Positions 1-64,000 of a DNA stretch of 64,000 bases are shown here, piece by piece. The stretch is from Streptomyces erythrochromogenes (GTDB lineage Bacteria; Actinomycetota; Actinomycetes; Streptomycetales; Streptomycetaceae): the NCBI RefSeq assembly GCF_036170895.1, contig NZ_CP108036.1:5325501-5389500 (forward strand). The letters run 5' to 3'. The position numbers were made by a program, and so were the translations under genes. Under the pieces are notes generated by a model that was not told the DNA's origin, ran no database searches, and saw nothing but the letters and a program-made list of their open reading frames with translations. The first letter of the stretch is position 1. Each line of letters opens with the position of its first letter.

Positions 1-232
1 CCTGGCCACCGAGGCCCAGGTCAACCAGGCCACGGACCGCCTCGCGGGCAAGCGCACCACGCTGGTGGTGGCGCACCGGCTGACCACCGCCGCGCGCGCC
101 GACCGGGTCGTCGTCATGGACCGCGGCCGCGTCGTCGAGGACGGCTCGCACGCCGAACTCCTGGCGCGCGGCGGCCGGTACGCCGACCTGTGGCGCACCT
201 TCGTCGGGGAGGACGAGCGCGCCGCGGCCTGA
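1..232 (+). CDS. ABC transporter ATP-binding/permease protein, C-terminal fragment
   Basis: This is the last 76 residues of an ABC ATPase whose start lies left of the window. The fragment contains the H-loop (VVAHRLTTAARADRVVVMD) followed by the usual tail of exporter half-transporters (GRVVEDGSHAELLARGGRYADLW). The GSHxELL and YAxLW signature is typical of ABCB/ABCC-like exporters with fused membrane domains, so the complete protein is probably a multidrug or lipid exporter half. The substrate cannot be inferred. It stops at TGA 230-232 and is convergent with the EF-hand gene 28 bp further on. Confidence 0.85.
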   Translation, partial: LATEAQVNQATDRLAGKRTTLVVAHRLTTAARADRVVVMDRGRVVEDGSHAELLARGGRYADLWRTFVGEDERAAA

Positions 233-260
233 GCGGCGGGGTCCCGAGGGGCCCGGGGGA

Positions 261-815
261 TCAGAACTCGCCGAACAGCAGGTTCCCCGGGGCGTCCTCG
301 TCGGTGCCGGTGTAGTACTCGCGTACCGCGCCGAGGAGTTCGTCCACCGTCAGGGTGCCGTCCCCGTCCGCGTCGATCCGCCGGAACAGCGCCTCGGTGT
401 GGGCGGGGCCCAGGTCCGTGTCGAAGGCCTCCTGCGCCCGGTGGAACTCCTCCGGGCTGATGACCCCGTCGCCGTCGGTGTCCACGATCGTGAGGATCGC
501 CCGCATCATCGGGCGGAACGAACGGTCGTAGGCCGGCCCGCCCTGTGCGTACAGCCGGGTCATGCCCAGCTTGTACTCCTCGGGCGTGACCTTGCCGTCG
601 CGGTCCAGGTCCAGCTCGGTGAAGAGGTCCTGCCAGAAGTCGGCCAGCCCGCCCATCACCAGGGCGGCCTTGGGGGAGTCGGCCGGCTCCGCGAGGGCGG
701 TCAGCAGCCGGGAGCCGAGCGCGATGATGTCGTCGGCGTCGATCACCCCGCTCCGGTCGGCGTCCAGGTGCGTGAAGGCGCGCTCCAGCTTGCGGTCGAG
801 CAGGTCGTTCGTCAT
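261..815 (-). CDS. EF-hand calcium-binding protein (calerythrin-like)
   Basis: A 184-residue cytoplasmic protein without signal peptide. Four EF-hand loops are visible, DADRSGVIDADD, DLDRDGKVTPEE, DTDGDGVISPEE and DADGDGTLTVDE, each with acidic residues at loop positions 1, 3 and 12. This spacing matches the calerythrin / sarcoplasmic calcium-binding family found in actinomycetes, which act as calcium buffers or sensors. The ATG at 815 was chosen because AAAGG lies about 8 nt upstream; an upstream in-frame start at 875 has no such site. No partner gene is adjacent, so the target is unknown. Confidence 0.88.
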   Translation of the reverse strand: MTNDLLDRKLERAFTHLDADRSGVIDADDIIALGSRLLTALAEPADSPKAALVMGGLADFWQDLFTELDLDRDGKVTPEEYKLGMTRLYAQGGPAYDRSFRPMMRAILTIVDTDGDGVISPEEFHRAQEAFDTDLGPAHTEALFRRIDADGDGTLTVDELLGAVREYYTGTDEDAPGNLLFGEF

Positions 816-1013
816 GTGAGTGCCTTTCACGGCGGCGTCCGCATCTGCGGATACGTTGTGCGGGCTTGCGGTCACCTAGCGTAATCTCCCGGCGGATCGC
901 GAACTTCCGCAGTCCCGCGGGGGAGTTGTGGATGCACCCGTACGAGGGAAGGCCGGCCCGCGGTGGGGCGGCCGGGTCCTTGGCGACGGCAACCTTTCGG
1001 GGCGTCAGGGCGT

Positions 1014-1038
1014 CGTACGTGCGTGCGCACGCCGTACG
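1014..1038. promoter_or_regulatory. Near-perfect 25-bp palindrome upstream of a secreted-protein gene
   Basis: The arms CGTACGTGCGTGC (1014-1026) and GCACGCCGTACG (1027-1038) are complementary except for one missing base. The element ends 21 bp before the GTG-proximal ATG at 1060, which is where a repressor operator or an mRNA 5' hairpin would lie. The binding protein is not known. Confidence 0.4.
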
Positions 1039-1059
1039 TACGACCGATCGGGGGACTGG

Positions 1060-1461
1060 ATGGTGAAGGGGCGGAACGGGCGAGGCCGTCGGGCCGCGCT
1101 GCTGGGAGCGCTCACAGTGGCCCTGTGGCTCTGCGTCGGCGGGCTGTTCGCGGGAGTACCCGTCCAGGCCGCGAGCGGCGGGTGCGCGGGCCGGCTGGCG
1201 CGGACGGTGCCCTTCGAGACGGGCGAGCTGCGCGTCTACAAGAGCCGCACCCGGGCCTGTGCGATGGCCGTGGCGCGGACGCCGGGCGAGCGGCGGCGGA
1301 TGGCGGTCAGCATCCAGCCGCGCGGCGGTGCGCCGGTGCGCGATGCCGGACGATTCACCAGACATGCCGGGCCTGTCACTGTGGGGGCGATCAGTCGCTG
1401 TGTGTATGTAAAGGGGGGTGTGGGAGCCGGCTCGGCCGACTCCGGCTGGATCCTGTGTTGA
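1060..1461 (+). CDS. Small secreted protein of unknown function
   Basis: A 133-residue protein with a twin-basic N-region (VKGRNGRGRR), a hydrophobic core (ALLGALTVALWLCVGGLFAG) and a likely cleavage site after PVQA. The mature part of about 95 residues is basic and has four cysteines, the last being the C-terminal residue, so two disulphides are possible. The ATG at 1060 follows GGGGACTGG. I do not recognise the family. It could be a secreted peptide or inhibitor-like protein, but nothing in the sequence fixes a role. The gene ends 84 bp before the S37 peptidase and may be co-transcribed with it. Confidence 0.7.
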   Translation: MVKGRNGRGRRAALLGALTVALWLCVGGLFAGVPVQAASGGCAGRLARTVPFETGELRVYKSRTRACAMAVARTPGERRRMAVSIQPRGGAPVRDAGRFTRHAGPVTVGAISRCVYVKGGVGAGSADSGWILC

Positions 1462-1545
1462 GGGACAGTCCCAACTGGGTCTGTTCAGTGGCGTGTTGGC
1501 CCGGCTAGGTTCACGGCGACCGAAGTGAACTCAAGGGGAGGGCGA

Positions 1546-2979
1546 ATGCGCAAGACGCTCGGATGGCTGCTGTCGCTCGTGGTGCTCATCGGCACCATGG
1601 GTGCGGCCGGCTCCACGGCACAAGCGGCCACCGCCGCGGAGCCGGCGGCCGCCGCGGACATCAAGGACCAGATCCTGGGCATTCCCGGGATGAGCCTGAT
1701 CGAGGAGAAGCCGTACCCCGGCTACCGATTCTTCGTGCTGAACTACGAGCAGCCGGTCGACCACCGGCAGCCGTGGAAGGGCACCTTCAAGCAGCGCCTG
1801 ACCCTGTTGCACAAGGACGTCTCGCGACCGTCGGTGTTCTTCACCTCCGGCTACAACGTCAACACCAGCCCGCGCCGCAGTGAGCCGACGACCATCATCG
1901 ACGGCAACCAGGTGTCCATGGAGTATCGATTCTTCACGCCCTCCCGGCCCGACGCGGCCAACTGGGCCAACCTGGACATCTGGCAGGCCGCCAGTGACCA
2001 GCACCGCATCTTCACCGCCCTGAAGAAGATCTACAAGAAGAACTGGCTGGCCACGGGCGGCAGCAAGGGCGGCATGACGGCGACGTACTACGAGCGCTTC
2101 TACCCGCGCGACATGGACGGCGTCGTCGCGTACGTCGCGCCCAACGACGTCGTCAACAAGGAGGACTCGGCCTACGACCGGTTCTTCGCCAAGGTCGGCA
2201 CCAAGGAGTGCCGCGACAAGCTGAACGCGGTGCAGCGCGAGGCGCTGGTGCGCCGCGAGCCGCTGGAGGCCAAGTACGCGGTGGCCGCCGCCGAGAACGG
2301 CTGGACCTTCACCACCGTCGGCAACCTCGACAAGGCGTTCGAGGCCGTCGTCCTCGACTACGTGTGGGCCTTCTGGCAGTACAGCCTGCTGGCCGACTGC
2401 GCCTCCATCCCGGCCGCCGCCACCGCCAGCGACCAGGAGATCTGGGACTCGATCGACGCGATCTCCGGCTTCTCCGCCTACTCCGACCAGGGCCTGGAGA
2501 CGTACACGCCGTACTACTACCAGGCGGGCACCCAGCTCGGCTCCCCGGACATCAAGCAGCCGCACCTGGGCAACCTGAGCCGCTACGGCTACCAGCCGCC
2601 GCGCAACTTCGTGCCCCGCGACATCCCCATGACCTTCCAGCCGGGAGCCATGGCGGACATCGACAAGTGGGTGCGCGACAACGCCAACCAGATGCTGTTC
2701 GTGTACGGCCAGAACGACCCGTGGGGCGCCGAGCCGTTCCGCATCGGGTACACGGCGCGCGACAGCCACGTGATGATCGCGCCGGGTGCCAACCACGGGG
2801 CGAACGTCGCCAAGCTCCTGGACGGCGAGAAGGCCCTCGCCACCGCCAAGATCCTCCAGTGGGCCGGGGTGGCTCCGGCCGCCGCGCTCGCCGACGCGGG
2901 CCGGGCGGCGCCGCTGGCGGCCCCGGACGCCGAGCTCGACCGGCGCGACCTGGAGCGCGAGCCGCAGCTGCGCCCGTGA
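1546..2979 (+). CDS. Secreted S37-family (PS-10) tripeptidyl aminopeptidase
   Basis: A 477-residue exported serine peptidase. A Sec signal peptide (MRKTLGWLLSLVVLIGTMGA, cleavage near AQA) precedes an alpha/beta-hydrolase-like domain. The nucleophile motif GGSKGG is at residues 171-176 (Ser173), the acid is probably in YGQNDPW and the histidine in GANHGAN near the C-terminus. These match the Streptomyces PS-10 / prolyl tri- and tetrapeptidyl aminopeptidase family, which trims peptides in the medium during mycelial growth. ATG 1546 was chosen for the strong GGGGAGG four bases upstream rather than the GTG at 1525. A bidirectional terminator follows the gene. Confidence 0.9.
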   Translation: MRKTLGWLLSLVVLIGTMGAAGSTAQAATAAEPAAAADIKDQILGIPGMSLIEEKPYPGYRFFVLNYEQPVDHRQPWKGTFKQRLTLLHKDVSRPSVFFTSGYNVNTSPRRSEPTTIIDGNQVSMEYRFFTPSRPDAANWANLDIWQAASDQHRIFTALKKIYKKNWLATGGSKGGMTATYYERFYPRDMDGVVAYVAPNDVVNKEDSAYDRFFAKVGTKECRDKLNAVQREALVRREPLEAKYAVAAAENGWTFTTVGNLDKAFEAVVLDYVWAFWQYSLLADCASIPAAATASDQEIWDSIDAISGFSAYSDQGLETYTPYYYQAGTQLGSPDIKQPHLGNLSRYGYQPPRNFVPRDIPMTFQPGAMADIDKWVRDNANQMLFVYGQNDPWGAEPFRIGYTARDSHVMIAPGANHGANVAKLLDGEKALATAKILQWAGVAPAAALADAGRAAPLAAPDAELDRRDLEREPQLRP

Positions 2980-3003
2980 GGACGTACGGCCGGTGAACGA
3001 CGG

Positions 3004-3032
3004 GGGCGTGCCCGCATCCTGCGGGCACGCCC
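3004..3032. terminator. Bidirectional terminator
   Basis: A perfect 12-bp stem, GGGCGTGCCCGC (3004-3015) with GCGGGCACGCCC (3021-3032), closes a 5-nt loop. It sits exactly between the convergent stop codons of the S37 peptidase and the GH3 gene. Confidence 0.85.
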
Positions 3033-3048
3033 TCCGCCGTGTCGGGCG

Positions 3049-4869
3049 TCAGGCGTCGAGGGAGAGCCCGTGGCCCAGCGGGTAGCGGCCCGGCACCGGG
3101 ACGGGCAGACGGCCCGCGGGCCGGGCGGCCCCGGTGAGGACCCGCGCCGCCGCGCGCATCTCCGCGTCCCCCCAGGAGTACGTCGCCAGCTCCGCCGCGC
3201 AGGCCGGCAGCCGGGCCGGGTCGTAGGGGTTGCGGAGCGCCACCAGGACCACGGGGACGCCGGTGGCGAGCAGCTCCGTCACCAGCGTGCGCTGCGGGCC
3301 GTCCCCCTCCGGGACGTTGTACGTGCACACCAGCACCGCCGCGTGCCCGGGCGCCGCGGCCACCGCGCGCGCGGGCGCCACCGCCGTGGCCCGGCACCCG
3401 AGTGCGGTCAGCTCCCGGGCCAGCACGACCGTGGGCGGGCCGGTGCCGGCGCTGGGGGAGGCCGGGTCCGTCCCGGTGACCAGCAGTCGGGGTACGGCCT
3501 TGGCGTCGACGGGCACCAGCTTTCCGGGATTCGCCAGCAGGGTCGTCGTGGCGGTCGCGATCCGGTCGGCGGCGTCGAGGTGCTCGCGTACGCCGACCAC
3601 CGCGTCCACCGTCGCCGCCGAGGGGTAGGCCTCGTCGAACAGCCCGCGGCGGGACTTCAGTTCCAGGATGCGCAGCACCGACTCCTCGACGCGGGCCTCG
3701 GTCAGCTCGCCCGACGCGACGGCCTCCAGCACGCTGCGGTGGGCCAGCGGCAGGTCCGGCGGGTTCAGCAGCTGGTCGCAGCCCGCCAGGAGGGCCAGTA
3801 CGGGCACGCGGTCGTCGCCGTACTTCTGGCGGACCCCGGCCATGTCCAGGGCGTCGGTGACCACCACGCCCTGGAAGCCGAGGCGTTCGCGCAGGATGCC
3901 GGTCACGATCGGCCGGGAGAGGGTCGCCGGGTCGCCGGAGGGGTCCAGGGCGGGGAAGACGATGTGCGCCGTCATGATGGCGTCCACGCCGGCTTCCACC
4001 GCGGCCCGGAAGGGCGGCTCGTCGAGCTCTTCCCAGGCGGCGCGGGTGTGCCGCATGACCGGCAGGCCGACGTGGCTGTCGGTCTCGGTGTCCCCGTGTC
4101 CGGGGAAGTGCTTGGCGGTGGCGGCCACCCCGGCGCCCTGGTAGCCGCGCACCTGGGCGGCGACCAGTTCGGCGACGGCGTGCGGGTCGGAGCCGAAGGA
4201 GCGTACGCCGATGACCGGATTGGCCGGGTTGACGTTGACGTCGGCCACGGGCGCGTAGTCCTGCCGGATGCCCATGGCGGCGAGCTCGGCGCCCGCGATG
4301 CGGGCGGCGCGCCGGGCGTCGGCGGCGGAACCGGAGGCGCCGAGCGCCATCGCCCCCGGGAACAGCGTCGCGGGCCTGCCGATCCGGGCGACGGCGCCGT
4401 GCTCCTGGTCGGTGGAGAGCAGGAGCGGGATCCGGGCGCCGGTGGTGAGGGCGGTCTGCTGGAGGCCGGCCGAGAGCGCCGCGATCTGGTGCGGGGTGCG
4501 GGTGTTGTGGGCCCAGGCGAAGTAGACGATCCCGCCGAGGTGGTAGCGGGAGACCAGCTCGGCGGCGGTGCGCACGCCGAACGCCGCCCGGTTCTGCTCG
4601 GCGTCCGCCGGGTCGGGACCGGTCGCGGAATGCCCGTACGCCCGGGAGACGAAGAGCTGCCCGACCTTCTCGGCGAGGCTCATCCGGTCGACGGCGCGCC
4701 GCAGCCGGGCCCGGTCGGGCCGGCGGCCCGCGGGCCCGTCCGGGTTGAGGGCGTCGTCGGCGGTGGGGGTGCGAGCGGGGCCCGAGGCGGAGGCGGCCGC
4801 CCCCGCGGCCGTGGCGGCGACCGCGGCGGCCGCGGCCAGCAGGGTCCGGCGGGAGGCGTGGTTCGGCAC
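3049..4869 (-). CDS. Exported glycoside hydrolase family 3 protein (beta-N-acetylhexosaminidase-like)
   Basis: A 606-residue protein. The N-terminus MPNHASRRTLLAAAAA has the twin-arginine export pattern, with a long alanine-rich h-region. The family-defining KHFPGHGDTETDSH lies at residues 253-266 and supplies the Asp/His general acid-base dyad of NagZ-type GH3 enzymes. The nucleophile is Asp339 in VVVTDALDM. A C-terminal second domain (about residues 420-606) matches the alpha/beta sandwich of GH3 proteins. The likely substrate is a beta-N-acetylglucosaminide from peptidoglycan or chitin, but specificity cannot be read directly. It acts outside the membrane. Confidence 0.9.
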   Translation of the reverse strand: MPNHASRRTLLAAAAAVAATAAGAAASASGPARTPTADDALNPDGPAGRRPDRARLRRAVDRMSLAEKVGQLFVSRAYGHSATGPDPADAEQNRAAFGVRTAAELVSRYHLGGIVYFAWAHNTRTPHQIAALSAGLQQTALTTGARIPLLLSTDQEHGAVARIGRPATLFPGAMALGASGSAADARRAARIAGAELAAMGIRQDYAPVADVNVNPANPVIGVRSFGSDPHAVAELVAAQVRGYQGAGVAATAKHFPGHGDTETDSHVGLPVMRHTRAAWEELDEPPFRAAVEAGVDAIMTAHIVFPALDPSGDPATLSRPIVTGILRERLGFQGVVVTDALDMAGVRQKYGDDRVPVLALLAGCDQLLNPPDLPLAHRSVLEAVASGELTEARVEESVLRILELKSRRGLFDEAYPSAATVDAVVGVREHLDAADRIATATTTLLANPGKLVPVDAKAVPRLLVTGTDPASPSAGTGPPTVVLARELTALGCRATAVAPARAVAAAPGHAAVLVCTYNVPEGDGPQRTLVTELLATGVPVVLVALRNPYDPARLPACAAELATYSWGDAEMRAAARVLTGAARPAGRLPVPVPGRYPLGHGLSLDA

Positions 4870-4951
4870 GGGCCGGACCCTACCGGTGCCGTCCGGCCTC
4901 GGCCGGGCGTGTCGTTGCGTGTCGCCCCTTTGGGGTGGGGCCCTGCCGGGA

Positions 4952-5851
4952 CTACCCCGTGGCCCAGTGTTCCTGGAGGGTGCGGACGGTCTCGGTGATG
5001 GCCGGGCGGCGGGCGGCGCCGGTGCGCCAGAGGGCGTACAGCCTGCGGACGGGGCCCGGTTCCAGCGGCACGGCCACGGCCCCCGGCGGCAGGGTGCCGG
5101 TCCCCAGCCGGGGGACGACCGCCACCCCGAGTCCGGCCGCGACCAGGGCGACGATGGTGTGGTTCTCCTCGGCGACGTGCGCGATGTCCGGCTCGAAGCC
5201 GGCGGTGCGCAGCGTCCGCATCAGCCAGTCGTGGCACACCCGTCCGGGCGGCTGGCACACCCAGCGCTGGCCGCCGAGGTCCGAGCGCCGGACGGTCCCG
5301 CGGGTGGTGAAGGGGTGGCCGGCCGGTACCACCAGGTCGCAGAGGTCGTCCCCGATGAGGGCCTGCTCCACCCCCTCGGGCGCGGGCAGCGGGGCGATGT
5401 CCCAGTCGTGGGCCACGGCCAGATCGGTGACGCCGCGGGCCACCAGGTCGACGGACAGGTGGGGGTCGACCTCGGTGAGGCGCACGTCCAGGGCCGGGTG
5501 CCGGCGGGCCAGATCGGCCAGCACCCCCGGCAGCAGTCCGCGCGCGGCCGAGGCGAACGCGGCGACCGTGAGCAGCCCGCTCGGCTGACCGCGCCGCTCC
5601 TCCAGGGTGGTCTCGGCGCGCTCCACGATCGCCAGCAACTCCTGTGCGGTGTCCGCCAGATGGCGGGCCTCCTCGGTGAGGGCGACCCCGCGCCCGCGCC
5701 GTTCCAGCAGGGTGGTGCGGGTCTCCCGCTCCAGCTTGGCGATCTGCTGCGAGACCGCGGAGGGGGTGTAGCCGAGGGCGGCCGCCGCGCCCGCGACCGA
5801 GCCGTGGACGGATACGGCGTGCAGGGCGCGCAGCCGGGCGAGATCGAGCAT
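4952..5851 (-). CDS. LysR-family transcriptional regulator
   Basis: A 299-residue regulator with the canonical N-terminal winged helix (residues 1-60; GSVAGAAAALGYTPSAVSQQIAKLERE) and a C-terminal periplasmic-binding-like effector domain. It is transcribed divergently from the EamA exporter starting at 5941, the standard arrangement for a LysR protein controlling its neighbour. A perfect 18-bp palindrome lies in the 89-bp gap between them. The effector is unknown; the exporter context suggests a metabolite whose efflux is induced. Confidence 0.93.
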   Translation of the reverse strand: MLDLARLRALHAVSVHGSVAGAAAALGYTPSAVSQQIAKLERETRTTLLERRGRGVALTEEARHLADTAQELLAIVERAETTLEERRGQPSGLLTVAAFASAARGLLPGVLADLARRHPALDVRLTEVDPHLSVDLVARGVTDLAVAHDWDIAPLPAPEGVEQALIGDDLCDLVVPAGHPFTTRGTVRRSDLGGQRWVCQPPGRVCHDWLMRTLRTAGFEPDIAHVAEENHTIVALVAAGLGVAVVPRLGTGTLPPGAVAVPLEPGPVRRLYALWRTGAARRPAITETVRTLQEHWATG

Positions 5852-5878
5852 GCCCCCATCGTATTCGTTAGCAGTGCT

Positions 5879-5896
5879 TCATCCATGGATGAAGAG
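5879..5896. promoter_or_regulatory. Probable LysR-regulator operator
   Basis: CTTCATCCATGGATGAAG is a perfect 18-bp palindrome centred at 5887/5888, between the divergent LysR and EamA genes. It contains the T-N11-A style dyad expected for LysR proteins. The assignment to the adjacent regulator is inference from position. Confidence 0.65.
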
Positions 5897-5940
5897 ATCC
5901 GCGCTGGTGCTACACGGTCGGCCGGGCCGATGCTCGGTCC

Positions 5941-6900
5941 ATGCGTCCCGTACACACCGCACTCGCCGTGCTCGTCGCCGCCGTCTGGGGCTTCAACTTC
6001 GTGGTCGTCGAGATCGGACTCGACCACTTCCCGCCCCTGTTGCTGTCCGCGCTGCGCTTCCTCGTCGCCGCCCTGCCCGCCGTGTTCTTCGTCGGGCCGC
6101 CCAAGGTCGCCTGGAAGTGGATCGCGGGGGTGGGGGCCGCCCTCGGCATCGCCAAGTTCGGCCTGCTCTTCACCGGCATGGACGCGGGCATGCCGGCCGG
6201 GCTGTCCTCCCTCGTCCTGCAGGTCCAGGCCGTCTTCACCGCCGTCCTCGCCGCCGTCGTGCTCCGCGAGCGGCCGGGCCGGGTGCGGCTGACCGGCATG
6301 GCCGTGGCGCTGGCAGGCATCGCCGTGGCCGCCGTGGACGGGGGCACCTCCGGGCCCGTGCTCGGCTTCACCCTGGTCGTGGCGGCCGCCGCCTGCTGGG
6401 GCGTCTCCAACGTGCTGACCCGCAAGGCCTCCCCGCCCGACGCCCTGAACTTCATGGTGTGGGTGTGCACGGTGCCGGTGCTGCCGCTGTTCGGGCTGTC
6501 GCTGCTGCTGGAGGGGCCCGAGCGGGACCTGGCCGCGCTGCGGGCCCTGGACTGGTCCGGGGTGGGCGTCATCGCGTACGTCGCGTGGGTCTCGACCGTG
6601 TTCGGGTTCGGGGCCTGGGGCTACCTGCTGCGCCGCTACCCGGCCTCGTCGGTGGCTCCGTTCAGCCTGCTGGTGCCGGTCTTCGGGATGTCCTCGGCGG
6701 CCCTGGTGCTCGGGGAGCAGGTGTCGGGCCTGCGCTGGGCGGCGGCGGTGCTGCTGGTCGGCGGGGTGGCGCTGACGTCGCTGGCCCCCGCGCGGCCCGC
6801 CGCCCGTACCGAGGCCCGGGCGGAGGCCCGTACGACGGCCGCCGCGGCCGTCAGCGCAGGGAGTCGTCCTGCAGCGGCAGGCGCCAGTCCTGTCCGATGA
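5941..6900 (+). CDS. EamA (DMT superfamily) metabolite exporter
   Basis: A 319-residue integral membrane protein with about ten hydrophobic segments arranged as two EamA repeats, opening with VHTALAVLVAAVWGFNFVVVEIGL and containing the repeat-two start AAACWGVSNVLTRKA. It resembles the YdeD/EamA group that exports amino-acid metabolites such as O-acetylserine and cysteine. It is divergent from a LysR regulator. The last 50 bp overlap the 3' end of the convergent GNAT gene; the overlapping tail is alanine/arginine-rich and lies after the last membrane helix. Confidence 0.9.
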   Translation: MRPVHTALAVLVAAVWGFNFVVVEIGLDHFPPLLLSALRFLVAALPAVFFVGPPKVAWKWIAGVGAALGIAKFGLLFTGMDAGMPAGLSSLVLQVQAVFTAVLAAVVLRERPGRVRLTGMAVALAGIAVAAVDGGTSGPVLGFTLVVAAAACWGVSNVLTRKASPPDALNFMVWVCTVPVLPLFGLSLLLEGPERDLAALRALDWSGVGVIAYVAWVSTVFGFGAWGYLLRRYPASSVAPFSLLVPVFGMSSAALVLGEQVSGLRWAAAVLLVGGVALTSLAPARPAARTEARAEARTTAAAAVSAGSRPAAAGASPVR

Positions 6901-7399
6901 GGGAGACCCCGTACGAGCGGTGCGGGCGCTCCGCGACCAGGGTGAACCCGGCCCGCAGGTAGAGCTCGCGGGCGTCGGCCAGCACGTCGTTGGTCCACAG
7001 CACCAGCTCGCGGTAGCCGACCGAGCGGGCGAAGGCGACGACCGTGTCGACCAGCAGGCCGCCGATGCCGCGGCCGCGTCCCTCGGGGTCGACCAGCAGC
7101 AGCCGCAGCCGGGCGGTGCCGGGTGCGCCGTCCTCGCGCACGCACATCACCGAGCCCACCGGGCGGCCGTCCAGCTCGGCGATCCAGACCCGTTCCAGGT
7201 ACGGGTCGTGGTCCTCGGCGAAGTCCGCGACGATCCGGGCCACCAGGCCCTCGAACTCGGCGTTCCAGCCGTACTCGGCGGCGTACAGCGCGCCGTGCCG
7301 CTGCACGATCCAGCCCAGCTCGCCGGGCCCCGGGGCGCGCAGTCGGACCCCCTTCGCCTCGGGGTCCTCAGGTGTTAGGAGTACCGGGGGCGTGTCCAT
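6851..7399 (-). CDS. GNAT-family N-acetyltransferase (MarR-like context, no HTH)
   Basis: A 182-residue acetyltransferase. The acetyl-CoA binding motif A reads RLRLLLVDPEGRGRGIGGLL, followed by motif B VLWTNDVLADARELYLRAGF. It lacks a DNA-binding domain, but this GNAT subgroup is often found as the C-terminal half of MarR-GNAT fusions. The substrate is unknown. It converges on the EamA exporter and the two coding regions overlap by 50 bp at their 3' ends. Confidence 0.88.
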   Translation of the reverse strand: MDTPPVLLTPEDPEAKGVRLRAPGPGELGWIVQRHGALYAAEYGWNAEFEGLVARIVADFAEDHDPYLERVWIAELDGRPVGSVMCVREDGAPGTARLRLLLVDPEGRGRGIGGLLVDTVVAFARSVGYRELVLWTNDVLADARELYLRAGFTLVAERPHRSYGVSLIGQDWRLPLQDDSLR

Positions 7400-7485
7400 G
7401 GCGCCCGAGGATAGCGCGCGGGGCGGGCCGGGGGGATGCCTGCGGCCGCCGGCCCGCCCTGCGCCGCAGGGGTTGCCGCGGCGGG

Positions 7486-8028
7486 CTACTTCTTGCCGCC
7501 GCCGAGGATCTGGCCCAGCAGGTCGCCCAGGCCGCCGTCGCCCGCGGGGGCCGCACCGGGCGCCCCGCCCGGCGGAGTGCCGGCCGCAGTGCCGCCGGCG
7601 GCCTTGCCGGAGGCCGCGCGCTTGGCGAACACCGCCAGGAGCACCGGGATCAGCATCTCGATGACCCGGCTGACGGTGGCCGCGGGGATGCCGGTCTTCT
7701 TCGAGACGGCGTTGGCCACGGGCCGGCTCAGCTTGGCCAGCACCCCGGCCATCATTCCGCCGCCCAGCAGCCCGCCGAGACCGCCGCCGAGCGTGGAGAC
7801 GCCCTGCAGAGGGGGCTCGGCCACCTCGGCGAAGGCCTGGCGCACCTCCACCCCGTCCTCGTCGTCGGCTCCGGCCTTCTGCTGGAGGTCGCCGGTCATC
7901 GCCCCGACCGTGGTCGTGACGGTGTCGCGTGCGCCGGCGGTGTCCGTGCCGAGCAGCGAGGCGATCTCGTTGAGCCGGTCGTCACCGAGCTCGCCCAGCA
8001 CGTCGTCCTGGAATGAAGATTCGCTCAT
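7486..8028 (-). CDS. DUF937 (YidB-like) protein
   Basis: A 180-residue soluble protein. Residues 1-125 form the helical DUF937 domain (DDVLGELGDDRLNEIASLLG, then VEVRQAFAEVAEPP and PVANAVSKKTGIPAATVSRV). The C-terminus is a glycine/proline/alanine-rich linker ending in a short repeat of the hydrophobic motif GLGDLLGQILGGGKK. The family is widespread and has no firmly assigned function. The ATG at 8028 gives the conserved N-terminus MSESSFQDDVL. It is a stand-alone gene. Confidence 0.85.
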   Translation of the reverse strand: MSESSFQDDVLGELGDDRLNEIASLLGTDTAGARDTVTTTVGAMTGDLQQKAGADDEDGVEVRQAFAEVAEPPLQGVSTLGGGLGGLLGGGMMAGVLAKLSRPVANAVSKKTGIPAATVSRVIEMLIPVLLAVFAKRAASGKAAGGTAAGTPPGGAPGAAPAGDGGLGDLLGQILGGGKK

Positions 8029-8209
8029 GCGTGAAACGCTACTTCTGTCCCGATTCGCCAGCACCTCGGGTAGGCGTTGGGTAACGGAAACGTAAATGTG
8101 TGACTCCGGATGCAACCCTCCGGGGGTACCGCGGGTCGTATGTTGCGTCGGCACTTCCGGGGAGGGATCTGGGGGGATCGGGAAGTCCGACGAGGGAGGG
8201 GTAACCGTG

Positions 8210-8239
8210 AGGGGGTCCGGCCGCGAGGCGGGACCCCCT
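8210..8239. terminator. Hairpin, probable terminator or leader structure upstream of recD2
   Basis: A 9-bp stem, AGGGGGTCC (8210-8218) with GGACCCCCT (8231-8239), encloses a 12-nt loop. It lies in the 277-bp gap between DUF937 and recD2. A 21-codon reading frame with a very good ribosome-binding site (GAGGGAGGGG, start GTG 8207) runs through the stem. No gene recognised here obviously needs this terminator. Confidence 0.5.
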
Positions 8240-8268
8240 TCGCGCTGTCCGGGGCATCGTCCACAGGC

Positions 8269-8299
8269 CTGACGGGATGTCGGCGCCGCCCGGTAGCTT
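8269..8299 (+). promoter_or_regulatory. Putative promoter giving a leaderless recD2 mRNA
   Basis: CTGACG (8269-8274) and TAGCTT (8294-8299) fit a -35 and -10 pair with a 19-bp spacer. The -10 box ends 6 bp before the ATG at 8306, and no Shine-Dalgarno sequence precedes that ATG. This is the pattern expected for leaderless transcripts in Streptomyces. Confidence 0.45.
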
Positions 8300-8305
8300 C
8301 GGGTC

Positions 8306-10561
8306 ATGGCAACGGACGGGGTACGGGCGGCGGTGCAACTGGCGGTGGTCGAGGGCGTCCTCGAGCGCATCACCTACGCCAACGAGGAGAGCGGCTACAC
8401 GGTCGCCCGCGTCGACACCGGCCGCGGCAGCGGCGACCTGCTCACAGTCGTCGGCTCCCTGCTCGGGGCGCAGCCCGGCGAATCGCTGCGCATGGAGGGC
8501 CGTTGGGGCTCCCACCCGCAGTACGGCCGGCAGTTCACCGTGGAGAACTACCGGACGGTCCTGCCCGCCACCATCCAGGGCATCCGCCGCTACCTCGGCT
8601 CCGGCCTGATCAAGGGCATCGGACCGAAGATCGCCGACCGGATCGTGGAGCACTTCGGCACCGGCACGCTCGACGTGATCGAGGCCGAGCCGAAGCGGCT
8701 GATCGAGGTGCCCGGCCTCGGCCCCAAGAGGACGAAGCTGATCGGGGCGGCCTGGGAGGAGCAGAAGGCCATCAAGGAGGTCATGGTCTTCCTCCAGGGC
8801 GTCGGCGTCTCCACCTCCATCGCGGTGCGCATCTACAAGAAGTACGGCGACGCGTCCATCTCCGTCGTCAACAACCAGCCCTACCGGCTCGCCGCCGACG
8901 TGTGGGGCATCGGCTTCCTGACCGCGGACCGCATCGCCCAGGCCGTCGGGATCCCGCACGACAGCCCCGAACGGGTCAAGGCCGGGCTGCAGTACGCCCT
9001 GTCCCAGTCCACCGACCAGGGCCACTGCTTCCTGCCCGAGGAGAAGCTCATCGCCGACGGGGTAAAGCTGCTCCAGGTCGACACCGGGCTGGTGATCGAG
9101 TGCCTGGCCGAGCTCGCCGCCGACCCGGAAGGGGTCGTGCGGGAGGCCGTGCCGGACCCGCAGGGCGGGCCCGACCCGCTGACCGCCGTGTACCTGGTGC
9201 CCTTCCACCGGGCCGAGCTGTCCCTGGTCGGGCAGGTGCGCCGGCTGCTGAACGCCGAGGACGACCGGATGCCGTCCTTCCAGGACGTGGACTGGGACAA
9301 GGCCCTCGGCTGGCTCGCCGGGCGTACGGGGGCCGCGCTCGCCCCCGAGCAGCGGGACGCGGTCAGGCTGGCGCTGACCCGCCGGGTCGCCGTCCTCACC
9401 GGCGGCCCGGGCTGCGGCAAGTCCTTCACCGTGCGCTCCATCGTCGAGCTGGCCCGGGCCAAGAAGGCCAAGGTGGTGCTGGCCGCGCCCACCGGCCGGG
9501 CCGCCAAGCGGCTCGCCGAGCTCACGGGGGCCGAGGCCTCCACGGTGCACCGGCTGCTGGAGCTCAAGCCGGGCGGGGACGCCGCGTACGACCGGGACCG
9601 GCCGCTGGACGCCGACCTGGTCGTGGTCGACGAGGCCTCGATGCTGGACCTGCTGCTGGCCAACAAGCTGGTCAAGGCGGTGGCGCCGGGTGCTCACCTG
9701 CTGCTGGTGGGGGACGTGGACCAGCTGCCGTCGGTCGGCGCCGGGGAGGTGCTGCGGGACCTGCTGGCGGAGGGCGGCCCGGTGCCCGCGGTGCGCCTGA
9801 CCCGGATCTTCCGCCAGGCCCAGCAGTCCGGCGTGGTCACCAACGCGCACCGCATCAACACCGGGCTGCCGCCGATCACCGACGGGCTGCCGGACTTCTT
9901 CCTCTTCCCCGAGGAGGACACCGAGGCGGCGGGCGTGCTGGCCGTGGACGTGGCGGCCCGCAGGATCCCGGCCAGGTTCGGCCTCGACCCGAGGCGGGAC
10001 GTCCAGGTGCTCGCACCCATGCACCGCGGCCCGGCCGGCGCCGCGAACCTCAACGGGCTGCTCCAGCAGGCCATGACGCCGGCCCGCCCGGACCTGCCGG
10101 AGAAGCGGTTCGGCGGCCGGGTCTTCCGGGTGGGCGACAAGGTCACCCAGATCCGCAACAACTACGAGAAGGGCGCCAACGGCGTCTTCAACGGCACGGT
10201 CGGCGTGGTCATCGCCCTGGACGCGGACGAACAGCGGCTGACGGTGCGGACGGAGGAGGACGAGGAGATCGTGTACGAATTCGGTGAGCTCGACGAGCTG
10301 GCCCACGCGTACGCCGTCACCATCCACCGTTCCCAGGGGAGTGAATATCCCGCTGTGGTGATCCCGGTCACCACCGGTGCTTGGATGATGCTCCAGCGGA
10401 ATCTGCTCTATACGGCGGTGACCAGGGCGAAGAAACTGGTCGTCCTCGTCGGGTCCCGGAAGGCCCTGGGCCAGGCCGTGCGTACCGTTTCCGCAGGTAG
10501 GAGGTACACGGCGGTCGCGCCCCGGCTGTCCGGACGGATACCGGTGGGAAACATCACCTAG
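8306..10561 (+). CDS. recD2: RecD2-type ATP-dependent DNA helicase
   Basis: A 751-residue superfamily 1B helicase. An N-terminal OB-like region and tandem helix-hairpin-helix motifs (GSGLIKGIGPKIADRIVEHFG, then VPGLGPKRTKLIG) precede the motor. Walker A LTGGPGCGKSF is near residue 366, motif II is VVDEASMLD, and the C-terminal motif is HAYAVTIHRSQGSEYP. This is the RecD2/YrrC family found in organisms where RecD is not part of RecBCD; it unwinds DNA 5' to 3' in replication-fork or recombination repair. It stands alone, with citrate synthase downstream on the same strand. Confidence 0.93.
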   Translation: MATDGVRAAVQLAVVEGVLERITYANEESGYTVARVDTGRGSGDLLTVVGSLLGAQPGESLRMEGRWGSHPQYGRQFTVENYRTVLPATIQGIRRYLGSGLIKGIGPKIADRIVEHFGTGTLDVIEAEPKRLIEVPGLGPKRTKLIGAAWEEQKAIKEVMVFLQGVGVSTSIAVRIYKKYGDASISVVNNQPYRLAADVWGIGFLTADRIAQAVGIPHDSPERVKAGLQYALSQSTDQGHCFLPEEKLIADGVKLLQVDTGLVIECLAELAADPEGVVREAVPDPQGGPDPLTAVYLVPFHRAELSLVGQVRRLLNAEDDRMPSFQDVDWDKALGWLAGRTGAALAPEQRDAVRLALTRRVAVLTGGPGCGKSFTVRSIVELARAKKAKVVLAAPTGRAAKRLAELTGAEASTVHRLLELKPGGDAAYDRDRPLDADLVVVDEASMLDLLLANKLVKAVAPGAHLLLVGDVDQLPSVGAGEVLRDLLAEGGPVPAVRLTRIFRQAQQSGVVTNAHRINTGLPPITDGLPDFFLFPEEDTEAAGVLAVDVAARRIPARFGLDPRRDVQVLAPMHRGPAGAANLNGLLQQAMTPARPDLPEKRFGGRVFRVGDKVTQIRNNYEKGANGVFNGTVGVVIALDADEQRLTVRTEEDEEIVYEFGELDELAHAYAVTIHRSQGSEYPAVVIPVTTGAWMMLQRNLLYTAVTRAKKLVVLVGSRKALGQAVRTVSAGRRYTAVAPRLSGRIPVGNIT

Positions 10562-10668
10562 ATGATCGATCATTTGGGGTTCCCGCCGCGGTGCGGAGGG
10601 GGCAGGATGAGCAGGTTGGCGGCACTCAGTGCCGTCAGAAAGACCAAAGGCCGACCCCGAGTGCACTC
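10562..10668. promoter_or_regulatory. Palindrome-rich region upstream of citrate synthase
   Basis: Three short perfect dyads lie between the recD2 stop and gltA: ATGATCGATCAT (10562-10573), GGCACTCAGTGCC (10621-10633) and GAGTGCACTC (10659-10668). The latter two share the GCACTC core. They are candidate operator sites for gltA, but no regulator can be named. Confidence 0.35.
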
Positions 10669-10743
10669 TCCTGCGCCAAATGGGGGAAGGTAGAGGCAGT
10701 CAGGGCACCTCGAAGAAGAGGCACTACGTCGGTGAGGGATGAC

Positions 10744-12033
10744 GTGAGCGACAACTCTGTAGTACTCCGGTACGCGGACGGCGAATACACCTACCCGGTG
10801 GTTGAGAGCACCGTCGGCGACCAGGGCTTCGACATCTCGAAGCTGCGGGCCCAGACCGGGCTCGTCACGCTGGACAGTGGCTACGGCAACACCGCCGCCT
10901 ACAAGTCCGCGATCACCTACCTCGACGGTGAGCAGGGCATCCTGCGTTACCGCGGCTACCCGATCGAGCAGCTGGCGGAGCGCTCGACCTTCATCGAGGT
11001 CGCCTACCTGCTGATCAACGGTGAGCTGCCGACCGTCGACCAGCTCGCGTCGTTCCGCAACGAGATCACCCAGCACACGCTGCTGCACGAGGACGTCAAG
11101 CGCTTCTACGACGGCTTCCCGCGCGACGCGCACCCGATGGCGATGCTGTCCTCGGTCGTCAGCGCGCTGTCGACGTTCTACCAGGACAGCCACAACCCCT
11201 TCGACGAGAAGCAGCGCAACCTCTCGACGATCCGGCTGCTGGCCAAGCTCCCGACGATCGCGGCCTACGCGTACAAGAAGTCGGTCGGCCACCCGGTGGT
11301 CTACCCGCGCAACGACCTCGGCTACGTCGAGAACTTCCTGCGCATGACCTTCTCCGTGCCGGCCCAGGAATACGACCTGGACCCCGTCGTGGTCTCCGCG
11401 CTCGACAAGCTGCTGATCCTGCACGCGGACCACGAGCAGAACTGCTCCACCTCCACCGTGCGTCTGGTCGGCTCCTCGCAGGCGAACATGTTCGCCTCGA
11501 TCTCCGCCGGCATCTCGGCCCTGTGGGGTCCGCTGCACGGTGGCGCCAACCAGTCCGTCCTCGAGATGCTGGAAGGCATCAAGAACGACGGCGGCGACGT
11601 CGACGCCTTCATCCGCAAGGTGAAGAACAAGGAGGACGGCGTCCGCCTGATGGGCTTCGGGCACCGCGTCTACAAGAGCTTCGACCCCCGGGCGAAGATC
11701 ATCAAGGCGGCGGCGCACGACGTCCTCTCGGCGCTCGGCAAGAGCGACGAGCTGCTCGACATCGCGCTCAAGCTGGAGGAGCACGCGCTCGCCGACGAGT
11801 ACTTCGTCTCGCGCAACCTCTACCCGAACGTGGACTTCTACACCGGTCTGATCTACCGGGCCATGGGCTTCCCGACCGAGATGTTCACGGTGCTCTTCGC
11901 GCTCGGCCGCCTCCCCGGCTGGATCGCCCAGTGGCACGAGATGATCAAGGAGCCGGGTTCCCGCATCGGCCGCCCGCGCCAGATCTACACGGGCGAGGTC
12001 CTGCGCGACTTCGTTCCCGTCGAGGCCCGCTGA
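10744..12033 (+). CDS. gltA: Citrate synthase
   Basis: A 429-residue type II (hexameric-class) citrate synthase that condenses oxaloacetate and acetyl-CoA in the first TCA-cycle step. Catalytic residues are His264 (GPLHGGAN), His307 (MGFGHRVYK) and Asp364 (NVDFYTG). The N-terminal beta-domain (VVLRYADGEYTYPVVESTVG) is present, as in the Gram-negative/actinobacterial enzymes. GTG at 10744 was chosen because it gives this conserved beginning. In-frame upstream starts only add an unrelated arginine-rich leader. A strong terminator follows. Confidence 0.96.
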   Translation: MSDNSVVLRYADGEYTYPVVESTVGDQGFDISKLRAQTGLVTLDSGYGNTAAYKSAITYLDGEQGILRYRGYPIEQLAERSTFIEVAYLLINGELPTVDQLASFRNEITQHTLLHEDVKRFYDGFPRDAHPMAMLSSVVSALSTFYQDSHNPFDEKQRNLSTIRLLAKLPTIAAYAYKKSVGHPVVYPRNDLGYVENFLRMTFSVPAQEYDLDPVVVSALDKLLILHADHEQNCSTSTVRLVGSSQANMFASISAGISALWGPLHGGANQSVLEMLEGIKNDGGDVDAFIRKVKNKEDGVRLMGFGHRVYKSFDPRAKIIKAAAHDVLSALGKSDELLDIALKLEEHALADEYFVSRNLYPNVDFYTGLIYRAMGFPTEMFTVLFALGRLPGWIAQWHEMIKEPGSRIGRPRQIYTGEVLRDFVPVEAR

Positions 12034-12087
12034 CCCGAGGCCCTCGGGCGCCGCGCAGGACTGTGCGGCGCCGCCCCAGACGTACGA

Positions 12088-12136
12088 GAAGCGCCCCGCC
12101 GTCGATCCCCCCACGGGTCGACGGTCGGGGCGCTTC
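12088..12136. terminator. Strong terminator after gltA
   Basis: An 18-bp stem with one bulged base pairs GAAGCGCCCCGCCGTCGA (from 12088) with TCGACGGTCGGGGCGCTTC (to 12136), followed by CCCTTTTCC. It ends the gltA transcript. Confidence 0.88.
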
Positions 12137-12258
12137 CCTTTTCCCCGAAACGGACTCCCCCCACGGGACCCGGATCGGGGCGTCCTTGAGCCGGGACCCG
12201 TTCGGGTCGGGAGGGCCGCTCAAAGCCTCCCGCGGGCACGTGTCCCGGCCGGCGGATG

Positions 12259-12306
12259 CCACGGAAAACCCCCAAGGTTTCCGTGGAACGTCCCCCAAGA
12301 CGTTCC
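12259..12306. repeat. Two interlocked perfect hairpins between gltA and copA
   Basis: CCACGGAAA / TTTCCGTGG (12259-12267 and 12278-12286) forms a 9-bp stem. GGAACGTC / GACGTTCC (12285-12292 and 12299-12306) forms an 8-bp stem. The two share the GG at 12285-12286, so they cannot both be complete. They lie in a 379-bp gap that otherwise holds only the gltA terminator. They may form a terminator for copA on the minus strand or a small structured RNA. Confidence 0.55.
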
Positions 12307-12412
12307 TGGCATCGCCCCATTAGACCTGTCACGACCCCGGATGGTTACGTTGAGGTCACTGTGATCTGCGTCTCCCGTGAAGGAAGTGTGGGAACGATGC
12401 GAAGGTCATCCA

Positions 12413-14692
12413 CTAGCGGAAGGACCTCAACCGCAGGCTGTTGGTCACCACGAAGACCGAGGAGAAGGCCATGGCGGCTCCCGCGATCATCGGGTTGAGC
12501 AGGCCGGCCGCCGCCAGCGGCAGGGCCGCGACGTTGTAGCCGAAGGCCCAGAAGAGGTTGCCCTTGATGGTGGCCAGGGTCCGGCGGGAGAGCCGGATCG
12601 CGTCCGCCGCCACCCGCAGGTCGCCCCGTACGAGGGTCAGGTCGCCGGCCTCGATGGCCGCGTCGGTGCCCGTGCCCATGGCCAGCCCCAGGTCCGCCTG
12701 GGCCAGAGCGGCCGCGTCGTTGACCCCGTCGCCGACCATGGCGACCGTACGGCCCTCGGCCTGGAGGCGGCGTACGACGTCCACCTTGTCCTGCGGGAGC
12801 ACCTCGGCGATCACCTCGTCGATGCCCACCTCGCGGGCCACCGTCTCGGCCACGGCCCGGTTGTCGCCGGTCAGCAGCACCGGGGTCAGGCCCAGTTCCC
12901 GCAGCCGGGCGACCGCCTCGGCGCTGGTCTCCTTGACCGCGTCGGCCACGGTCAGGACCCCGCGAGCCTCCCCGTCCCAGGCCACCAGCACGGCGGTGCC
13001 GCCCTCGGCCTCGGCGGCCGCCTTGGCCCGGGCGAGCCCGTCCGGCAGGGTGATCGACCAGTCCGCCAGCAACTGCTCGCGGCCCACCAGCACCGCGTGC
13101 CCGTCGACCACGCCCTGGACGCCGAGACCGGCGAGGTTCTCGAAGCCCTCCGGTACGGGCAGGGAGCCCGCCCGGTCGGCGGCGGCGGCGGCCACGGCCC
13201 GGGCGATCGGGTGTTCCGAGGCGTGCTCCAGCGACCCGGCCAGGCGCAGCAGTTCGAGCTCGTCGACCCCCTCGGCGGTGACGACACCGGCCAGGGTCAT
13301 CCGGCCGGTGGTGACGGTGCCGGTCTTGTCGAGGACGACGGTGTCCACGCGGCGGGTGGACTCCAGCACCTCGGGGCCCTTGATCAGGATGCCGAGCTGC
13401 GCGCCCCGCCCGGTGCCGACCATCAGCGCGGTCGGGGTGGCAAGGCCCAGGGCGCACGGGCAGGCGATGATCAGGACGGCCACGGCGGCGGTGAAGGCGG
13501 CCGTCGCGTCGTCGGTGACGAGCAGCCAGCCGATCCAGGTGCCGAGGGCGAGGACCAGGACGACGGGCACGAAGATCCCGGAGATCCGGTCGGCGAGGCG
13601 CTGCACCTCGGCCTTGCCGTTCTGCGCGTCCTCGACCAGCTTGGCCATCCGGGCGAGCTGGGTGTCGGCCCCGACCCTGGTGGCCTCGACGAGCAGGCGT
13701 CCGGAGGTGTTGACGGTGGCGCCGGTGACGGAGTCGCCGACGGACACCTCGACCGGGACGGACTCGCCGGTCAGCATGGAGGCGTCCACGGCGGAGCTGC
13801 CCTCGACGACCGTGCCGTCGGTGGCGATCTTCTCGCCGGGGCGGACGGCGAAGCGGTCGCCGACTGCGAGCTCGGCCACCGGGATGCGCACCTCCTTGCC
13901 CGCGCGCAGGACGACGACGTCCTTGGCGCCCAGCTCCAGCAGGGCCTTGAGGGCCGCGCCGGCCTTCCGCTTGGAGCGCGCCTCCAGGTAGCGGCCGAGG
14001 AGGATGAAGGTGACGACTCCGGCCGCGACCTCCAGGTAGATGGCGGAGGAGCCGTCCGCGCGGGAGATGCTGCCCCCTTGAACGGTGAAGAGGGCGAAGC
14101 CGTGCCGCATGCCGGGCATGCCCGCGTGGCCGAAGAACAGCGCCCACAGCGACCAGGCGAAGGCTGCGAGCGTGCCGACCGAGACCAGGGTGTCCATGGT
14201 CGCGGCGCCGTGCCGGGCGTTGGTCCAGGCGGCCTTGTGGAAGGGGAAGCCGCCCCAGACCACGACGGGCGCGGCGAGGGTCAGCGAGAGCCACTGCCAG
14301 TTGTCGAACTGGAGGGCGGGGACCATCGCGAGCAGGACGACGGGCAGGGCGAGCGCGGCGGAGACCAGCAGCCGCTGCCGCAGGGCGGACAGTGCCGGGT
14401 CGGGGGCCTCGGCCCGCTCCTGCTCCTCGCCGGCCGCGGGGGCGGGCGGGGCGGGAGGTGCGGGTTCCTCGGCGGTGTAACCGGTCTTGACGACGGTCGC
14501 GATCAGGTCCGCGACCTGGACGTCGCCGCCGTAGGAGACGTGGGCCTTCTCGGTGGCGTAGTTCACCGTGGCCTCGACGCCGTCCATCCGGTTGAGCTTC
14601 TTCTCGATGCGGGCCGCGCAGGAGGCGCAGGTCATCCCGCCGATCGAGAGTTCGACCGCCGTTATCGGTCCGTCGTGCACTGTGCTGGTCAT
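12413..14692 (-). CDS. copA: Copper-exporting P1B-type ATPase
   Basis: A 759-residue Cu(I) efflux ATPase in the cytoplasmic membrane. One N-terminal heavy-metal-associated domain carries GMTCASC (residues 19-25). The transport signature CPC is at 411-413 in [16 protein letters not shown], the phosphorylated Asp455 is in DKTGT, and TGES, the SEHP-type HP motif and [10 protein letters not shown] are all present. Eight membrane helices are expected. The ATG at 14692 has GGAG 8 bp upstream; an earlier in-frame start adds nonconserved residues. It lies 114 bp downstream of copZ, and both follow a CsoR-type operator. Confidence 0.95.
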
Positions 14693-14806
14693 GTTCCGGC
14701 TCCAGGGGGATGGCCGGGCCGTACGGGTCCAGTATGAGCTGGCCGGCACGGCCCGGCGGGGTGCTGCGAAGTGCCGCGGGTGCTGCCGAAGGGGAGCGGG
14801 TACCGC

Positions 14807-15040
14807 TCAGGCCCGGCCGGTGAACTCGTAGCCGGCCTCGTCCACCGCGGCGCGCACGTCCTCGTCGGCGAGCGGGGCGGCGGAGACCACGGTGACCTCG
14901 CCGGACGCGGCGACGGCCTTGACCGAGGTGACGCCCGGCAGGGCGGAGATCTCGCTGTTCACCGCGCCCTCGCAGTGGCCGCAGGTCATGCCGGTCACCC
15001 GGTAGACGGTGGTGGTCTGGGTGTCCGTCTCGGCACTCAT
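14807..15040 (-). CDS. copZ: Copper chaperone CopZ (HMA domain)
   Basis: A 77-residue cytoplasmic metallochaperone. It is a single HMA domain with the metal-binding motif GMTCGHC at about residues 17-23 and the usual DEAGYEFTG end. It hands Cu(I) to CopA. The ATG at 15040 follows AGGAG. It is the first gene of the copZ-copA unit and starts about 80 bp downstream of the CsoR-type palindrome. Confidence 0.94.
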   Translation of the reverse strand: MSAETDTQTTTVYRVTGMTCGHCEGAVNSEISALPGVTSVKAVAASGEVTVVSAAPLADEDVRAAVDEAGYEFTGRA

Positions 15041-15120
15041 GTCGTTCTCCTCTTCGGGGGTGTGTCCGGTCACCGGGAGGGGTGGCCGATGACTCCACCG
15101 TCCTCCCGACGATCCGAGAC

Positions 15121-15139
15121 TATACCCCTGGGGGGTATA
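15121..15139. promoter_or_regulatory. CsoR-type copper operator
   Basis: TATACCCCTGGGGGGTATA is a perfect dyad (8-bp arms, 3-bp centre) matching the actinobacterial CsoR operator pattern of TAnCCC inverted repeats. It lies upstream of copZ. CsoR represses in the absence of Cu(I); the csoR gene is not in this window. Confidence 0.85.
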
Positions 15140-15180
15140 AAGCGAGCATTGGCATCCGGCCTTTCTCCGCCGTGGCGGGC

Positions 15181-15381
15181 TCAGTCCTCTCGGCGCCCCC
15201 GGTTGCCGGGCCGGCGGGCCACCCAGGCGCGGACCGTGTCGGCGTACCAGTAGGGCTTGCCGCCCTCCACGTGGTCGGGCGGCGGGAGAAGTCCGTGCTT
15301 GCGGTAGGAGCGCACGGTGTCCGGCTGGACCCGGATGTGTGCAGCGATCTCCTTGTACGACCACAGCTGTCGGTCGCTCAT
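15181..15381 (-). CDS. Small MerR-like helix-turn-helix DNA-binding protein
   Basis: A 66-residue protein. Almost all of it is a winged HTH of the excisionase/BldC-like class (LWSYKEIAAHIRVQPDTVRS, then KHGLLPPPD and WYADTVRAWVARRPG). It has no effector domain. ATG 15381 was chosen for AGGAGG 8 bp upstream, rather than GTG 15402. Its targets are unknown. It lies just upstream of the CsoR operator region but on the same strand as copZ, with its own start, so a link to copper is only positional. Confidence 0.85.
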   Translation of the reverse strand: MSDRQLWSYKEIAAHIRVQPDTVRSYRKHGLLPPPDHVEGGKPYWYADTVRAWVARRPGNRGRRED

Positions 15382-15565
15382 CTGGGACACCTCCTGGTCC
15401 ACGCCGCCGGGCCGGCCGGGAGGCCGTCGGGGAATCCGGCGCGTGGACGCTGACGATCACTCGGGTTGTGCCCGGGCAACGACGCGGGACCGGGGCCGGG
15501 GAGGGGCTGTCGACCCCCTGTGACGGAAAACCCGCGTAACGCGGACATGCGTGACACAAGGGCGA

Positions 15566-15591
15566 CCCCTGTGACCGGAGAGTCACAGGGG
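15566..15591. terminator. Hairpin terminator
   Basis: CCCCTGTGAC (15566-15575) pairs perfectly with GTCACAGGGG (15582-15591) around a 6-nt loop. It lies between the HTH gene and the iolG-like gene, in line with termination of the latter on the minus strand. Confidence 0.75.
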
Positions 15592-15620
15592 CCGGATGAG
15601 GAACACGGACCGCAACGTGC

Positions 15621-15660
15621 GAGCGGCGGGGTGCGGCGGGGTGCGGCGGGGTGCGGCGGG
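15621..15660. repeat. Decamer tandem repeat
   Basis: Three exact copies of GTGCGGCGGG (15631-15660), preceded by a variant copy GAGCGGCGGG (15621-15630), lie just beyond the stop codon of the iolG-like gene. Such a short tandem array is prone to copy-number change. Confidence 0.85.
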
Positions 15661-15677
15661 GAGGGGCAGGGTGCGGC

Positions 15678-16691
15678 TCAGCGGTACAGGGCCGGCCGGT
15701 CCGCCAGCTCCACCACCGTCCGTACGCCGCTGCGCGCTGCCGCGAGGCCCGCCTCCGAGACGGCCGCCGCCGCGTACCCGTCCCACGCGTCGGGCCCCGC
15801 CACCCGGCCGCGCGCGGCCGCGGCCACCCAGCGCCGCAGCTGCCGGTCGTAGGCGTCGGCGAAGCGCACCGTGAAGTCCTGGACGATCTCGCCGCCCCAC
15901 CGGCCCGCCGCCTGCACCACCATCGCGTGCCCGTCGCCGATCCGGGCGCTGCCCGACTCGCCGACCGCCTCGCACTGCACCTGGTAGCCGAAACCGCAGT
16001 TGACGAAGATCTCCACGTCGACGACGGCCCCTCCGGAGGTCTCCAGCAGCACCATCCGGGGATCGGCCAGCCCCTCGGGCGCGGCCGACGCGGGCCGCGG
16101 CGAGAGCACCGTGACCGCGGTGATCTCCTGCCCCAGCAGCCAGCGGGCCGCGTCCACCTCGTGCACCACGGAGTCGCTGATCAGCATGTCGCTCGTGAAG
16201 AACGACGGCGAGGAGGCGTTGCGGTGCCGGCAGTGGAGGAAGAGCGGACGGCCGATCCCGCCCGCGTCCAGCAGCTCCTTGAGCCGCTCGTACTCGGCGT
16301 CGTGCCGCCGCATGAACCCCACCTGCACCAGGCGCCGCCCCAGCCGCTGCTCGGCCTCCATGACGCGCAGCGCCCCCGCCGGCTCCGGGGTCAGCGGCTT
16401 CTCGCACAGCACCGGCAGCCCCCGCTCCAGGGCCTGCAGGATCGCTTCCTCGTGGGCGGGCCCGGGGGACGCGATCAGTACGGCCTGGACCCCGGGCGCG
16501 GCTATCGCCGCCGCCGGGTCGGTGTGCGCACTCGCGCCGTCGAGGGCGCCCGCGACCTCCTTGACCCGGTCCCCGTCCGGATCGGCCACGGCCACCACCC
16601 GGGCCCCGCCCACGGTCCGCCCGAACCGGCGCACGTGGTCCGCGCCCATCTTCCCGGTGCCGATGACGGCGATGCCGAGCGTGCTGGTCAT
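15678..16691 (-). CDS. Gfo/Idh/MocA oxidoreductase, probable inositol 2-dehydrogenase
   Basis: A 337-residue NAD(P)-dependent dehydrogenase. The N-terminal Rossmann fold has [13 protein letters not shown] and VVAVADPD; the active-site lysine is in CEKPLTPE and the catalytic D/H region reads [14 protein letters not shown]. These are features of myo-inositol 2-dehydrogenase (IolG) and relatives. It is next to an iolE-like gene and opposite iolC-iolB-iolD-mmsA, which supports oxidation of myo-inositol to scyllo-inosose as its role, although other sugar substrates are possible. ATG 16691 follows GGAGG. Confidence 0.85.
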
Positions 16692-16711
16692 GTCGTGTTC
16701 CCTCCGGAGTG

Positions 16712-17626
16712 TCAGCGGGCGCCGCAGGAGCGCAGGTAGGCACGGGTGCGGCGGGCGATCGGCAGCGGCCTGTCGGGCGGGCAGGGGTACATGTCCTGCT
16801 CCACGATGGCGAACAGGTCCACGCCCAGGCGCTGGGCGGCCGCCAGTACGGGCTCCAGCGCGGGCACCCCCGACGGCGGTTCGCACATCACCCCGCGGCC
16901 CACGGCCGGCCCGAAGGGCAGTTCCTCGGCGACGACTTCGGCGAGGATCCGCGGGTCCACCTGCTTGAGGTGGAGGTAGCCGATCCGCTCGGCGAAGGTC
17001 TCCACGGCCTGCACGCTGTCGCCGCCGCAGTACGCGTAGTGGCCGGTGTCCAGACAGAGGGAGACGAGGGCGGGGTCGGTGGCGTCCAGGAAGCGGGCCA
17101 CGTTCTCCGGGGTGTCGATGTGGGTGTCGGCGTGCGGATGGACGACGATCCGCAGCCCGTACCGGTCCTGGACCTCGCGGCCCAGACGCTCGGTCTGGGA
17201 GGCCAGTTCGCGCCACTGGGCGGGGCTGAGGGTGCGGTCCTCCAGGACCTTCCCGGTCTTGTCGTCCCGCCAGAAGGAGGGGATGACGACGAGATGGGCC
17301 GCGCCCATGGCCTGGGTCAGCGCAGCGATCCGCGACACGTGCTCCCAGGTCTCCTCCCACACGGCGGGCCCGTGATGGAGTCCGGTGAAGACCGTTCCGG
17401 CCGAGACGCGCAGGCCGCGCGCGGCCGTCTCCTCGGCGAGCCGGGCGGGGTCCGTGGGCAGGTAGCCGTACGGGCCGAGCTCGATCCACTCGTACCCGGC
17501 GTCGGCCACCTCGTCGAGGAAACGCCGCCACGGGGTCTGCTGCGGGTCGTCGGGAAACCAGACACCCCAGGAGTCCGGAGCCGAACCGATGCGGATACGG
17601 GTCAACGCGGGCGGGGAGGACGTCAT
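16712..17626 (-). CDS. Xylose-isomerase-type TIM barrel protein, IolE-like inosose dehydratase
   Basis: A 304-residue TIM barrel of the AP-endonuclease-2/xylose isomerase superfamily. It opens with [15 protein letters not shown] and carries metal-ligand segments [23 protein letters not shown] and HLKQVDP. In the inositol pathway this fold serves as IolE (inosose dehydratase) or IolI/IolH. The cluster lacks any other dehydratase, so IolE is the most economical reading. ATG 17626 was chosen for AAGGTGG 5 bp upstream over GTG 17635. It lies 20 bp upstream of the iolG-like gene and is divergent from iolC by only 41 bp. Confidence 0.8.
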
Positions 17627-17667
17627 AACGGCCACCTTAGGGTGGAGGACGAGTGGGAGGACTGACT

Positions 17668-18633
17668 GTGACCGGCACCGGCGATCCGTATCCGTTCGAC
17701 CTGATCACGATGGGCCGGATCGGGGTGGATCTCTACCCGTTGACGACCGGCGTACCACTGGCCGAGGCGGAGACCTTCGGCAGGTTCCTGGGAGGCTCCC
17801 CGGCGAACGTGGCCGTCGCCGCGGCCCGCCTGGGGCGGCGGGTGGCACTGATCAGCCGGACCGGCGCGGACCCCTTCGGCGCGTATCTGCGCACCGAACT
17901 GCGGGGCTTCGGGGTGGACGACCGGTGGGTGACCGAGGTCGCGGGCCTCCCCACGCCGATCACCTTCTGCGAGATGTTCCCGCCCGACCGCTTCCCGCTG
18001 TACTTCTACCGGCTGCCGAAGGCCCCGGACCTGGAGATCGCCGCCGACGAGGTGGACCTGGACGCGGTACGGGCGGCCCGCGTGTTCTGGATGACGGGCA
18101 CGGGCCTGAGCGAGGAGCCCTCGCGGGCGGCGTCGCTGGCGGCGCTGGAGGCCCGGGGCCGGTCGGGGACGACGGTGTTCGACCTGGACTGGCGGCCGAT
18201 GCTGTGGCGGGAGAAACCTCAGCCGTACTACGAGCGGGCGCTCGCGCACGCGACGGTGGCCGTCGGGAACCCGGAGGAGTGCGAGATCGCCACGGGCGAG
18301 TCCGAGCCGTACGCGGCGGCCCGGGCACTGCTCGCCGCCGGCGTGGAACTGGCGGTGGTCAAGCGGGGCCCGGAGGGCGTACTGGCGGTCCACCGCGACG
18401 GAACGGCGGTGGAGGCCCGGCCGGTCGAGGTCGAGGTGGTCAACGGGCTGGGCGCGGGGGACGCGTTCGGCGGCGCACTGTGCCACGGGCTGCTGGCGGG
18501 GTGGGAGTTGGGGCGTGTCGTGCGGTACGCGAACGCGGCGGGGGCGATCGTGGCCTCGCGGCTGGCGTGCTCCAGCGCGATGCCGTTCTCTCACGAGGTG
18601 GAGGAGGTGCTGGGGCGTGCCGGTGGTGTCTGA
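17668..18633 (+). CDS. iolC: 5-dehydro-2-deoxygluconokinase
   Basis: A 321-residue PfkB-family sugar kinase that phosphorylates 5-dehydro-2-deoxygluconate in myo-inositol breakdown. It has the family start ITMGRIGVDLYP, the first PfkB signature GGSPANVAVAAARLG and the second signature NGLGAGDAFGGALCHGLL, whose Asp is the catalytic base. GTG 17668 was preferred over GTG 17653 because GGGAGG lies 7 bp upstream. It is the first gene of the iolC-iolB-iolD-mmsA operon and overlaps iolB by 17 bp. Confidence 0.9.
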   Translation: MTGTGDPYPFDLITMGRIGVDLYPLTTGVPLAEAETFGRFLGGSPANVAVAAARLGRRVALISRTGADPFGAYLRTELRGFGVDDRWVTEVAGLPTPITFCEMFPPDRFPLYFYRLPKAPDLEIAADEVDLDAVRAARVFWMTGTGLSEEPSRAASLAALEARGRSGTTVFDLDWRPMLWREKPQPYYERALAHATVAVGNPEECEIATGESEPYAAARALLAAGVELAVVKRGPEGVLAVHRDGTAVEARPVEVEVVNGLGAGDAFGGALCHGLLAGWELGRVVRYANAAGAIVASRLACSSAMPFSHEVEEVLGRAGGV

Positions 18634-19612
18634 GTGGGAGATGGAGTGGACCCGGCTGCGGGTGCTGGCCCTTGGGCCGGGCGAGACGTATGCGTTCCCG
18701 TCGGGGGAGTGCGAATGGATCGCGCTCCCGCTGTCGGGCGGGTGCGAGGTCCGCTGCCGGGCCCTGCCCGGACCCGCGCCTCGAACGCCGGCCGGGCTGG
18801 ATCTGCCGCCGGACGGCGTTGAGGCCGGGCTCGCCGAGAGCGGACCGCGGCCAGAACCAGCCCCGCCGGCGTTTGAGGCGCGGGGGTTCGGGGGCGGATC
18901 CCCCGCAGCGGAGCCGCACGTCTTCGCACTGCGGGGGCGGAGCGGGGTTTTCGGCGGGCCGACCGACTTCGCGTACGTGCCCCGGGACGCGCACACCGAG
19001 ATCCGCTCCGCCGCGGGCGGCCGGTTCGCCCTCGCCGGGGCCCGGTGCGAGCGGCGCCTGGCCCCGCGGTACGGCCCCGCAGAGGCGGTGGCCGTCGAGC
19101 TGCGGGGCGCGGGCCGGTGCTCGCGGCAGGTCAACAACTTCGCCGCCGCCGGCCCCGACGGCTTCGACTGCGACCGGCTGATCGCCGTCGAGGTGCTCAC
19201 CCCCGGCGGGAACTGGTCCTCGTACCCGCCGCACAAGCACGACGAGCACCTCCCCGGCGAGGAGTCCCGCCTGGAGGAGATCTACTGGTTCGAGATCGCC
19301 CCCCACGGGGACGTCCCCGGTCTCGGGTACCAGCGCGTCACGCCCTCCCCGGCCGGGAAGACCGACATCCTGGCCGAGGTGCGGACCGGCGACGCCGTGC
19401 TGATCCCGGACGGCTGGCACGGGCCGTCCATCGCCGCCCCCGGGCACGACATGTACTACCTGAACGTGATGGCCGGACCGGCCGGCGGCGGGCCGCGGGA
19501 GTGGCTGATCCGCGACCACCCCGACCACGGCTGGATCCGCGGGACCTGGGCGGGGCAGGACGTCGACCCGCGGCTGCCCTTCCCCCGAGCAGGAGCGGAG
19601 GACCACCGGTGA
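18617..19612 (+). CDS. iolB: 5-deoxy-glucuronate isomerase with an in-frame DNA-repeat insertion
   Basis: A 331-residue cupin-fold isomerase of the inositol pathway. Conserved blocks are GECEWIALPLSGGCEV, GRSGVFGGPTDFAYVPR, NWSSYPPHKHDE with EEIYWFE (metal-binding His/Glu set), and a C-terminal DGWHGPS...MYYLNVMAG. Residues of about 55 to 97 (PAPRTPAGLDLPPDGVEAG onward) are foreign to the family; they are encoded by an inverted-repeat DNA element that keeps the frame. The family usually has 270-300 residues, so the insertion accounts for the extra length. GTG 18617 has GGAGG 9 bp upstream. It overlaps iolC by 17 bp and iolD by 4 bp (GTGA). Confidence 0.85.
   Translation: MPVVSEWEMEWTRLRVLALGPGETYAFPSGECEWIALPLSGGCEVRCRALPGPAPRTPAGLDLPPDGVEAGLAESGPRPEPAPPAFEARGFGGGSPAAEPHVFALRGRSGVFGGPTDFAYVPRDAHTEIRSAAGGRFALAGARCERRLAPRYGPAEAVAVELRGAGRCSRQVNNFAAAGPDGFDCDRLIAVEVLTPGGNWSSYPPHKHDEHLPGEESRLEEIYWFEIAPHGDVPGLGYQRVTPSPAGKTDILAEVRTGDAVLIPDGWHGPSIAAPGHDMYYLNVMAGPAGGGPREWLIRDHPDHGWIRGTWAGQDVDPRLPFPRAGAEDHR
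18779..18906. repeat. Interspersed inverted-repeat element inside iolB
   Basis: Left arm 18779-18800 (CCTCGAACGCCGGCCGGGCT...) is complementary to right arm 18857-18878 (CCAGCCCCGCCGGCGTTTGA...) over 22 bp with two mismatches. A second dyad, GCGGGGG (18880-18886) with CCCCCGC (18900-18906), follows directly. The CCGCCGGCGTTTGAGGCGC core followed by GGGG-rich sequence is a motif I know as a recurrent noncoding repeat in Streptomyces genomes. Here it is about 128 bp long, inside a gene. Confidence 0.8.
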
Positions 19613-21483
19613 GGCTCACCGTCGCCCAGGCGCTCGTGCGCTTCCTCGCCGCCCAGTACACCGAGCGCGACGGCCGGCGCCGCCGGCTCGTCGCCGCCAC
19701 CTGGGGGATCTTCGGGCACGGGAACGTGGCCGGCATCGGCCAGGCCCTGCTGGAGTCCGGGCCGGAGGCCATGCCCTTCCTCCAGGGCCGCAACGAGCAG
19801 GCCATGGTGCACGCCGCCGTCGGGTACGCCCGCCAGAGCGGCCGGCTCTCCACCCACGCCGTCACCGCGTCCATCGGCCCCGGCGCCACCAACCTCGTCA
19901 CCGGCGCCGCCCTCGCCACGATCAACCGGATCCCGGTGCTCCTGCTGCCCGGCGACACCTTCGCGACCCGGCCCGCCGATCCCGTCCTCCAGCAGTTGGA
20001 GGTCCCCCACGCCGGGGACGTCTCCGTCAACGACGCCCTGCGGCCCGTCTCCCGCCACTTCGACCGGGTCACCCGGCCCGAGGCCCTGATCCCGGCCGCC
20101 CTCCAGGCCGTACGCGTGCTCACCGATCCGGTGCAGACCGGCGCCGTCACCCTCGCGCTGCCGCAGGACGTGCAGGCGGAGGCCCACGACTGGCCCGAGG
20201 AGTTCTTCGCCGATCGGGTCTGGGGCGTGCGCCGCCCGCGGCCCGACCGCGCCGAGCTCGCCGCCGCCGCGGACGCCGTACGGGGCTCCGCGCGCCCCCT
20301 GATCGTCGCCGGCGGCGGGATCCGGCACAGCGAGGCCCAGGCCTCCCTCGCCGCCCTCGCCGAGGCCACCGGAATCCCGGTGGCCGTCACGCAGGCGGGC
20401 AAGGGAGTGCTCCCGTACGGCCATCCCGCCGACGTCGGCGGGATCGGCCACACCGGTACGGCCACCGCCGCTGCCCTCGCCCGGGAGGCCGACCTGGTCC
20501 TCGCCGCCGGGACCCGGCTCAGCGACTTCACCACCGCCTCGGCGACCCTCTTCCAGCATCCCGCCGTCCGGTTCGTCGGCCTCAACCTGGACCCGTACGA
20601 CGCCCACAAGCTCGCCGCCCGCCCGCTGGTCGCCGACGCCCGCGAGGCCCTCGACGAGCTCCGGGAGGCGCTGGCCGGCCACCGCGTGGACACCGCGTAC
20701 GAGACGGCGTACCGGCGGGAGGCCGCCCGCTGGGAGGCCCGCGTCGACCTGGCCTACGCCGTGTCCGCGCCCGACGAGGAGCTCCCGCCCACCCAGGCCC
20801 AGGTGCTCGGGCTCCTCGACGCCCTCGTCGACGGCTCCGACATCCTGGTCAACGCGGCCGGCTCGCTCCCCGGGGACCTGCACAAGCTCTGGCGGGCCCG
20901 GTCGGCGGACCAGTACCACCTGGAGTACGGGTACTCCTGCATGGGCTACGAGATCCCCGCCGCCATCGGGGTCGCGCTCGCCGCACCCGGCCGGCCCGTG
21001 TGGGCGCTGGTCGGCGACGGGACCTACCTGATGAACCCGACCGAGATCGTCACCGCCGTCCAGGAGGGCGTCCCGATCAGGGTGGTCGTCCTGGACAACC
21101 ACGGCTACGCCTCCATCGGCGGCCTCTCGGGGGCGGTCGGCGCCGAGGGCTTCGGCACCGCCTACCGCTTCCGGGCGCCCGACGGCGCGTACACCGGGGA
21201 CCCCCTTCCGGTGGACATCGCGGCCAACGCGGCCTCCCTCGGAATGGCCGTGATCCGCGCCCGCACCGTACGTGACCTGCGGGAAGCCCTCGCCGAGGCG
21301 CGCTCGGCGACGCGTCCCACATGTGTCTACGTACAGACCCGAACGCCCGACACTGTGTCGGGCCCACCCCCGGCACAGGCGTGGTGGGATGTTCCTGTGG
21401 CCGAGACCGCGACCCGCAAGGCGGCGTCCCAGGCCCGTGAAGAGTACGACCGGCAAGCCGCGCAGCGACGTCGCCATCTGTGA
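19609..21483 (+). CDS. iolD: 3D-(3,5/4)-trihydroxycyclohexane-1,2-dione acylhydrolase (decyclizing)
   Basis: A 624-residue thiamine-diphosphate enzyme of the acetolactate-synthase superfamily that opens the ring of the dione intermediate in inositol catabolism. It has the N-terminal ThDP domain (MRLTVAQALVRFLAAQYTER, with NEQAMVHAAVGYA carrying the catalytic Glu), a central FAD/NAD-like domain, and the C-terminal Mg-ThDP motif GDGTYLMNPTEIVTAVQEGV with LDNHGY near residue 469. GTG 19609 overlaps the iolB stop in GTGA, with GGAGG 8 bp upstream, so the two are translationally coupled. Confidence 0.92.
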   Translation: MRLTVAQALVRFLAAQYTERDGRRRRLVAATWGIFGHGNVAGIGQALLESGPEAMPFLQGRNEQAMVHAAVGYARQSGRLSTHAVTASIGPGATNLVTGAALATINRIPVLLLPGDTFATRPADPVLQQLEVPHAGDVSVNDALRPVSRHFDRVTRPEALIPAALQAVRVLTDPVQTGAVTLALPQDVQAEAHDWPEEFFADRVWGVRRPRPDRAELAAAADAVRGSARPLIVAGGGIRHSEAQASLAALAEATGIPVAVTQAGKGVLPYGHPADVGGIGHTGTATAAALAREADLVLAAGTRLSDFTTASATLFQHPAVRFVGLNLDPYDAHKLAARPLVADAREALDELREALAGHRVDTAYETAYRREAARWEARVDLAYAVSAPDEELPPTQAQVLGLLDALVDGSDILVNAAGSLPGDLHKLWRARSADQYHLEYGYSCMGYEIPAAIGVALAAPGRPVWALVGDGTYLMNPTEIVTAVQEGVPIRVVVLDNHGYASIGGLSGAVGAEGFGTAYRFRAPDGAYTGDPLPVDIAANAASLGMAVIRARTVRDLREALAEARSATRPTCVYVQTRTPDTVSGPPPAQAWWDVPVAETATRKAASQAREEYDRQAAQRRRHL

Positions 21484-21496
21484 AGGAGCAATAGGC

Positions 21497-22996
21497 ATGA
21501 AGACCGTCAACCACTGGATCGGTGGCAAGACCGTCGAGGGCGCGTCGGGCAACTACGGCCCGGTCACCGACCCGGCCACCGGCGAGGTCACCACGCAGGT
21601 CGCGCTCGCTTCGGCGGAGGAGGTCGACGCCGCGGTACAGGTCGCCAAGGAGGCCTTCCTGTCCTGGGGCCAGTCCTCGCTGGCCGCCCGCACCAAGGTG
21701 CTCTTCGCCTACCGGGCGCTGCTCGACGCCAACCGCGACGCCGTCGCCGAGCTGATCACCGCCGAGCACGGCAAGGTCCACTCGGACGCGCTGGGCGAGG
21801 TCGCCCGCGGCCTGGAGATCGTCGAGCTGGCCTGCGGCATCACCACGCAGCTCAAGGGCGAGCTGTCGACGTCGGTGTCCAACCGGGTCGACGTGTCCTC
21901 GATCCGCCAGCCGCTGGGCGTCGTCGCGGGCATCACGCCCTTCAACTTCCCGGCGATGGTCCCGATGTGGATGTTCCCGCTGGCCATCGCCTGCGGCAAC
22001 ACCTTCGTCCTCAAGCCGAGCGAGAAGGACCCGTCGGCCTCCAACAAGCTGGCCGAGCTGATGACCGAGGCCGGTCTGCCGGCGGGCGTGCTGAACGTGG
22101 TCCACGGCGACAAGGTGGCCGTCGACGCGCTGCTCGCCCACCCCGACGTCGCGGCCGTCTCCTTCGTCGGCTCCACCCCGATCGCCCGCCACATCCACAC
22201 CACCGCCTCCGCGAACGGCAAGCGCGTGCAGGCGCTCGGCGGCGCCAAGAACCACATGCTGGTCCTGCCCGACGCCGACCTGGACGCGGCCGCCGACGCG
22301 GCGGTCTCCGCCGCCTACGGCTCGGCCGGTGAGCGCTGCATGGCGATCTCCGCCGTCGTCGCCGTCGGCTCCATCGCCGACACGCTGGTGGACAAGATCC
22401 GCGAGCGCGCCGAGAAGATCAAGGTCGGCCCCGGCAACGACCCGACCTCCGAGATGGGCCCGCTGATCACGGCCGCCCACCGCGACAAGGTCGCCTCGTA
22501 CGTGAAGGGCGCGGCCGAGCAGGGCGCCGACGTGGTCCTGGACGGCACGGGCTACACGGTCGAGGGCAACGAGAACGGCCACTGGATCGGCCTGTCGCTC
22601 CTCGACAACGTCCGCACCGACTCCGACGCCTACCGCGACGAGATCTTCGGCCCGGTGCTGTGCGTGCTGCGCGCCGAGACCTACGAGGAGGGCGTGGCCC
22701 TCATCAACGCCTCGCCGTTCGGCAACGGCACCGCGATCTTCACCCGCGACGGCGGCGCCGCCCGCCGCTTCCAGCTGGAGATCCAGGCGGGCATGGTCGG
22801 CGTCAACGTCCCGATCCCGGTGCCGGTGGGCTACCACTCCTTCGGCGGCTGGAAGGACTCGCTCTTCGGCGACCACCACATCTACGGCAACGACGGCATT
22901 CACTTCTACACCCGGGGCAAGGTCGTGACGACCCGCTGGCCGGACCCCTCCGACGCCCCCGCCGGCGTGGACCTGGGCTTCCCGCGCAACCACTGA
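21497..22996 (+). CDS. mmsA: Methylmalonate-semialdehyde dehydrogenase (CoA-acylating)
   Basis: A 499-residue aldehyde dehydrogenase that converts malonate semialdehyde from the inositol pathway, or methylmalonate semialdehyde from valine and thymine, to acetyl- or propionyl-CoA. The catalytic thiol is Cys281 in AGERCMAIS. The general-base Glu of ordinary ALDHs is Asn252 in LGGAKNHM, the hallmark of the CoA-dependent MSDH family. NAD-binding and C-terminal YGNDGIHFYTRGK blocks are typical. ATG 21497 follows AAGGAG, 13 bp after iolD. It is the last gene of the iol operon. Confidence 0.94.
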   Translation: MKTVNHWIGGKTVEGASGNYGPVTDPATGEVTTQVALASAEEVDAAVQVAKEAFLSWGQSSLAARTKVLFAYRALLDANRDAVAELITAEHGKVHSDALGEVARGLEIVELACGITTQLKGELSTSVSNRVDVSSIRQPLGVVAGITPFNFPAMVPMWMFPLAIACGNTFVLKPSEKDPSASNKLAELMTEAGLPAGVLNVVHGDKVAVDALLAHPDVAAVSFVGSTPIARHIHTTASANGKRVQALGGAKNHMLVLPDADLDAAADAAVSAAYGSAGERCMAISAVVAVGSIADTLVDKIRERAEKIKVGPGNDPTSEMGPLITAAHRDKVASYVKGAAEQGADVVLDGTGYTVEGNENGHWIGLSLLDNVRTDSDAYRDEIFGPVLCVLRAETYEEGVALINASPFGNGTAIFTRDGGAARRFQLEIQAGMVGVNVPIPVPVGYHSFGGWKDSLFGDHHIYGNDGIHFYTRGKVVTTRWPDPSDAPAGVDLGFPRNH

Positions 22997-23030
22997 CGCC
23001 CGAACCCCGCCTGCAGGACCCGCAGGACGA

Positions 23031-23064
23031 CCCGCCCCCCGCAGCCTTCACCGCGGGGGGCGGG
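23031..23064. terminator. Terminator of the iol operon
   Basis: CCCGCCCCCCGC (23031-23042) pairs perfectly with GCGGGGGGCGGG (23053-23064) around a 10-nt loop and is followed by TTCCGTTCC. It separates mmsA from the convergent hydrolase gene and can serve both. Confidence 0.87.
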
Positions 23065-23082
23065 TTCCGTTCCCCGGCGGGG

Positions 23083-24252
23083 TCAGAACCGCGACCAGAC
23101 GTCCGACGCGGCCGTGCCGGACCAGACCGCGTCGCCGTGGCCGTGGCCCTCGACCACGGTGAAGGAGACGCGCTCGTTGCCGCCGGCGCGGATCAGCTCC
23201 GCACCTCGCGGGTGGTCGCCGCGGCCCAGCTCGGTGTTGATCCAGACCACCTCGGCGGTGATGCGGTCCCAGGCGATCCGGTACGTGTCGTCGTCGCCCG
23301 CCCAGACCGCGGCGAGATCCCGCATCAGCGCCGCCGGCAGGAGGCCGCTGCCGAGGGCCGCGGTCGCCGCGTGCCAGGTCGACAGCGGGGTGAGGGCCAG
23401 CGTGAAGCGGTCCTCGGCGGGAGTCGCGCCGAAGTCGTAGGTTCCGGCGCTGTGCCCCCGGGCGTAGATCCAGTTCGCCGGTCCCGGCAGGGCGGCCGTG
23501 CGGATCAGCGCGAAGTGGGCGAGCCCGGCGTGGGTGAAGCACTGTGCCGGGTCCGGCGGCCACGGCACGGGGGAGACGCCGTCCGGATCGGCCGCCGCCT
23601 TGGCGATCACGGCCGCCAGCCCCGGATCGACGACGGGGAAGCCCTGCGCGAGCTGGGTGGCGTAGGCGTCCCGGGTGTCGGCCGCCCGCAGCGCGAGATC
23701 GCCCGTGTACGGCCCGGTCGTGTCCAGGGCCACGACCCGGCGCAGCCGCGGCGAGGTGTCGTGCGAGGCCGCGTCCAGCGCCAGGGCGGCCCCGGCCGAG
23801 TGCCCGACGTACTCGTACGGCAGCCCCAGTACGCGATCCAGCGCGCCCACCACCCGGGCCAGGTCCCGGCGGTGCGCTTCGAGCCCCCACGCGGCGGAGA
23901 CGTCGGCCGCCGCGGCGGCGTCCTCGCGCGGGGTGACCCCGACGACGAGCAGGCCCCGGCGGCGCAGCGCGTGGGAGAGGTTGCGGCCGCCCGGGGCGCC
24001 CGGGGTGAAGAACTCCGCCGCGAAGTTCAGGCCGCCGCCGGGCAGCAGGTACGCGATCCCCTCCGGTGCCCGGGCCGTGTCCGCGATCACGTCCACGGTG
24101 ACGGGGACCGGGCCGCCGTCACCGAGCGGGAGGGTGAGGCGGATCCAGCCGTCGCCGGGCAGGTAGGCGGCGGTGCCGGTGCCCAGGGCGCGCTCGATGC
24201 GGGTCAGCAGTCCGATGCCCCCGGCCGCGTCGCCGTGCTGTCGTTCCCTCAC
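23083..24252 (-). CDS. Alpha/beta hydrolase
   Basis: A 389-residue protein without a clear signal peptide. The nucleophile elbow is YVGHSAGAALAL, the oxyanion-hole region YLLPGGGLNF and the probable catalytic His is in VVEGHGHGDAV. An unusually long lid of about 120 residues follows the nucleophile. The GTG at 24252 has a run of six G about 7 bp upstream and begins the recognisable protein. No substrate can be inferred; the fold fits a lipase/esterase-like enzyme acting on a peptide or ester. Confidence 0.78.
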   Translation of the reverse strand: MRERQHGDAAGGIGLLTRIERALGTGTAAYLPGDGWIRLTLPLGDGGPVPVTVDVIADTARAPEGIAYLLPGGGLNFAAEFFTPGAPGGRNLSHALRRRGLLVVGVTPREDAAAAADVSAAWGLEAHRRDLARVVGALDRVLGLPYEYVGHSAGAALALDAASHDTSPRLRRVVALDTTGPYTGDLALRAADTRDAYATQLAQGFPVVDPGLAAVIAKAAADPDGVSPVPWPPDPAQCFTHAGLAHFALIRTAALPGPANWIYARGHSAGTYDFGATPAEDRFTLALTPLSTWHAATAALGSGLLPAALMRDLAAVWAGDDDTYRIAWDRITAEVVWINTELGRGDHPRGAELIRAGGNERVSFTVVEGHGHGDAVWSGTAASDVWSRF

Positions 24253-24312
24253 AGGTGTCCCCCCTTGAGCCGGTGATGGCCGAATACCGTCACCCGGAGA
24301 CACCTTTGCCGG

Positions 24313-25383
24313 TCAGCGCGTCCCAGCCAAGTCCAGGACGGGTTCATCCTGTTCGCTCTCGGCGCGACGGCGCCGCCGCAGCACCCGCACGGTGATGCCC
24401 GCGCCCGCCAGCACCAGCAGCAGGCCCACGGCGGGCCACGGTACGGCGACGAAGTCGGTCGCGGAGCGGGAGACGAGATCGGGGTGGGCGGCGGCGCCCG
24501 CCGTGATCCTGACGGTCACCCAGTCCGACTGGGGGGCGTCTGGCCACGGTTCGGTCAGCTCGATCCGCTGGCCCGGCAGCAGGGCCAGCTTCAGCTCGCG
24601 CGCCGGCCGGTCCAGCACGCTGCGCCCGAAGAGCCCCTCCGCGGAGATCGCCACCTTCGGCTCGACCACCACGTTGCCCCGGTTGACCAGCGCGTAACGG
24701 ACAGTGGCGCGGGCGCCCTTCACCCAGGGCAGCAGCGGGGCGGACCGGCTGACCCGCACGTCCTCCACGCTCAGCCCGGGCGTGACGGGCCCCGGCACCC
24801 GGAAGTACAGGCGGGCGCCCACCGAACGCCTCACCCCGACCTGGACCTTGCCGTCCTGCTGCACGCCCTCCACGGCGGTGCCCAGCGCCACGATCCCGCC
24901 CACGTGGTCACCGGGCGTCGCGTCCGCCGGGACCTTCACGGTGAAGGGGATGTCCTTGCGGCCCTTGGCGGGCACGGTGACGGTGCTCGCCGCCTGCGGC
25001 GCCAGGGTGATCCACGCGCCGACGTCCGTCGGCTTCGTCTCCGCCGGCAGCAGCGCGAACGCGCCGCCGGCGGGGGTGTTCACGGCGTCGGTGGCGAAGA
25101 CCTGGAAGGTCAGCTCCCCGTCGGAGGAGTTCAGGATCGTCACGCTGTCGGAGAGCGTGCTCCCGGCCTCGCCCTGGTGGAAGAAGTACGCGCGATCGGT
25201 CATGGCCGCACCGGCCGCGGGCGTCGGGAACACCCCCCACGTGCCGTTGTCCGCGGCCGTCGCCGGGCCGGCTGGCAACAGGCCCGCGCCCAGGAGCAGC
25301 AGGCCGAGGAGCAGACCGTACAGGAAGGCGCGGGTGCCGGTGCCGGTGCGGGAGCGGCTGGGCGTGCTGCTGCGGGGGCGCAT
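24313..25383 (-). CDS. Membrane-anchored DUF916 (WxL-interacting-protein-like) protein
   Basis: A 356-residue surface protein: signal peptide (AFLYGLLLGLLLLGAGLLPA, cleavage near ATA), two immunoglobulin-like beta domains, then a C-terminal membrane helix (WPAVGLLLVLAGAGITVRVL) with an arginine-rich cytoplasmic tail. The N-terminal domain matches DUF916: YFFHQGEAGSTLSDSVTILN, LPAETKPTDVGAWITL and GDHVGGIVAL are typical. In Firmicutes this domain partners with WxL surface proteins. The upstream same-strand gene encodes a WxL-like protein, 91 bp away, with a strong hairpin in the gap. Confidence 0.82.
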   Translation of the reverse strand: MRPRSSTPSRSRTGTGTRAFLYGLLLGLLLLGAGLLPAGPATAADNGTWGVFPTPAAGAAMTDRAYFFHQGEAGSTLSDSVTILNSSDGELTFQVFATDAVNTPAGGAFALLPAETKPTDVGAWITLAPQAASTVTVPAKGRKDIPFTVKVPADATPGDHVGGIVALGTAVEGVQQDGKVQVGVRRSVGARLYFRVPGPVTPGLSVEDVRVSRSAPLLPWVKGARATVRYALVNRGNVVVEPKVAISAEGLFGRSVLDRPARELKLALLPGQRIELTEPWPDAPQSDWVTVRITAGAAAHPDLVSRSATDFVAVPWPAVGLLLVLAGAGITVRVLRRRRRAESEQDEPVLDLAGTR

Positions 25384-25416
25384 GGGCGGTCTCCAGTCGG
25401 CGCGGAAAGGGGAAGG

Positions 25417-25446
25417 GGTGGTGCGGCGCCGGAGCGCCGCACCACC
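25417..25446. terminator. Hairpin between the WxL-like and DUF916 genes
   Basis: GGTGGTGCGGCGC (25417-25429) pairs perfectly with GCGCCGCACCACC (25434-25446) around a 4-nt CGGA loop. It lies between two genes that otherwise look like an operon, so partial termination (attenuation) or mRNA processing would set unequal levels of the two proteins. Confidence 0.75.
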
Positions 25447-25474
25447 CTGGTGGAGCGGGCCGTGCGGGTGCCGA

Positions 25475-26770
25475 TCAGGCGATCGAGAAGGTCACGACCG
25501 TCTGGTAGGTGTCGGCGAACATGAACGGCGGGAGCTGGATCATTCCGGCGCCGCCGACGGCGAACTCACCACCGGTCAGCTCGTCGCCCCCGGCGGCCTG
25601 GGAGGCCACCTTCATCGGGACGTCGGAGATCGCGCCGGGCGTGCCCGCGGTGCAGGTGCTCGGGCTGTCCGGGTTGGTCACGGTGCAGGACGGCTGGATG
25701 CCGATCTGCGCCTTCGCCATCGAGTGGCCGGTGGTCTGGTTCAGGAACGGCGTACGGGTCGCCGTCACGTCCCAGCCGAGCGAGCCGCCGCGGAAGTCCT
25801 GGACGGTCGCGGCGTTGAAGACGCCGACCACCGACTGGGCCTTGCCGTTTATGGTGACGGAGCCGAAGCTGACGGCCGGCTGGCCGTCCTTCGGGCCCAG
25901 GGCCAGCGGTCCGGGAAGGACCTCGACGTCGACCGGGTTCTTCACGCCTGCCTGCTCCTCCAGGAAGACGAAGGCCTTGTACGGGGTGATCGAACCGTCG
26001 ATCTTGATCGTGTCGGCCTTCTTGGTGACCGTGATGTTGCAGGTGGCGGCGCCGGACGCGTCCGCCGTGCCGGTGCCGGTGTCACCGGTCGCCGCACCGG
26101 CGAGCAGGGCGGAACAGGTGACGGCGCCGGCCGGGAAGTTGGCTCCGCCCACGACGACGGCGGTGCCCGCCGGGCCGCTGTTGGGCGTCAGCTTCGTGGT
26201 GACCGGGTCCTTGGGCAGGGCCTCGACGGCGACCGATCCGAGCGAGGCGCTCGGGCGGGGCGCCGGGGTACAGGTGGTGGTGAACACCGAACCGGAGAGG
26301 TCCGCGTCGGTCACCGCCAGGTCGAGGGCGACCTGGACGGTCGTGCCCTCGGAACCGTCCGGGATCTTGATGGTTCCGGAGAACGCCTTGGGGTCGAGCG
26401 GCTGCCCGGCCACGACGGACACGGTCTCGGGCGGGCTGGTGACCACCTGGGTGGTGGCGCCGACCTTGAGAGTGATCTTGGTCGTGTTCACCGTGGTGAC
26501 GGAGAACGAGGGGATCAGGGGGCTCGCACCCGGGTCGATCGTGATCGGGACGACGTCGCCGGCCTTGGCGCCGTCGGGCAGCGTGACCGTCCAGTTCTGG
26601 TTGCCCGAGCCGTCCGGCTGCGGCGCCGGGGCGTCGCAGTTCTCGAAGACGGTCGTGGTCTTGGTCGCGGCCTGCGCGGAGCCCGCCAGGCCCACCACTG
26701 CGCCGGTCAGGGCCAGCGACAGGGCCCCGGCCCCTGCCAGCGCCTTTCGTACATGCCTTCTCGTACTCAC
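25475..26770 (-). CDS. Secreted WxL-like surface protein with IPT/TIG-type domain
   Basis: A 431-residue exported protein. Signal peptide: MSTRRHVRKALAGAGALSLA, cleavage near AQA. The N-terminal half contains beta-sandwich repeats; the middle has TPNSGPAGTAVVVGGANFP, typical of IPT/TIG or neocarzinostatin-like beta domains. The C-terminal 130 residues resemble WxL domains: VVGVFNAATVQDFRGGSLGW with DVTATRTPF (a W-D-V in place of WxL) and an end of ADTYQTVVTFSIA that aligns with the usual Y-x-A-x-L-x-W-x-L. It has no membrane anchor, so surface retention probably depends on the DUF916 partner. GTG start, AAGGAG upstream. Confidence 0.72.
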   Translation of the reverse strand: MSTRRHVRKALAGAGALSLALTGAVVGLAGSAQAATKTTTVFENCDAPAPQPDGSGNQNWTVTLPDGAKAGDVVPITIDPGASPLIPSFSVTTVNTTKITLKVGATTQVVTSPPETVSVVAGQPLDPKAFSGTIKIPDGSEGTTVQVALDLAVTDADLSGSVFTTTCTPAPRPSASLGSVAVEALPKDPVTTKLTPNSGPAGTAVVVGGANFPAGAVTCSALLAGAATGDTGTGTADASGAATCNITVTKKADTIKIDGSITPYKAFVFLEEQAGVKNPVDVEVLPGPLALGPKDGQPAVSFGSVTINGKAQSVVGVFNAATVQDFRGGSLGWDVTATRTPFLNQTTGHSMAKAQIGIQPSCTVTNPDSPSTCTAGTPGAISDVPMKVASQAAGGDELTGGEFAVGGAGMIQLPPFMFADTYQTVVTFSIA

Positions 26771-26910
26771 TGGGTCGCGACTCCTTCGTCATGACGAACC
26801 CTCCCCCCACCCGCTGTGTGGGGGAGGCCGAGCCGGTGCGGTGGCCGATATTGACGCGTCACGGTGATGAGAAGTCAATGACTTGCTTTCGCCCGAAGCA
26901 CACAGAAATT

Positions 26911-26943
26911 GATGGGCCATCAGGGAGGGGCTGATGGCCCATC
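26911..26943. terminator. Terminator of the S8 peptidase gene
   Basis: GATGGGCCATCAG (26911-26923) pairs perfectly with CTGATGGCCCATC (26931-26943) around a 7-nt loop. On the minus strand the stem is followed by AATTTCTGTG. It lies in the 270-bp gap downstream of the subtilase and upstream of the WxL-like gene; nothing else was seen in that gap. Confidence 0.8.
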
Positions 26944-27040
26944 GGATACCGACCGGTCGGGGTGGGGGCGGCGCCGGGCGGCCCGGCCGGTCGGTCCAGG
27001 CCTTATCCGGCCGTATTCGGGCGGCTGTGGTCGGCGCGGG

Positions 27041-28249
27041 TCAGTGCCGGCCGGCTGTGACGTGCAGCAGCAGGTTCGGGGTGCCGGCCGGCAGTCCGGT
27101 GATCCGGTCGGGCACGGCGCCGCCTACCAGCGCCCCGGAGACCTGCGCCGGGGTGCGCGCCGTACCGTCGGCCAGGAGCAGCGCGGCCGCCCCCGCCACG
27201 TGCGGGGCGGCCATCGAGGTGCCGGAGGAGCGGGCGGTGGCGGTGGCGGAGTCCTTCCAGGCGGAGGTGACGGCCACGCCCGGCGCGAACAGGTCGACGC
27301 AGGCACCGTGGTTGGAGAACGGCGCGCGGCGGTCCGCGGCGTCGGTCGCGCCGACGGTGAGGGCCTGCGGGACGGAGGCGGGGGATCCGCCGCAGGCGTT
27401 CCTGCCCTCGTTGCCGGCCGCCGCGACGAAGGTGACGCCCGAGGACACGACCCGCAGGACGGCGGCGTCGAGGGCGCGGCTGCGGCTGCCGCCCATGCTC
27501 ATGTTGGCCACGGCCGGTGTGCCCGGGGCGCGGGCGGCGTCCCGCACCACCCAGTCGAGGCCCTTGATCATGGCCGACAGGCGCCCGTCGCCGCGGCAGT
27601 CGGCGACCTTCACGGCGACGAGGGAGACGCCCTTGGCGACCCCGTACGTCTCCCCGCCCACGGTCCCCGCGACGTGCGTGCCGTGTCCGTTGCAGTCACG
27701 CGAGCTCTCCAGGAACACCGCGTTGTGCCCGGCCCGTGCCCGGCCGCCGAACTCCTGGTGGCGGGTGTTGATCCCGGTGTCGAGGACGTAGACGGTGACG
27801 CCCTCGGCCTTCGTGGCGTACGTGTACGAGCCGTCGAGCGGGAGTTCGCGCTGGTCGATCCGGTCCAGGGTCCAGGGGGCGGGCGCCTGCGGCCGGGCTT
27901 GGGGCGTGTCGGTGGTGCCGGTCGCGCCGGTGATGTGGAAGACCGTGTCCGGTTCCACGGAGGCAACCCGGGGGTCGGCGGCCAGGGCGGCGGCCCGCGC
28001 GGCCGTGGTGCGGACGGCGAAGCCGTTCAGTGCGGCCTCGTAGACGGGCCCGACCTCGTCCCCGGCGTCCGCGGCCTCGGCGGCCAGGGCGCGGGTCGGG
28101 GCGCGGGAGGTGGTGTCCTTGAGGACGACGACGTAAGGGGCGGTGGAGCCCGACCCGGAGCCGGGGTCGGGAACAGGTGGGGGGCCCGTGACGGCGGCCG
28201 CGAGCAGGGCGGCCGCGGGGACGAGCGTGGCGAATGCGGTTGCGGTCAT
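27041..28249 (-). CDS. Secreted subtilisin-family (S8) serine peptidase
   Basis: A 402-residue secreted peptidase: hydrophobic signal (MTATAFATLVPAAALLAAAV), an I9 propeptide inhibitor domain (about 38-102, YVVVLKD...NGFAVRTTAARAAALAADPRV), then the catalytic domain with Asp157 (YVLDTGI), His189 (CNGHGTHVAG) and Ser345 (SGTSMAAPHVAG). The oxyanion Asn is probably in AAAGNEG. It acts outside the cell after autocleavage of the propeptide. The ATG at 28249 gives a normal signal peptide but has a weak ribosome site; a GTG at 28309 would add 20 residues. Confidence 0.9.
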   Translation of the reverse strand: MTATAFATLVPAAALLAAAVTGPPPVPDPGSGSGSTAPYVVVLKDTTSRAPTRALAAEAADAGDEVGPVYEAALNGFAVRTTAARAAALAADPRVASVEPDTVFHITGATGTTDTPQARPQAPAPWTLDRIDQRELPLDGSYTYATKAEGVTVYVLDTGINTRHQEFGGRARAGHNAVFLESSRDCNGHGTHVAGTVGGETYGVAKGVSLVAVKVADCRGDGRLSAMIKGLDWVVRDAARAPGTPAVANMSMGGSRSRALDAAVLRVVSSGVTFVAAAGNEGRNACGGSPASVPQALTVGATDAADRRAPFSNHGACVDLFAPGVAVTSAWKDSATATARSSGTSMAAPHVAGAAALLLADGTARTPAQVSGALVGGAVPDRITGLPAGTPNLLLHVTAGRH

Positions 28250-28348
28250 GCGGCCGATGCTCTGCGAGGGGCGGTGCGGGCGCGCGGAGGGTGCGCCGAG
28301 TGGGCGCACGACACGCCGCCGCCCGGGCTAGAACGCGTCTGGGGCGCC

Positions 28349-28762
28349 CTACGGGGCGAGGGGCCAGCCGCGCATCGAGAACACGCCCTCGTCGCGGGCA
28401 CCGGCGGCGTCATAGGTGGCCAGCGCGGCCTCGTTGTCGGTGTCGACGCCCACCCACATGCCGTAGCAGCCGCGTTCCTTCGCCTCGTCCGCGAGGGCCA
28501 GGGTCAGGGCGCGGCCGATGCCGCGGCGCCGGTAGCCCTCGTCCACGGAGAGCTCGTACAGGCACATCTCGGTGCCCTTGTCGGGGTGGACCATCTCGAT
28601 GCCGGAGACCATCCCGGCGGGCACGTCGTCGACGTAGGCGATGAGCATCAGGTGCCCGGGGGCGGTGAGGAAGCGCTCGGACCATTCCTGGCGGGCGGGC
28701 CCGTCGAAGAGGGATTCGGCGGCCGAGAGCTCGGCGGGTGTGAAGGCCCGGCGGATGTCCAT
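28349..28762 (-). CDS. GNAT acetyltransferase, AAC(3)-I-like
   Basis: A 137-residue acetyltransferase. Acetyl-CoA motif A is ELSVDEGYRRRGIGRALTLA, followed by GCYGMWVGVDTDNEAALATY and DAAGARDEGVFSM. The order and spacing recall AAC(3)-I aminoglycoside acetyltransferases, but the resemblance is to the fold subgroup and drug modification is not shown. ATG 28762 is used; a GTG at 28771 is the alternative, and neither has a clear Shine-Dalgarno. It is divergent from the hydrolase at 28908. Confidence 0.83.
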   Translation of the reverse strand: MDIRRAFTPAELSAAESLFDGPARQEWSERFLTAPGHLMLIAYVDDVPAGMVSGIEMVHPDKGTEMCLYELSVDEGYRRRGIGRALTLALADEAKERGCYGMWVGVDTDNEAALATYDAAGARDEGVFSMRGWPLAP

Positions 28763-28907
28763 GGCGGTCACGATAATGCGCGCGGCACCGGTGGCGGGGC
28801 GTAGCCGGGCACGGCGTGGCGGGCGGCCCGGAAACTCCCGGCCGGGTGGACGCGGTGCTGACTAACCTGTCCGGGTCGTCGAGGACTTGAGGTCGAGGGG
28901 GAGCGCC

Positions 28908-29717
28908 GTGAGGAATGCCGTGGTCACACCGGGGGGCGACCGGATCCGCTGGGTGGAGCTGCCGGGCGAGGACCCGGCCCGGGTGTACGTCCACGGCCTG
29001 GGGGCCACCTCGCCCGCCTACTTCGCGGCGAGCGCCGCGCACCCGCTGCTGGCGGGCCGGCGCTCCCTGCTGGCCGACCTGCTGGGCCACGGGCACAGCG
29101 ACCGGCCCGAGGACTTCGGCTACACCCTCGAAGAGCACGCCGACGCGCTGGCGGCCGCCCTCACCGGGGCCGGCGCGGAGGGCGCCGAGCTGATCGCCCA
29201 CAGCATGGGCGGAGCCGTGGCCATCGTCCTGGCCGACCGTCACCCCCGCCTCGTGTCCCGGCTCGTGCTCGTCGACGCCAACCTGGATCCCCTGCAGCCC
29301 CGACCGGCCGCCCCCGGGAGCAGCGGGATCGCCTCCTACACCGAGGAGGAGTTCCTCGCCGGCGGCTGGGCCGAGGTGCGCGACAGGGCCGGCGCTCACT
29401 GGTGGTCCACCATGCGGCTGGCGGGCCGTACGGCCCTGTACCGCAGCGCCGTCCACCTCGCGGCCGGCACCACCCCCACGATGCGCGAGCTGCTGCTGGA
29501 GCTGAAGATCCCGCGCACCTTCCTGCTGCCCGAGGCGGACGCCCCGCTCCCGGGCGCCGACGCCCTCCGGGCCGCGGGCGTCGCCGTGGTGTCCGTCCCC
29601 GACTGCGGGCACAACATCATGCTGGACAACCCGGAGGCCTTCGCCAGAGCCACCGCCACGGCCCTGGGCGACGGCGACGTCCGACACGGCGAGAAGGCGT
29701 ACCGGGGCGGCGAATAG
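28908..29717 (+). CDS. Alpha/beta hydrolase
   Basis: A 269-residue cytoplasmic alpha/beta-hydrolase. It has the oxyanion block VYVHGLGATSPAYF, nucleophile Ser in LIAHSMGGAVAIVLADRHP, acid in LLPEADAPLPG and His in VPDCGHNIM. The length is typical of the MhpC/BioH-like single-domain family with a small cap (about 145-200). Substrate unknown. GTG 28908 follows GGGGGAG; the in-frame start at 28887 lacks such a site. Confidence 0.85.
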   Translation: MRNAVVTPGGDRIRWVELPGEDPARVYVHGLGATSPAYFAASAAHPLLAGRRSLLADLLGHGHSDRPEDFGYTLEEHADALAAALTGAGAEGAELIAHSMGGAVAIVLADRHPRLVSRLVLVDANLDPLQPRPAAPGSSGIASYTEEEFLAGGWAEVRDRAGAHWWSTMRLAGRTALYRSAVHLAAGTTPTMRELLLELKIPRTFLLPEADAPLPGADALRAAGVAVVSVPDCGHNIMLDNPEAFARATATALGDGDVRHGEKAYRGGE

Positions 29718-29815
29718 TCCCACCCGGCAAGGGCGCTCGACCCCGTGCACCGTTGGACCCGAGCGTAAGGGCTCTCGCCGGTGAACCGGCCCCGCAACCC
29801 GCAGCCCGCAGCCCG

Positions 29816-30298
29816 CTAGCCCTGGGCGCGCGGGGAAGGGGTGCCGTCGGTCCAGGCGTAGACCCGCTTGCCGCGCACCGCGACCTGGTACTGGTGGAAG
29901 TCCCGGCACTCGGTGCGGACTTCGGCCCGCATGCCCCGCGGCCACCACTTGGCGTGCAGGTCCGGCGCGCCCTGTCGCTTCGGGACGCCCGCCGTGCACT
30001 GCGGGCCGTCCAGCGGGGTCTTGCCGAGGTCGAACCGTATGAGCCGGTCGTGGCCGGTGGTGCGCACCCGTATGCGGACGTCGGTGGCGTCCTTGGGTAT
30101 CCAGGACGGCAGGGCGAAGGGCGCTTCCGTGCGCGTCGGGGCGTCGGCGGCGGTCGCGAAGCGCTTGCCCTTCTCCTTGAACACCTTGTGGTCGATGGTG
30201 TCCGTCACGGGGTTGGGCGGCAGGTTGGGCAGGGCGAAGGCGGCGGTGGCGAGGACTCCCACGGTGGCGGCGGCGATGACGAGCGGGCGGCGGTTCAT
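29816..30298 (-). CDS. Exported or membrane-tethered protein of unknown function
   Basis: A 160-residue protein with an N-terminal signal/anchor (MNRRPLVIAAATVGVLATAA). The rest is soluble, rich in aromatic and charged residues (KDATDVRIRVRTTGHDRLIR, WWPRGMRAEVRTECRDFHQY), with two cysteines. It ends in a proline-rich tail. I do not recognise a domain. The ATG at 30298 is the only start that includes the hydrophobic segment. Neighbours, a hydrolase and a phospholipase, are on the opposite strand and give no clue. Confidence 0.65.
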   Translation of the reverse strand: MNRRPLVIAAATVGVLATAAFALPNLPPNPVTDTIDHKVFKEKGKRFATAADAPTRTEAPFALPSWIPKDATDVRIRVRTTGHDRLIRFDLGKTPLDGPQCTAGVPKRQGAPDLHAKWWPRGMRAEVRTECRDFHQYQVAVRGKRVYAWTDGTPSPRAQG

Positions 30299-30486
30299 GC
30301 CTTCAAGTCTGGGCCGGGGACGCCCCCTCGCGCGTCCCTCCTCAGAACGAACCGCGCCTTGGCCGAAGGTCGCACACGGCGTCATACCTGGGAGGGTCTC
30401 CGGTCGTGGCCGGGCGACCCCCAGTAACCGGGCGGTGCCCGGCCCCGTTGGCCGGATGACCGTCCGCCCGGCCCCCGAGGACCCCC

Positions 30487-30951
30487 ATGCGCCGTCGCCT
30501 CCTCCTCCCCGCCCTCGCCACCGCCACGGCCACCGCCGTGCTCGCCCTCGCGCCCGCCGCCTGGGCCGCGCCCGAGGTCCCGGCCGACAAGCCGCAGGTG
30601 CTGAGCCGCTGGACGCAGCCCGGCACCGCGAGTTACGAGGCCTGGGCCGACGCGCGCGAGCACCGCGCCGCCTGGGCGGCGTACGGCTTCGACTGGTCGA
30701 CCGACCAGTGCACCACCTCCCCGGACAACCCCTTCGGCTTCCCCTTCGCGGCAGCCTGCGCCCGCCACGACTTCGGCTACCGCAACCACCGCGCGGCAGG
30801 GCTGTTTCCGGCCGCCAAGGCCCGGCTCGACGAGGCGTTCCACGCGGACATGAAGCGGGTGTGCGCCCGCTACTCGGGCAGCCGCAAGCGTTCGTGCGAC
30901 GGCACCGCGTGGACGTACTACCAGGCGGTCAGGATCCTCGGCATTTCCTAG
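30487..30951 (+). CDS. Secreted phospholipase A2 (prokaryotic group XIV)
   Basis: A 154-residue protein: signal peptide cleaved after AAWA (residue 27), then the compact helical PLA2 domain known from Streptomyces violaceoruber. The catalytic dyad is His94-Asp95 in ACARHDFGYRN. The calcium-binding and substrate segment is DQCTTSPDNPFGF. Four cysteines (75, 91, 126, 137) make the two conserved disulphides. It hydrolyses the sn-2 ester of glycerophospholipids outside the cell. Its TAG stop shares the palindrome CTAG with the stop of the convergent molybdoenzyme gene, a 4-bp overlap. Confidence 0.95.
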   Translation: MRRRLLLPALATATATAVLALAPAAWAAPEVPADKPQVLSRWTQPGTASYEAWADAREHRAAWAAYGFDWSTDQCTTSPDNPFGFPFAAACARHDFGYRNHRAAGLFPAAKARLDEAFHADMKRVCARYSGSRKRSCDGTAWTYYQAVRILGIS

Positions 30952-32078
30952 GGAGCCGCAACGCAGAGCACCGGGACCCGCTGGACCAGGTTGTTGCCGA
31001 AGCCGCCGAGGTTCCACGGCTGTTCGAGGGGCTGGGTGCGGCCGCCGGCGTCCGTGGCGCGGACGGTGAGCGTGTGGCGGCCCGGTACGGCCGTCCAGAC
31101 GCAGCTCCAGGCCTGCCAGGCCCACGGATGCGGATCCGGGGCCGCCAGCTCGGCCCGGGCCCAGGTCAGGCCGTCGTCGGCGCTCACCTCCACCTGGGCC
31201 ACGGCCCCGTGGCCGGACCAGGCCCGCCCCCGGAGCCGCACGGGGCCGGGGTGCACGACGCGGGTGCGCGACATGAAGTCGGGGAAGCCCGGCGGTGCCA
31301 TCAGGGCGCGCGGCGCGATCCGGGTCACCGGCTCGCCCGGATCGTTCGACTCGTCGGCGGACCACCGGAAGCGGTAGGCCGCGGACTGCTGGAAGCCGGT
31401 GAACGGCGCGTCGACGAGGGTGATCTCGCGCAGCCATTTGACGTGCGCCATGCCGTACCAGCCGGGCACGACCAGCCGCAGCGGGTACCCGTGCTGCGGC
31501 GGCAGGGGCAGGCCGTTCATGGCGTAGGCGATCAGTACGCCCGAGCCGTCCGCGGCGGCGTACGGCAGCGGCAGGCTGCGCCGGTAGTCCTGCTCGACAC
31601 CGCGCTCCACACCGTGGTCGGCCCCGGTGAACACGGCCTCGACCGCATCGGGCCGCACCCCCGCCCGGTCCAGTACGAGGCCCAGCGGGACCCCGGTCCA
31701 GTCGGCTGTGCCCACCGCCTCGACCAGCCACGGCTGGCTGACCGGCCGGGGCGACAGGAGCGCCCGGCCGTTGCCCGCGCACTCCATCGTGACCCGGTGG
31801 GTGACCGCGGGGAACGCGCGCAGGGCGTCGAGGTCCAGCGACAGAGGCGTGTCGACCCGGCCGCCCACGGTCAGCCGCCAGCCGTCCGCGTCGGCGGCCG
31901 GGATGTCGTAGTGGACCAGGACGTAGTGCAGCCCGGGCGGTGTGACCTCGTAGCGCAGGGCTTCCAGCGGCAGGCCGTGGTTGCGGGCGGCGAGCGCCAA
32001 CTCCTCCTGGCCGATGCCCTCACCGGCCGGGGCGATGCGTGCCGGGGCGCTGACATCCCGCGCGGACGCCTGGTCCAT
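30948..32078 (-). CDS. Sulfite-oxidase-family molybdopterin enzyme
   Basis: A 376-residue protein with the oxidoreductase molybdopterin domain (residues 45-240; the ligand Cys is in RVTMECAGNGRALL, followed by WTGVPLGLVLDRAG, HGYPLRLVVPGWYGMAHVKW) and a C-terminal dimerisation domain of the Mo-co type (RGRAWSGHGAVAQVEVSADD). No signal peptide and no haem domain are seen, so an electron acceptor is not evident. It could oxidise sulfite or a related oxyanion. ATG 32078 is preceded by GGGGAG with almost no spacing, so the start is uncertain. Confidence 0.86.
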   Translation of the reverse strand: MDQASARDVSAPARIAPAGEGIGQEELALAARNHGLPLEALRYEVTPPGLHYVLVHYDIPAADADGWRLTVGGRVDTPLSLDLDALRAFPAVTHRVTMECAGNGRALLSPRPVSQPWLVEAVGTADWTGVPLGLVLDRAGVRPDAVEAVFTGADHGVERGVEQDYRRSLPLPYAAADGSGVLIAYAMNGLPLPPQHGYPLRLVVPGWYGMAHVKWLREITLVDAPFTGFQQSAAYRFRWSADESNDPGEPVTRIAPRALMAPPGFPDFMSRTRVVHPGPVRLRGRAWSGHGAVAQVEVSADDGLTWARAELAAPDPHPWAWQAWSCVWTAVPGRHTLTVRATDAGGRTQPLEQPWNLGGFGNNLVQRVPVLCVAAP

Positions 32079-32154
32079 CTCCCCATGGTCGCGCGCCCCG
32101 CGCCGCGGGGCACGTCGTCGCGTCCCCGGTCCTTCGCGTCCCCGGTCCGTCGCG

Positions 32155-33429
32155 TCACAGGTGCCGGGCGAACCAGGCGCGGGCCAGGGCGGCGACCTCC
32201 TCCAGGGCACCGGGCTCCTCGAAGAGGTGCGTGGCGCCCGGGACGACCTCCAGCCGGTTCTCGCAGCGCAGCTCCCGCTGCGCCGCGCGGTTGAGGTCGA
32301 GCACGGTGGTGTCGCGGCCGCCGACGACGAGCAGCGTGGGCGCCCGTACGGAGGCCAGCCGGGGCCCGGCGAGGTCGGGCCGGCCGCCGCGGGAGACCAC
32401 GGCGCCGATGTCCGCGTCGGCGGCGGACGCGGCCCACAGCGCGGCCGCGGCCCCGGTGCTCGCCCCGAAGTAGCCGATCGGGAGGGACGCGCGCCGGCGC
32501 AGCCAGCCGGTGGCGTCCGTGAGCCGCCCGGCCAGGGTCCCGATGTCGAAGACATTGGCCCGGTCGGCCTCCTCGGCGGGTGTCAGCAGGTCGAAGAGCA
32601 GGGTGCCCAGACCCGCCCGGTTCAGGTCCGCGGCGACCGCCCGGTTGCGCGGGCTGCGGCGGCTGCTGCCCGAGCCGTGGGCGAACATCACGACGGCCCC
32701 GGCCCCCTCGGGCAGGGCCAGGTCCCCGGCCAGGGCCAGGCCGCCGGCGTCCACCTCGACCGCTGCGGACCGGGGGGCCTGCCCGGGCGCGGGGCCGGCC
32801 GCGGCCCGCGCCAGCAGGGAGACGACCTCCTCGTCGGGGGTCTGGGAGAAGTCCCGGTACCACTCGCCGACGGCCCGGAAGGCGCGCGGCGTGGAGAGGC
32901 ACACCACCTCGTCGGTCTCGCCGCCCAGCCGGGCGACGGCGTCGGGCGGCGCCACCGGAACGGCCAGTACCACGCGGGCCGCGCCCTGGGCCCGTACGAC
33001 CCGGCACGCGGCGGCGGCCGTGGCGCCGGTGGCGATCCCGTCGTCCACGACGATCACCGTCCGGCCGTCGAGCGGGACGCGGGTCCGGTCGCCGCGGAAC
33101 CTGCGGGCCTGCCGGGCCAGCTCCGCCTCCTCGGCGTGCTCGACGGCCGCCAGGTCCTGCTGCGTGACGCGGCTGCTGCGGACGATGTCCTCGCTGATGA
33201 CCCGTACGCCGCCCTCGCCGATCGCGCCGAAGCCGAGCTCGCGGTGGTGCGGGACGCCGAGCTTGCGGACCACGATCACGTCGAGCGGGGCGCCGAGGGC
33301 CCGCGCCACGGCGAAGGCCACCGGGACGCCGCCGCGGGGCAGGCCCAGTACGACGGGACGTTCCCCCTCCAGATGGCGGACGGCTTCGGCGAGCCGTTCT
33401 CCGGCGTCCGCGCGGTCGGTGAAGAGCAC
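32155..33429 (-). CDS. Phosphoribosyltransferase - alpha/beta hydrolase fusion
   Basis: A 424-residue two-domain protein. Residues 1-210 form a type I phosphoribosyltransferase with the PRPP loop VIVVDDGIATGATAAAA and the flexible PRGGVPVA block. Residues 225-424 are a dienelactone-hydrolase-like alpha/beta hydrolase (VMFAHGSGSSRRSPRN, nucleophile in GYFGASTGAAAALWAA, His in GATHLFEEPG). The same fusion is known in mycobacteria (the DosR-regulon gene Rv0571c). Its reaction is not established. It starts at GTG 33429 and lies 76 bp upstream of the molybdoenzyme on the same strand. Confidence 0.88.
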   Translation of the reverse strand: MLFTDRADAGERLAEAVRHLEGERPVVLGLPRGGVPVAFAVARALGAPLDVIVVRKLGVPHHRELGFGAIGEGGVRVISEDIVRSSRVTQQDLAAVEHAEEAELARQARRFRGDRTRVPLDGRTVIVVDDGIATGATAAAACRVVRAQGAARVVLAVPVAPPDAVARLGGETDEVVCLSTPRAFRAVGEWYRDFSQTPDEEVVSLLARAAAGPAPGQAPRSAAVEVDAGGLALAGDLALPEGAGAVVMFAHGSGSSRRSPRNRAVAADLNRAGLGTLLFDLLTPAEEADRANVFDIGTLAGRLTDATGWLRRRASLPIGYFGASTGAAAALWAASAADADIGAVVSRGGRPDLAGPRLASVRAPTLLVVGGRDTTVLDLNRAAQRELRCENRLEVVPGATHLFEEPGALEEVAALARAWFARHL

Positions 33430-33757
33430 GGGGGTTCACCCCCAACCCGAGGGGAGACGGAAGCACGCGCAGCCCTCTTCCGACGCAACCCCACGCGGGG
33501 GCTTCCCGCAAGTCGGGGAAGCCGGCGCACCACGGCCTCGGCAGCCCGAAGAGGATCGACCCCTTCCGGTGAACGCTTCGCCCTACGGCGCTTTTCAGCC
33601 GATCTTTGGCCCGGGGCGGTCGAGTTCGTCCCGCACGACGACGCCGGCAGGCGCCGGGAAACGGCCCCTCGGCGCGTCCGGAGCAACCCCGGACGAAGGC
33701 TCCGACCCGCCCCGGACTCGTCCCGGGCAGCCCCGCAGACCGCTGCGACCTGCGCGA
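33430..33757. other. Noncoding gap upstream of the fusion gene
   Basis: No convincing gene was seen in these 328 bp. They contain an 8-bp hairpin, GGCTTCCC (33500-33507) with GGGAAGCC (33516-33523), and should hold the promoter of the phosphoribosyltransferase fusion. Confidence 0.5.
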
Positions 33758-33781
33758 AAGCCCTCCGCGGAGGGAGGGCTT
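33758..33781 (-). terminator. Terminator of tRNA-Arg
   Basis: AAGCCCTCC (33758-33766) pairs with GGAGGGCTT (33773-33781) around a 6-nt loop. On the minus strand it follows the tRNA by 18 bp and is succeeded by TTTCGCGC. Confidence 0.8.
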
Positions 33782-33799
33782 CGGGTGATGGAGAATGTG

Positions 33800-33872
33800 T
33801 GCCCCCGGCAGGACTCGAACCTGCGGCCAAGTGCTTAGAAGGCACCTGCTCTATCCACTGAGCTACGGGGGC
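33800..33872 (-). tRNA. tRNA-Arg(TCT)
   Basis: Read on the minus strand, the 73-nt cloverleaf has a GCCCCCG/CGGGGGC acceptor stem, discriminator A, D-arm TAGCTCAGTGGATAGAGCA, anticodon arm GGTGC-CTTCTAA-GCACT with anticodon TCT, and T-arm GCAGGTTCGAGTCCTGC. CCA is not encoded. It decodes AGA (and AGG), rare in this GC-rich genome. No integrated element is next to it. Confidence 0.95.
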
Positions 33873-34195
33873 CGGAAGGTGGCCCTGGTGGGCCTGGAGC
33901 CCCTGGTGGGGGTGGGACTTCGGTCCGTGCCGGGTCAAGGATAGGGCTCCGGTTGCCTTGTCCCGGTTGCTTCACTCGCGTGCCACGATGTGGAGGTTCG
34001 GTGAAGCGGTCCCGATAATCGCAGGCAGGTGCGATTCTCGCATCGCTTTTGCGCCGCGGCGCCCTGGGTGTTGTGCACTCGTTATGCCTGCGCCCCACTC
34101 GTCCGTCGTGCCCAGAATGTCCCACTGAAGTCGCGGTCGGCGCGCAGGGGGCGTATAAGCTTCAAAAATGGTCCTAAATTGGGCATTCTTCGCAT
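33873..34195. promoter_or_regulatory. Intergenic region with promoters for tRNA-Arg and the GTPase operon
   Basis: These 323 bp contain no recognisable gene. A TATAAG box (34154-34159) about 37 bp before the GTPase start is a likely -10 element. The AT-richer stretch near 34160-34195 is unusual for this genome. The tRNA promoter should lie just right of 33873 on the minus strand. Confidence 0.45.
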
Positions 34196-35830
34196 GTGGT
34201 GACCTTGGATGTTCGGCCTCAGCTGCTCGATGCCCTGTCCGCCCTGCGCGACCGGGTCGCGTCCGTACGTCTGCCGTTGCCCCTGCCCGGTGCCCCACGG
34301 GCCCGTCAGACCAGAGCCGAGCTGCTGGCGCAGCTCGACGACTACCTCGTACCGCGCCTGAAGGCGCCCGAGGCGCCTCTGCTCGCCGTGGTCGGCGGGT
34401 CCACCGGGGCCGGTAAGTCCACCCTCGTCAACTCCCTCGTAGGACGCCAGGTCAGCGAAGCGGGCGTGCTGCGCCCGACCACCCGCACACCGGTGCTCGT
34501 CTGCCACCCCGACGACCACCACTGGTTCGCCGGGATGCGCGTACTGCCCGACCTGATGCGGGTCTGGGTACCGCACGAGGACGACGACGCGCCCCCCAAA
34601 GCCGCCTCCCGGCGCCCGGGCCGCGGCCACGTCGGGGCCCAGGGCGGCCACGAGACCCGCGAGATGCGGATCGAGACCGTCACCAGCCTGCCGCGCGGCC
34701 TCGCCATCCTCGACGCCCCCGACATCGACTCCCTCGTGGTCGACAACCGGACCCTCGCCGCCGAACTCATCTGCGCCGCCGACGTCTGGGTGATGGTCAC
34801 CACCGCCTCGCGGTACGCCGACGCCGTCCCCTGGCACCTCCTGCGCACCGCCAAGCAGTACAAGGCCACCCTCATCACCGTCCTGGACCGGGTACCGCAC
34901 CAGGTGCTCGCCGAGGTCTCCCGCCAGTACGGGGCCCTGCTCACCAAGGCCGGACTGGGCGACGTACCGCGCTTCACCGTCCCCGAACTCCCCGAATCGA
35001 CCGGCGGCGGCGGACTGCTGCCCGCGAGCGCCGTCGCCCCGTTGTTCGCCTGGCTCGCCCACCACGCGCAGGACCCGGCCGCCCGCCAGTACGCAGTCGG
35101 GCGCACCGCCCTCGGCGCGCTGGACTCACTCAAGCGCCGGATGCCCGAACTCGCCTCCGCAGTCGCCGCCCAGCACGCCGCCGCCGTACGGCTGACCTCT
35201 GCCGTCGAGGACGCGTACCGGCGTGAGGGCAAGAGGGTCCGGGGCCGCCTCGACCGCGGCGCCGTACTGGCCGGCGACGCGCTGACCCGGTGGCGCGGCT
35301 ACCCGCTCGACACCAGCGCCGACGAACTGCTGGACTCCCTCGCCGAGTCCCTCGCCGCACTGCTCCAGTGCGCCGTCGCCGCCGCCGACGAGCGGATCGC
35401 CGAAGCCTGGCGGCGCGAACCGGCCTCCGGCGCGCTGGCCCTGCCCACCCCCGACCGGGAGGCGGCGGAACGTATCTGTATGGCCGTACGCCGCTGGCGG
35501 CGCGTGCTGGAAGAACTCGCCGAGGAGGAGGTGGCCCGGCTCGACAAGCAGCCCGCACCCGACGCCGACGCCGTCGCGGCCCTGCTCGTCACCGCGCTCC
35601 TCGGCGGCAAACGAGCCCGGCCCGCCGGGGAGAAGCTCGCCGAGCGGATCGGCGCCCAGGCCGCCCTGCGGCTGCGCGACAAGGGCGGGGAACTGGTCGG
35701 CGACCACCTCGACGAGGTGCTGCGCGGCGAACGCGACCGCCGCCTCGCCCCGTTGGAAGCACTCGAAGTGACCCCGGAACCGCAGGCCGAACTGATCGCC
35801 GCGCTGTCCGTACTGCAGAAGGAGAGGTGA
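34196..35830 (+). CDS. Dynamin-like / Era-like GTPase, first of a pair
   Basis: A 544-residue cytoplasmic P-loop GTPase. P-loop: [19 protein letters not shown] at about residue 66; G2/G3 region: RPTTRTPV and LDAPDIDS; the G4 position reads TVLDRV. After residue 270 it is helical with no membrane segment. It lies 4 bp upstream of a second GTPase that does have membrane segments, with which it probably works as a heteropair. This tandem architecture recalls bacterial dynamins and the YfjP/Der-like actinobacterial GTPase pairs, which act at the membrane. GTG starts at 34196 and 34199 are both possible. Confidence 0.83.
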
Positions 35831-35834
35831 CGCC

Positions 35835-37679
35835 GTGACCGCCCTGACCGACCGCACCGACGACCGCTGGGACGACGGGTTCATCGCGCGTTCCCGCCCC
35901 CGCCCCGTCGAAGCGGGCGAGGAGGACGCCGCCGACGCGGGCGACGAGGGCGACGAGGCGCTCGTACGGGCCGTCTCCGGCGCCGGCAGCGACGGGGGCA
36001 AGTCGTCCGCGCCCCCGCTCAGCCCCGAGGCGCAGGCCCTGCGCCAGCGCCTCGACGCGCTGCGCCAGCTGGTCGGGCTGTCCCGGACCCGGCTCGACGG
36101 CAAGACCCTCGCCGAGGCCGGACGGGTACTGGACGAGGCCGCCGCACGCCGCGGGCTCTCGCCCCAGCACACGGTCGTCGCGATCGCCGGAGCGACCGGA
36201 AGCGGCAAGTCCACGCTCTTCAATTCACTCGCCGGGGTGCAGATCTCCGAGACCGGGCTGCGCCGCCCGACCACCGCCGCGCCCATCGCGTGCAGTTGGT
36301 CGGACGGGGCAGCCGGGCTGCTGGACCGGCTGGAGATCCCCGGACGGCTGCGGCGCCGGCCCCGCGAGACCTCCGAGGCCGAGGCCCTGCGCGGGATGGT
36401 CCTCGTGGACCTGCCGGACCTGGACTCGGCGCTCGTCGCGCACCGCGAGCACGTGGACCGCGTACTGGCGCTGGTCGACGCCGTGGTGTGGGTCGTGGAC
36501 CCGGAGAAGTACGCCGACGCGGTGCTGCACGAGCGGTACCTGCGGCCGCTGGCCGGACACGCCGAGGTGACCTTCGTCGTGCTCAACCAGGTGGACCGGC
36601 TGCCCGGGGAGGCCGCCGACCTCGTCCTGGACGACCTGCGCCGGCTGCTCGACGAGGACGGCATCGCGCTCGGCGAGCACGGCGAGCCCGGCGCCACCGT
36701 CCTCGGGCTGTCCGCGCTGACCGGCGAGGGCGTCGGGGAGCTGCGCGAACTCCTCGGACAGTTCACCCAGGAGAAGGGCGCCGCGACCCGGCGGATCTCG
36801 GCGGACGTGGACCGCGCCGCCGTCCGGCTGCGGCCGCTCTACGTCGCCGACGGGCACGGCGGACCCGAGATCGGGGAGGCGGCGCGCGCCGAGTTCGAGG
36901 ACCGGCTCGCCGAGGCGGTCGGGGCCTGCGCGGCCGGACTCGCCGCCGAACGGGCCTGGCGGCGCAACGCGGGCAAGGCGTGCGGGACTCCGTGGCTGAG
37001 GCTGTGGCGCTGGTACGAGAACCGGCGCGCGCCGCGCACCCTGGCGGGCCTGGCCGCCCTGGCGGCGATCGGCGGCCGGGGCCAGACGGTCGCGCCCGCG
37101 CCGGTCGAGGAGGAGGTGACCGCGCGTCAGCGGGTGGAGCAGGCCGTACGGGTCGTCGCCGACGAAGCGGTCGCGGGCCTGCCCGACCCGTGGGCGCAGG
37201 CCGTCCGGGAGACGGCGGTGCGCGGCGCCGACAGGCTTCCGGAGGCGCTGGACGAGATCGCGGTGACCCTCGGGGCCGCGGTCGCGGTGCCGAACGCGAA
37301 ACCGCCGCGGCCCGCGTGGTGGCCGGTGGCGGTGCTGGCGCAGGCGGCCATGACGCTGCTCCAGATCTTCGGCGGGCTGTGGCTCGTGGGGCAGATCGTC
37401 GGGGTCCTGGAACCGGAGCTGATGCCGCCGGTGCTGCTGATGGTGGCGGGCATCATCGGCGGTCCGCTCGTGGAATGGGCCTGCTCGATCGCGGCCCGGG
37501 GACCCGCGCGGAGGTACGGCCAGGACGCGGAGCGCAGGCTGCGGCAGGCGGCGGCCGGGTGCGGACGGGCCCGGGTGCTGGAACCGGTGGCGGCGGAGCT
37601 GCTGCGCTACCGGGAGGTGCGGGAGCAGTACGCGACGGTCGCCGCAGGGGGGAGCCGGTTGTCCACAACCCGCCAGTAG
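35835..37679 (+). CDS. Membrane-associated GTPase, second of the pair
   Basis: A 614-residue GTPase with an acidic, disordered N-terminus (about 1-70). P-loop AIAGATGSGKSTLFNSLAG at about residue 117, G2 GLRRPTTAAPIAC, G3-like VDLPDLDS, G4 VLNQVDRLPG and G5-like LSALTGEG. Two hydrophobic segments near 495-545 (MTLLQIFGGLWLVGQIVGV, then LMPPVLLMVAGIIGGPLVEW) form a membrane hairpin. GTG 35835 lies 4 bp after the first GTPase with GGAGAGG upstream, so they are translationally coupled. Function is inferred as membrane remodelling or protection. Confidence 0.85.
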   Translation: MTALTDRTDDRWDDGFIARSRPRPVEAGEEDAADAGDEGDEALVRAVSGAGSDGGKSSAPPLSPEAQALRQRLDALRQLVGLSRTRLDGKTLAEAGRVLDEAAARRGLSPQHTVVAIAGATGSGKSTLFNSLAGVQISETGLRRPTTAAPIACSWSDGAAGLLDRLEIPGRLRRRPRETSEAEALRGMVLVDLPDLDSALVAHREHVDRVLALVDAVVWVVDPEKYADAVLHERYLRPLAGHAEVTFVVLNQVDRLPGEAADLVLDDLRRLLDEDGIALGEHGEPGATVLGLSALTGEGVGELRELLGQFTQEKGAATRRISADVDRAAVRLRPLYVADGHGGPEIGEAARAEFEDRLAEAVGACAAGLAAERAWRRNAGKACGTPWLRLWRWYENRRAPRTLAGLAALAAIGGRGQTVAPAPVEEEVTARQRVEQAVRVVADEAVAGLPDPWAQAVRETAVRGADRLPEALDEIAVTLGAAVAVPNAKPPRPAWWPVAVLAQAAMTLLQIFGGLWLVGQIVGVLEPELMPPVLLMVAGIIGGPLVEWACSIAARGPARRYGQDAERRLRQAAAGCGRARVLEPVAAELLRYREVREQYATVAAGGSRLSTTRQ

Positions 37680-37779
37680 TCCACAGGCCGGAGCGGGGGA
37701 CCGGCCGCCGGCCGCAGCATGGCTCGTAGCCCGTACGGATGGTCCGTGCGGGACGGGACGACGGGGGAGGGCGGCCGGG

Positions 37780-38187
37780 ATGTACGACACCCAGGTGACG
37801 CTGGTGGGACATGTGGCGACGCAGGTCGACTACAAGGAGACGGTGAACGGCCCGTCGGCGCGGTTCCGGTTCGCGGTGACGCCCCGGTACTTCGACCGGC
37901 GCAAGGACGCCTGGACGGACGGCACGACCAGCTTCTACACCGTGTGGGCGCGGCGCACCCTCGCGGTGAACCTCGCCGGTTCCGTATCGGTGGGCGAGCC
38001 GCTGGTGGTGCACGGGAGGCTGCGCGTGCGGGACGACCCGCCCGACGGGGAGGGCAACCGGTGGTTCAGCGCGGAGATCGACGCGACCGCCATCGGGCAC
38101 GATCTGAACCGGGGCACGGCGGCCTTCAGGCGCGTGGTGAGAACCGATCATCCGCTGATGGACACTCAGAAGGCGGCGGTGGGTTGA
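37780..38187 (+). CDS. Short single-stranded DNA-binding protein paralogue
   Basis: A 135-residue OB-fold protein: QVTLVGHVATQVDYKETVNG opens the fold, and RFRFAVTPRYFDRR, FYTVWARRTLAVNLAGSVSVG and GEPLVVHGRLRVR are the usual SSB strands. It ends at DTQKAAVG and has no glycine-rich linker or acidic DDDIPF-type tip, so it cannot recruit repair partners in the normal way. Streptomyces carries a main SsbA plus short SsbB-type paralogues linked to development or natural DNA handling; this looks like a third or SsbB-type copy. ATG 37780 follows GGGAGGG. Confidence 0.85.
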   Translation: MYDTQVTLVGHVATQVDYKETVNGPSARFRFAVTPRYFDRRKDAWTDGTTSFYTVWARRTLAVNLAGSVSVGEPLVVHGRLRVRDDPPDGEGNRWFSAEIDATAIGHDLNRGTAAFRRVVRTDHPLMDTQKAAVG

Positions 38188-38255
38188 GTGTTCGAGGCGG
38201 ATAGGATTCCCCGGTACTCACGGGCACCTGGGTCTTTGGCCCGAAGGGGAAGACT

Positions 38256-39536
38256 GTGTCGATTGCCGTTCCCGCATCCTCCACTCCTGCTCCCGCTCCT
38301 GCTGTTCCCGCACCTGCTCCTGCTGTTCCCGCGCCTGCTCCCGCCCCGCTCGAACACGCCGGGGCGGTACGGGGCTCCGCGCGCCGGCCGCTCGCGGCCG
38401 CCCTGCTGGCCGCGGCCCTCACCGCCGCGCCCGGCGCCCGGGCCGCCGCCGACTCCGGCCCGGCCGCGCCCCGCGCACCGGAGGGCGCGAGCGCCGTGCT
38501 GGACGGGCTGAAGACGTTCGGGCAGGCGGTCCTCCACGGCGGCGACGGATCGGTGCGGAACATCCCCGCCGGCCTGTACGAGATGCGGGTCGACGGCGGC
38601 GGGATGCTCCAGACGTACGGCGTCGGGGTGGCGGGCAACGCCCAGCCGCAGGCCCGGTACACGGAGAGCGGCTGGAGCGGCAGTCCGCTGGCGGGCAACG
38701 GGCAGGCCGGCCGGATCCGCTGGGTGCTGGAGCACTCCTACCCGCAGCTGAACGACCTGGCCGGGCTCGCCAAGGCGGCCGGTGCCGTCTCGCTCACCGC
38801 GGAGAGCGCGGCGGCCGGGACCCAGGTGGCGATCTGGCGGCTCGCGGACGGAGTGCGGGTCGAGGCGACGGACCCGTCCGCGGAGAAGCTTGCCGACTAC
38901 CTCCAGCGGGCGGCGGGACAGATGCCGGAGCCGCCCGCCTCGCTGGGGCTCGACCCCGGCGACGTCTCGGGGCCGGTGGGTGCGCGGCTCGGCCCGGTGA
39001 CCGTGCGCACCGGGGCGCGCAGCGTGTCGGTCGTCCCGGACGCGGCGGCCGTCGCCATGGGGGTGCGCGTGGTGGACGCCGACGGGCAGCCGCTGACCAC
39101 GGCGGTCAACGGGAGCCGGATCTACTTCGAGGTGCCCGCGGGCACCCCCGACGGGACGGCCTCGGTCACCGTCCAGGGGGCGACCAGGGTGCCGGTCGGC
39201 CGGGTCTTCACCAGCGGCGTCCCTGCCCAGGCGCAGATCGTGGCCGGCTCCAGCGAGTCCGTGGCGGCCGCCACGGCGCGGGCGGCCTGGCAGCCGCCCC
39301 CGCCTCCCGAGGCCGGTGCGACCCCGGCATCGGACCCGGGCACCGGCTCGGCGGCGGTCGCGCTGGGCGCGCAGTCCGCGTCGCTCCCCACCACCTCCCC
39401 GGACGAGGAACGGCTGGCGACCAGCGGCAGCTCGGCGGCCACGCCCGTCATCGCCTCCCTGGCGGTGGGCCTGGTCGTGCTGGGGGGCCTGGTCGTCCTG
39501 CTGCTGCGCAAGCGCCCGCTCGACGAGGAGCAGTAG
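38256..39536 (+). CDS. Thioester-domain-type surface protein lacking the thioester Cys
   Basis: A 426-residue exported protein. A 40-residue Pro/Ala repeat region precedes the signal peptide (SARRPLAAALLAAALTAAPG, cleavage near ARA). Residues 78-230 match the Streptomyces Cys-Gln thioester domain: RYTESGWSGSPLAGN, RIRWVLEHSYPQLNDLAGLA and AAAGTQVAIWRL. Gln190 of TQVAIW is kept, but the usual YCID is YGVG (121-124), so the Cys is gone. The C-terminus has LATSG (387-391), a degenerate LAxTG sortase signal, then a membrane helix and RKRP tail. GTG 38256 follows AAGGGG. It is probably a surface protein that cannot make covalent thioester bonds. Confidence 0.82.
   Translation: MSIAVPASSTPAPAPAVPAPAPAVPAPAPAPLEHAGAVRGSARRPLAAALLAAALTAAPGARAAADSGPAAPRAPEGASAVLDGLKTFGQAVLHGGDGSVRNIPAGLYEMRVDGGGMLQTYGVGVAGNAQPQARYTESGWSGSPLAGNGQAGRIRWVLEHSYPQLNDLAGLAKAAGAVSLTAESAAAGTQVAIWRLADGVRVEATDPSAEKLADYLQRAAGQMPEPPASLGLDPGDVSGPVGARLGPVTVRTGARSVSVVPDAAAVAMGVRVVDADGQPLTTAVNGSRIYFEVPAGTPDGTASVTVQGATRVPVGRVFTSGVPAQAQIVAGSSESVAAATARAAWQPPPPPEAGATPASDPGTGSAAVALGAQSASLPTTSPDEERLATSGSSAATPVIASLAVGLVVLGGLVVLLLRKRPLDEEQ
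38295..38332 (+). repeat. 21-bp tandem repeat in the N-terminus of the thioester-domain protein
   Basis: GCTCCTGCTGTTCCCGC occurs at 38295-38311 and again at 38316-38332, period 21, encoding the heptad PAPAPAV. It continues as a third degenerate copy. It gives the protein an unusually long, proline-rich N-region before its signal peptide. Confidence 0.85.
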
Positions 39537-39568
39537 GAGGAGCAGTGGGAAGAGAAGAGGAGCAGTAG
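39525..39568 (+). repeat. Repeated 12-mer across the stop codon
   Basis: GAGGAGCAGTAG ends the surface-protein gene (39525-39536), then GAGGAGCAGTGG (39537-39548) and GAGGAGCAGTAG (39557-39568) repeat it in the purine-rich intergenic sequence. The stop-containing 12-mer has been copied twice. Confidence 0.88.
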
Positions 39569-39638
39569 GAAGAGGAAGGGGAGGGCCGGCGTGGGCATCG
39601 GGCCGGTTCTGCCACGGGATCCGGGGTAGAGGCAGGAA

Positions 39639-41117
39639 ATGGTTGATCAAGAACTGACCTGGACCGGCGCCTTCGCGCGATGGGACCGCCGGCTCTTCGA
39701 CGCCGTGGCCCGCAGGCACTGGCCCGGCGCCGACCGGGTGCTGCCGCGCCTGGGGCGGGCCGCGAACCACGGGGTGCTGTGGGGTGGGGCCGCCGCGGCC
39801 ATCGCCGTCTTCGGATCGGCCGGCGCGCGCAAGGCGGCCCTGCGCGGGGCGGCCTCACTGGCCCTGGCCTCCTCGGCCATCAACACCGTCGGCAAGTGGT
39901 CCGTACGCCGTCCCCGGCCGCTGCTGGAGGGAGTGCCCGCGGTGCGGCAGCTGGCCGTGCAGCCGCAGACCACCTCCTTCCCGTCCGGGCACTCGGCATC
40001 GGCCTTCGCCTTCACCGCCGGGCTGGCGCTGGAGGCCCCCGCGCTGGGCGCCGTGCTTGCCCCGGTCGCCGCGTCGGTGGCGTTCTCCCGCGTCTACACC
40101 GGGGTGCACTACCCCTCCGACGTGGTCGCGGGGGCGGCGCTGGGCGTCGCCGCCGCGTTCGTCGTACGCCGGCTCGCCCGGGACGTGCAGGAGGCCCGGG
40201 CCGTGCCGGGCGACGAGCCGAAGGCCATCGGGGTACCGGCGCTGCCCGACGGGGCGGGGCTGACGGTGGTCGTCAACACCGGGTCGGGCACGTCCGCGGC
40301 CGTACGCGACGTACTGCGCACCCGGCTGCCCAAGGCCGAGGTGGTCGAGTGCGAGGGAGCGGACCTGCTTCCCGCACTGGCGGACGCGGCTTCGCGCGCC
40401 ACCGTCCTCGGGGTGTGCGGCGGCGACGGCACCGTCAACGCGGCCGCCACCGCAGCCCTGCGGGCCGGGGTGCCCCTGGCCGTGTTCCCCGGCGGCACCC
40501 TCAACCACTTCGCGCTCGACCTCGGCCTCATCGGTCCCGAGAGCACCTGCGAGGCCCTGGAGCACGGGGAGGCCGTCCACGTCGGCGTGGGCCGCTTCTC
40601 CCCGGGCCCCGGCCCCGACGGCGAACCCGGCTACTTCCTGAACAACTTCAGCATCGGCGCCTACCCGGAGCTGCTGCGCCACCGGCTGCGCTGGGCCCCG
40701 CGCATCGGCGGCGGCCCGGCCGCGCTGCTGGCGGCCTGGAAGGTCCTGCGCGCCGAGCGGCCCGTGCGGCTGAGCCTGGCCGGGCGGCCCCGAAGCGTCT
40801 GGCTGCTCTTCGCCGGCAACGGCACCTACCACGGCACCGGTCCCACCCCCGGCCGCCGCGACAGCGTCGGCGAGGGCTTCCTCGACCTGCGGGTCGTCTA
40901 CGGCGGCGGGCGGCCCGGCCCCCGACTGCTGGCCGCCGCGTTCGCCGGCCCGCTGAGCCGCTCCCCGGTCCACGCGGCCACCCACCTGCGCAGCCTGCGC
41001 GTCGGGGCCGTCCCGAAGGGCACCCCGCTGGCCTACGACGGCGAATACGCCAAGGCGTCGAGCGAGCTGGTCCTCGACACCCTCCCAAGAGCCCTCACGG
41101 TCTACCGCCCCCTCTGA
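39639..41117 (+). CDS. PAP2 phosphatase - diacylglycerol/lipid kinase fusion
   Basis: A 492-residue membrane protein. Residues 1-185 form a PAP2 lipid phosphatase with KWSVRRPRP, PSGHSAS and SRVYTGVHYPSDVVAG as catalytic motifs C1-C3 and several membrane helices. Residues 200-492 form a DAGK-catalytic domain with GVCGGDGTVNAAA and PGGTLNHFALDLG. The fusion could dephosphorylate and rephosphorylate lipids such as diacylglycerol or undecaprenol. Both active sites look intact. ATG 39639 follows AGGAA. It stands alone. Confidence 0.9.
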   Translation: MVDQELTWTGAFARWDRRLFDAVARRHWPGADRVLPRLGRAANHGVLWGGAAAAIAVFGSAGARKAALRGAASLALASSAINTVGKWSVRRPRPLLEGVPAVRQLAVQPQTTSFPSGHSASAFAFTAGLALEAPALGAVLAPVAASVAFSRVYTGVHYPSDVVAGAALGVAAAFVVRRLARDVQEARAVPGDEPKAIGVPALPDGAGLTVVVNTGSGTSAAVRDVLRTRLPKAEVVECEGADLLPALADAASRATVLGVCGGDGTVNAAATAALRAGVPLAVFPGGTLNHFALDLGLIGPESTCEALEHGEAVHVGVGRFSPGPGPDGEPGYFLNNFSIGAYPELLRHRLRWAPRIGGGPAALLAAWKVLRAERPVRLSLAGRPRSVWLLFAGNGTYHGTGPTPGRRDSVGEGFLDLRVVYGGGRPGPRLLAAAFAGPLSRSPVHAATHLRSLRVGAVPKGTPLAYDGEYAKASSELVLDTLPRALTVYRPL

Positions 41118-41251
41118 CCGGCGCGCCGTCTCACCGGCTCACCGGCGCGCACCGGCGCTCTCGGCGAGCGACTGCACTGCATCCTTCGGCCTACTGCTTT
41201 CTCGGCCCTGTGGAGGACGATCCCGCGGCGGCGCCGCGAGAGGGTTGATCC

Positions 41252-41479
41252 GTGCGGACAGCCATCGGATACACCATCGAAAGCATCGGCTACGTCGTAG
41301 GGGCCCAGGGGCTGGTCAGCTTCGCTTCGCAGACCTTCTTCGGCACGGAGTGGGGGTGGCTGCACAAGGTCGTCGACCTTCCGTCCACCGCCCACCTCGG
41401 CATCGTCGCCGTGGGGCTGGCGCTCGTCGTCGTCGGAGTGAGGACGCGGCAGGCGCCCGCGCGCCGGGACATCGCCTGA
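41252..41479 (+). CDS. Small membrane protein of unknown function
   Basis: A 75-residue protein with two hydrophobic stretches (AIGYTIESIGYVVGAQGLVS and LGIVAVGLALVVVGV) and an arginine-rich C-terminus. It starts at GTG 41252. It lies 81 bp upstream of ettA. Codon use is normal for the window, and its Gly/Val-rich segments look like true membrane spans. No family was recognised. Confidence 0.6.
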   Translation: MRTAIGYTIESIGYVVGAQGLVSFASQTFFGTEWGWLHKVVDLPSTAHLGIVAVGLALVVVGVRTRQAPARRDIA

Positions 41480-41559
41480 CCTACCCATTCGCCCGCGGGT
41501 ATGGACGTACGGCAGTATGGGGTGTATCTGCCCACCATCGATCTGCCGGACGGTTTCTC

Positions 41560-43224
<1,665 letters not shown>

Positions 43225-43246
43225 GGGGAGCTCTGAGGTCACGGCC

Positions 43247-43696
43247 ATGGCCAGACACCAATACCGTTGCCCCCTGCGCTGGGCGGACATGGATGCCTTC
43301 GGGCACGTCAACAACGTCGTCTTCCTCCGCTATCTGGAGGAGGCGCGGATCGACTTCATGTTCCGCCTCGCGCCGGGGGAGGGCAGCGAGTCCTTCACGG
43401 GCGGATCCGTCGTGGCCCGCCACGAGATCGACTACAAGCTGCCCCTCGTGCACCGTCACGAGCCGGTCCTCATCGAGTCCTGGGTGACCCGGATCGGCGC
43501 CGCTTCCCTGACCATCCGCTACGAGGTCAAGGACGAGGCGACCGAGGACCGGCCGGAGACCGTCTACGTGCGCGCGGAGACCGTGGTCGTGCCCTACAAC
43601 CTCGCCGCGGGACGGCCCCGCCGCATCACGGCCGAGGAGAGGCACTTCCTGGAGGAGTACCTCGACGAGCCGCGTTCTGAGGCCATCGCGGCATGA
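43247..43696 (+). CDS. Acyl-CoA thioesterase (4-hydroxybenzoyl-CoA type hot-dog fold)
   Basis: A 149-residue hot-dog-fold thioesterase. The catalytic-region signature is RWADMDAFGHVNNVVFLRYLEEARIDF, with the Asp of DAFGHVNN as the nucleophile or base. A beta-strand block reads VVARHEIDYKLPLVHRHEPV. It should hydrolyse an acyl-CoA of unknown chain. It overlaps the next gene by 4 bp (ATGA) and lies 22 bp after ettA, so ettA, this gene and the next form a probable operon. Confidence 0.88.
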   Translation: MARHQYRCPLRWADMDAFGHVNNVVFLRYLEEARIDFMFRLAPGEGSESFTGGSVVARHEIDYKLPLVHRHEPVLIESWVTRIGAASLTIRYEVKDEATEDRPETVYVRAETVVVPYNLAAGRPRRITAEERHFLEEYLDEPRSEAIAA

Positions 43697-44403
43697 TCGA
43701 GCAGCTGCGCTTCGCCGATTCCGGGGAGGCGGCGGACCTCGCCGCCTTCCTGGGCCGGCTGGTGCACTACGACCGGGCCGCCGCCGTCCGCCTCCAGGCG
43801 GGCGGCGGCGCGCTCGGCGTGTTCGGACGGCCGCCCTCCTTCGAGGTCCTGGCCATCCGCACCGTGCGGCTCGCCGTCCCCGTGGGGACGCCGCTGGACG
43901 TGACGGTGTCCGCCGGAGAGCTCCTGGAATCCGTGGACGAGGCCTCGGCCGAGGCCACCGTGCCCGGGCCGGTCACCGGACCGCCCTGGACCGGGGTGCT
44001 CCCGCCCCGCGGCGGCTGGCGGCAGGTGCCGGGGCTGCCCGGACCCGAGGCGATCGCGGCGGCCGTCGCGGCCTCCGTCGCCGAGTTCCGGGCCCGTGAC
44101 GAGGCCCTGCCCGCGCAGCACCGGACCCGGTCCGAGCGCGACCGCATCGGCCGCGAGATCTGGTCCCGCACCCTGGGCGACACCGAGCTCCCGCTGCGCG
44201 TCGCGCACGCCGCGCAGTCCCTGGGTTTCCTGCGACCGGTACGCGCCTCCGTGCCCGCCCCCGCGTCCGCAGCCGCCCCCGATCCCGTGGCGCTGCTCGC
44301 CTCCGGGAGCTGGCTGCGGCTGCGCACCCCGTACGGCTCGGTGGCCACCCGCCGCCCCGGCGCCACCGGCGGCCTCGGCGCCTTCCAGGTCCGTCCGGTC
44401 TGA
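43693..44403 (+). CDS. Conserved hypothetical protein
   Basis: A 236-residue protein that starts in an ATGA overlap with the thioesterase gene. It has an N-terminal alpha/beta part (IEQLRFADSGEAADLAAFLG, LVHYDRAAAVRLQAGGG), a variable proline/glycine-rich middle and a helical region with PAQHRTRSERDRIGREIW. No signal or membrane helices. I do not recognise a family with known function; the tight coupling to the thioesterase suggests a shared process. Confidence 0.8.
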   Translation: MIEQLRFADSGEAADLAAFLGRLVHYDRAAAVRLQAGGGALGVFGRPPSFEVLAIRTVRLAVPVGTPLDVTVSAGELLESVDEASAEATVPGPVTGPPWTGVLPPRGGWRQVPGLPGPEAIAAAVAASVAEFRARDEALPAQHRTRSERDRIGREIWSRTLGDTELPLRVAHAAQSLGFLRPVRASVPAPASAAAPDPVALLASGSWLRLRTPYGSVATRRPGATGGLGAFQVRPV

Positions 44404-44450
44404 CCCGCGGTCCGCGCGAGGCCCGCGGTCCGCGAGGCCCGCGGGCCGCG
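44404..44450. repeat. Intergenic tandem repeat, GC-rich
   Basis: Three degenerate copies of CCCGCGGTCCGCGAGG follow the hypothetical gene: 44404-44421 with an extra CG, 44422-44437 exact, and 44438-44450 shortened. They lie in the 94-bp gap before the convergent globin gene. Confidence 0.75.
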
Positions 44451-44497
44451 ATCGCCGTCCGGCCGGACCCTGTCCTGCCGCGCCCCAGCCGCCTTCC

Positions 44498-44902
44498 CTA
44501 GCCCGCCGTGTTGATCATCGACGCCGCGGCGTACGTGAGGTACTTCCACAGCTGCGCCTCGTGCTCCGGCGCCAGGCCCAGCTCGTCCAGCGCCACCCGC
44601 ATGTGCTTCAGCCAGGCGTCGTGGGCCGCCGAGTCCACCTGGAACGGCGCGTGCCGCATTCGCAGGCGCGGGTGGCCGCGGTGCTGGCTGTACGTGGTCG
44701 GACCGCCCCAGTACTGCATCAGGAACAGGGCGAACCGCTCCTCGGCCGGACCGAGATCCTCCTCCGGGTACATCGGGCGCAGCAGCGGGTCCTCCGCGAC
44801 CCCTTGGTAGAAGCGCCGCACCAGGCGACGGAAGGTGTCCTCGCCGCCCACCTGCTCGTAGAAGGTCTGCTCCTGAAGGCCGCCCCGCGGAATCTCATTC
44901 AC
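44498..44902 (-). CDS. glbO: Group II truncated haemoglobin (trHbO)
   Basis: A 134-residue haem protein. Proximal F8 His is His84 (RMRHAPFQV). B10 Tyr is Tyr32, CD1 Tyr is Tyr45 and G8 Trp is Trp97, all in the register expected from mycobacterial trHbO. These residues form the distal pocket of group II truncated globins, which bind O2 tightly and may detoxify NO or peroxides or feed respiration. The globin stands alone; its start ATG at 44902 is 83 bp from the divergent methyltransferase. Confidence 0.95.
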   Translation of the reverse strand: MNEIPRGGLQEQTFYEQVGGEDTFRRLVRRFYQGVAEDPLLRPMYPEEDLGPAEERFALFLMQYWGGPTTYSQHRGHPRLRMRHAPFQVDSAAHDAWLKHMRVALDELGLAPEHEAQLWKYLTYAAASMINTAG

Positions 44903-44985
44903 CCGACCATCGTCTCAGACGCCCGGTACCGCCCGGGGGCGCCTTCGCGCTCGCACGTCAGGGCCGGGCGCAGGACAGTGGAGGA

Positions 44986-45975
44986 ATGGGCGCACACACC
45001 GCACGGACCGAGACGCGGGATCTGCGGGAGACCGCGCACGCCGCCCAGGTGCGGGAGCTGACAGCGGCCGGCGTACTGGACGACCCGCGCTGGCGGGCGG
45101 CGTTCGCGGCCGTCCCCCGGCACGTCTTCGTCCCCTACTTCTGGACCGAGCGCGGCGCCGGCCAGGAACGGCTCTGGGCCGAGGACCCCGACCCGCAGGT
45201 ACGGGCCCGCTGGCTGCGCGGCGTGTACGTCGACGCCCCGCTGGCGACCCGGCTGCGCGACGGCCGGCTGGTCTCCTCCAGCAGCCAGCCGTCCCTGATG
45301 GCGAAGATGCTGGCCGCCCTCGACGTGCGCGACGGCGACGACGTCCTGGAGATCGGCGCGGGCACCGGCTACAACGCGGCCCTGCTCTGCCACCGCCTCG
45401 GCGACGAGCACGTCACCACCGTGGACCTGGACGAGGAGATCACCGAGTCCGCGCGGGCCCACCTGGCCCACCTCGGCCTCCACCCGACCGTGGTCACCGG
45501 CGACGGCGCCCGCGGCTGCCCCGCCCGGGCCCCCTTCGACCGGATCCTGGTGACCTGCACGCTCCCGCTGGTCCCGCACGCTTGGCTCGGCCAGTGCCGG
45601 CCGGGGGCGCGCATCCTGGCCCCGCTGTCGACCGGGCTGATCGCGCTCACGGTCCGGGACGCCGATTTCGCGGAGGGCCGCTTCCTGCACACCGCGGCCT
45701 ACTTCGTCCCGCTGCGCGGGGCCACCGCCGTACCGCCGCCCGACCGGATGGCGATGGTGCGCGGGCTCCCGTACGAGCTGGTGGAGAACGAGCGCTTCCA
45801 GTTCATGCTGGTGCTGACCGCCGGGGTGCTGACCCCCCGCGAGGCCCTGGACCTGTGGCGCAGCGAGGGCCGCCCGGCCCGCGAACGCTTCGGGGTCTCG
45901 GTCGGCCCCGAGGGCCAGTGGTCGTGGCTGGACGATCCCCAGGGGCCCTACGTATGGCCCCTGGGGGAGGCGTGA
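44986..45975 (+). CDS. Protein-L-isoaspartate O-methyltransferase-like SAM enzyme
   Basis: A 329-residue methyltransferase. SAM motif I is DDVLEIGAGTGYNAALLCHRLG, with VTTVDLDEEITESARAHLAHL as motif II; the PCMT fold signature VPRHVFVPYFW and SSSSQPSLMAKML is present. A C-terminal 100-residue extension beyond the PCMT core is typical of actinobacterial members used for repair of isoaspartyl residues or in RiPP and natural-product contexts. Its stop codon TGA abuts the TCA of the convergent FHA gene with no intervening base. Confidence 0.85.
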   Translation: MGAHTARTETRDLRETAHAAQVRELTAAGVLDDPRWRAAFAAVPRHVFVPYFWTERGAGQERLWAEDPDPQVRARWLRGVYVDAPLATRLRDGRLVSSSSQPSLMAKMLAALDVRDGDDVLEIGAGTGYNAALLCHRLGDEHVTTVDLDEEITESARAHLAHLGLHPTVVTGDGARGCPARAPFDRILVTCTLPLVPHAWLGQCRPGARILAPLSTGLIALTVRDADFAEGRFLHTAAYFVPLRGATAVPPPDRMAMVRGLPYELVENERFQFMLVLTAGVLTPREALDLWRSEGRPARERFGVSVGPEGQWSWLDDPQGPYVWPLGEA

Positions 45976-46977
45976 TCAGCCGCGCCGGATGGTGATGGTG
46001 GTCCAGGCACCCACGTGGACGCGGTCGCCGTCGGCGAGCGGGACCGGGACGTAGGGCTGGATCGGGTCCTCGCCGCCGTTGATGGTGGTGCCGTTGGTGG
46101 AGTTCTGGTCCACCACGGCCCAGCTCATGTCGGGCTGCTGCACCAGCACCGCGTGCTGGTGGGAGACGCCCGGGTCCTCCGGGGGCACCGACAGGTCGAT
46201 GTCGGGGGACTCGCCCGTGGAGGCGCGGCGGCGACCGATGGTGATCTGGCCACCGGACAGCGGGAGGTGCTGCTCCGGGGAGTACGCGGGCAGGTTGAGC
46301 CCGGTCGCCTCCGGTCCGCTGCGCTGCATCATCGCCATGAAGTACGAGCGGTCGGGGCCGATCGTCGCGCTCCAGGACCCGCCCTGGGGCGGGAGGGGCT
46401 GGTACGGCGGCGTCTGGGGCTGCTGCCGGTACTCCTGCTGGTACTCCCGCTGGTGCTGCGGCGGGGGCTGCTGCTGGTACTGGGGCTGCGGGGCCTGCTG
46501 GTACGCCTGCGGCGGCTCGTGCGAGGGAGGCGACAGCAGCCAGTCGTCCTCGCGCTGCAGCGGCTCGGCCGGGCGGTTGACCCGGGACGGCCGCGAGCCC
46601 TGGTACTCGAAGTGGTCCTGCGCGTACGTCCCCGCCGCGGGCACGGGCGGCGGGGGCGTGCTGCCTGGGCGGGGCCCGCCGGGGGCGCCCGTGCCGGGCC
46701 CCGGCGCAGCCGGGTCCGTGGCCGGCGGCGCGTACGCGGTCGCCGAACGGGTCAGGTAGTTGTACCGGCACTCCTCGCAGAACGGGGCCATGGCCTCGCG
46801 CGGGGTACGGCACTGCGGGCAGAGCTCTGCCTGGGCGGTCGGTTCACCGGCGGTCGGGGGGAAGCCGTAGCCGTAGGAAGGCACCGCGGGGGGTCCCTCC
46901 GGGGCACCCATGCGGTGGCCGCAGACCTCGCACCAGTCGTCGGAGGCGGACTGGTGCCCGTTCGGGCAGGTCGGCAT
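45976..46977 (-). CDS. FHA-domain protein with N-terminal zinc ribbons
   Basis: A 333-residue protein. The N-terminus has two zinc-ribbon pairs, PTCPNGHQSASDDWCEVCGH and ELCPQCRTPREAMAPFCEEC. A Pro/Gln-rich low-complexity linker (about 85-230) leads to a C-terminal FHA domain (about 252-333) with ITIGRRRASTGE, GVSHQHAVL and DQNSTNGTTING, the residues that bind phosphothreonine. It should read threonine phosphorylation by the upstream kinase. ATG 46977 has a G-rich box upstream; ATG 47010 lacks one. It is the last gene of the signalling operon. Confidence 0.88.
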   Translation of the reverse strand: MPTCPNGHQSASDDWCEVCGHRMGAPEGPPAVPSYGYGFPPTAGEPTAQAELCPQCRTPREAMAPFCEECRYNYLTRSATAYAPPATDPAAPGPGTGAPGGPRPGSTPPPPVPAAGTYAQDHFEYQGSRPSRVNRPAEPLQREDDWLLSPPSHEPPQAYQQAPQPQYQQQPPPQHQREYQQEYRQQPQTPPYQPLPPQGGSWSATIGPDRSYFMAMMQRSGPEATGLNLPAYSPEQHLPLSGGQITIGRRRASTGESPDIDLSVPPEDPGVSHQHAVLVQQPDMSWAVVDQNSTNGTTINGGEDPIQPYVPVPLADGDRVHVGAWTTITIRRG

Positions 46978-47022
46978 GGCGGCTCTTCCCCCTTCTTCTC
47001 CCTGCGTCATCGCGGGAGGCTC

Positions 47023-48348
47023 TCAGAACTTCTTCACTCGGACGGTCTGCGTCGAACGTGTTTCGAGAGTCATCTCGTCGGCGTCGGCAACCTTCGCTTT
47101 CAGCCGCACAGTACCCGCCACCGCGTCCACCACATCCACCACCTTCGACAGGAGTCGCGCCGTGTCGGCGTTCCCGGAGACGCTCGCCAGTTGTACGGCC
47201 CGTCCGAGTTTGGCCGTAGCACCATCGACATCGCCCATTTTGCGGGCTTCGAGGCCCTGTTGGATAGCCTGCGCCAGCTCCGCCTGCCCCGTGTAGTGGG
47301 CGACCTGCGGGTTGATGGCGGTGGACGCGGCCACGTCGTTCGTCCACACCGCGCGCACCAGGCCCTGGGCCAGGACGGCCTCGGGCTCGCCGCCCGTCGC
47401 GGGCCGCACCAGCGTGGCGCGGGAGGCGAGCATCTCCTGGCCGACGGCCGCACCGGGCACGCGCACGCACACGTGGTACTCGCGGGACTCGTCGCCCCAC
47501 GATCCGGTCGGATAGTCGCCCGCGCGCGGGCCCGAGTCGGTACGGCGGTCGGTCAGGTCCTGGACGGTCGGGGCGACCTGCTTGACGTACTGGATCTCCA
47601 CGCCGACCGGGGTCCACAGGCGCAGCGAGACGTCCGCGACCTCCTTGCCCATGACGTTCTCCATCATGCGGGTGAAGTCCTCGGTGAGGTGCGCCGGGTC
47701 GGCCACGATGTCGGCGGAGCCGAGCAGGGCGCTCGCGATGCCGGTGACCTCCTTCACCTCCCAGTCGGTGCCCACACCGCGGGCGTCGCAGGTGAAGCGG
47801 CCCGCGCAGGCGTCGAGGGCGGCGCGCAGGACGGCCGGCTCCTCGTGCTCGTTGCGTCCGTCGGTGAGCAGGATGCCGTGGCGGATGGCGGCGGTGGAGC
47901 CGCGCAGCAGGCCGTCGGCCAGGCGCAGCCAGGTGCCGATGGCGGTGCCGCCGCCGGCGCTGAGGCCGCGCAGGGCCTCCTTGGCCTGGGCGCGGGTGGC
48001 CGGGTCGGCGACGGCGAGGCGGCCCTGGCCGGGATAGACCTCCTTGGCCACGTGCGTACCGGCGATCACCGCGAAGGCGGTGCCGTCCCGCAGGGTGTCG
48101 ACGGCCGCGGCCGTGGCCTCGCGGGCGCCGCGCATCTTCTCCGCCGGGTACTCCATGGAACCGGAGCAGTCGACCATGATCACGACGGCTGCCGTGCCGT
48201 CGGCGGGCTTCCCGCGGGTGACGCTGCCGCCGCCGGTGGCGGTGACGGTGACGATGGCGTGGACGTCCCGCCCGCCTTCGGGAAGGAACTCGTTCTGGTA
48301 CACGTCCACGCTGAAGCGCGGTGCGCTCGGCTTGGCGAAATTCGCCAT
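47023..48348 (-). CDS. von Willebrand factor A domain protein
   Basis: A 441-residue soluble protein. A VWA domain (about 50-230) has the MIDAS motif DCSGSM at residues 60-65, with the further metal-site elements GGGTAIG and LLTDGRNEHEE. The C-terminal 200 residues are a separate beta/helical region ending in KMGDVDGATAKLGRAVQLAS (TPR-like). It lies 33 bp from the PP2C gene. VWA proteins in kinase/phosphatase clusters (the TerY-P triads) are thought to assemble metal-dependent complexes; here the same set is present. Confidence 0.88.
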   Translation of the reverse strand: MANFAKPSAPRFSVDVYQNEFLPEGGRDVHAIVTVTATGGGSVTRGKPADGTAAVVIMVDCSGSMEYPAEKMRGAREATAAAVDTLRDGTAFAVIAGTHVAKEVYPGQGRLAVADPATRAQAKEALRGLSAGGGTAIGTWLRLADGLLRGSTAAIRHGILLTDGRNEHEEPAVLRAALDACAGRFTCDARGVGTDWEVKEVTGIASALLGSADIVADPAHLTEDFTRMMENVMGKEVADVSLRLWTPVGVEIQYVKQVAPTVQDLTDRRTDSGPRAGDYPTGSWGDESREYHVCVRVPGAAVGQEMLASRATLVRPATGGEPEAVLAQGLVRAVWTNDVAASTAINPQVAHYTGQAELAQAIQQGLEARKMGDVDGATAKLGRAVQLASVSGNADTARLLSKVVDVVDAVAGTVRLKAKVADADEMTLETRSTQTVRVKKF

Positions 48349-48381
48349 CGGCTGGACTCCTAGAGGGCTCGGGCAGGCGGG

Positions 48382-49977
48382 TCAGACCTGCGGGCGCGCT
48401 TCCACTTCCGGTTTCGGTGCTGCTGCCGGGCCGGGCCCCGCGGCCGCTCCCGGTTCCCCTTCGGGCTGCGTGGCGAACGGCACGACGGCCACGGTGATGT
48501 TGTCGTGGCCGCCGCCGTCGAGGGCGTGCCCCACGAGCACCTGCGCGCTGTGCAGCGGGCGGACCGCCGCGTCGACGGGCAGCACCTGGGCCATCTCCCG
48601 CGCGGACTCCGCGTAGTTCCACAGTCCGTCGGTGCAGACCACCACCACGCCGGGGTGGTCCGGCTTGAAGATCGCGGTGTGCGGTTCGAGTTCGTAGGCG
48701 TCGGCGCCCAGCCAGCCGGTGATGGCGTGCGCGCGGACGTCCGCGTAGGCCTCGGCCTCGCCCATCAGGCCTGCGGCGACCATCTGGGCGGCCCACGAGT
48801 CGTCCTCGGTGAGGCGGCGGGGCAGTGCGGCGCGGTCGTCGGGCACCCAGTAGGCGCGGCTGTCGCCCACCCAGCCGATGGTCAGCAGGCCGCCGCTGAC
48901 GACGGCGCCGACCAGGGTGCAGGCGGGCGCGTTCTGCGCGCCGGGGACCTCCGGGGCCAGGGCGTTGACCGCCGCGGCGGCGGCCAGGATCGCCTCGTGC
49001 ATGGCCTCCTGGGGGTGCGCGCCGCGGGGGAGGGCCTCCAGCAGGGCCTCGTTCGCGGCGCCGGCCGCGGCTGCGGACGCCTCGTCGGGGCGGCTCGCGG
49101 AGGAGACCCCGTCGCACACGATGGCCACGGTCGCGGCCGAACCGTCGGGCAGGGCGGTGGCCGACACGGCGAACGAGTCCTCGTTGCGGTGGTGGCGCAG
49201 CCCCCGGTCGCTGACGGCCGCGACGCTGCCCAGCTCCTCCTCGACGTGGTCGCGCTCCCGGGGCTGGGCGTGCCCGCAGTGCTCGCAGTACCCGTCGGTG
49301 TCGACGTGCCCGGCCCGGCAGGCCACGCAGGTCTTCCCGCCTGGCGCGGCGCCGGACGGGGGCGCGCTGTCGTAGGTGTCCCCGTACGGGTTCTCCGCGC
49401 CCCAGGGTGCTTCCTCGGGGGGCGGGCCGGGGTCGCCGCCGGGGCGGTCGTGGCGGGTCTCGGGGCCGTCGGCCGGATCCGGCCGGCCCTGGCGGGCGGG
49501 GCCGGCCGCGCCCCAGGAGGTCCCCTCCGGGGGCGTGCCGGTGCTGTACGGGTTCTCGTGGCCCTGGCCCGGGTACGAGGCTCCGGCCGGGTCCGGCCGA
49601 GGCTCCGGTTCCGGCTCCGGCTGTTGCTGCGCCGGGGCGGCCCAGTCGGCCGGGTCCCCCACCAGGGTCGGCGCGGCCGCGGCCACGCTGCCCCAGCCGG
49701 GGGCGGGTTCGCCGGCGCCGGGGGAGCCGTGCGAGCCGGCCGGGGCCGGGATCCCGTAGCCGCCCGCGGGGGCGGCCTGGGCCGGCGCGGCGACGGCGGC
49801 CGGGGGCGCGGGGGCGGCCGGCGCGGGTGGCGCCGGTGGGATGGGGACGGTCGGGTGGTCCGTGGACGAGGCCGCGGGAGAAGGGGTCAGGGCATAGCCG
49901 CAGAGACCGCAGAAACGGTCACCCTCTTCGAGGGGTTCCGCGCAGCTGGGGCAGCCCGACAGCCGATGCATCGACAT
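48382..49977 (-). CDS. PP2C-family Ser/Thr phosphatase with zinc ribbons
   Basis: A 531-residue protein. Two zinc ribbons, CPSCAEPLEEGDRFCGLCG at the N-terminus and CVACRAGHVDTDGYCEHCG near residue 220, flank a disordered Pro/Gly-rich linker. The C-terminal PP2C domain (about 250-500) has SDRGLRHHRNEDS, IVCDGVSS, WVGDSRAYWV, VCTDGLWN and GGHDNITV, so the metal-binding Asp set is complete. It is expected to oppose the PknG-like kinase encoded just upstream, 3 bp from its stop codon. Confidence 0.9.
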   Translation of the reverse strand: MSMHRLSGCPSCAEPLEEGDRFCGLCGYALTPSPAASSTDHPTVPIPPAPPAPAAPAPPAAVAAPAQAAPAGGYGIPAPAGSHGSPGAGEPAPGWGSVAAAAPTLVGDPADWAAPAQQQPEPEPEPRPDPAGASYPGQGHENPYSTGTPPEGTSWGAAGPARQGRPDPADGPETRHDRPGGDPGPPPEEAPWGAENPYGDTYDSAPPSGAAPGGKTCVACRAGHVDTDGYCEHCGHAQPRERDHVEEELGSVAAVSDRGLRHHRNEDSFAVSATALPDGSAATVAIVCDGVSSASRPDEASAAAAGAANEALLEALPRGAHPQEAMHEAILAAAAAVNALAPEVPGAQNAPACTLVGAVVSGGLLTIGWVGDSRAYWVPDDRAALPRRLTEDDSWAAQMVAAGLMGEAEAYADVRAHAITGWLGADAYELEPHTAIFKPDHPGVVVVCTDGLWNYAESAREMAQVLPVDAAVRPLHSAQVLVGHALDGGGHDNITVAVVPFATQPEGEPGAAAGPGPAAAPKPEVEARPQV

Positions 49978-49980
49978 CAA

Positions 49981-52900
49981 TCACACCCACGTCCGGGGAC
50001 GGAAACGGTTGGCCCGTTCCACCAGTTCGATCCTCTCCTCGCCACGCCGTGCCAGCCGTGCGAGGACGCGGTACGAGCGCTCCAGTCCGAAGCGCAGGCC
50101 CCGCTCGTCCAGTTGACTGCCGAGCAGCGAGGTCCGGCCGGGGTCGGCACCCCGGCTACCCGACAGTACCCAGTCCAGGGCCGAGCCCAGAACCTCCGTC
50201 GCCAGCAACTCCTGCCGTTCCGGGTCCAGCCCGAACCTCCGCAGGGCCTCCACCTGGTCGGCGGCGGCCGAAAGATCGGCCAGCAGCGGCTCGTCCGGTG
50301 ACCGGTCGCGCAGACGTGCGCGTACGGCCGCCACCCGCGCGGCGGTGTAGTGGATGGACGCCTCCGGCACGGATTCCAGCGTGCGGACGGCTCCGTCCCG
50401 GTCGCCGGCGGCCAGTTGGACCCGGGCGAGTCCGAACGCCGCGCTGACGAATCCCGGGTCGGTGATCCAGACCAGGCGGTAGTACTCGGCGGCGTTGTCC
50501 AGCTGGCCGAGCACCTCCGCGCACAGTCCGAGGGCCAGCTTCGGCGCGGGCTCGCCCGGGAAGGCGTCGTAGATCGCGTCGAAGGACAGCGCCGCTATCT
50601 CGTCGTCGCCGGTGGCGAGCGAGGCGATGCCCCGGGCCCACACGACCCGCCAGTCGTCCGGGTGGCGGCCCTCCAGCTCGGCCAGCGCGTCCCCGGCCGC
50701 GGACAGTTCGCCGAGCTCCAGCCGGGCGCGCAGCTCCCGCAGCCGCAACTCGGCCGAGTCGGCGGGCGCCGAGGCCAGCGCGCCCAGCAGATCGCCGGGC
50801 GCGGAGGCCAGCAGACCGGTCAGGAAACCGGCGTTGGGGTCGGCGGCGTCCACCAGCGGCACGGGCAGCGCCAGTGCGCTGTCGCGGGCGTCGAGCGTGG
50901 TGGCGGGGCGGCTGCCTCCGGCGGGCGGCGCGGTCAGGGGCGCGGGGCCCCCAGCGGTCGCGGGAGCCTGCCGTGCCCGGGGCACGGCCGCCGCGGCCAC
51001 ATGCGTGGCGGTGGTCCCGAGCGCGGCCCCGCCCGGGTCTGAGCCGGGCAGGCTGCCTCCGCCGAAGGCGGGCGGGTTCCCCGCGCCGGGCGCGGCGGTT
51101 CCCGCCGAAGCGGCTGCGCCGCTGGGCGCGGCCTGCCAGGTACCCGGCGCGCCGGGGGCCGCTGCGGGCAGGCCCACGCCGCCGGGCGGGGTGCCGGCGC
51201 CGAGCCGGGTCGGATGTGCCGGTGCGGCTGCGCCGCCGGGCGGGGTGCCCGGGCCGAATGAGGCCGGGTTCGCCGTGCCCGGCGCGGTGCCTGCGCCGCT
51301 GGGCGCGGGGTGCCGGGTACCCGGCGTGGCGGCGGGGGCGGACCCGGGAAGGCCGGCGCCCGCGGGCACGGGCGTGCCGCCCGGCGGGGTGCTGGCGTGG
51401 GACTGGGCGAAGCCCTGCGGGGCCGATGTGCCGGCGGCCGTGGCCGCGGCCGAAATCCCGGGTCTGCCCGTCGCCGAAGCCGTCGGCAGGGCCGGGCCGC
51501 GGCCCAGGCGGCTCCGCAGGCCGCCGCCCCGGCGGGGCGCGACCGGGCGGTCGCCCAGGCGGGAGACGACCGTGTCCGCCGTGTCCGTGCCGGTGAACAG
51601 CCGGGTGTCCGGCACCCGCAGCTCCGGGCCGAAGAGGGTGGACAGCTGCGGCCGCGGCATGCCCGTCTGCAGCGCGACCACCTCCCGCAGCACACCGGTC
51701 AGCTGGTCGGCCATCTCCTGCGCGGAGGCGAACCGCCGCCCCGGGTCCGGGTCGGTCGCCCGAACGAGCAGCCGGTAGAAGGACTCGTACCGCCGGAACA
51801 CCTCGATGTGCTCCGGGTCCGGCAGCGAATCCGCGAACACATTGGTGTAGCCCTGGAAGTCGAAGGTCAGGACGGCCAGCGTGCGCGCCACCGTGTACAG
51901 GTCGGAGGCGACCGACGGCCCCAGCTCCGCGACCTCCGGGGCCTGGTAGCCCACCGTGCCGTAGATGGCCGACTCCTCGTCGTCCATCCGCCGCACCGCG
52001 CCCATGTCGATCAGCTTCAGCTGGTCCTGCTGCTGGATCGCGTTGTCGACCTTGAAGTCGCAGTACAGAAGGTTTCTGCTGTGCAGGTGGCCGAGCGCCT
52101 CCAGCGCTTCGATGCCGTACGCGCACGCCTGTTCCACCGGCAGCGGGTCGCGCCGCCCGTCGGGTCGGCGCCGCTCGTTCGCGATCTCCTTCAACGACTT
52201 GCCGCCGACGTACTCCATGACGATGTACCCGTCCAGCGAACCGGTCCGCTGGTCCAGGTGCTCCACGAAGTTGTAGATCCGCACGATGTTGGAGTGCTCG
52301 ATCTCCGCGAGGAAGCGCCGCTCCGAGATCGCGGCCTCCATCGCGTCCTGGTCGCCGGTGTCGAGGAGGCCCTTGAGGACCACCCACCGGTCCGCGACCG
52401 CCCGGTCCACCGCCAGGTACACCCAGCCGAGGCCGCCGTGCGCGAGGCAGCCCGCCACCTCGTACTGGCCGCGCACCACTTCACCGGCGCGCAGCTTGGG
52501 CACGAAGGAGTACGGGTGCCCGCACTTGGTGCAGAAGCCCTCCGTCCGGCCCGGCCGGTCCCCGCGGGCCCGGCCCACCGGGGCGCCGCAGTCCGAACGC
52601 GAGCAGAACCGCTTGCGCTCGGGCACCTCCGGGTTCTCCAGGACCGCAGTCGAGGGGTCGGGGCGCGGTACCTCCGGAACGCTGACCAGGCCGGCACCCA
52701 GCCGGCTGCGCCCCGAGGAGGAGGCGGGCGAGCCCGAGCTGCGCACCGAGACCGAGCGGGTGGACGCCTGCCCCGTCAGGGACCGCGACAGCCGCCCGGA
52801 CACCGAGCGGCGGGAGGAGGAGGACCGGGAGGACCGGGCCGAGGCCGAGGAGCGCGCCGAACCGTGGGACCCCTGTGACCCGTGCGATCCCCGGGACCCG

Positions 52901-53088
52901 CCGGAGCCCAGGGAGCCGCGGGCCGCGCTCGTCATCCCCGTCGGCGGGGACACCAGCTCCTCCGCGCCCGCCGCGACCGAGCCGACCGGCGCCAGGCCGC
53001 AGGTGTCGCAGTACAGCTCGCCGCCGCCCATGTCCTCGTACGTCCCCGGGCAGCCGGGGCGAACGCACGCTGCTCCGCTCAGGCTCAT
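49981..53088 (-). CDS. pknG: PknG-like serine/threonine protein kinase
   Basis: A 1035-residue soluble kinase. Its N-terminus has CVRPGCPGTYEDMGGGELYC and a second zinc-ribbon/rubredoxin-like pair, RFCSRSDCGAP with GFCTKCGHPY. The kinase domain (about 230-500) has WVVLKGLLD (ATP Lys), HSRNLLYCDFKVDN (catalytic Asp344, in place of HRD) and LIDMGAVRRMDD for DFG. A 200-residue Gly/Pro/Ala linker leads to TPR repeats that complete the mycobacterial PknG order (rubredoxin - kinase - TPR). Mycobacterial PknG phosphorylates GarA to control glutamate metabolism. It overlaps the upstream gene in ATGA. Confidence 0.92.
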   Translation of the reverse strand: MSLSGAACVRPGCPGTYEDMGGGELYCDTCGLAPVGSVAAGAEELVSPPTGMTSAARGSLGSGGSRGSHGSQGSHGSARSSASARSSRSSSSRRSVSGRLSRSLTGQASTRSVSVRSSGSPASSSGRSRLGAGLVSVPEVPRPDPSTAVLENPEVPERKRFCSRSDCGAPVGRARGDRPGRTEGFCTKCGHPYSFVPKLRAGEVVRGQYEVAGCLAHGGLGWVYLAVDRAVADRWVVLKGLLDTGDQDAMEAAISERRFLAEIEHSNIVRIYNFVEHLDQRTGSLDGYIVMEYVGGKSLKEIANERRRPDGRRDPLPVEQACAYGIEALEALGHLHSRNLLYCDFKVDNAIQQQDQLKLIDMGAVRRMDDEESAIYGTVGYQAPEVAELGPSVASDLYTVARTLAVLTFDFQGYTNVFADSLPDPEHIEVFRRYESFYRLLVRATDPDPGRRFASAQEMADQLTGVLREVVALQTGMPRPQLSTLFGPELRVPDTRLFTGTDTADTVVSRLGDRPVAPRRGGGLRSRLGRGPALPTASATGRPGISAAATAAGTSAPQGFAQSHASTPPGGTPVPAGAGLPGSAPAATPGTRHPAPSGAGTAPGTANPASFGPGTPPGGAAAPAHPTRLGAGTPPGGVGLPAAAPGAPGTWQAAPSGAAASAGTAAPGAGNPPAFGGGSLPGSDPGGAALGTTATHVAAAAVPRARQAPATAGGPAPLTAPPAGGSRPATTLDARDSALALPVPLVDAADPNAGFLTGLLASAPGDLLGALASAPADSAELRLRELRARLELGELSAAGDALAELEGRHPDDWRVVWARGIASLATGDDEIAALSFDAIYDAFPGEPAPKLALGLCAEVLGQLDNAAEYYRLVWITDPGFVSAAFGLARVQLAAGDRDGAVRTLESVPEASIHYTAARVAAVRARLRDRSPDEPLLADLSAAADQVEALRRFGLDPERQELLATEVLGSALDWVLSGSRGADPGRTSLLGSQLDERGLRFGLERSYRVLARLARRGEERIELVERANRFRPRTWV

Positions 53089-54494
53089 GCGTCCTCCGTC
53101 CCCGGCCCGTCGGGCCGCTCTTCCCGGTGCTGCTGTTGCTGTTGTTCGGGCCGGTGCTGCGGCACCAGCGACTCCGCCGCCGCCTGCTGGTAGCGCAGGA
53201 CGGCCTGTTCGGCGGCCCGCAGGTCGCAGGGCGCGCTCCACAGCATCCGCCGGGCCGTGTCGTACCTCTCGATCAGCAGGGGGTCCTCCGCCAGGCCGTG
53301 GCGGGCGACCTTCGCCTTGTAGGCGTCGAGACGCCCGCGCAGCTCGGCGCGAACGGCCAGCGGAGCCGTCACCGCGGTCAACGATTCACGGGCCCTGCGC
53401 AGTTCCTCCTCAGCCCGCTCCTCCAGGGATTCCAGCAGCGGCGACAGCCGGTGCCAGCGCGCGTGGCGCCGGTGGTCGGCCGCCGCCGCGAGCTGCTCCT
53501 GGAGCACCGTCGGCGGGCCGCTGACCACGGGCACCTCGGACGCGGCGATCTTCGCCAGCACCTCGCCGCGCGCCGTCCGCGCCTCCGCCAGGGTCCGGTC
53601 GGCCCGCGAGAGCACGTCGCGCAGGCTGATCAGCCGCTGCTCGGCGTCCTGCCGTACGGCCAGCACCGCCTCGACCTCGCGGCGTACGTCCTCCAGCGCG
53701 AGCGCGGCCCGGTCGTAGCGACCGGTGTCGGGGCGGCCGCCGCCGGGCGCGGAACTCCCGGCGGCGGGCCGCCAGAAGGCCAGCGGATCCGCGATCACCT
53801 GGGCGCGCAGGTCCGTCAGCTCGGCGGTGATGTACTCCAGGTCGTCGCCCGAGGGGTGTTCGCCCGGGCGCACGCCCACCGAGTGGGCCAGCGAACGGGT
53901 GCGGTGCAGCTCGGCGGCGAGCAGGTCGATACGGGCGGGCAGCGCCGACCAGACGGCGTCGGCCGCGACCACCACGTCCAGCGAACGCGCGTAGAGGTCG
54001 TTCATCCGGGTCACGAGCTCGGCGAGGGAGAGCCGCTCCGCCAGTGCGGCGCCCTCGGCGGCGGCCCCGGCGATCAGGACCCCGGGCCCGCGCAGCCGCT
54101 CGGTCAGCTCGATCAGCTCGTCGCGGCCCGGCCAGCGGCGCCGCTCACGGATCTCCCGGGCGGCGGTCAGCGCCCCGCTGTAGGCGTCGAAGTACGTCCA
54201 CAGCCGGGTGATGTCCGCGTCGGCGCCGGCCCACCGCTCCTTGGTGAGGCCGGTCAGCGCGGCGCCCTCCAGCAGCCGGCGCCCGGCGTGGTCCTGGAGG
54301 GCGAGCAGCGAGGTCTCGACGGCCTCGTGCTCGGCGCCCAGCCTGGTCAGGGCGCGGTCGACGCCGTCCCGGTCCATCACTGCAGACCCCGCCTCCACCG
54401 ACTGTGCCTCCGCTTCCGCCGCCGCCTCCGTGTTCGCTTCCGTGTGCCCCTCCGTGTCCGACCTCGCGCCCGGTCCCGTGCCCGAAATCGCCAC
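53085..54494 (-). CDS. Helical coiled-coil-rich protein of unknown function in the PknG operon
   Basis: A 469-residue soluble protein, almost entirely helical with heptad-like stretches (VRREVEAVLAVRQDAEQRLI, TLAEARTARGEVLAKIAASE, ESLEERAEEELRRARESLTA). A polyglutamine run sits near the C-terminus. It has no enzyme motifs. It lies between glnH and pknG, overlaps pknG by 4 bp and begins 5 bp after the glnH stop. No equivalent lies between them in mycobacteria. GTG 54494 is used; the conserved-looking body may start at ATG 54380. It could be an adaptor between membrane sensor and kinase. Confidence 0.75.
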   Translation of the reverse strand: MAISGTGPGARSDTEGHTEANTEAAAEAEAQSVEAGSAVMDRDGVDRALTRLGAEHEAVETSLLALQDHAGRRLLEGAALTGLTKERWAGADADITRLWTYFDAYSGALTAAREIRERRRWPGRDELIELTERLRGPGVLIAGAAAEGAALAERLSLAELVTRMNDLYARSLDVVVAADAVWSALPARIDLLAAELHRTRSLAHSVGVRPGEHPSGDDLEYITAELTDLRAQVIADPLAFWRPAAGSSAPGGGRPDTGRYDRAALALEDVRREVEAVLAVRQDAEQRLISLRDVLSRADRTLAEARTARGEVLAKIAASEVPVVSGPPTVLQEQLAAAADHRRHARWHRLSPLLESLEERAEEELRRARESLTAVTAPLAVRAELRGRLDAYKAKVARHGLAEDPLLIERYDTARRMLWSAPCDLRAAEQAVLRYQQAAAESLVPQHRPEQQQQQHREERPDGPGTEDA

Positions 54495-54499
54495 CGGCC

Positions 54500-55594
54500 T
54501 CAGCCGTCCCGGTACTTGGGCGCGGGCGGTCCGGTCACGCCGGGCAGCACGGGCTGGAGGTGCTTGAGGTACGCCTTCATCCACGGGCTGTCATTGCCGC
54601 CCGCGCGGTAGTTCTCCAGCACCTTGTTGACCCGGCGGACCAGGTCGGGGGCGTCCTTGTTCATCGCGACCCCGTAGAACTCGCGGGTGAAGGGCGAGCC
54701 CACCAGCCGCACCGAGGGGTCCTGCGCCGCCTGGCCGGCGGCGAGCGCGTTGTCCGTGATGATGCCGTCGACCTCGGCCAGCTGGAGCCGGACCAGGCAG
54801 TCGAGCTGGTTGGCCACGGTGACCGGGGCCGCGCCGTAGGACTGGGCCTTGAGCGCGCTCTCGGCGGTGGAACCGGCCGCGACGCAGATCCGCTTGTCCT
54901 TCAGCGAGGCGTCGTACCCGGTGATCGGCGAGCCCTTGGGGGCCAGCACCTGCTGCCCGGCCTCGAAGTAGGCCGTCGAGAAGGCGACGTCCTCCAGCCG
55001 CTTGCAGTTGACGGTCATGGTGCGCACGACGATGTCGACGCGGCCCTCCTGGAGGGCGGGGATGCGCTGGCTCGTCGGGATGGCCCGGTAGATGACCGCG
55101 TTCTCGTCGCCCAGGATGTCCTTTGCGATGGCCTTGACCAGGTCGATGTCGAAGCCGTCCAGGCGGCCGCCCTCCGCGGTCTGGTTGCGGTACCCCCAGC
55201 GGAAGCTGTTCTGGTCCACGCCCGCGACGAGCTTGCCCGCCGCCTTGATCCGCGCGATGGCCGCCCCGTCCACGTCGGACGGGCGCAGGCTGGCCTCGGG
55301 GTCCTGGCAGGTGTCCGAGAGGACCCAGGGCGCCGCCGGGGCCGCCGGGGCCGGCCCGCGGGCGGGCACACCGGGTGTGGTGTCCGGAGTCGCGTGGGCC
55401 AGCGGCAGCAGCACGACCGCGGCCGTCATGGCGCAGGCGACGGCCATCGCGCTCACACCGCCCCAGCCGCGCAGCCGGCGCGCGGCCCGCCGGACTCCGG
55501 GCACCGAGCCCGGGGCACGTGTGCGGACCTCGTGCTCCTCGTACTCCTCATGGCCTTCGGCGGCCCGCCTCGCCCGTATCCGCATCGCTCTCAC
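54500..55594 (-). CDS. glnH: GlnH-like amino-acid-binding protein, membrane-anchored
   Basis: A 364-residue SBP_bac_3 protein. Residues 1-65 hold a charged cytoplasmic start (EEYEEHEVRTRA) and one membrane segment (SAMAVACAMTAAVVLLPL). The binding domain follows with KLVAGVDQNSFRWGYRN, LDGFDIDLVKAIAKDILG, GRVDIVVRTMTVNCKRLEDV and EVDGIITDNALAAG. In mycobacteria the equivalent GlnH senses aspartate and glutamate and signals through GlnX to PknG. GTG 55594 overlaps the glnX stop in GTGA. It has no ABC transporter genes beside it, so its role is sensing rather than uptake. Confidence 0.88.
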   Translation of the reverse strand: MRAMRIRARRAAEGHEEYEEHEVRTRAPGSVPGVRRAARRLRGWGGVSAMAVACAMTAAVVLLPLAHATPDTTPGVPARGPAPAAPAAPWVLSDTCQDPEASLRPSDVDGAAIARIKAAGKLVAGVDQNSFRWGYRNQTAEGGRLDGFDIDLVKAIAKDILGDENAVIYRAIPTSQRIPALQEGRVDIVVRTMTVNCKRLEDVAFSTAYFEAGQQVLAPKGSPITGYDASLKDKRICVAAGSTAESALKAQSYGAAPVTVANQLDCLVRLQLAEVDGIITDNALAAGQAAQDPSVRLVGSPFTREFYGVAMNKDAPDLVRRVNKVLENYRAGGNDSPWMKAYLKHLQPVLPGVTGPPAPKYRDG

Positions 55595-57000
55595 CTGTAC
55601 TCCGAAAGCCTGCGCCCGATACCGAGCAGGGCTGCTGTCGCGCCGATGACCACCAGTACCGCCGAGCCCGTCACCAGGCCGCCCAGCGCGCCCAGACCGT
55701 CCTGGGCGGCGCGGGTGAACTCCCGCTGCTCGTGGGCGACGGCCTGTTCCAGGGAGGCGTCCACCGTGTCGAAGGCGGCGCCGCTGCTCTCCTTGTGCTG
55801 CGCGTCCCCGACGACCTGCGGCAGCGCGGCTTCGTAGTCGCCCTTCAAGTCCGCCTCCCGGGCCGCCGTGTGCCGCTGCTTCCACTGCTCGACGCCGTCC
55901 ACGGCCCGGCCCACGGGCGTCCGGCCGTCGTCGTCGTCGGCCAGCCGCAGCGCGGTCGCGAGCCCCGCGTCCAGCTGCTTCATGTTGTTCGTGAAGTCCA
56001 CGTCGTACTTGTCTGACTTCTTGTCCTCGGCCAGTACGGCGCCCCGCGCGATCAGTGTCAGGTTCTCACTCGCCCGGGCCTGGAGGGAGGCGATCCGCGC
56101 GTCGTTGAGCACCTTCATCGACTCCTGCCCGTCCGTGCGGGCTTCACTCAGCGAGGAACGCGCCACCGTGTGGCCGACGGACAGCCAGAGCAGCACCACC
56201 ACGGAGGCGGCGGTCGCGGCCACCAGCCCGTGGTTGAAGACCCGGTTCGTGTGGCGGTAGTTGCGCCGCTGCGCCCACACCAGGGCGGCCACGGCCAGCA
56301 CGCCGAGGCCCAGCGAACCCAGCGGCCAGGACCGGGCGGCGTCGTCGTCGGTGTGCAGCCGGCGGGTCTCCGCCTCGTACAGCCGCTGGGCGGCGGGCAG
56401 CAGCTGGGTGGTCATCTGTTCGTTGGCGTAACGGAGGTACGCGCCGCCCAGCGGCAGGCCCTGCCGGTTGGTGGCCCGGGCCTGCTCGATCAGGCCGGTG
56501 TAGCGCGGCAGCTGCTCGCTCAGCAGGGTGATCTGCTCGCGGGACTCCTTGCTGCCGCCGGTGTTGGCGGCGGCGCTCACCAGCAGGCGGGACGCGTTGG
56601 CGATGTCCTTCTCGTAGCGCTGGCGGACCTCGCGCGGCTCCTGCGCGCCGAGGAGGAACCCGCTGGAGGAGGTGGTGTCGGCGTCGGCGAGGGAGCGGTA
56701 GATGCTGGCCGCGTCCGCGCTCAGCGGCTGGCTGCGGCCCACCACGTCGTCGGCGGCGGTGGCCCGGGCGGAGATCTCCCACACGCTCACCGTGCCGAAC
56801 AGCACGATCAGGGCGGCCAGTACCGCGCCGATGATCCGCAGCCGGCCCGGTTCGGTGGTGGCGGCCTCGCGCAGCCGCTGCACTCCCTCGGACCAGGCGG
56901 TGCGCCGCCCCGGCGGCCCGTCGGGCGGCGACGCCGGCGCGCCGGCGGGCGGCGCGGAGACACCACCCCCGGGCGCGGGCGCGCGTGATGTGATCGCCAC
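55591..57000 (-). CDS. glnX: GlnX-like four-helix membrane sensor
   Basis: A 469-residue membrane protein with four hydrophobic helices (about 53-73 LRIIGAVLAALIVLFGTVSV, 225-245 LGSLGLGVLAVAALVWAQ, 262-282 LVAATAASVVVLLWLSVG and the C-terminal GLVTGSAVLVVIGATAALLG). Two helical extracellular domains lie between helices 1-2 and 3-4, with coiled-coil character. It is the start of the operon and the counterpart of mycobacterial GlnX, which passes the GlnH signal across the membrane. GTG 57000 has GGGGGAGG 5 bp upstream. The N-terminal 40 residues are proline-rich and cytoplasmic. Confidence 0.85.
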   Translation of the reverse strand: MAITSRAPAPGGGVSAPPAGAPASPPDGPPGRRTAWSEGVQRLREAATTEPGRLRIIGAVLAALIVLFGTVSVWEISARATAADDVVGRSQPLSADAASIYRSLADADTTSSSGFLLGAQEPREVRQRYEKDIANASRLLVSAAANTGGSKESREQITLLSEQLPRYTGLIEQARATNRQGLPLGGAYLRYANEQMTTQLLPAAQRLYEAETRRLHTDDDAARSWPLGSLGLGVLAVAALVWAQRRNYRHTNRVFNHGLVAATAASVVVLLWLSVGHTVARSSLSEARTDGQESMKVLNDARIASLQARASENLTLIARGAVLAEDKKSDKYDVDFTNNMKQLDAGLATALRLADDDDGRTPVGRAVDGVEQWKQRHTAAREADLKGDYEAALPQVVGDAQHKESSGAAFDTVDASLEQAVAHEQREFTRAAQDGLGALGGLVTGSAVLVVIGATAALLGIGRRLSEYR

Positions 57001-57209
57001 CGTGACCTCCCCCTCGGTCCTGTCGTCCCCCGGCCGGCGCCGGGGGATGCCCCTGCGCAGCAGCAGTATGGCCGTAGTGCCGGTGGACCACAGCACCCGG
57101 TGCTGGATCCGGGGCGATCCGCCCCCGCGGGTGCCTTTCGTCACCCCTTCACCGTCAATACGTCCTTACGGCCGTAACGGTTCCAGACCGGGCGCCTTCC
57201 GGGGCGGGT
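57001..57209. promoter_or_regulatory. Promoter region of the glnX-pknG operon
   Basis: This 209-bp gap holds a perfect 12-bp palindrome TTACGGCCGTAA (57166-57177), and on the minus strand a TTGACG (57158-57153) downstream of it. They are candidates for operator and -35 of the glnX operon. No terminator hairpin of note was seen for csnK. Confidence 0.4.
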
Positions 57210-58217
57210 TCAACCGAAATGGGCACGGAGTTTTCCGTGGGCCTCCGCCGGAGCCCCGAGCGCGTCCAGGCCGAGCAGTCCGGCGCCCAGCACCGGAGGC
57301 GCCGTGACCACCGTGATCCGGACACGCGGGGCCCGTTCGGCGAGGCCCGCCGCGATCCGGTCGTCGAGCCCCGGGTGCCGGGCCGCCAGCACCCCGCCGC
57401 CCAGCACCACCGGTACCTCCTCGTCCAACAGGCCCAGGCGGCCCAGCGCCACCACGGCCATGGCCACGACCTCGTCGGCCTGGCGGTGCACCAGCGAGAG
57501 CGCCACCGGGTCCCCGGCGGCGGCCACCTCGAACAGCACCGGGGTCAGTTCGTGCCGCCGGCCGGCCGGCACGTCCCCCAGGTGCACGGCCTCGATCAGC
57601 GAGGCCATCGAGTCGTGGCCGAGGCGGGCGGGCAGCGCCCGGGCCAGCTCCGTCGCCGCGCCCCGCCCGTCCTCCGCCCGGGCCGCGAACCACAGGGCCT
57701 CCTCGGCCAGTCCGCCCCCGCCGCCCCAGTCGCCGGAGATCCGCCCGACCGCGGGGAAGCGCGCGGTCCGCCCGTCCGGGGTCATCCCGACGCAGTTGAT
57801 GCCCGCCCCGCACACCACCGCGACGCCCCGCGGCTCGGCGCCCGGCGGCAGGCCGGCGCGCAGCAGTGCGAAGGTGTCGTTGCGCACCGCGGTGGCGCGC
57901 CCCCAGCCGCGGCGCCCGATCTCGTCCGCCAGCCGCCGCTCCTCCACGGGGAAGTCGGCGTTGGCGAGGCAGGCCGACACGTGCTCGGCGACGGGCCCGG
58001 ACCCGCCGCCGGCGGCCACCCCAGCCGAGGCCAGCGCCTCGGCCAGGACGTCCACGGCCGCGGCCACCCCGGTGCGGGGCGGCTGGAAACCCCCGGCCTG
58101 CCCGGTGGCCAGCACGGACCCGTCGGGGCCGATGAGCGCGACGTCCGTCTTGCTGTTGCCCGCGTCGATCGCGAGGACCGGGGGGAGGGGCAGGCGGGTC
58201 ACGCGGGTCACGCCCAT
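57210..58217 (-). CDS. csnK: BadF/BadG/BcrA/BcrD-type sugar kinase, csnK
   Basis: A 335-residue actin-fold (ASKHA) kinase. The phosphate-1 block is VLAIDAGNSKTDVALIGPDG, followed by CGAGINCVGMTPDGR, RISGDWGGGGGLAEEALWFA and VLGGGVLAA. It is the N-acetylglucosamine-kinase-like type. It follows csnH by a 10-bp overlap and closes the csnR-csnE-csnF-csnG-csnH-csnK operon. It probably phosphorylates the glucosamine (or similar) freed by the GH4 enzyme. ATG 58217 has AAGGAG 8 bp upstream. Confidence 0.85.
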   Translation of the reverse strand: MGVTRVTRLPLPPVLAIDAGNSKTDVALIGPDGSVLATGQAGGFQPPRTGVAAAVDVLAEALASAGVAAGGGSGPVAEHVSACLANADFPVEERRLADEIGRRGWGRATAVRNDTFALLRAGLPPGAEPRGVAVVCGAGINCVGMTPDGRTARFPAVGRISGDWGGGGGLAEEALWFAARAEDGRGAATELARALPARLGHDSMASLIEAVHLGDVPAGRRHELTPVLFEVAAAGDPVALSLVHRQADEVVAMAVVALGRLGLLDEEVPVVLGGGVLAARHPGLDDRIAAGLAERAPRVRITVVTAPPVLGAGLLGLDALGAPAEAHGKLRAHFG

Positions 58218-59482
58218 GGCAGGTGCTCCTTGTTGTGGGCGAGGAGCCGGTCGGTCAGCCCTTCGGCCAGGTCGTACTGGCCGATGAGCGGGTGTGCCAG
58301 CAGCGCCTTGAACACCCGCTCGCGGCCGCCGCGCAGGGCCGCGTCCAGCGCGAGGTCCTCGTACGCCGTCACGTGCGAGACCAGCCCGGCGAACAGCGGG
58401 TCCAGGCGCGGCACCGGGAGCGGTACGGGCCCGGAGCCGCCGGTGGCGCGGACGCGCGCCTGGACCTCGACGACGGCGTCGTCGGGCAGGAAGGGCAGTG
58501 CGCCGTTGTTGGACGTGTTGACCACCTGCACGTCCGTGCCGCCGCCGCCCAGCAGGGCGGCCGCCAGGTCCACGGCCGCCTCCGAGTAGAAGGCGCCGCC
58601 CCGCTTCGCCAGCAGCGCGGGCTTCTCGTCGAGCGCCGGATCCGCGTACAGGGCCAGCAGTTCGCGCTCCATCGCGGCGACCTCCGCGGCCCGCGAGGGC
58701 TTGGTGCCCAGCTCCCGTACGACCTCGTCGTGGGAGTAGAAGTAGCGCAGGTAGTACGAGGGGACGACGCCGAGCCGGTCCAGCACGGCCCGCGGCAGCC
58801 GCAGGTCCGACGCGACGGCCTCCCCGTGCGCGGCCAGCAGCCCGGGCAGCAGGTCCTCGCCGTCCGGGCCGCCCCGGCGCACGCCCAGTTCCCAGGTGAG
58901 GTGGTTGAGGCCGACGTGGTCCAGGTGGACGTCGGACGGGGCCAGTTCCAGCAGGGCGGCGAACTTCCGCTGGAGGCCGATGGCGACGTTGCACAGCCCG
59001 ACGGCCTTGTGCCCGGCCCGCAGGAGGGCCCGGGTGACGATCCCGACCGGGTTGGTGAAGTCGATGATCCAGGCGTCGGGGCTGGCCCGGCGGACCCGTT
59101 CGGCGATGTCGAGGACCACGGGGACGGTGCGCAGGGCCTTGGCGAGCCCGCCCGCGCCGGTGGTCTCCTGGCCGACGCAGCCGCACTCCAGGGGCCAGGT
59201 CTCGTCCTGGAGCCGGGCGGCCTGTCCGCCGACGCGCAGCTGGAGGAGGACGGCGTCGGCCCCGGCGACGCCCGCGTCGAGGTCGGTGGTCGTGGTGACC
59301 AGGCCGGCGTGGTCCTGCCGGGTGAAGATCCGGCGGGCCAGGGCGCCGATCAGCTCCAGCCGCTCGGTGGCCGGGTCGATCAGCACCAGCTCCTCGACCG
59401 GCAGGGTGTCGCGCAGCCGCGCGAAGCCGTCGATGAGTTCGGGGGTGTAGGTGGAACCGCCGCCCACCACTGCGAGTTTCAA
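58208..59482 (-). CDS. csnH: GH4-family glycosidase (csnH)
   Basis: A 424-residue glycoside hydrolase family 4 enzyme, the NAD- and Mn-dependent type. N-terminal Rossmann motif: LKLAVVGGGSTYTPELIDGF; NAD/metal motifs: TNPVGIVTRALL, GLCNVAIGLQRKF (Cys ligand) and GLNHLTWELGVR. It hydrolyses by redox elimination, unusual among glycosidases. In the csnR-K type operon it probably cleaves imported glucosamine oligosaccharides. TTG 59482 has AAAGG 9 bp upstream; the permease stop lies 5 bp before it. Confidence 0.87.
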   Translation of the reverse strand: MKLAVVGGGSTYTPELIDGFARLRDTLPVEELVLIDPATERLELIGALARRIFTRQDHAGLVTTTTDLDAGVAGADAVLLQLRVGGQAARLQDETWPLECGCVGQETTGAGGLAKALRTVPVVLDIAERVRRASPDAWIIDFTNPVGIVTRALLRAGHKAVGLCNVAIGLQRKFAALLELAPSDVHLDHVGLNHLTWELGVRRGGPDGEDLLPGLLAAHGEAVASDLRLPRAVLDRLGVVPSYYLRYFYSHDEVVRELGTKPSRAAEVAAMERELLALYADPALDEKPALLAKRGGAFYSEAAVDLAAALLGGGGTDVQVVNTSNNGALPFLPDDAVVEVQARVRATGGSGPVPLPVPRLDPLFAGLVSHVTAYEDLALDAALRGGRERVFKALLAHPLIGQYDLAEGLTDRLLAHNKEHLPWA

Positions 59483-59487
59483 CGTCG

Positions 59488-60399
59488 TCAGCCTTTCACG
59501 CCGGTCAGGGTGACTCCCTCGACGAACGCCTTCTGGGCGAAGAAGAAGAGGACGATCACCGGGGCCATGACCAGCACGGTCGCGGCCATGGTCAGGTTCC
59601 AGTTGGTGTGGTGCGCCCCCTTGAAGGACTCCAGTCCGTAACTGAGGGTCCAGGCGGCGGGGTTGTCGGAGGCGTAGATCTGGGGGCCGAAGTAGTCGTT
59701 CCAGGCGCAGAAGAACTGGAACAGTGCGACGGCCGCGATCCCGGGCCTGGCCATCGGCACGACCACGCGCAGCAGGGTGCGGACCTCGCCGCAGCCGTCC
59801 ACGCGCGCCGCGTCCAGGTACTCGTCGGGGATGGTCAGCAGGAACTGGCGCAGCAGGAAGATCGAGAAGGCGTCGCCGAAGGCCATCGGGACGATCAGCG
59901 GCCACAGGCTGCCCGACAGGTCGAGCTGCCTGGCCCAGAAGAGGTACATGGGGATGACCACCACCTGCGGCGGCAGCATCATCATCGCGACCACCAGCAT
60001 CAGCGACAGGTTGCGCCCGCGGAAGCGGAACTTGGCGAGCGCGTACGCGACGGGCACGGAGGAGACCACGGTCAACAGGGTGCCCAGTCCCGCGTACAGG
60101 AGCGTGTTGCGCCACCAGGTCAGGAAGCCCGGGGTGTGCCACACCTGGGCGTAGTTGCCCCACTCCCAGGTGTCGGGCCACAGGTCGCGGGTCAGCGCCT
60201 GCCGGTCGCCCATCAGGGAGGTGAGCAGGAGGAACACGAAGGGGAGGACGAAGAAGAGGGCGGCGGCCACGCCGAGCGAGTGCACCGCGATCCAGTGCAG
60301 TACGGCTTTTCGGCGGTGGGCGCCCCCTGTCCGTTGCGTGTCCGCGGGCCGTTGCGTGTCCGCGGGCCGGAGCGTGCCCGTGGTCCGGTTCGTGCTCAT
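59488..60399 (-). CDS. csnG: Carbohydrate ABC transporter permease (csnG)
   Basis: A 303-residue inner-membrane permease of the MalG-like CUT1 family, with six hydrophobic helices. The EAA loop is EYLDAARVDGCGEVRTLLRV. The N-terminus has the duplicated motif RPADTQRPADTQR, encoded by an exact 18-bp tandem repeat (60331-60366). It overlaps csnF by 4 bp (ATGA). It pairs with csnF as a heterodimer; the ATPase (probably MsiK) is encoded elsewhere. Confidence 0.9.
   Translation of the reverse strand: MSTNRTTGTLRPADTQRPADTQRTGGAHRRKAVLHWIAVHSLGVAAALFFVLPFVFLLLTSLMGDRQALTRDLWPDTWEWGNYAQVWHTPGFLTWWRNTLLYAGLGTLLTVVSSVPVAYALAKFRFRGRNLSLMLVVAMMMLPPQVVVIPMYLFWARQLDLSGSLWPLIVPMAFGDAFSIFLLRQFLLTIPDEYLDAARVDGCGEVRTLLRVVVPMARPGIAAVALFQFFCAWNDYFGPQIYASDNPAAWTLSYGLESFKGAHHTNWNLTMAATVLVMAPVIVLFFFAQKAFVEGVTLTGVKG
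60331..60366. repeat. 18-bp exact tandem duplication in csnG
   Basis: CCGTTGCGTGTCCGCGGG is present twice, at 60331-60348 and 60349-60366, in the 5' end of csnG (read on the minus strand). It duplicates the six residues RPADTQ in the cytoplasmic N-terminal tail, so it should not disturb the membrane domain. Confidence 0.9.
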
Positions 60400-61340
60400 C
60401 GTCCTGCTCCGATCAGACCGCCACGGCGCCGCATCAGGAGTGCGGTGAAGGCCATGGAGAGGGCGAACAGGACCAGTGCCACGACGCACGCTGCGCCGTA
60501 GTCGAAGCGCTGGAAGCCGAGGTTGTGGACGAGCTGGGGCAGGGTCAGGGTGGACCGGTCCGGGTAGCCCGGCTCCAACTGCTGGCCGGAACCGCCGATC
60601 ACCCCGGCCGCGACCTTCCCCGCCACCAGCGGCTGGGTGTAGTACTGCATGGCCTGGATGACCCCGGTGACCACGGCGAACATGATGATCGGCGAGATGT
60701 TGGGCAGGGTGATGTGGCGCAGCCGCGCCCAGGCCCCGGCGCCGTCCAGCTCGGCCGCCTCGTACTGCTCCTTCGGTACGTCGAGCAGCGCGGCCATGAA
60801 GATGACCATCAGGTCGCCGACCCCCCACAGGGCGAGGGCGGTCAGCGCGGGCTTGGACCAGTCGGCGTCGGTGAACCAGCCGGGGGCGGGCAGTCCCACC
60901 GCGTCCAGCAGGGTGTTGGCGGGTCCGGTCCCGGGGTTGAGGAGGAAGACGAAGGCCAGGGTCGCGGCGACCGGCGGCGCCAGGTAGGGCAGGTAGAAGA
61001 GGGTCCGGAAGACCCCGACCCCGGTCTTGATCTTCGTGGCGAGCAGGCCGACGCCCAGGCCGAAGACCACGCGGCAGCTCACCATCACCACCACCAGCCA
61101 CAGGGTGTTGCGCATCGCCGGCCAGAACAGCGGATAGTCGGTGAAGACGTAGCTCCAGTTGTCCGCGCCGTTGAAGGCGGGCGGGCGGAAGCCGTCGTAC
61201 TTCGTGAAGGAGAAGTACACGGTGGACAGCAGGGGGTAGGCGAAGAAGACCGAGAAGCCGATCAGCCAGGGGGACATGAAGGCCGCGGTCCGCAGGGCGG
61301 ACCGCAGGCGCTTCGACCGCGGGGCGCGGGCGGCGGACAC
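60396..61340 (-). CDS. csnF: Carbohydrate ABC transporter permease (csnF)
   Basis: A 314-residue MalF-like CUT1 permease with six helices (first: FMSPWLIGFSVFFAYPLLST). The EAA loop is EQYEAAELDGAGAWARLRHI with TLPNISPII. It overlaps csnG in ATGA and follows csnE with a 3-bp gap, with GGAG 8 bp before the GTG start at 61340. Together with csnE and csnG it imports sugar, by operon analogy chitosan-derived glucosamine oligosaccharides. Confidence 0.9.
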   Translation of the reverse strand: MSAARAPRSKRLRSALRTAAFMSPWLIGFSVFFAYPLLSTVYFSFTKYDGFRPPAFNGADNWSYVFTDYPLFWPAMRNTLWLVVVMVSCRVVFGLGVGLLATKIKTGVGVFRTLFYLPYLAPPVAATLAFVFLLNPGTGPANTLLDAVGLPAPGWFTDADWSKPALTALALWGVGDLMVIFMAALLDVPKEQYEAAELDGAGAWARLRHITLPNISPIIMFAVVTGVIQAMQYYTQPLVAGKVAAGVIGGSGQQLEPGYPDRSTLTLPQLVHNLGFQRFDYGAACVVALVLFALSMAFTALLMRRRGGLIGAGR

Positions 61341-61343
61341 CGG

Positions 61344-62684
61344 CTACTCCGCCTTCGCGATGTCCGTGTCGATCTGCCGGTCGACCTCGGCGAGACCGGC
61401 CGTGATGTCGGCGACCCCGCCCTTCTCGACCGCGTACGCGAAGTCCTGGAAGGTCAGCTGGTAGGTGCCGCCGTCGGCCCGGGCCGGGGTGGTGCCGGAC
61501 TTCGGGTGCCGGGCGATGTCGAGGAAGGTCCGCAGCTCCGGGGTCACCTTCAGGTCCGGGGACTCCAGGGCGGCGAGCGTGGACGGCACGTTGTGGATGG
61601 CGTTGGCGAAGGCCACCACCGCCTCGGTGTCGGTGGTCATGTACTTGACCAGTTCCCAGGCCGCGTTCTGCTTCTTGCTGCCGGAGGCGATGCCGACGAC
61701 CGTGCCGGAGAGGTAGCCCTTGCCGTAGTCGGCGGCCTGGTCGTCCGGGACGGGCAGCGGAGCCGTGCCGATCTCGAAGCCGACACCCGCCTCCTTGGCC
61801 ATGGGGGCCCGCCACTCGCCGTCGATCTGCATGGCCACCCGGCCGGTGTGGAAGGGGTGCTCGGCGCTCCACTCGTCGCCGAAGGTGCTGCGGAACCGCT
61901 CCAGCTTCTCGTATCCGCCGAGCGCCGCCACCAGGTCCTTCTGCGCGGTCAGCATCTTCGCGAAGGCCGGGTCCCGGGAGAGGTTGGAGCGGCCGTCGGC
62001 GTCGAAGTAGGTGGGGCTCCACTGCGCGGCGAGCCGCATGGGGGTGGTCTCGTAGCCGTGGAAGGTGGGCATCAGGCCGACCTGCTCGTAACTGTCGCCC
62101 GAGGCGTCGGCCTTCGTCAGCTTCTGCGCGACCTCGACGAAGCGGCTCCAGGTCTTGGGGGGTTCGGTGATGCCTGCGGCGGCGAAGGCGGTCTTGTTGT
62201 AGACGAGGCCGTACGCGTCGTTCAGCAGCGGAAGGGTGCACTGGTTGCCCTTGAACTGCGTGTATTCCAGCAGGGTCTTGGGGAAGACCTTCGTCTTGTC
62301 GACGCCGGACTTGTGCAGGAAGGGGTTCAGGTCGGCGAAGGCGCGGGAGTTGCAGAACTGGCCGACGCTGTCCGTGGTGAAGGAGGAGACCACGTCGGGG
62401 GCCTTGTCCCCGCCCGCGCGCAGCGCCTGGTTGATCTTGTCGTCGGTCATGTTGCCGGTGACCTCGACCTTGATGTTCGGGTGCGCCTTCTCGAAGCGGG
62501 CGATGCCTTCCTCGATGGCCTGGACCTCGCCCGGCGCGGACCAGCCGTGCCAGAAGGAGAGGGTGACGTCCGCCTTCGGGTCGTCGGTGGCGGAGTCGGC
62601 GGCCCGGCCCGTACACGCCGTGGCGAGGGCGGATATCGCCGCGAGGAGGGCGGCTGCGGTGGTCAGGCGTCCGGTTCTGGGCAT
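61344..62684 (-). CDS. csnE: Sugar-binding lipoprotein of the ABC importer (csnE)
   Basis: A 446-residue solute-binding protein. Lipobox LATAC with the lipidated Cys at residue 24; then the SBP_bac_1 fold with TLSFWHGWSAPGEVQAIEEG and typical hinge-lobe segments (GDKAPDVVSSFTTDS, GRVAMQIDGEWRAP). It captures oligosaccharide outside the membrane for the CsnF/CsnG pair. The ATG at 62684 follows 99 bp after the csnR stop; a GGAACTTCC palindrome lies in that gap. Confidence 0.9.
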   Translation of the reverse strand: MPRTGRLTTAAALLAAISALATACTGRAADSATDDPKADVTLSFWHGWSAPGEVQAIEEGIARFEKAHPNIKVEVTGNMTDDKINQALRAGGDKAPDVVSSFTTDSVGQFCNSRAFADLNPFLHKSGVDKTKVFPKTLLEYTQFKGNQCTLPLLNDAYGLVYNKTAFAAAGITEPPKTWSRFVEVAQKLTKADASGDSYEQVGLMPTFHGYETTPMRLAAQWSPTYFDADGRSNLSRDPAFAKMLTAQKDLVAALGGYEKLERFRSTFGDEWSAEHPFHTGRVAMQIDGEWRAPMAKEAGVGFEIGTAPLPVPDDQAADYGKGYLSGTVVGIASGSKKQNAAWELVKYMTTDTEAVVAFANAIHNVPSTLAALESPDLKVTPELRTFLDIARHPKSGTTPARADGGTYQLTFQDFAYAVEKGGVADITAGLAEVDRQIDTDIAKAE

Positions 62685-62708
62685 GGCGGGGCTCGCTCTC
62701 TGCGGGAG

Positions 62709-62717
62709 GGAACTTCC
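62709..62717. promoter_or_regulatory. Candidate ROK-repressor operator
   Basis: GGAACTTCC is a 9-bp dyad in the 99-bp gap between csnR and csnE. ROK repressors usually bind short AT-flanked inverted repeats, so it is a candidate site for CsnR autocontrol and operon control. This is inference. Confidence 0.3.
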
Positions 62718-62783
62718 GGTGGGGGGCCTGGGGGTGCCGGCGGAGCGTGTGGGGGCGGAGCGCGCCAGGGGTGTGGCGCGGGG

Positions 62784-64000
62784 TCAGCGGGAGGTGTCGA
62801 AGACCTCGTCCCGGGTGGTGGCCAGCGCGCTCTCCAGCGCGCCGTGCAGGACGGGCCGCTGAAGGACCTCGCCCGGGACCAGCCGGGGGCGGGAGGGGGC
62901 CAGTTCGGCGAGCTCGGCCTCCAGCAGCTCGCGCAGCGGCTCGCCGCCCGCGCCGATCGCGGCCCCCGCCAGGACCACGATCTCCGGGTCGAGTACGGCG
63001 ACCAGCGAGGCGAGACCGGTGGCCAGGGCGGTGGCGTACGCCTGGAGGAAGCGCAGGTGCGCCCCCTCGGGCGCGGCGGCGGCCCGCGCGAGCAGTGCGA
63101 CGCCGGCGGCGACCTCCGGGCCGTGCGGACCGGCGTCCGGGTGGTCCTGCGGGCAGGCGGCGGTCTCGACGCCGAGTTCCGCGGCGAGGCGGGGCAGCCC
63201 CTCCACGCCGGCCAGTTCCTGGTAGCCGCCGGAGTTCGCCCGGGTGACCTGCCGGACCAGGGGGCGGCCCGGCACGGGCAGGAAGCCCACCTCGCCCGCG
63301 CCCCCGGTCCAGCCGCGGTGCAGTCGGCCGCCGAAGACCAGTGCCGCGCCGAGCCCTTCCTCGTTCCACAGCAGGACGAAGTCCTCGTGCCCGCGGGCTG
63401 CGCCGAGGCGCTGCTCGGCGACGGCGGCGAGGTTGACGTCGTTCTCGTACTCGACGGGCATCGGCAGGGCCGCCGCCAGGTCGTCGAGGAGGGTGGGGGA
63501 GTGCCATCCGGGGAGGTGGCTGGCGTAGCGCAGCCGGCCGGTCTGCGGGTCGAAGGCGCCGGGCGTGCCGATGACCACCCGGTGCAGGTCGGAGCGGTGC
63601 AGCCCGGCGGCCTTGACGGCTCCGCCGAGCGCCTCGGTCACCTGGTCGAGGGCGCCCGCGCCCTCCGTGTACGGGACCTCGTGGGAGGCGATCACAGTGC
63701 CGGTCAGGTCTGCGACGGCGGCCAGCACGCGCCCCGGGGTGACGTCGAGGCCGCCGACGTAAGCGGCCCGCGGGTTGATCGCGTACAGCTGGGCGCTGGG
63801 ACCGGGGCGGCCGCCGTCGGTGCCGGTGGCCACGACGAGTCCGGCGGCCTCCAGACGGGCCAGCAGCTGGGAGGCGGTGGGCTTGGACAGCCCGGTCAGG
63901 TGCCCGATGCGGGTCCGGGACAGCGGGCCGTGCGTCAGCAGGAGGTCGAGTGCGGCCCGGTCGTTCATGGCGCGCAACAGGCTGGGCGTTCCGGGCGTGG
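62784..64000 (-). CDS. csnR: ROK-family transcriptional repressor (csnR), 5' end beyond window
   Basis: At least 398 residues. N-terminal winged helix: ALDLLLTHGPLSRTRIGHLTGLSKPTASQLLARLEAAGL. The ROK domain starts with YVGGLDVTPGRVLAAVADLTG and includes ENDVNLAAVAEQRLG. The usual zinc-binding cluster of ROK proteins, H...CxCGxxGCxE, is not there: GEVGFLPVPG replaces GEIGH, and RQVTRANSGGYQELAG replaces the Cys-rich loop. The reading frame remains open to the window edge (LLRAMNDRAALD), so the true start is probably right of 64000; the TTG at 63977 is a poor start. Confidence 0.87.
   Translation of the reverse strand, partial: TPGTPSLLRAMNDRAALDLLLTHGPLSRTRIGHLTGLSKPTASQLLARLEAAGLVVATGTDGGRPGPSAQLYAINPRAAYVGGLDVTPGRVLAAVADLTGTVIASHEVPYTEGAGALDQVTEALGGAVKAAGLHRSDLHRVVIGTPGAFDPQTGRLRYASHLPGWHSPTLLDDLAAALPMPVEYENDVNLAAVAEQRLGAARGHEDFVLLWNEEGLGAALVFGGRLHRGWTGGAGEVGFLPVPGRPLVRQVTRANSGGYQELAGVEGLPRLAAELGVETAACPQDHPDAGPHGPEVAAGVALLARAAAAPEGAHLRFLQAYATALATGLASLVAVLDPEIVVLAGAAIGAGGEPLRELLEAELAELAPSRPRLVPGEVLQRPVLHGALESALATTRDEVFDTSR

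Follow-up and report, generated by a model that had tools for sequence, protein, structure and literature searches.

With moderate confidence, we read the seven consecutive open reading frames (ORFs) that run on the minus strand from position 57000 down to 45976 of the window (the whole 64,000-nucleotide stretch of DNA analysed here) as one nutrient-signalling module, a full form of the PknG pathway that would include an output through a VWA and an FHA protein. The genes encode, in order, GlnX, GlnH, a helical protein (HEL), PknG, PP2C, VWA and FHA. An earlier note on this DNA had given the same seven ORFs, on one strand and in this order, and profile matches and ORF order bear it out. The reading starts from the genes and their order, their conservation, intact active sites, kinship of the VWA and FHA proteins with ArnB and ArnA in fold and sequence, and the tail of the VWA protein; from these we infer every interaction, substrate, ligand and output of the module.

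The GlnX-GlnH-PknG-GarA/OdhI pathway of mycobacteria and Corynebacterium glutamicum (PMC6069109, PMC9769921, PMC8546545) has related proteins with the same kinase domains, and a GarA with its motif is encoded elsewhere in the window's genome (8.6 Mb, two contigs). Compared with that pathway, as described in the available parts of these sources, the operon has four more genes (HEL, PP2C, VWA and FHA), its kinase has an extra N-terminal ribbon, and GlnH W232 is replaced by Q. Leaving aside Figure 2B of PMC6069109 (on operon conservation), which may show them, the portions of the open-access literature consulted describe no PP2C, VWA or FHA genes with glnX-glnH-pknG. What is new is how widely the seven-gene form occurs, that the operon of mycobacteria is probably a reduced one, the association of an extra kinase ribbon with the core genes, and the relation of the VWA and FHA proteins to ArnAB.

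The operon and its sensor, kinase and phosphatase

The GlnX and GlnH genes overlap by 4 bp, provided that a GTG is the GlnH start, and the HEL and PknG genes overlap by 4 bp (ATGA). The gaps are 3–9 bp from PknG to PP2C, 33 bp from PP2C to VWA and 12 bp from VWA to FHA. The claim of 4-bp overlaps or gaps mostly below 50 bp is therefore right, with a sole exception of about 122 bp between GlnH and HEL, measured to the likely ATG of HEL. A promoter and terminator scan confined to sigma-70-type sites found none. Upstream, a permease ORF (59488-63507) stands beside GH4 and BadF/BcrA-type genes, apparently as part of a sugar cluster. The flank ORFs examined (GH4, BadF-type, permease, PCMT and thioesterase ORFs, besides unmatched ones) include no amino-acid transporter, in agreement with the claim that glnH has no transporter genes beside it.

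The sensor pair is encoded with pknG in the window, as judged from profile and structure matches and gene order. The membrane signal-transduction protein GlnX (55591..57000, minus strand) matches NF058618 at 484 bits, over the cut-off; its GTG start at 57000, with a GGAGG-type ribosome site ahead, was chosen from sequence. GlnH (54500..55594, minus strand) is a family 3 solute-binding protein (PF00497, SBP_bac_3) that scores 191 bits against the solved M. tuberculosis GlnH (6h1u). The stricter NF041460 model gives 182 bits, below its cut-off of 780. The GlnH N-terminus is a hydrophobic segment at the end of which we read no clear lipobox in the sequence; we claim no figure for lipoboxes, the pattern having also matched a cysteine within the hydrophobic segment.

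In GlnH, residues R147, T162, R169 and D250 (numbered as in the M. tuberculosis protein of PMC6069109, with positions assigned by eye) are kept, and K161, S164 and W232 are replaced by R, T and Q. Residues for the ligand alpha groups are kept and those of the side-chain pocket vary between lineages. Position 232 is W in family f4 (19/19), Q in f1, the window's family (19/20), Y in f17 (12/12), mostly I in f18 and, at the named loci, H (36/47). The ligand is probably an amino acid, and aspartate or glutamate is plausible.

HEL (53085..54377, minus strand), encoded just upstream of pknG, gave no Pfam or NCBIfam match in profile searches and was detected in 115 of 179 loci with an iterated profile. 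Its predicted structure is all helix (mean pLDDT 74, pTM 0.40), and this low-confidence model had no Foldseek match at E 0.001. Gene fusions as a sign of a complex were sought and both candidate ORFs were dropped, L154 because it crosses unknown letters and L081 because it reads through a partial, frame-shifted HEL.

PknG (49981..53088, minus strand) matches PF16919, PF00069 and PF16918 over cut-off and scores 563 bits against 2pzi; the PknG rubredoxin model and the PknG TPR model each match once in the window's genome. The protein comprises, in order, an extra N-terminal zinc ribbon (from 53067, minus strand), a Ser/Arg-rich segment (52735-52815, minus strand), both placed by alignment of the N-terminus, then the rubredoxin domain, the kinase, a Pro-rich linker and the TPR domain. 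The PP2C phosphatase (48382..49977, minus strand; PF13672, PF13240) has two N-terminal zinc ribbons and scores 104 bits against the Stp1-like model NF033484, under the family cut-off.

Active-site residues were counted as alignment columns, with row thresholds of 650 (PknG), 280 (PP2C), 400 (VWA), 120 (FHA) and 250 bits (GlnH); degenerate copies are uncounted because rows under these thresholds were dropped. Earlier counts with fixed patterns were misleading (FHA N-G in 30/120) and were replaced by the columns. The PknG kinase lysine, catalytic aspartate, asparagine and DFG-type aspartate are present in 148/148 rows, the PP2C active-site residues in 123/123 and all five VWA MIDAS residues in 132/132. 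The FHA glycine and serine are present in 127/127 rows, the arginine and the asparagine in 125/127 each, and the histidine in 110/127, with glutamine instead in the other 17.

The zinc ribbons that the earlier note had pointed out on kinase, phosphatase and FHA protein proved to be conserved. Of 103 core-linked PknG proteins, 95 have the kinase ribbon, placed N-terminal to the rubredoxin domain, and ribbons of similar pattern occur in 111/112 PP2C and 108/114 FHA proteins. The same kinase ribbon is found in 0/21 PknG of f4 and in 5/20 other PknG without the full core outside f4 (4 rows were too short to judge). The extra ribbon tracks the core genes.

Conservation of the seven-gene set and the three-gene form

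The survey of operon conservation proposed as a check found all seven families together in 42 of 98 loci of the class sample and in 47 of 65 named loci. The class sample comprised 246 Actinomycetes genomes, with a PknG_TPR match in 79 of them; in 77, from 8 families, it passes the curated cut-off. The window was joined by 98 loci around the remaining matches above that cut-off, and the seven gene families were marked with iterated profiles in these 99 loci; all except L137 had a usable PknG match. The complete set occurs in 20/29 loci of f1 (8 of the 29 are second PknG copies), 6/14 of f17, 9/26 of f18, 5/5 of f26, and 1/1 each of f11 and f42. At the single f27 locus, which is truncated, PknG, PP2C, VWA and FHA are seen. 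In f4, 19/21 loci have glnX-glnH-pknG and 2/21 pknG alone; HEL, PP2C, VWA and FHA are found in none.

The named loci, 80 of which were kept after a scan of named genomes with the VWA alignment, are no test of VWA presence because they were chosen by VWA. A PknG match above 250 bits is present in 65; those with all seven genes include Nocardioides, Kribbella, Cellulomonas, Kineosporia and Terrabacter. The remaining 15, examined in part, are cut at contig ends, contain N runs or are rearranged. Among the 60 named loci that have sufficient flanking sequence and are free of N runs, 57 contain PknG, PP2C and FHA together. The full trio is missing from L149, L195 and L212, where other ORFs lie between or upstream, as they do in L202 and L215. 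Ten named loci keep the core with a weak GlnX and no GlnH match; nine are Propionibacteriaceae (by record title or genus placement) and the tenth is Mobilicoccus.

VWA and PknG genes are linked more than by chance. Across the 246 genomes, 53 of 62 VWA rows (at least 79 bits, with weaker rows excluded and fragments of one gene counted once) have a PknG_TPR match no more than 6 kb away; two of the other nine look like contig breaks and seven are separate loci in f18. In the phylum sample of 296 genomes, a full-length VWA orthologue (>240 bits) is present in 10 (nine of f1, and G419), all with PknG, and 8 f4 genomes have PknG without VWA.

We consider it highly improbable that glnX-glnH-pknG and HEL-PP2C-VWA-FHA are two independent neighbours, near each other by chance or through shared regulation. 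Such independence would account for glnX-glnH-pknG alone in f4 and for five f18 loci that have PP2C-VWA-FHA with no adjacent PknG-type match. However, wherever all seven genes occur, pknG lies inside the second unit, as HEL-pknG-PP2C, and it is glnX-glnH that moves, standing ahead of the core in most families and behind it in f17; the extra kinase ribbon also follows the core genes. The proposal of a writer-eraser-reader set under a sensor is thus supported, by comparison of these loci, as a conserved module that travels with GlnX-GlnH.

M. tuberculosis, M. smegmatis and C. glutamicum have a three-gene operon (PMC6069109). The PknG and GarA scores of f4 suggest that this family is Mycobacteriaceae. 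In an unrooted tree of 76 PknG sequences, the 11 f4 kinases form one clade, and the presence of PP2C/VWA/FHA requires four changes (45 rows with the genes and 20 without; another 11, unclear, were omitted). Among 150 genomes of the order of f4, strong VWA matches occur in f107, f110, f117, f119 and f37, and f4 itself gave just one, weak match (2.3e-4). Of the 296 genomes of the phylum sample, a strong PknG outside the class occurs only at L227; there the sensor pair lies behind the core on the opposite strand, and this could be a transferred or mis-binned copy. As the tree is unrooted, the argument for loss in f4 depends on how widely the seven-gene set occurs, on the VWA genes elsewhere in its order, and on L227. 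The mycobacterial three-gene operon is probably a reduced form of the seven-gene set. The idea that two separate systems were joined here is not supported, given the wide occurrence of all seven genes together and the apparently derived state of the three-gene operon.

Kinship of the VWA-FHA pair with ArnAB

The VWA protein (47023..48348, minus strand) is ArnB-like. As in ArnB, a single chain carries a VWA domain, a beta-sandwich and a C-terminal helical bundle; the protein also carries VWA_3_C. Its tail holds a candidate phosphoacceptor, S432-T433-Q434-T435 (codons at 47044..47055, minus strand); the three S/T positions of this S-T-x-T are S or T in 131, 126 and 131 of 132 rows (>400 bits), and residues 435-441 are predicted with pLDDT <50. 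The ArnA-like FHA protein (45976..47010, minus strand; PF00498) has two zinc ribbons, a linker and a C-terminal FHA domain. The best matches of the FHA-family profile are 8s05_C and 5a8i (ArnA), with both the ribbon and FHA parts aligned.

The VWA-FHA pair is akin to ArnAB by fold and sequence. Over nearly full length, the FHA family matches ArnA and the VWA protein matches ArnB; the VWA protein is about 12-14% identical to the VWA chains of 8s05, an entry titled as an archaeal ortholog of the Sec23/24 core motif. Sec23/24 chains appear in the Foldseek list for the VWA protein and are not among the 50 matches listed in the other comparison. In the Sulfolobus acidocaldarius system (PDB 8s05, 5a8j, 5a8i), as described in the available part of PMC6509490, the VWA protein shares the three-part fold, its partner has a zinc finger and a C-terminal FHA domain, and kinases, a phosphatase and a nutrient link are involved. 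The bacterial set differs in sharing one operon with a sensor, a kinase and a phosphatase, in its PknG-type kinase, and in a phosphatase that is PP2C rather than PP2A.

The earlier note had assigned the VWA, PP2C and kinase genes to the TerY-P type, in which such genes likewise stand together (PMC11090510). However, the kinase of those triads ends in a zinc ribbon or OB fold, and the definition in the part of that source consulted includes neither a sensor pair nor an FHA protein. Here the kinase has N-terminal ribbons and ends in PknG_TPR, and the VWA protein has the ArnB fold; kinase architecture rules out TerY-P as the family. As to a link with tellurium or restriction genes, the ORFs examined in the window's flanks are the GH4, BadF-type, permease, PCMT, thioesterase and unmatched ones listed above. 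A TerY-P-like metal-sensing or defence switch that merely uses a PknG kinase is very unlikely. The three genes do adjoin, the VWA metal site is intact in every row, and an actinobacterial kinase/zinc-ribbon, PP2C and vWA set has been described with GAP1-N2 genes (PMC7159879). Against such a switch are the N-terminal placement of the ribbons, the few gains and losses on the PknG tree, and flanks that repeat between relatives (among 29 further loci from the genus of the window, counting second copies and truncated ones, GH4 occurs at 17 and PCMT at 18). PADLOC, which gave generic kinase matches only, offers nothing for a defence system.

Proposed mechanism and its meaning

In the module that we favour, GlnH would bind an amino acid outside the membrane and act on GlnX, which would contact the PknG TPR domain inside, as published mycobacterial and corynebacterial work suggests. 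The TPR domain of PknG has been proposed to meet GlnX (PMC8546545). At two f18 loci (L138 and L139), the core is paired with a kinase without a TPR domain and no GlnX or GlnH match adjoins, which fits this proposal, but the catalytic loop is altered in both kinases. PknG would phosphorylate two proteins: GarA, its substrate elsewhere, and the VWA protein, for which the C-terminal helices or the S-T-x-T tail are the most likely site. By analogy with ArnA and ArnB, the phosphorylated VWA protein would be bound by the zinc-ribbon FHA protein. PP2C, encoded between the kinase and VWA genes, would reset the state, and the zinc ribbons of kinase, phosphatase and FHA protein, together with HEL, may hold the set together.

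The FHA protein is no replacement for GarA, since GarA is common to all 79 genomes with a PknG_TPR match and to the window's genome, where the GarA ORF (at L032) has the SETTS motif and scores 193.8 bits, slightly short of the 200-bit family cut-off. This ubiquity, and the recruitment of an FHA substrate by C. glutamicum PknG (PMC8546545), would also suit a core that serves only the known output, with PP2C dephosphorylating GarA, FHA competing for PknG and VWA as a scaffold, and no ArnAB-like output. We regard this as fairly unlikely: GarA occurs in 233/246 genomes, mostly without PknG; f4 runs without the four extra genes; and neither a competitor nor a plain scaffold needs near-full-length matches to ArnA and ArnB.

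We suggest, tentatively, that a bacterial VWA-FHA complex of the ArnAB type could be a second, unrecognised output of PknG in most PknG families, a branch lost in mycobacteria. PknG has been studied via GarA/OdhI in organisms with three of the seven genes (PMC6069109, PMC9769921, PMC8546545); if mycobacteria lost the VWA-FHA branch, the pathway has therefore been studied in a reduced form. The seven-gene module gives a setting to structure 4FX5, a von Willebrand factor type A protein of Catenulispora acidiphila (caci_2163) known, in the record consulted, as a structure with no function given. It would also link a nutrient-sensing operon of bacteria to archaeal ArnAB, whose core resembles that of Sec23/24. 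Should the complete module be the older one, most PknG families own an eraser and a reader that are missing from the standard model, and PknG targets besides GarA would become testable in harmless antibiotic producers.

PknG proteins and core-linked kinases

An alignment of 17 PknG proteins from the window's genus shows a near-invariant Ser/Arg-rich segment, SRRSVSGRLSR...RSVSVRSS, which lies N-terminal to the rubredoxin domain (window positions 52735–52815, minus strand). Two other loci, L138 and L139, encode core-linked kinases that lack the TPR (12936–15074 and 12908–14992, respectively, both on the minus strand); both kinases have DLAPGN in the catalytic loop and DLQ at the DFG-type motif. 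The two TPR-less kinases are possibly altered or inactive.

Second PknG-type kinases

In some genomes of the window's genus, a second PknG-type kinase is adjoined by genes for a trypsin-like protease, an additional VWA protein (VWA2), a family 1 solute-binding protein and an unknown protein. Clusters containing this kinase span positions 5382–12907 of locus L135 and 6205–13689 of locus L133. A zinc ribbon is fused C-terminally to VWA2 in all four such proteins, and an STKT- or STRT-type motif is found close to the C-terminal end in three of the four, the VWA2 of L133 being the one without it. In another family, f18, there is a second PknG that lacks the PP2C-VWA-FHA core and is accompanied by GlnH and GlnX encoded on the opposite strand (loci L109, L110, L112, L116, L121, L122 and L128).

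Upstream neighbours and an apparently fragmented operon copy

Directly upstream of the operon, on the same strand, lie ORFs for GH4, a BadF/BcrA-type ATPase and an ABC permease (window positions 57210–63507). Within the window's genus, 29 further loci were searched, second-copy and truncated ones included; GH4 was found in 17 of them and a BadF-type gene in 15. One genome of the genus contains an apparently broken copy of the operon (L137, G153:C25:39822–58963), in which glnX, glnH, pknG and the VWA gene appear to be in fragments and the genes for the helical protein, PP2C and FHA are still present.

The N-terminus of GlnH

The lipobox present in GlnH examples from families f4 (read as Mycobacteriaceae), f18, f26 and f42 appears, in a few alignment rows inspected by eye, to be missing in the window's genus (GlnH, window positions 54500–55594). 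GlnH of this genus may be anchored by its N-terminal helix.
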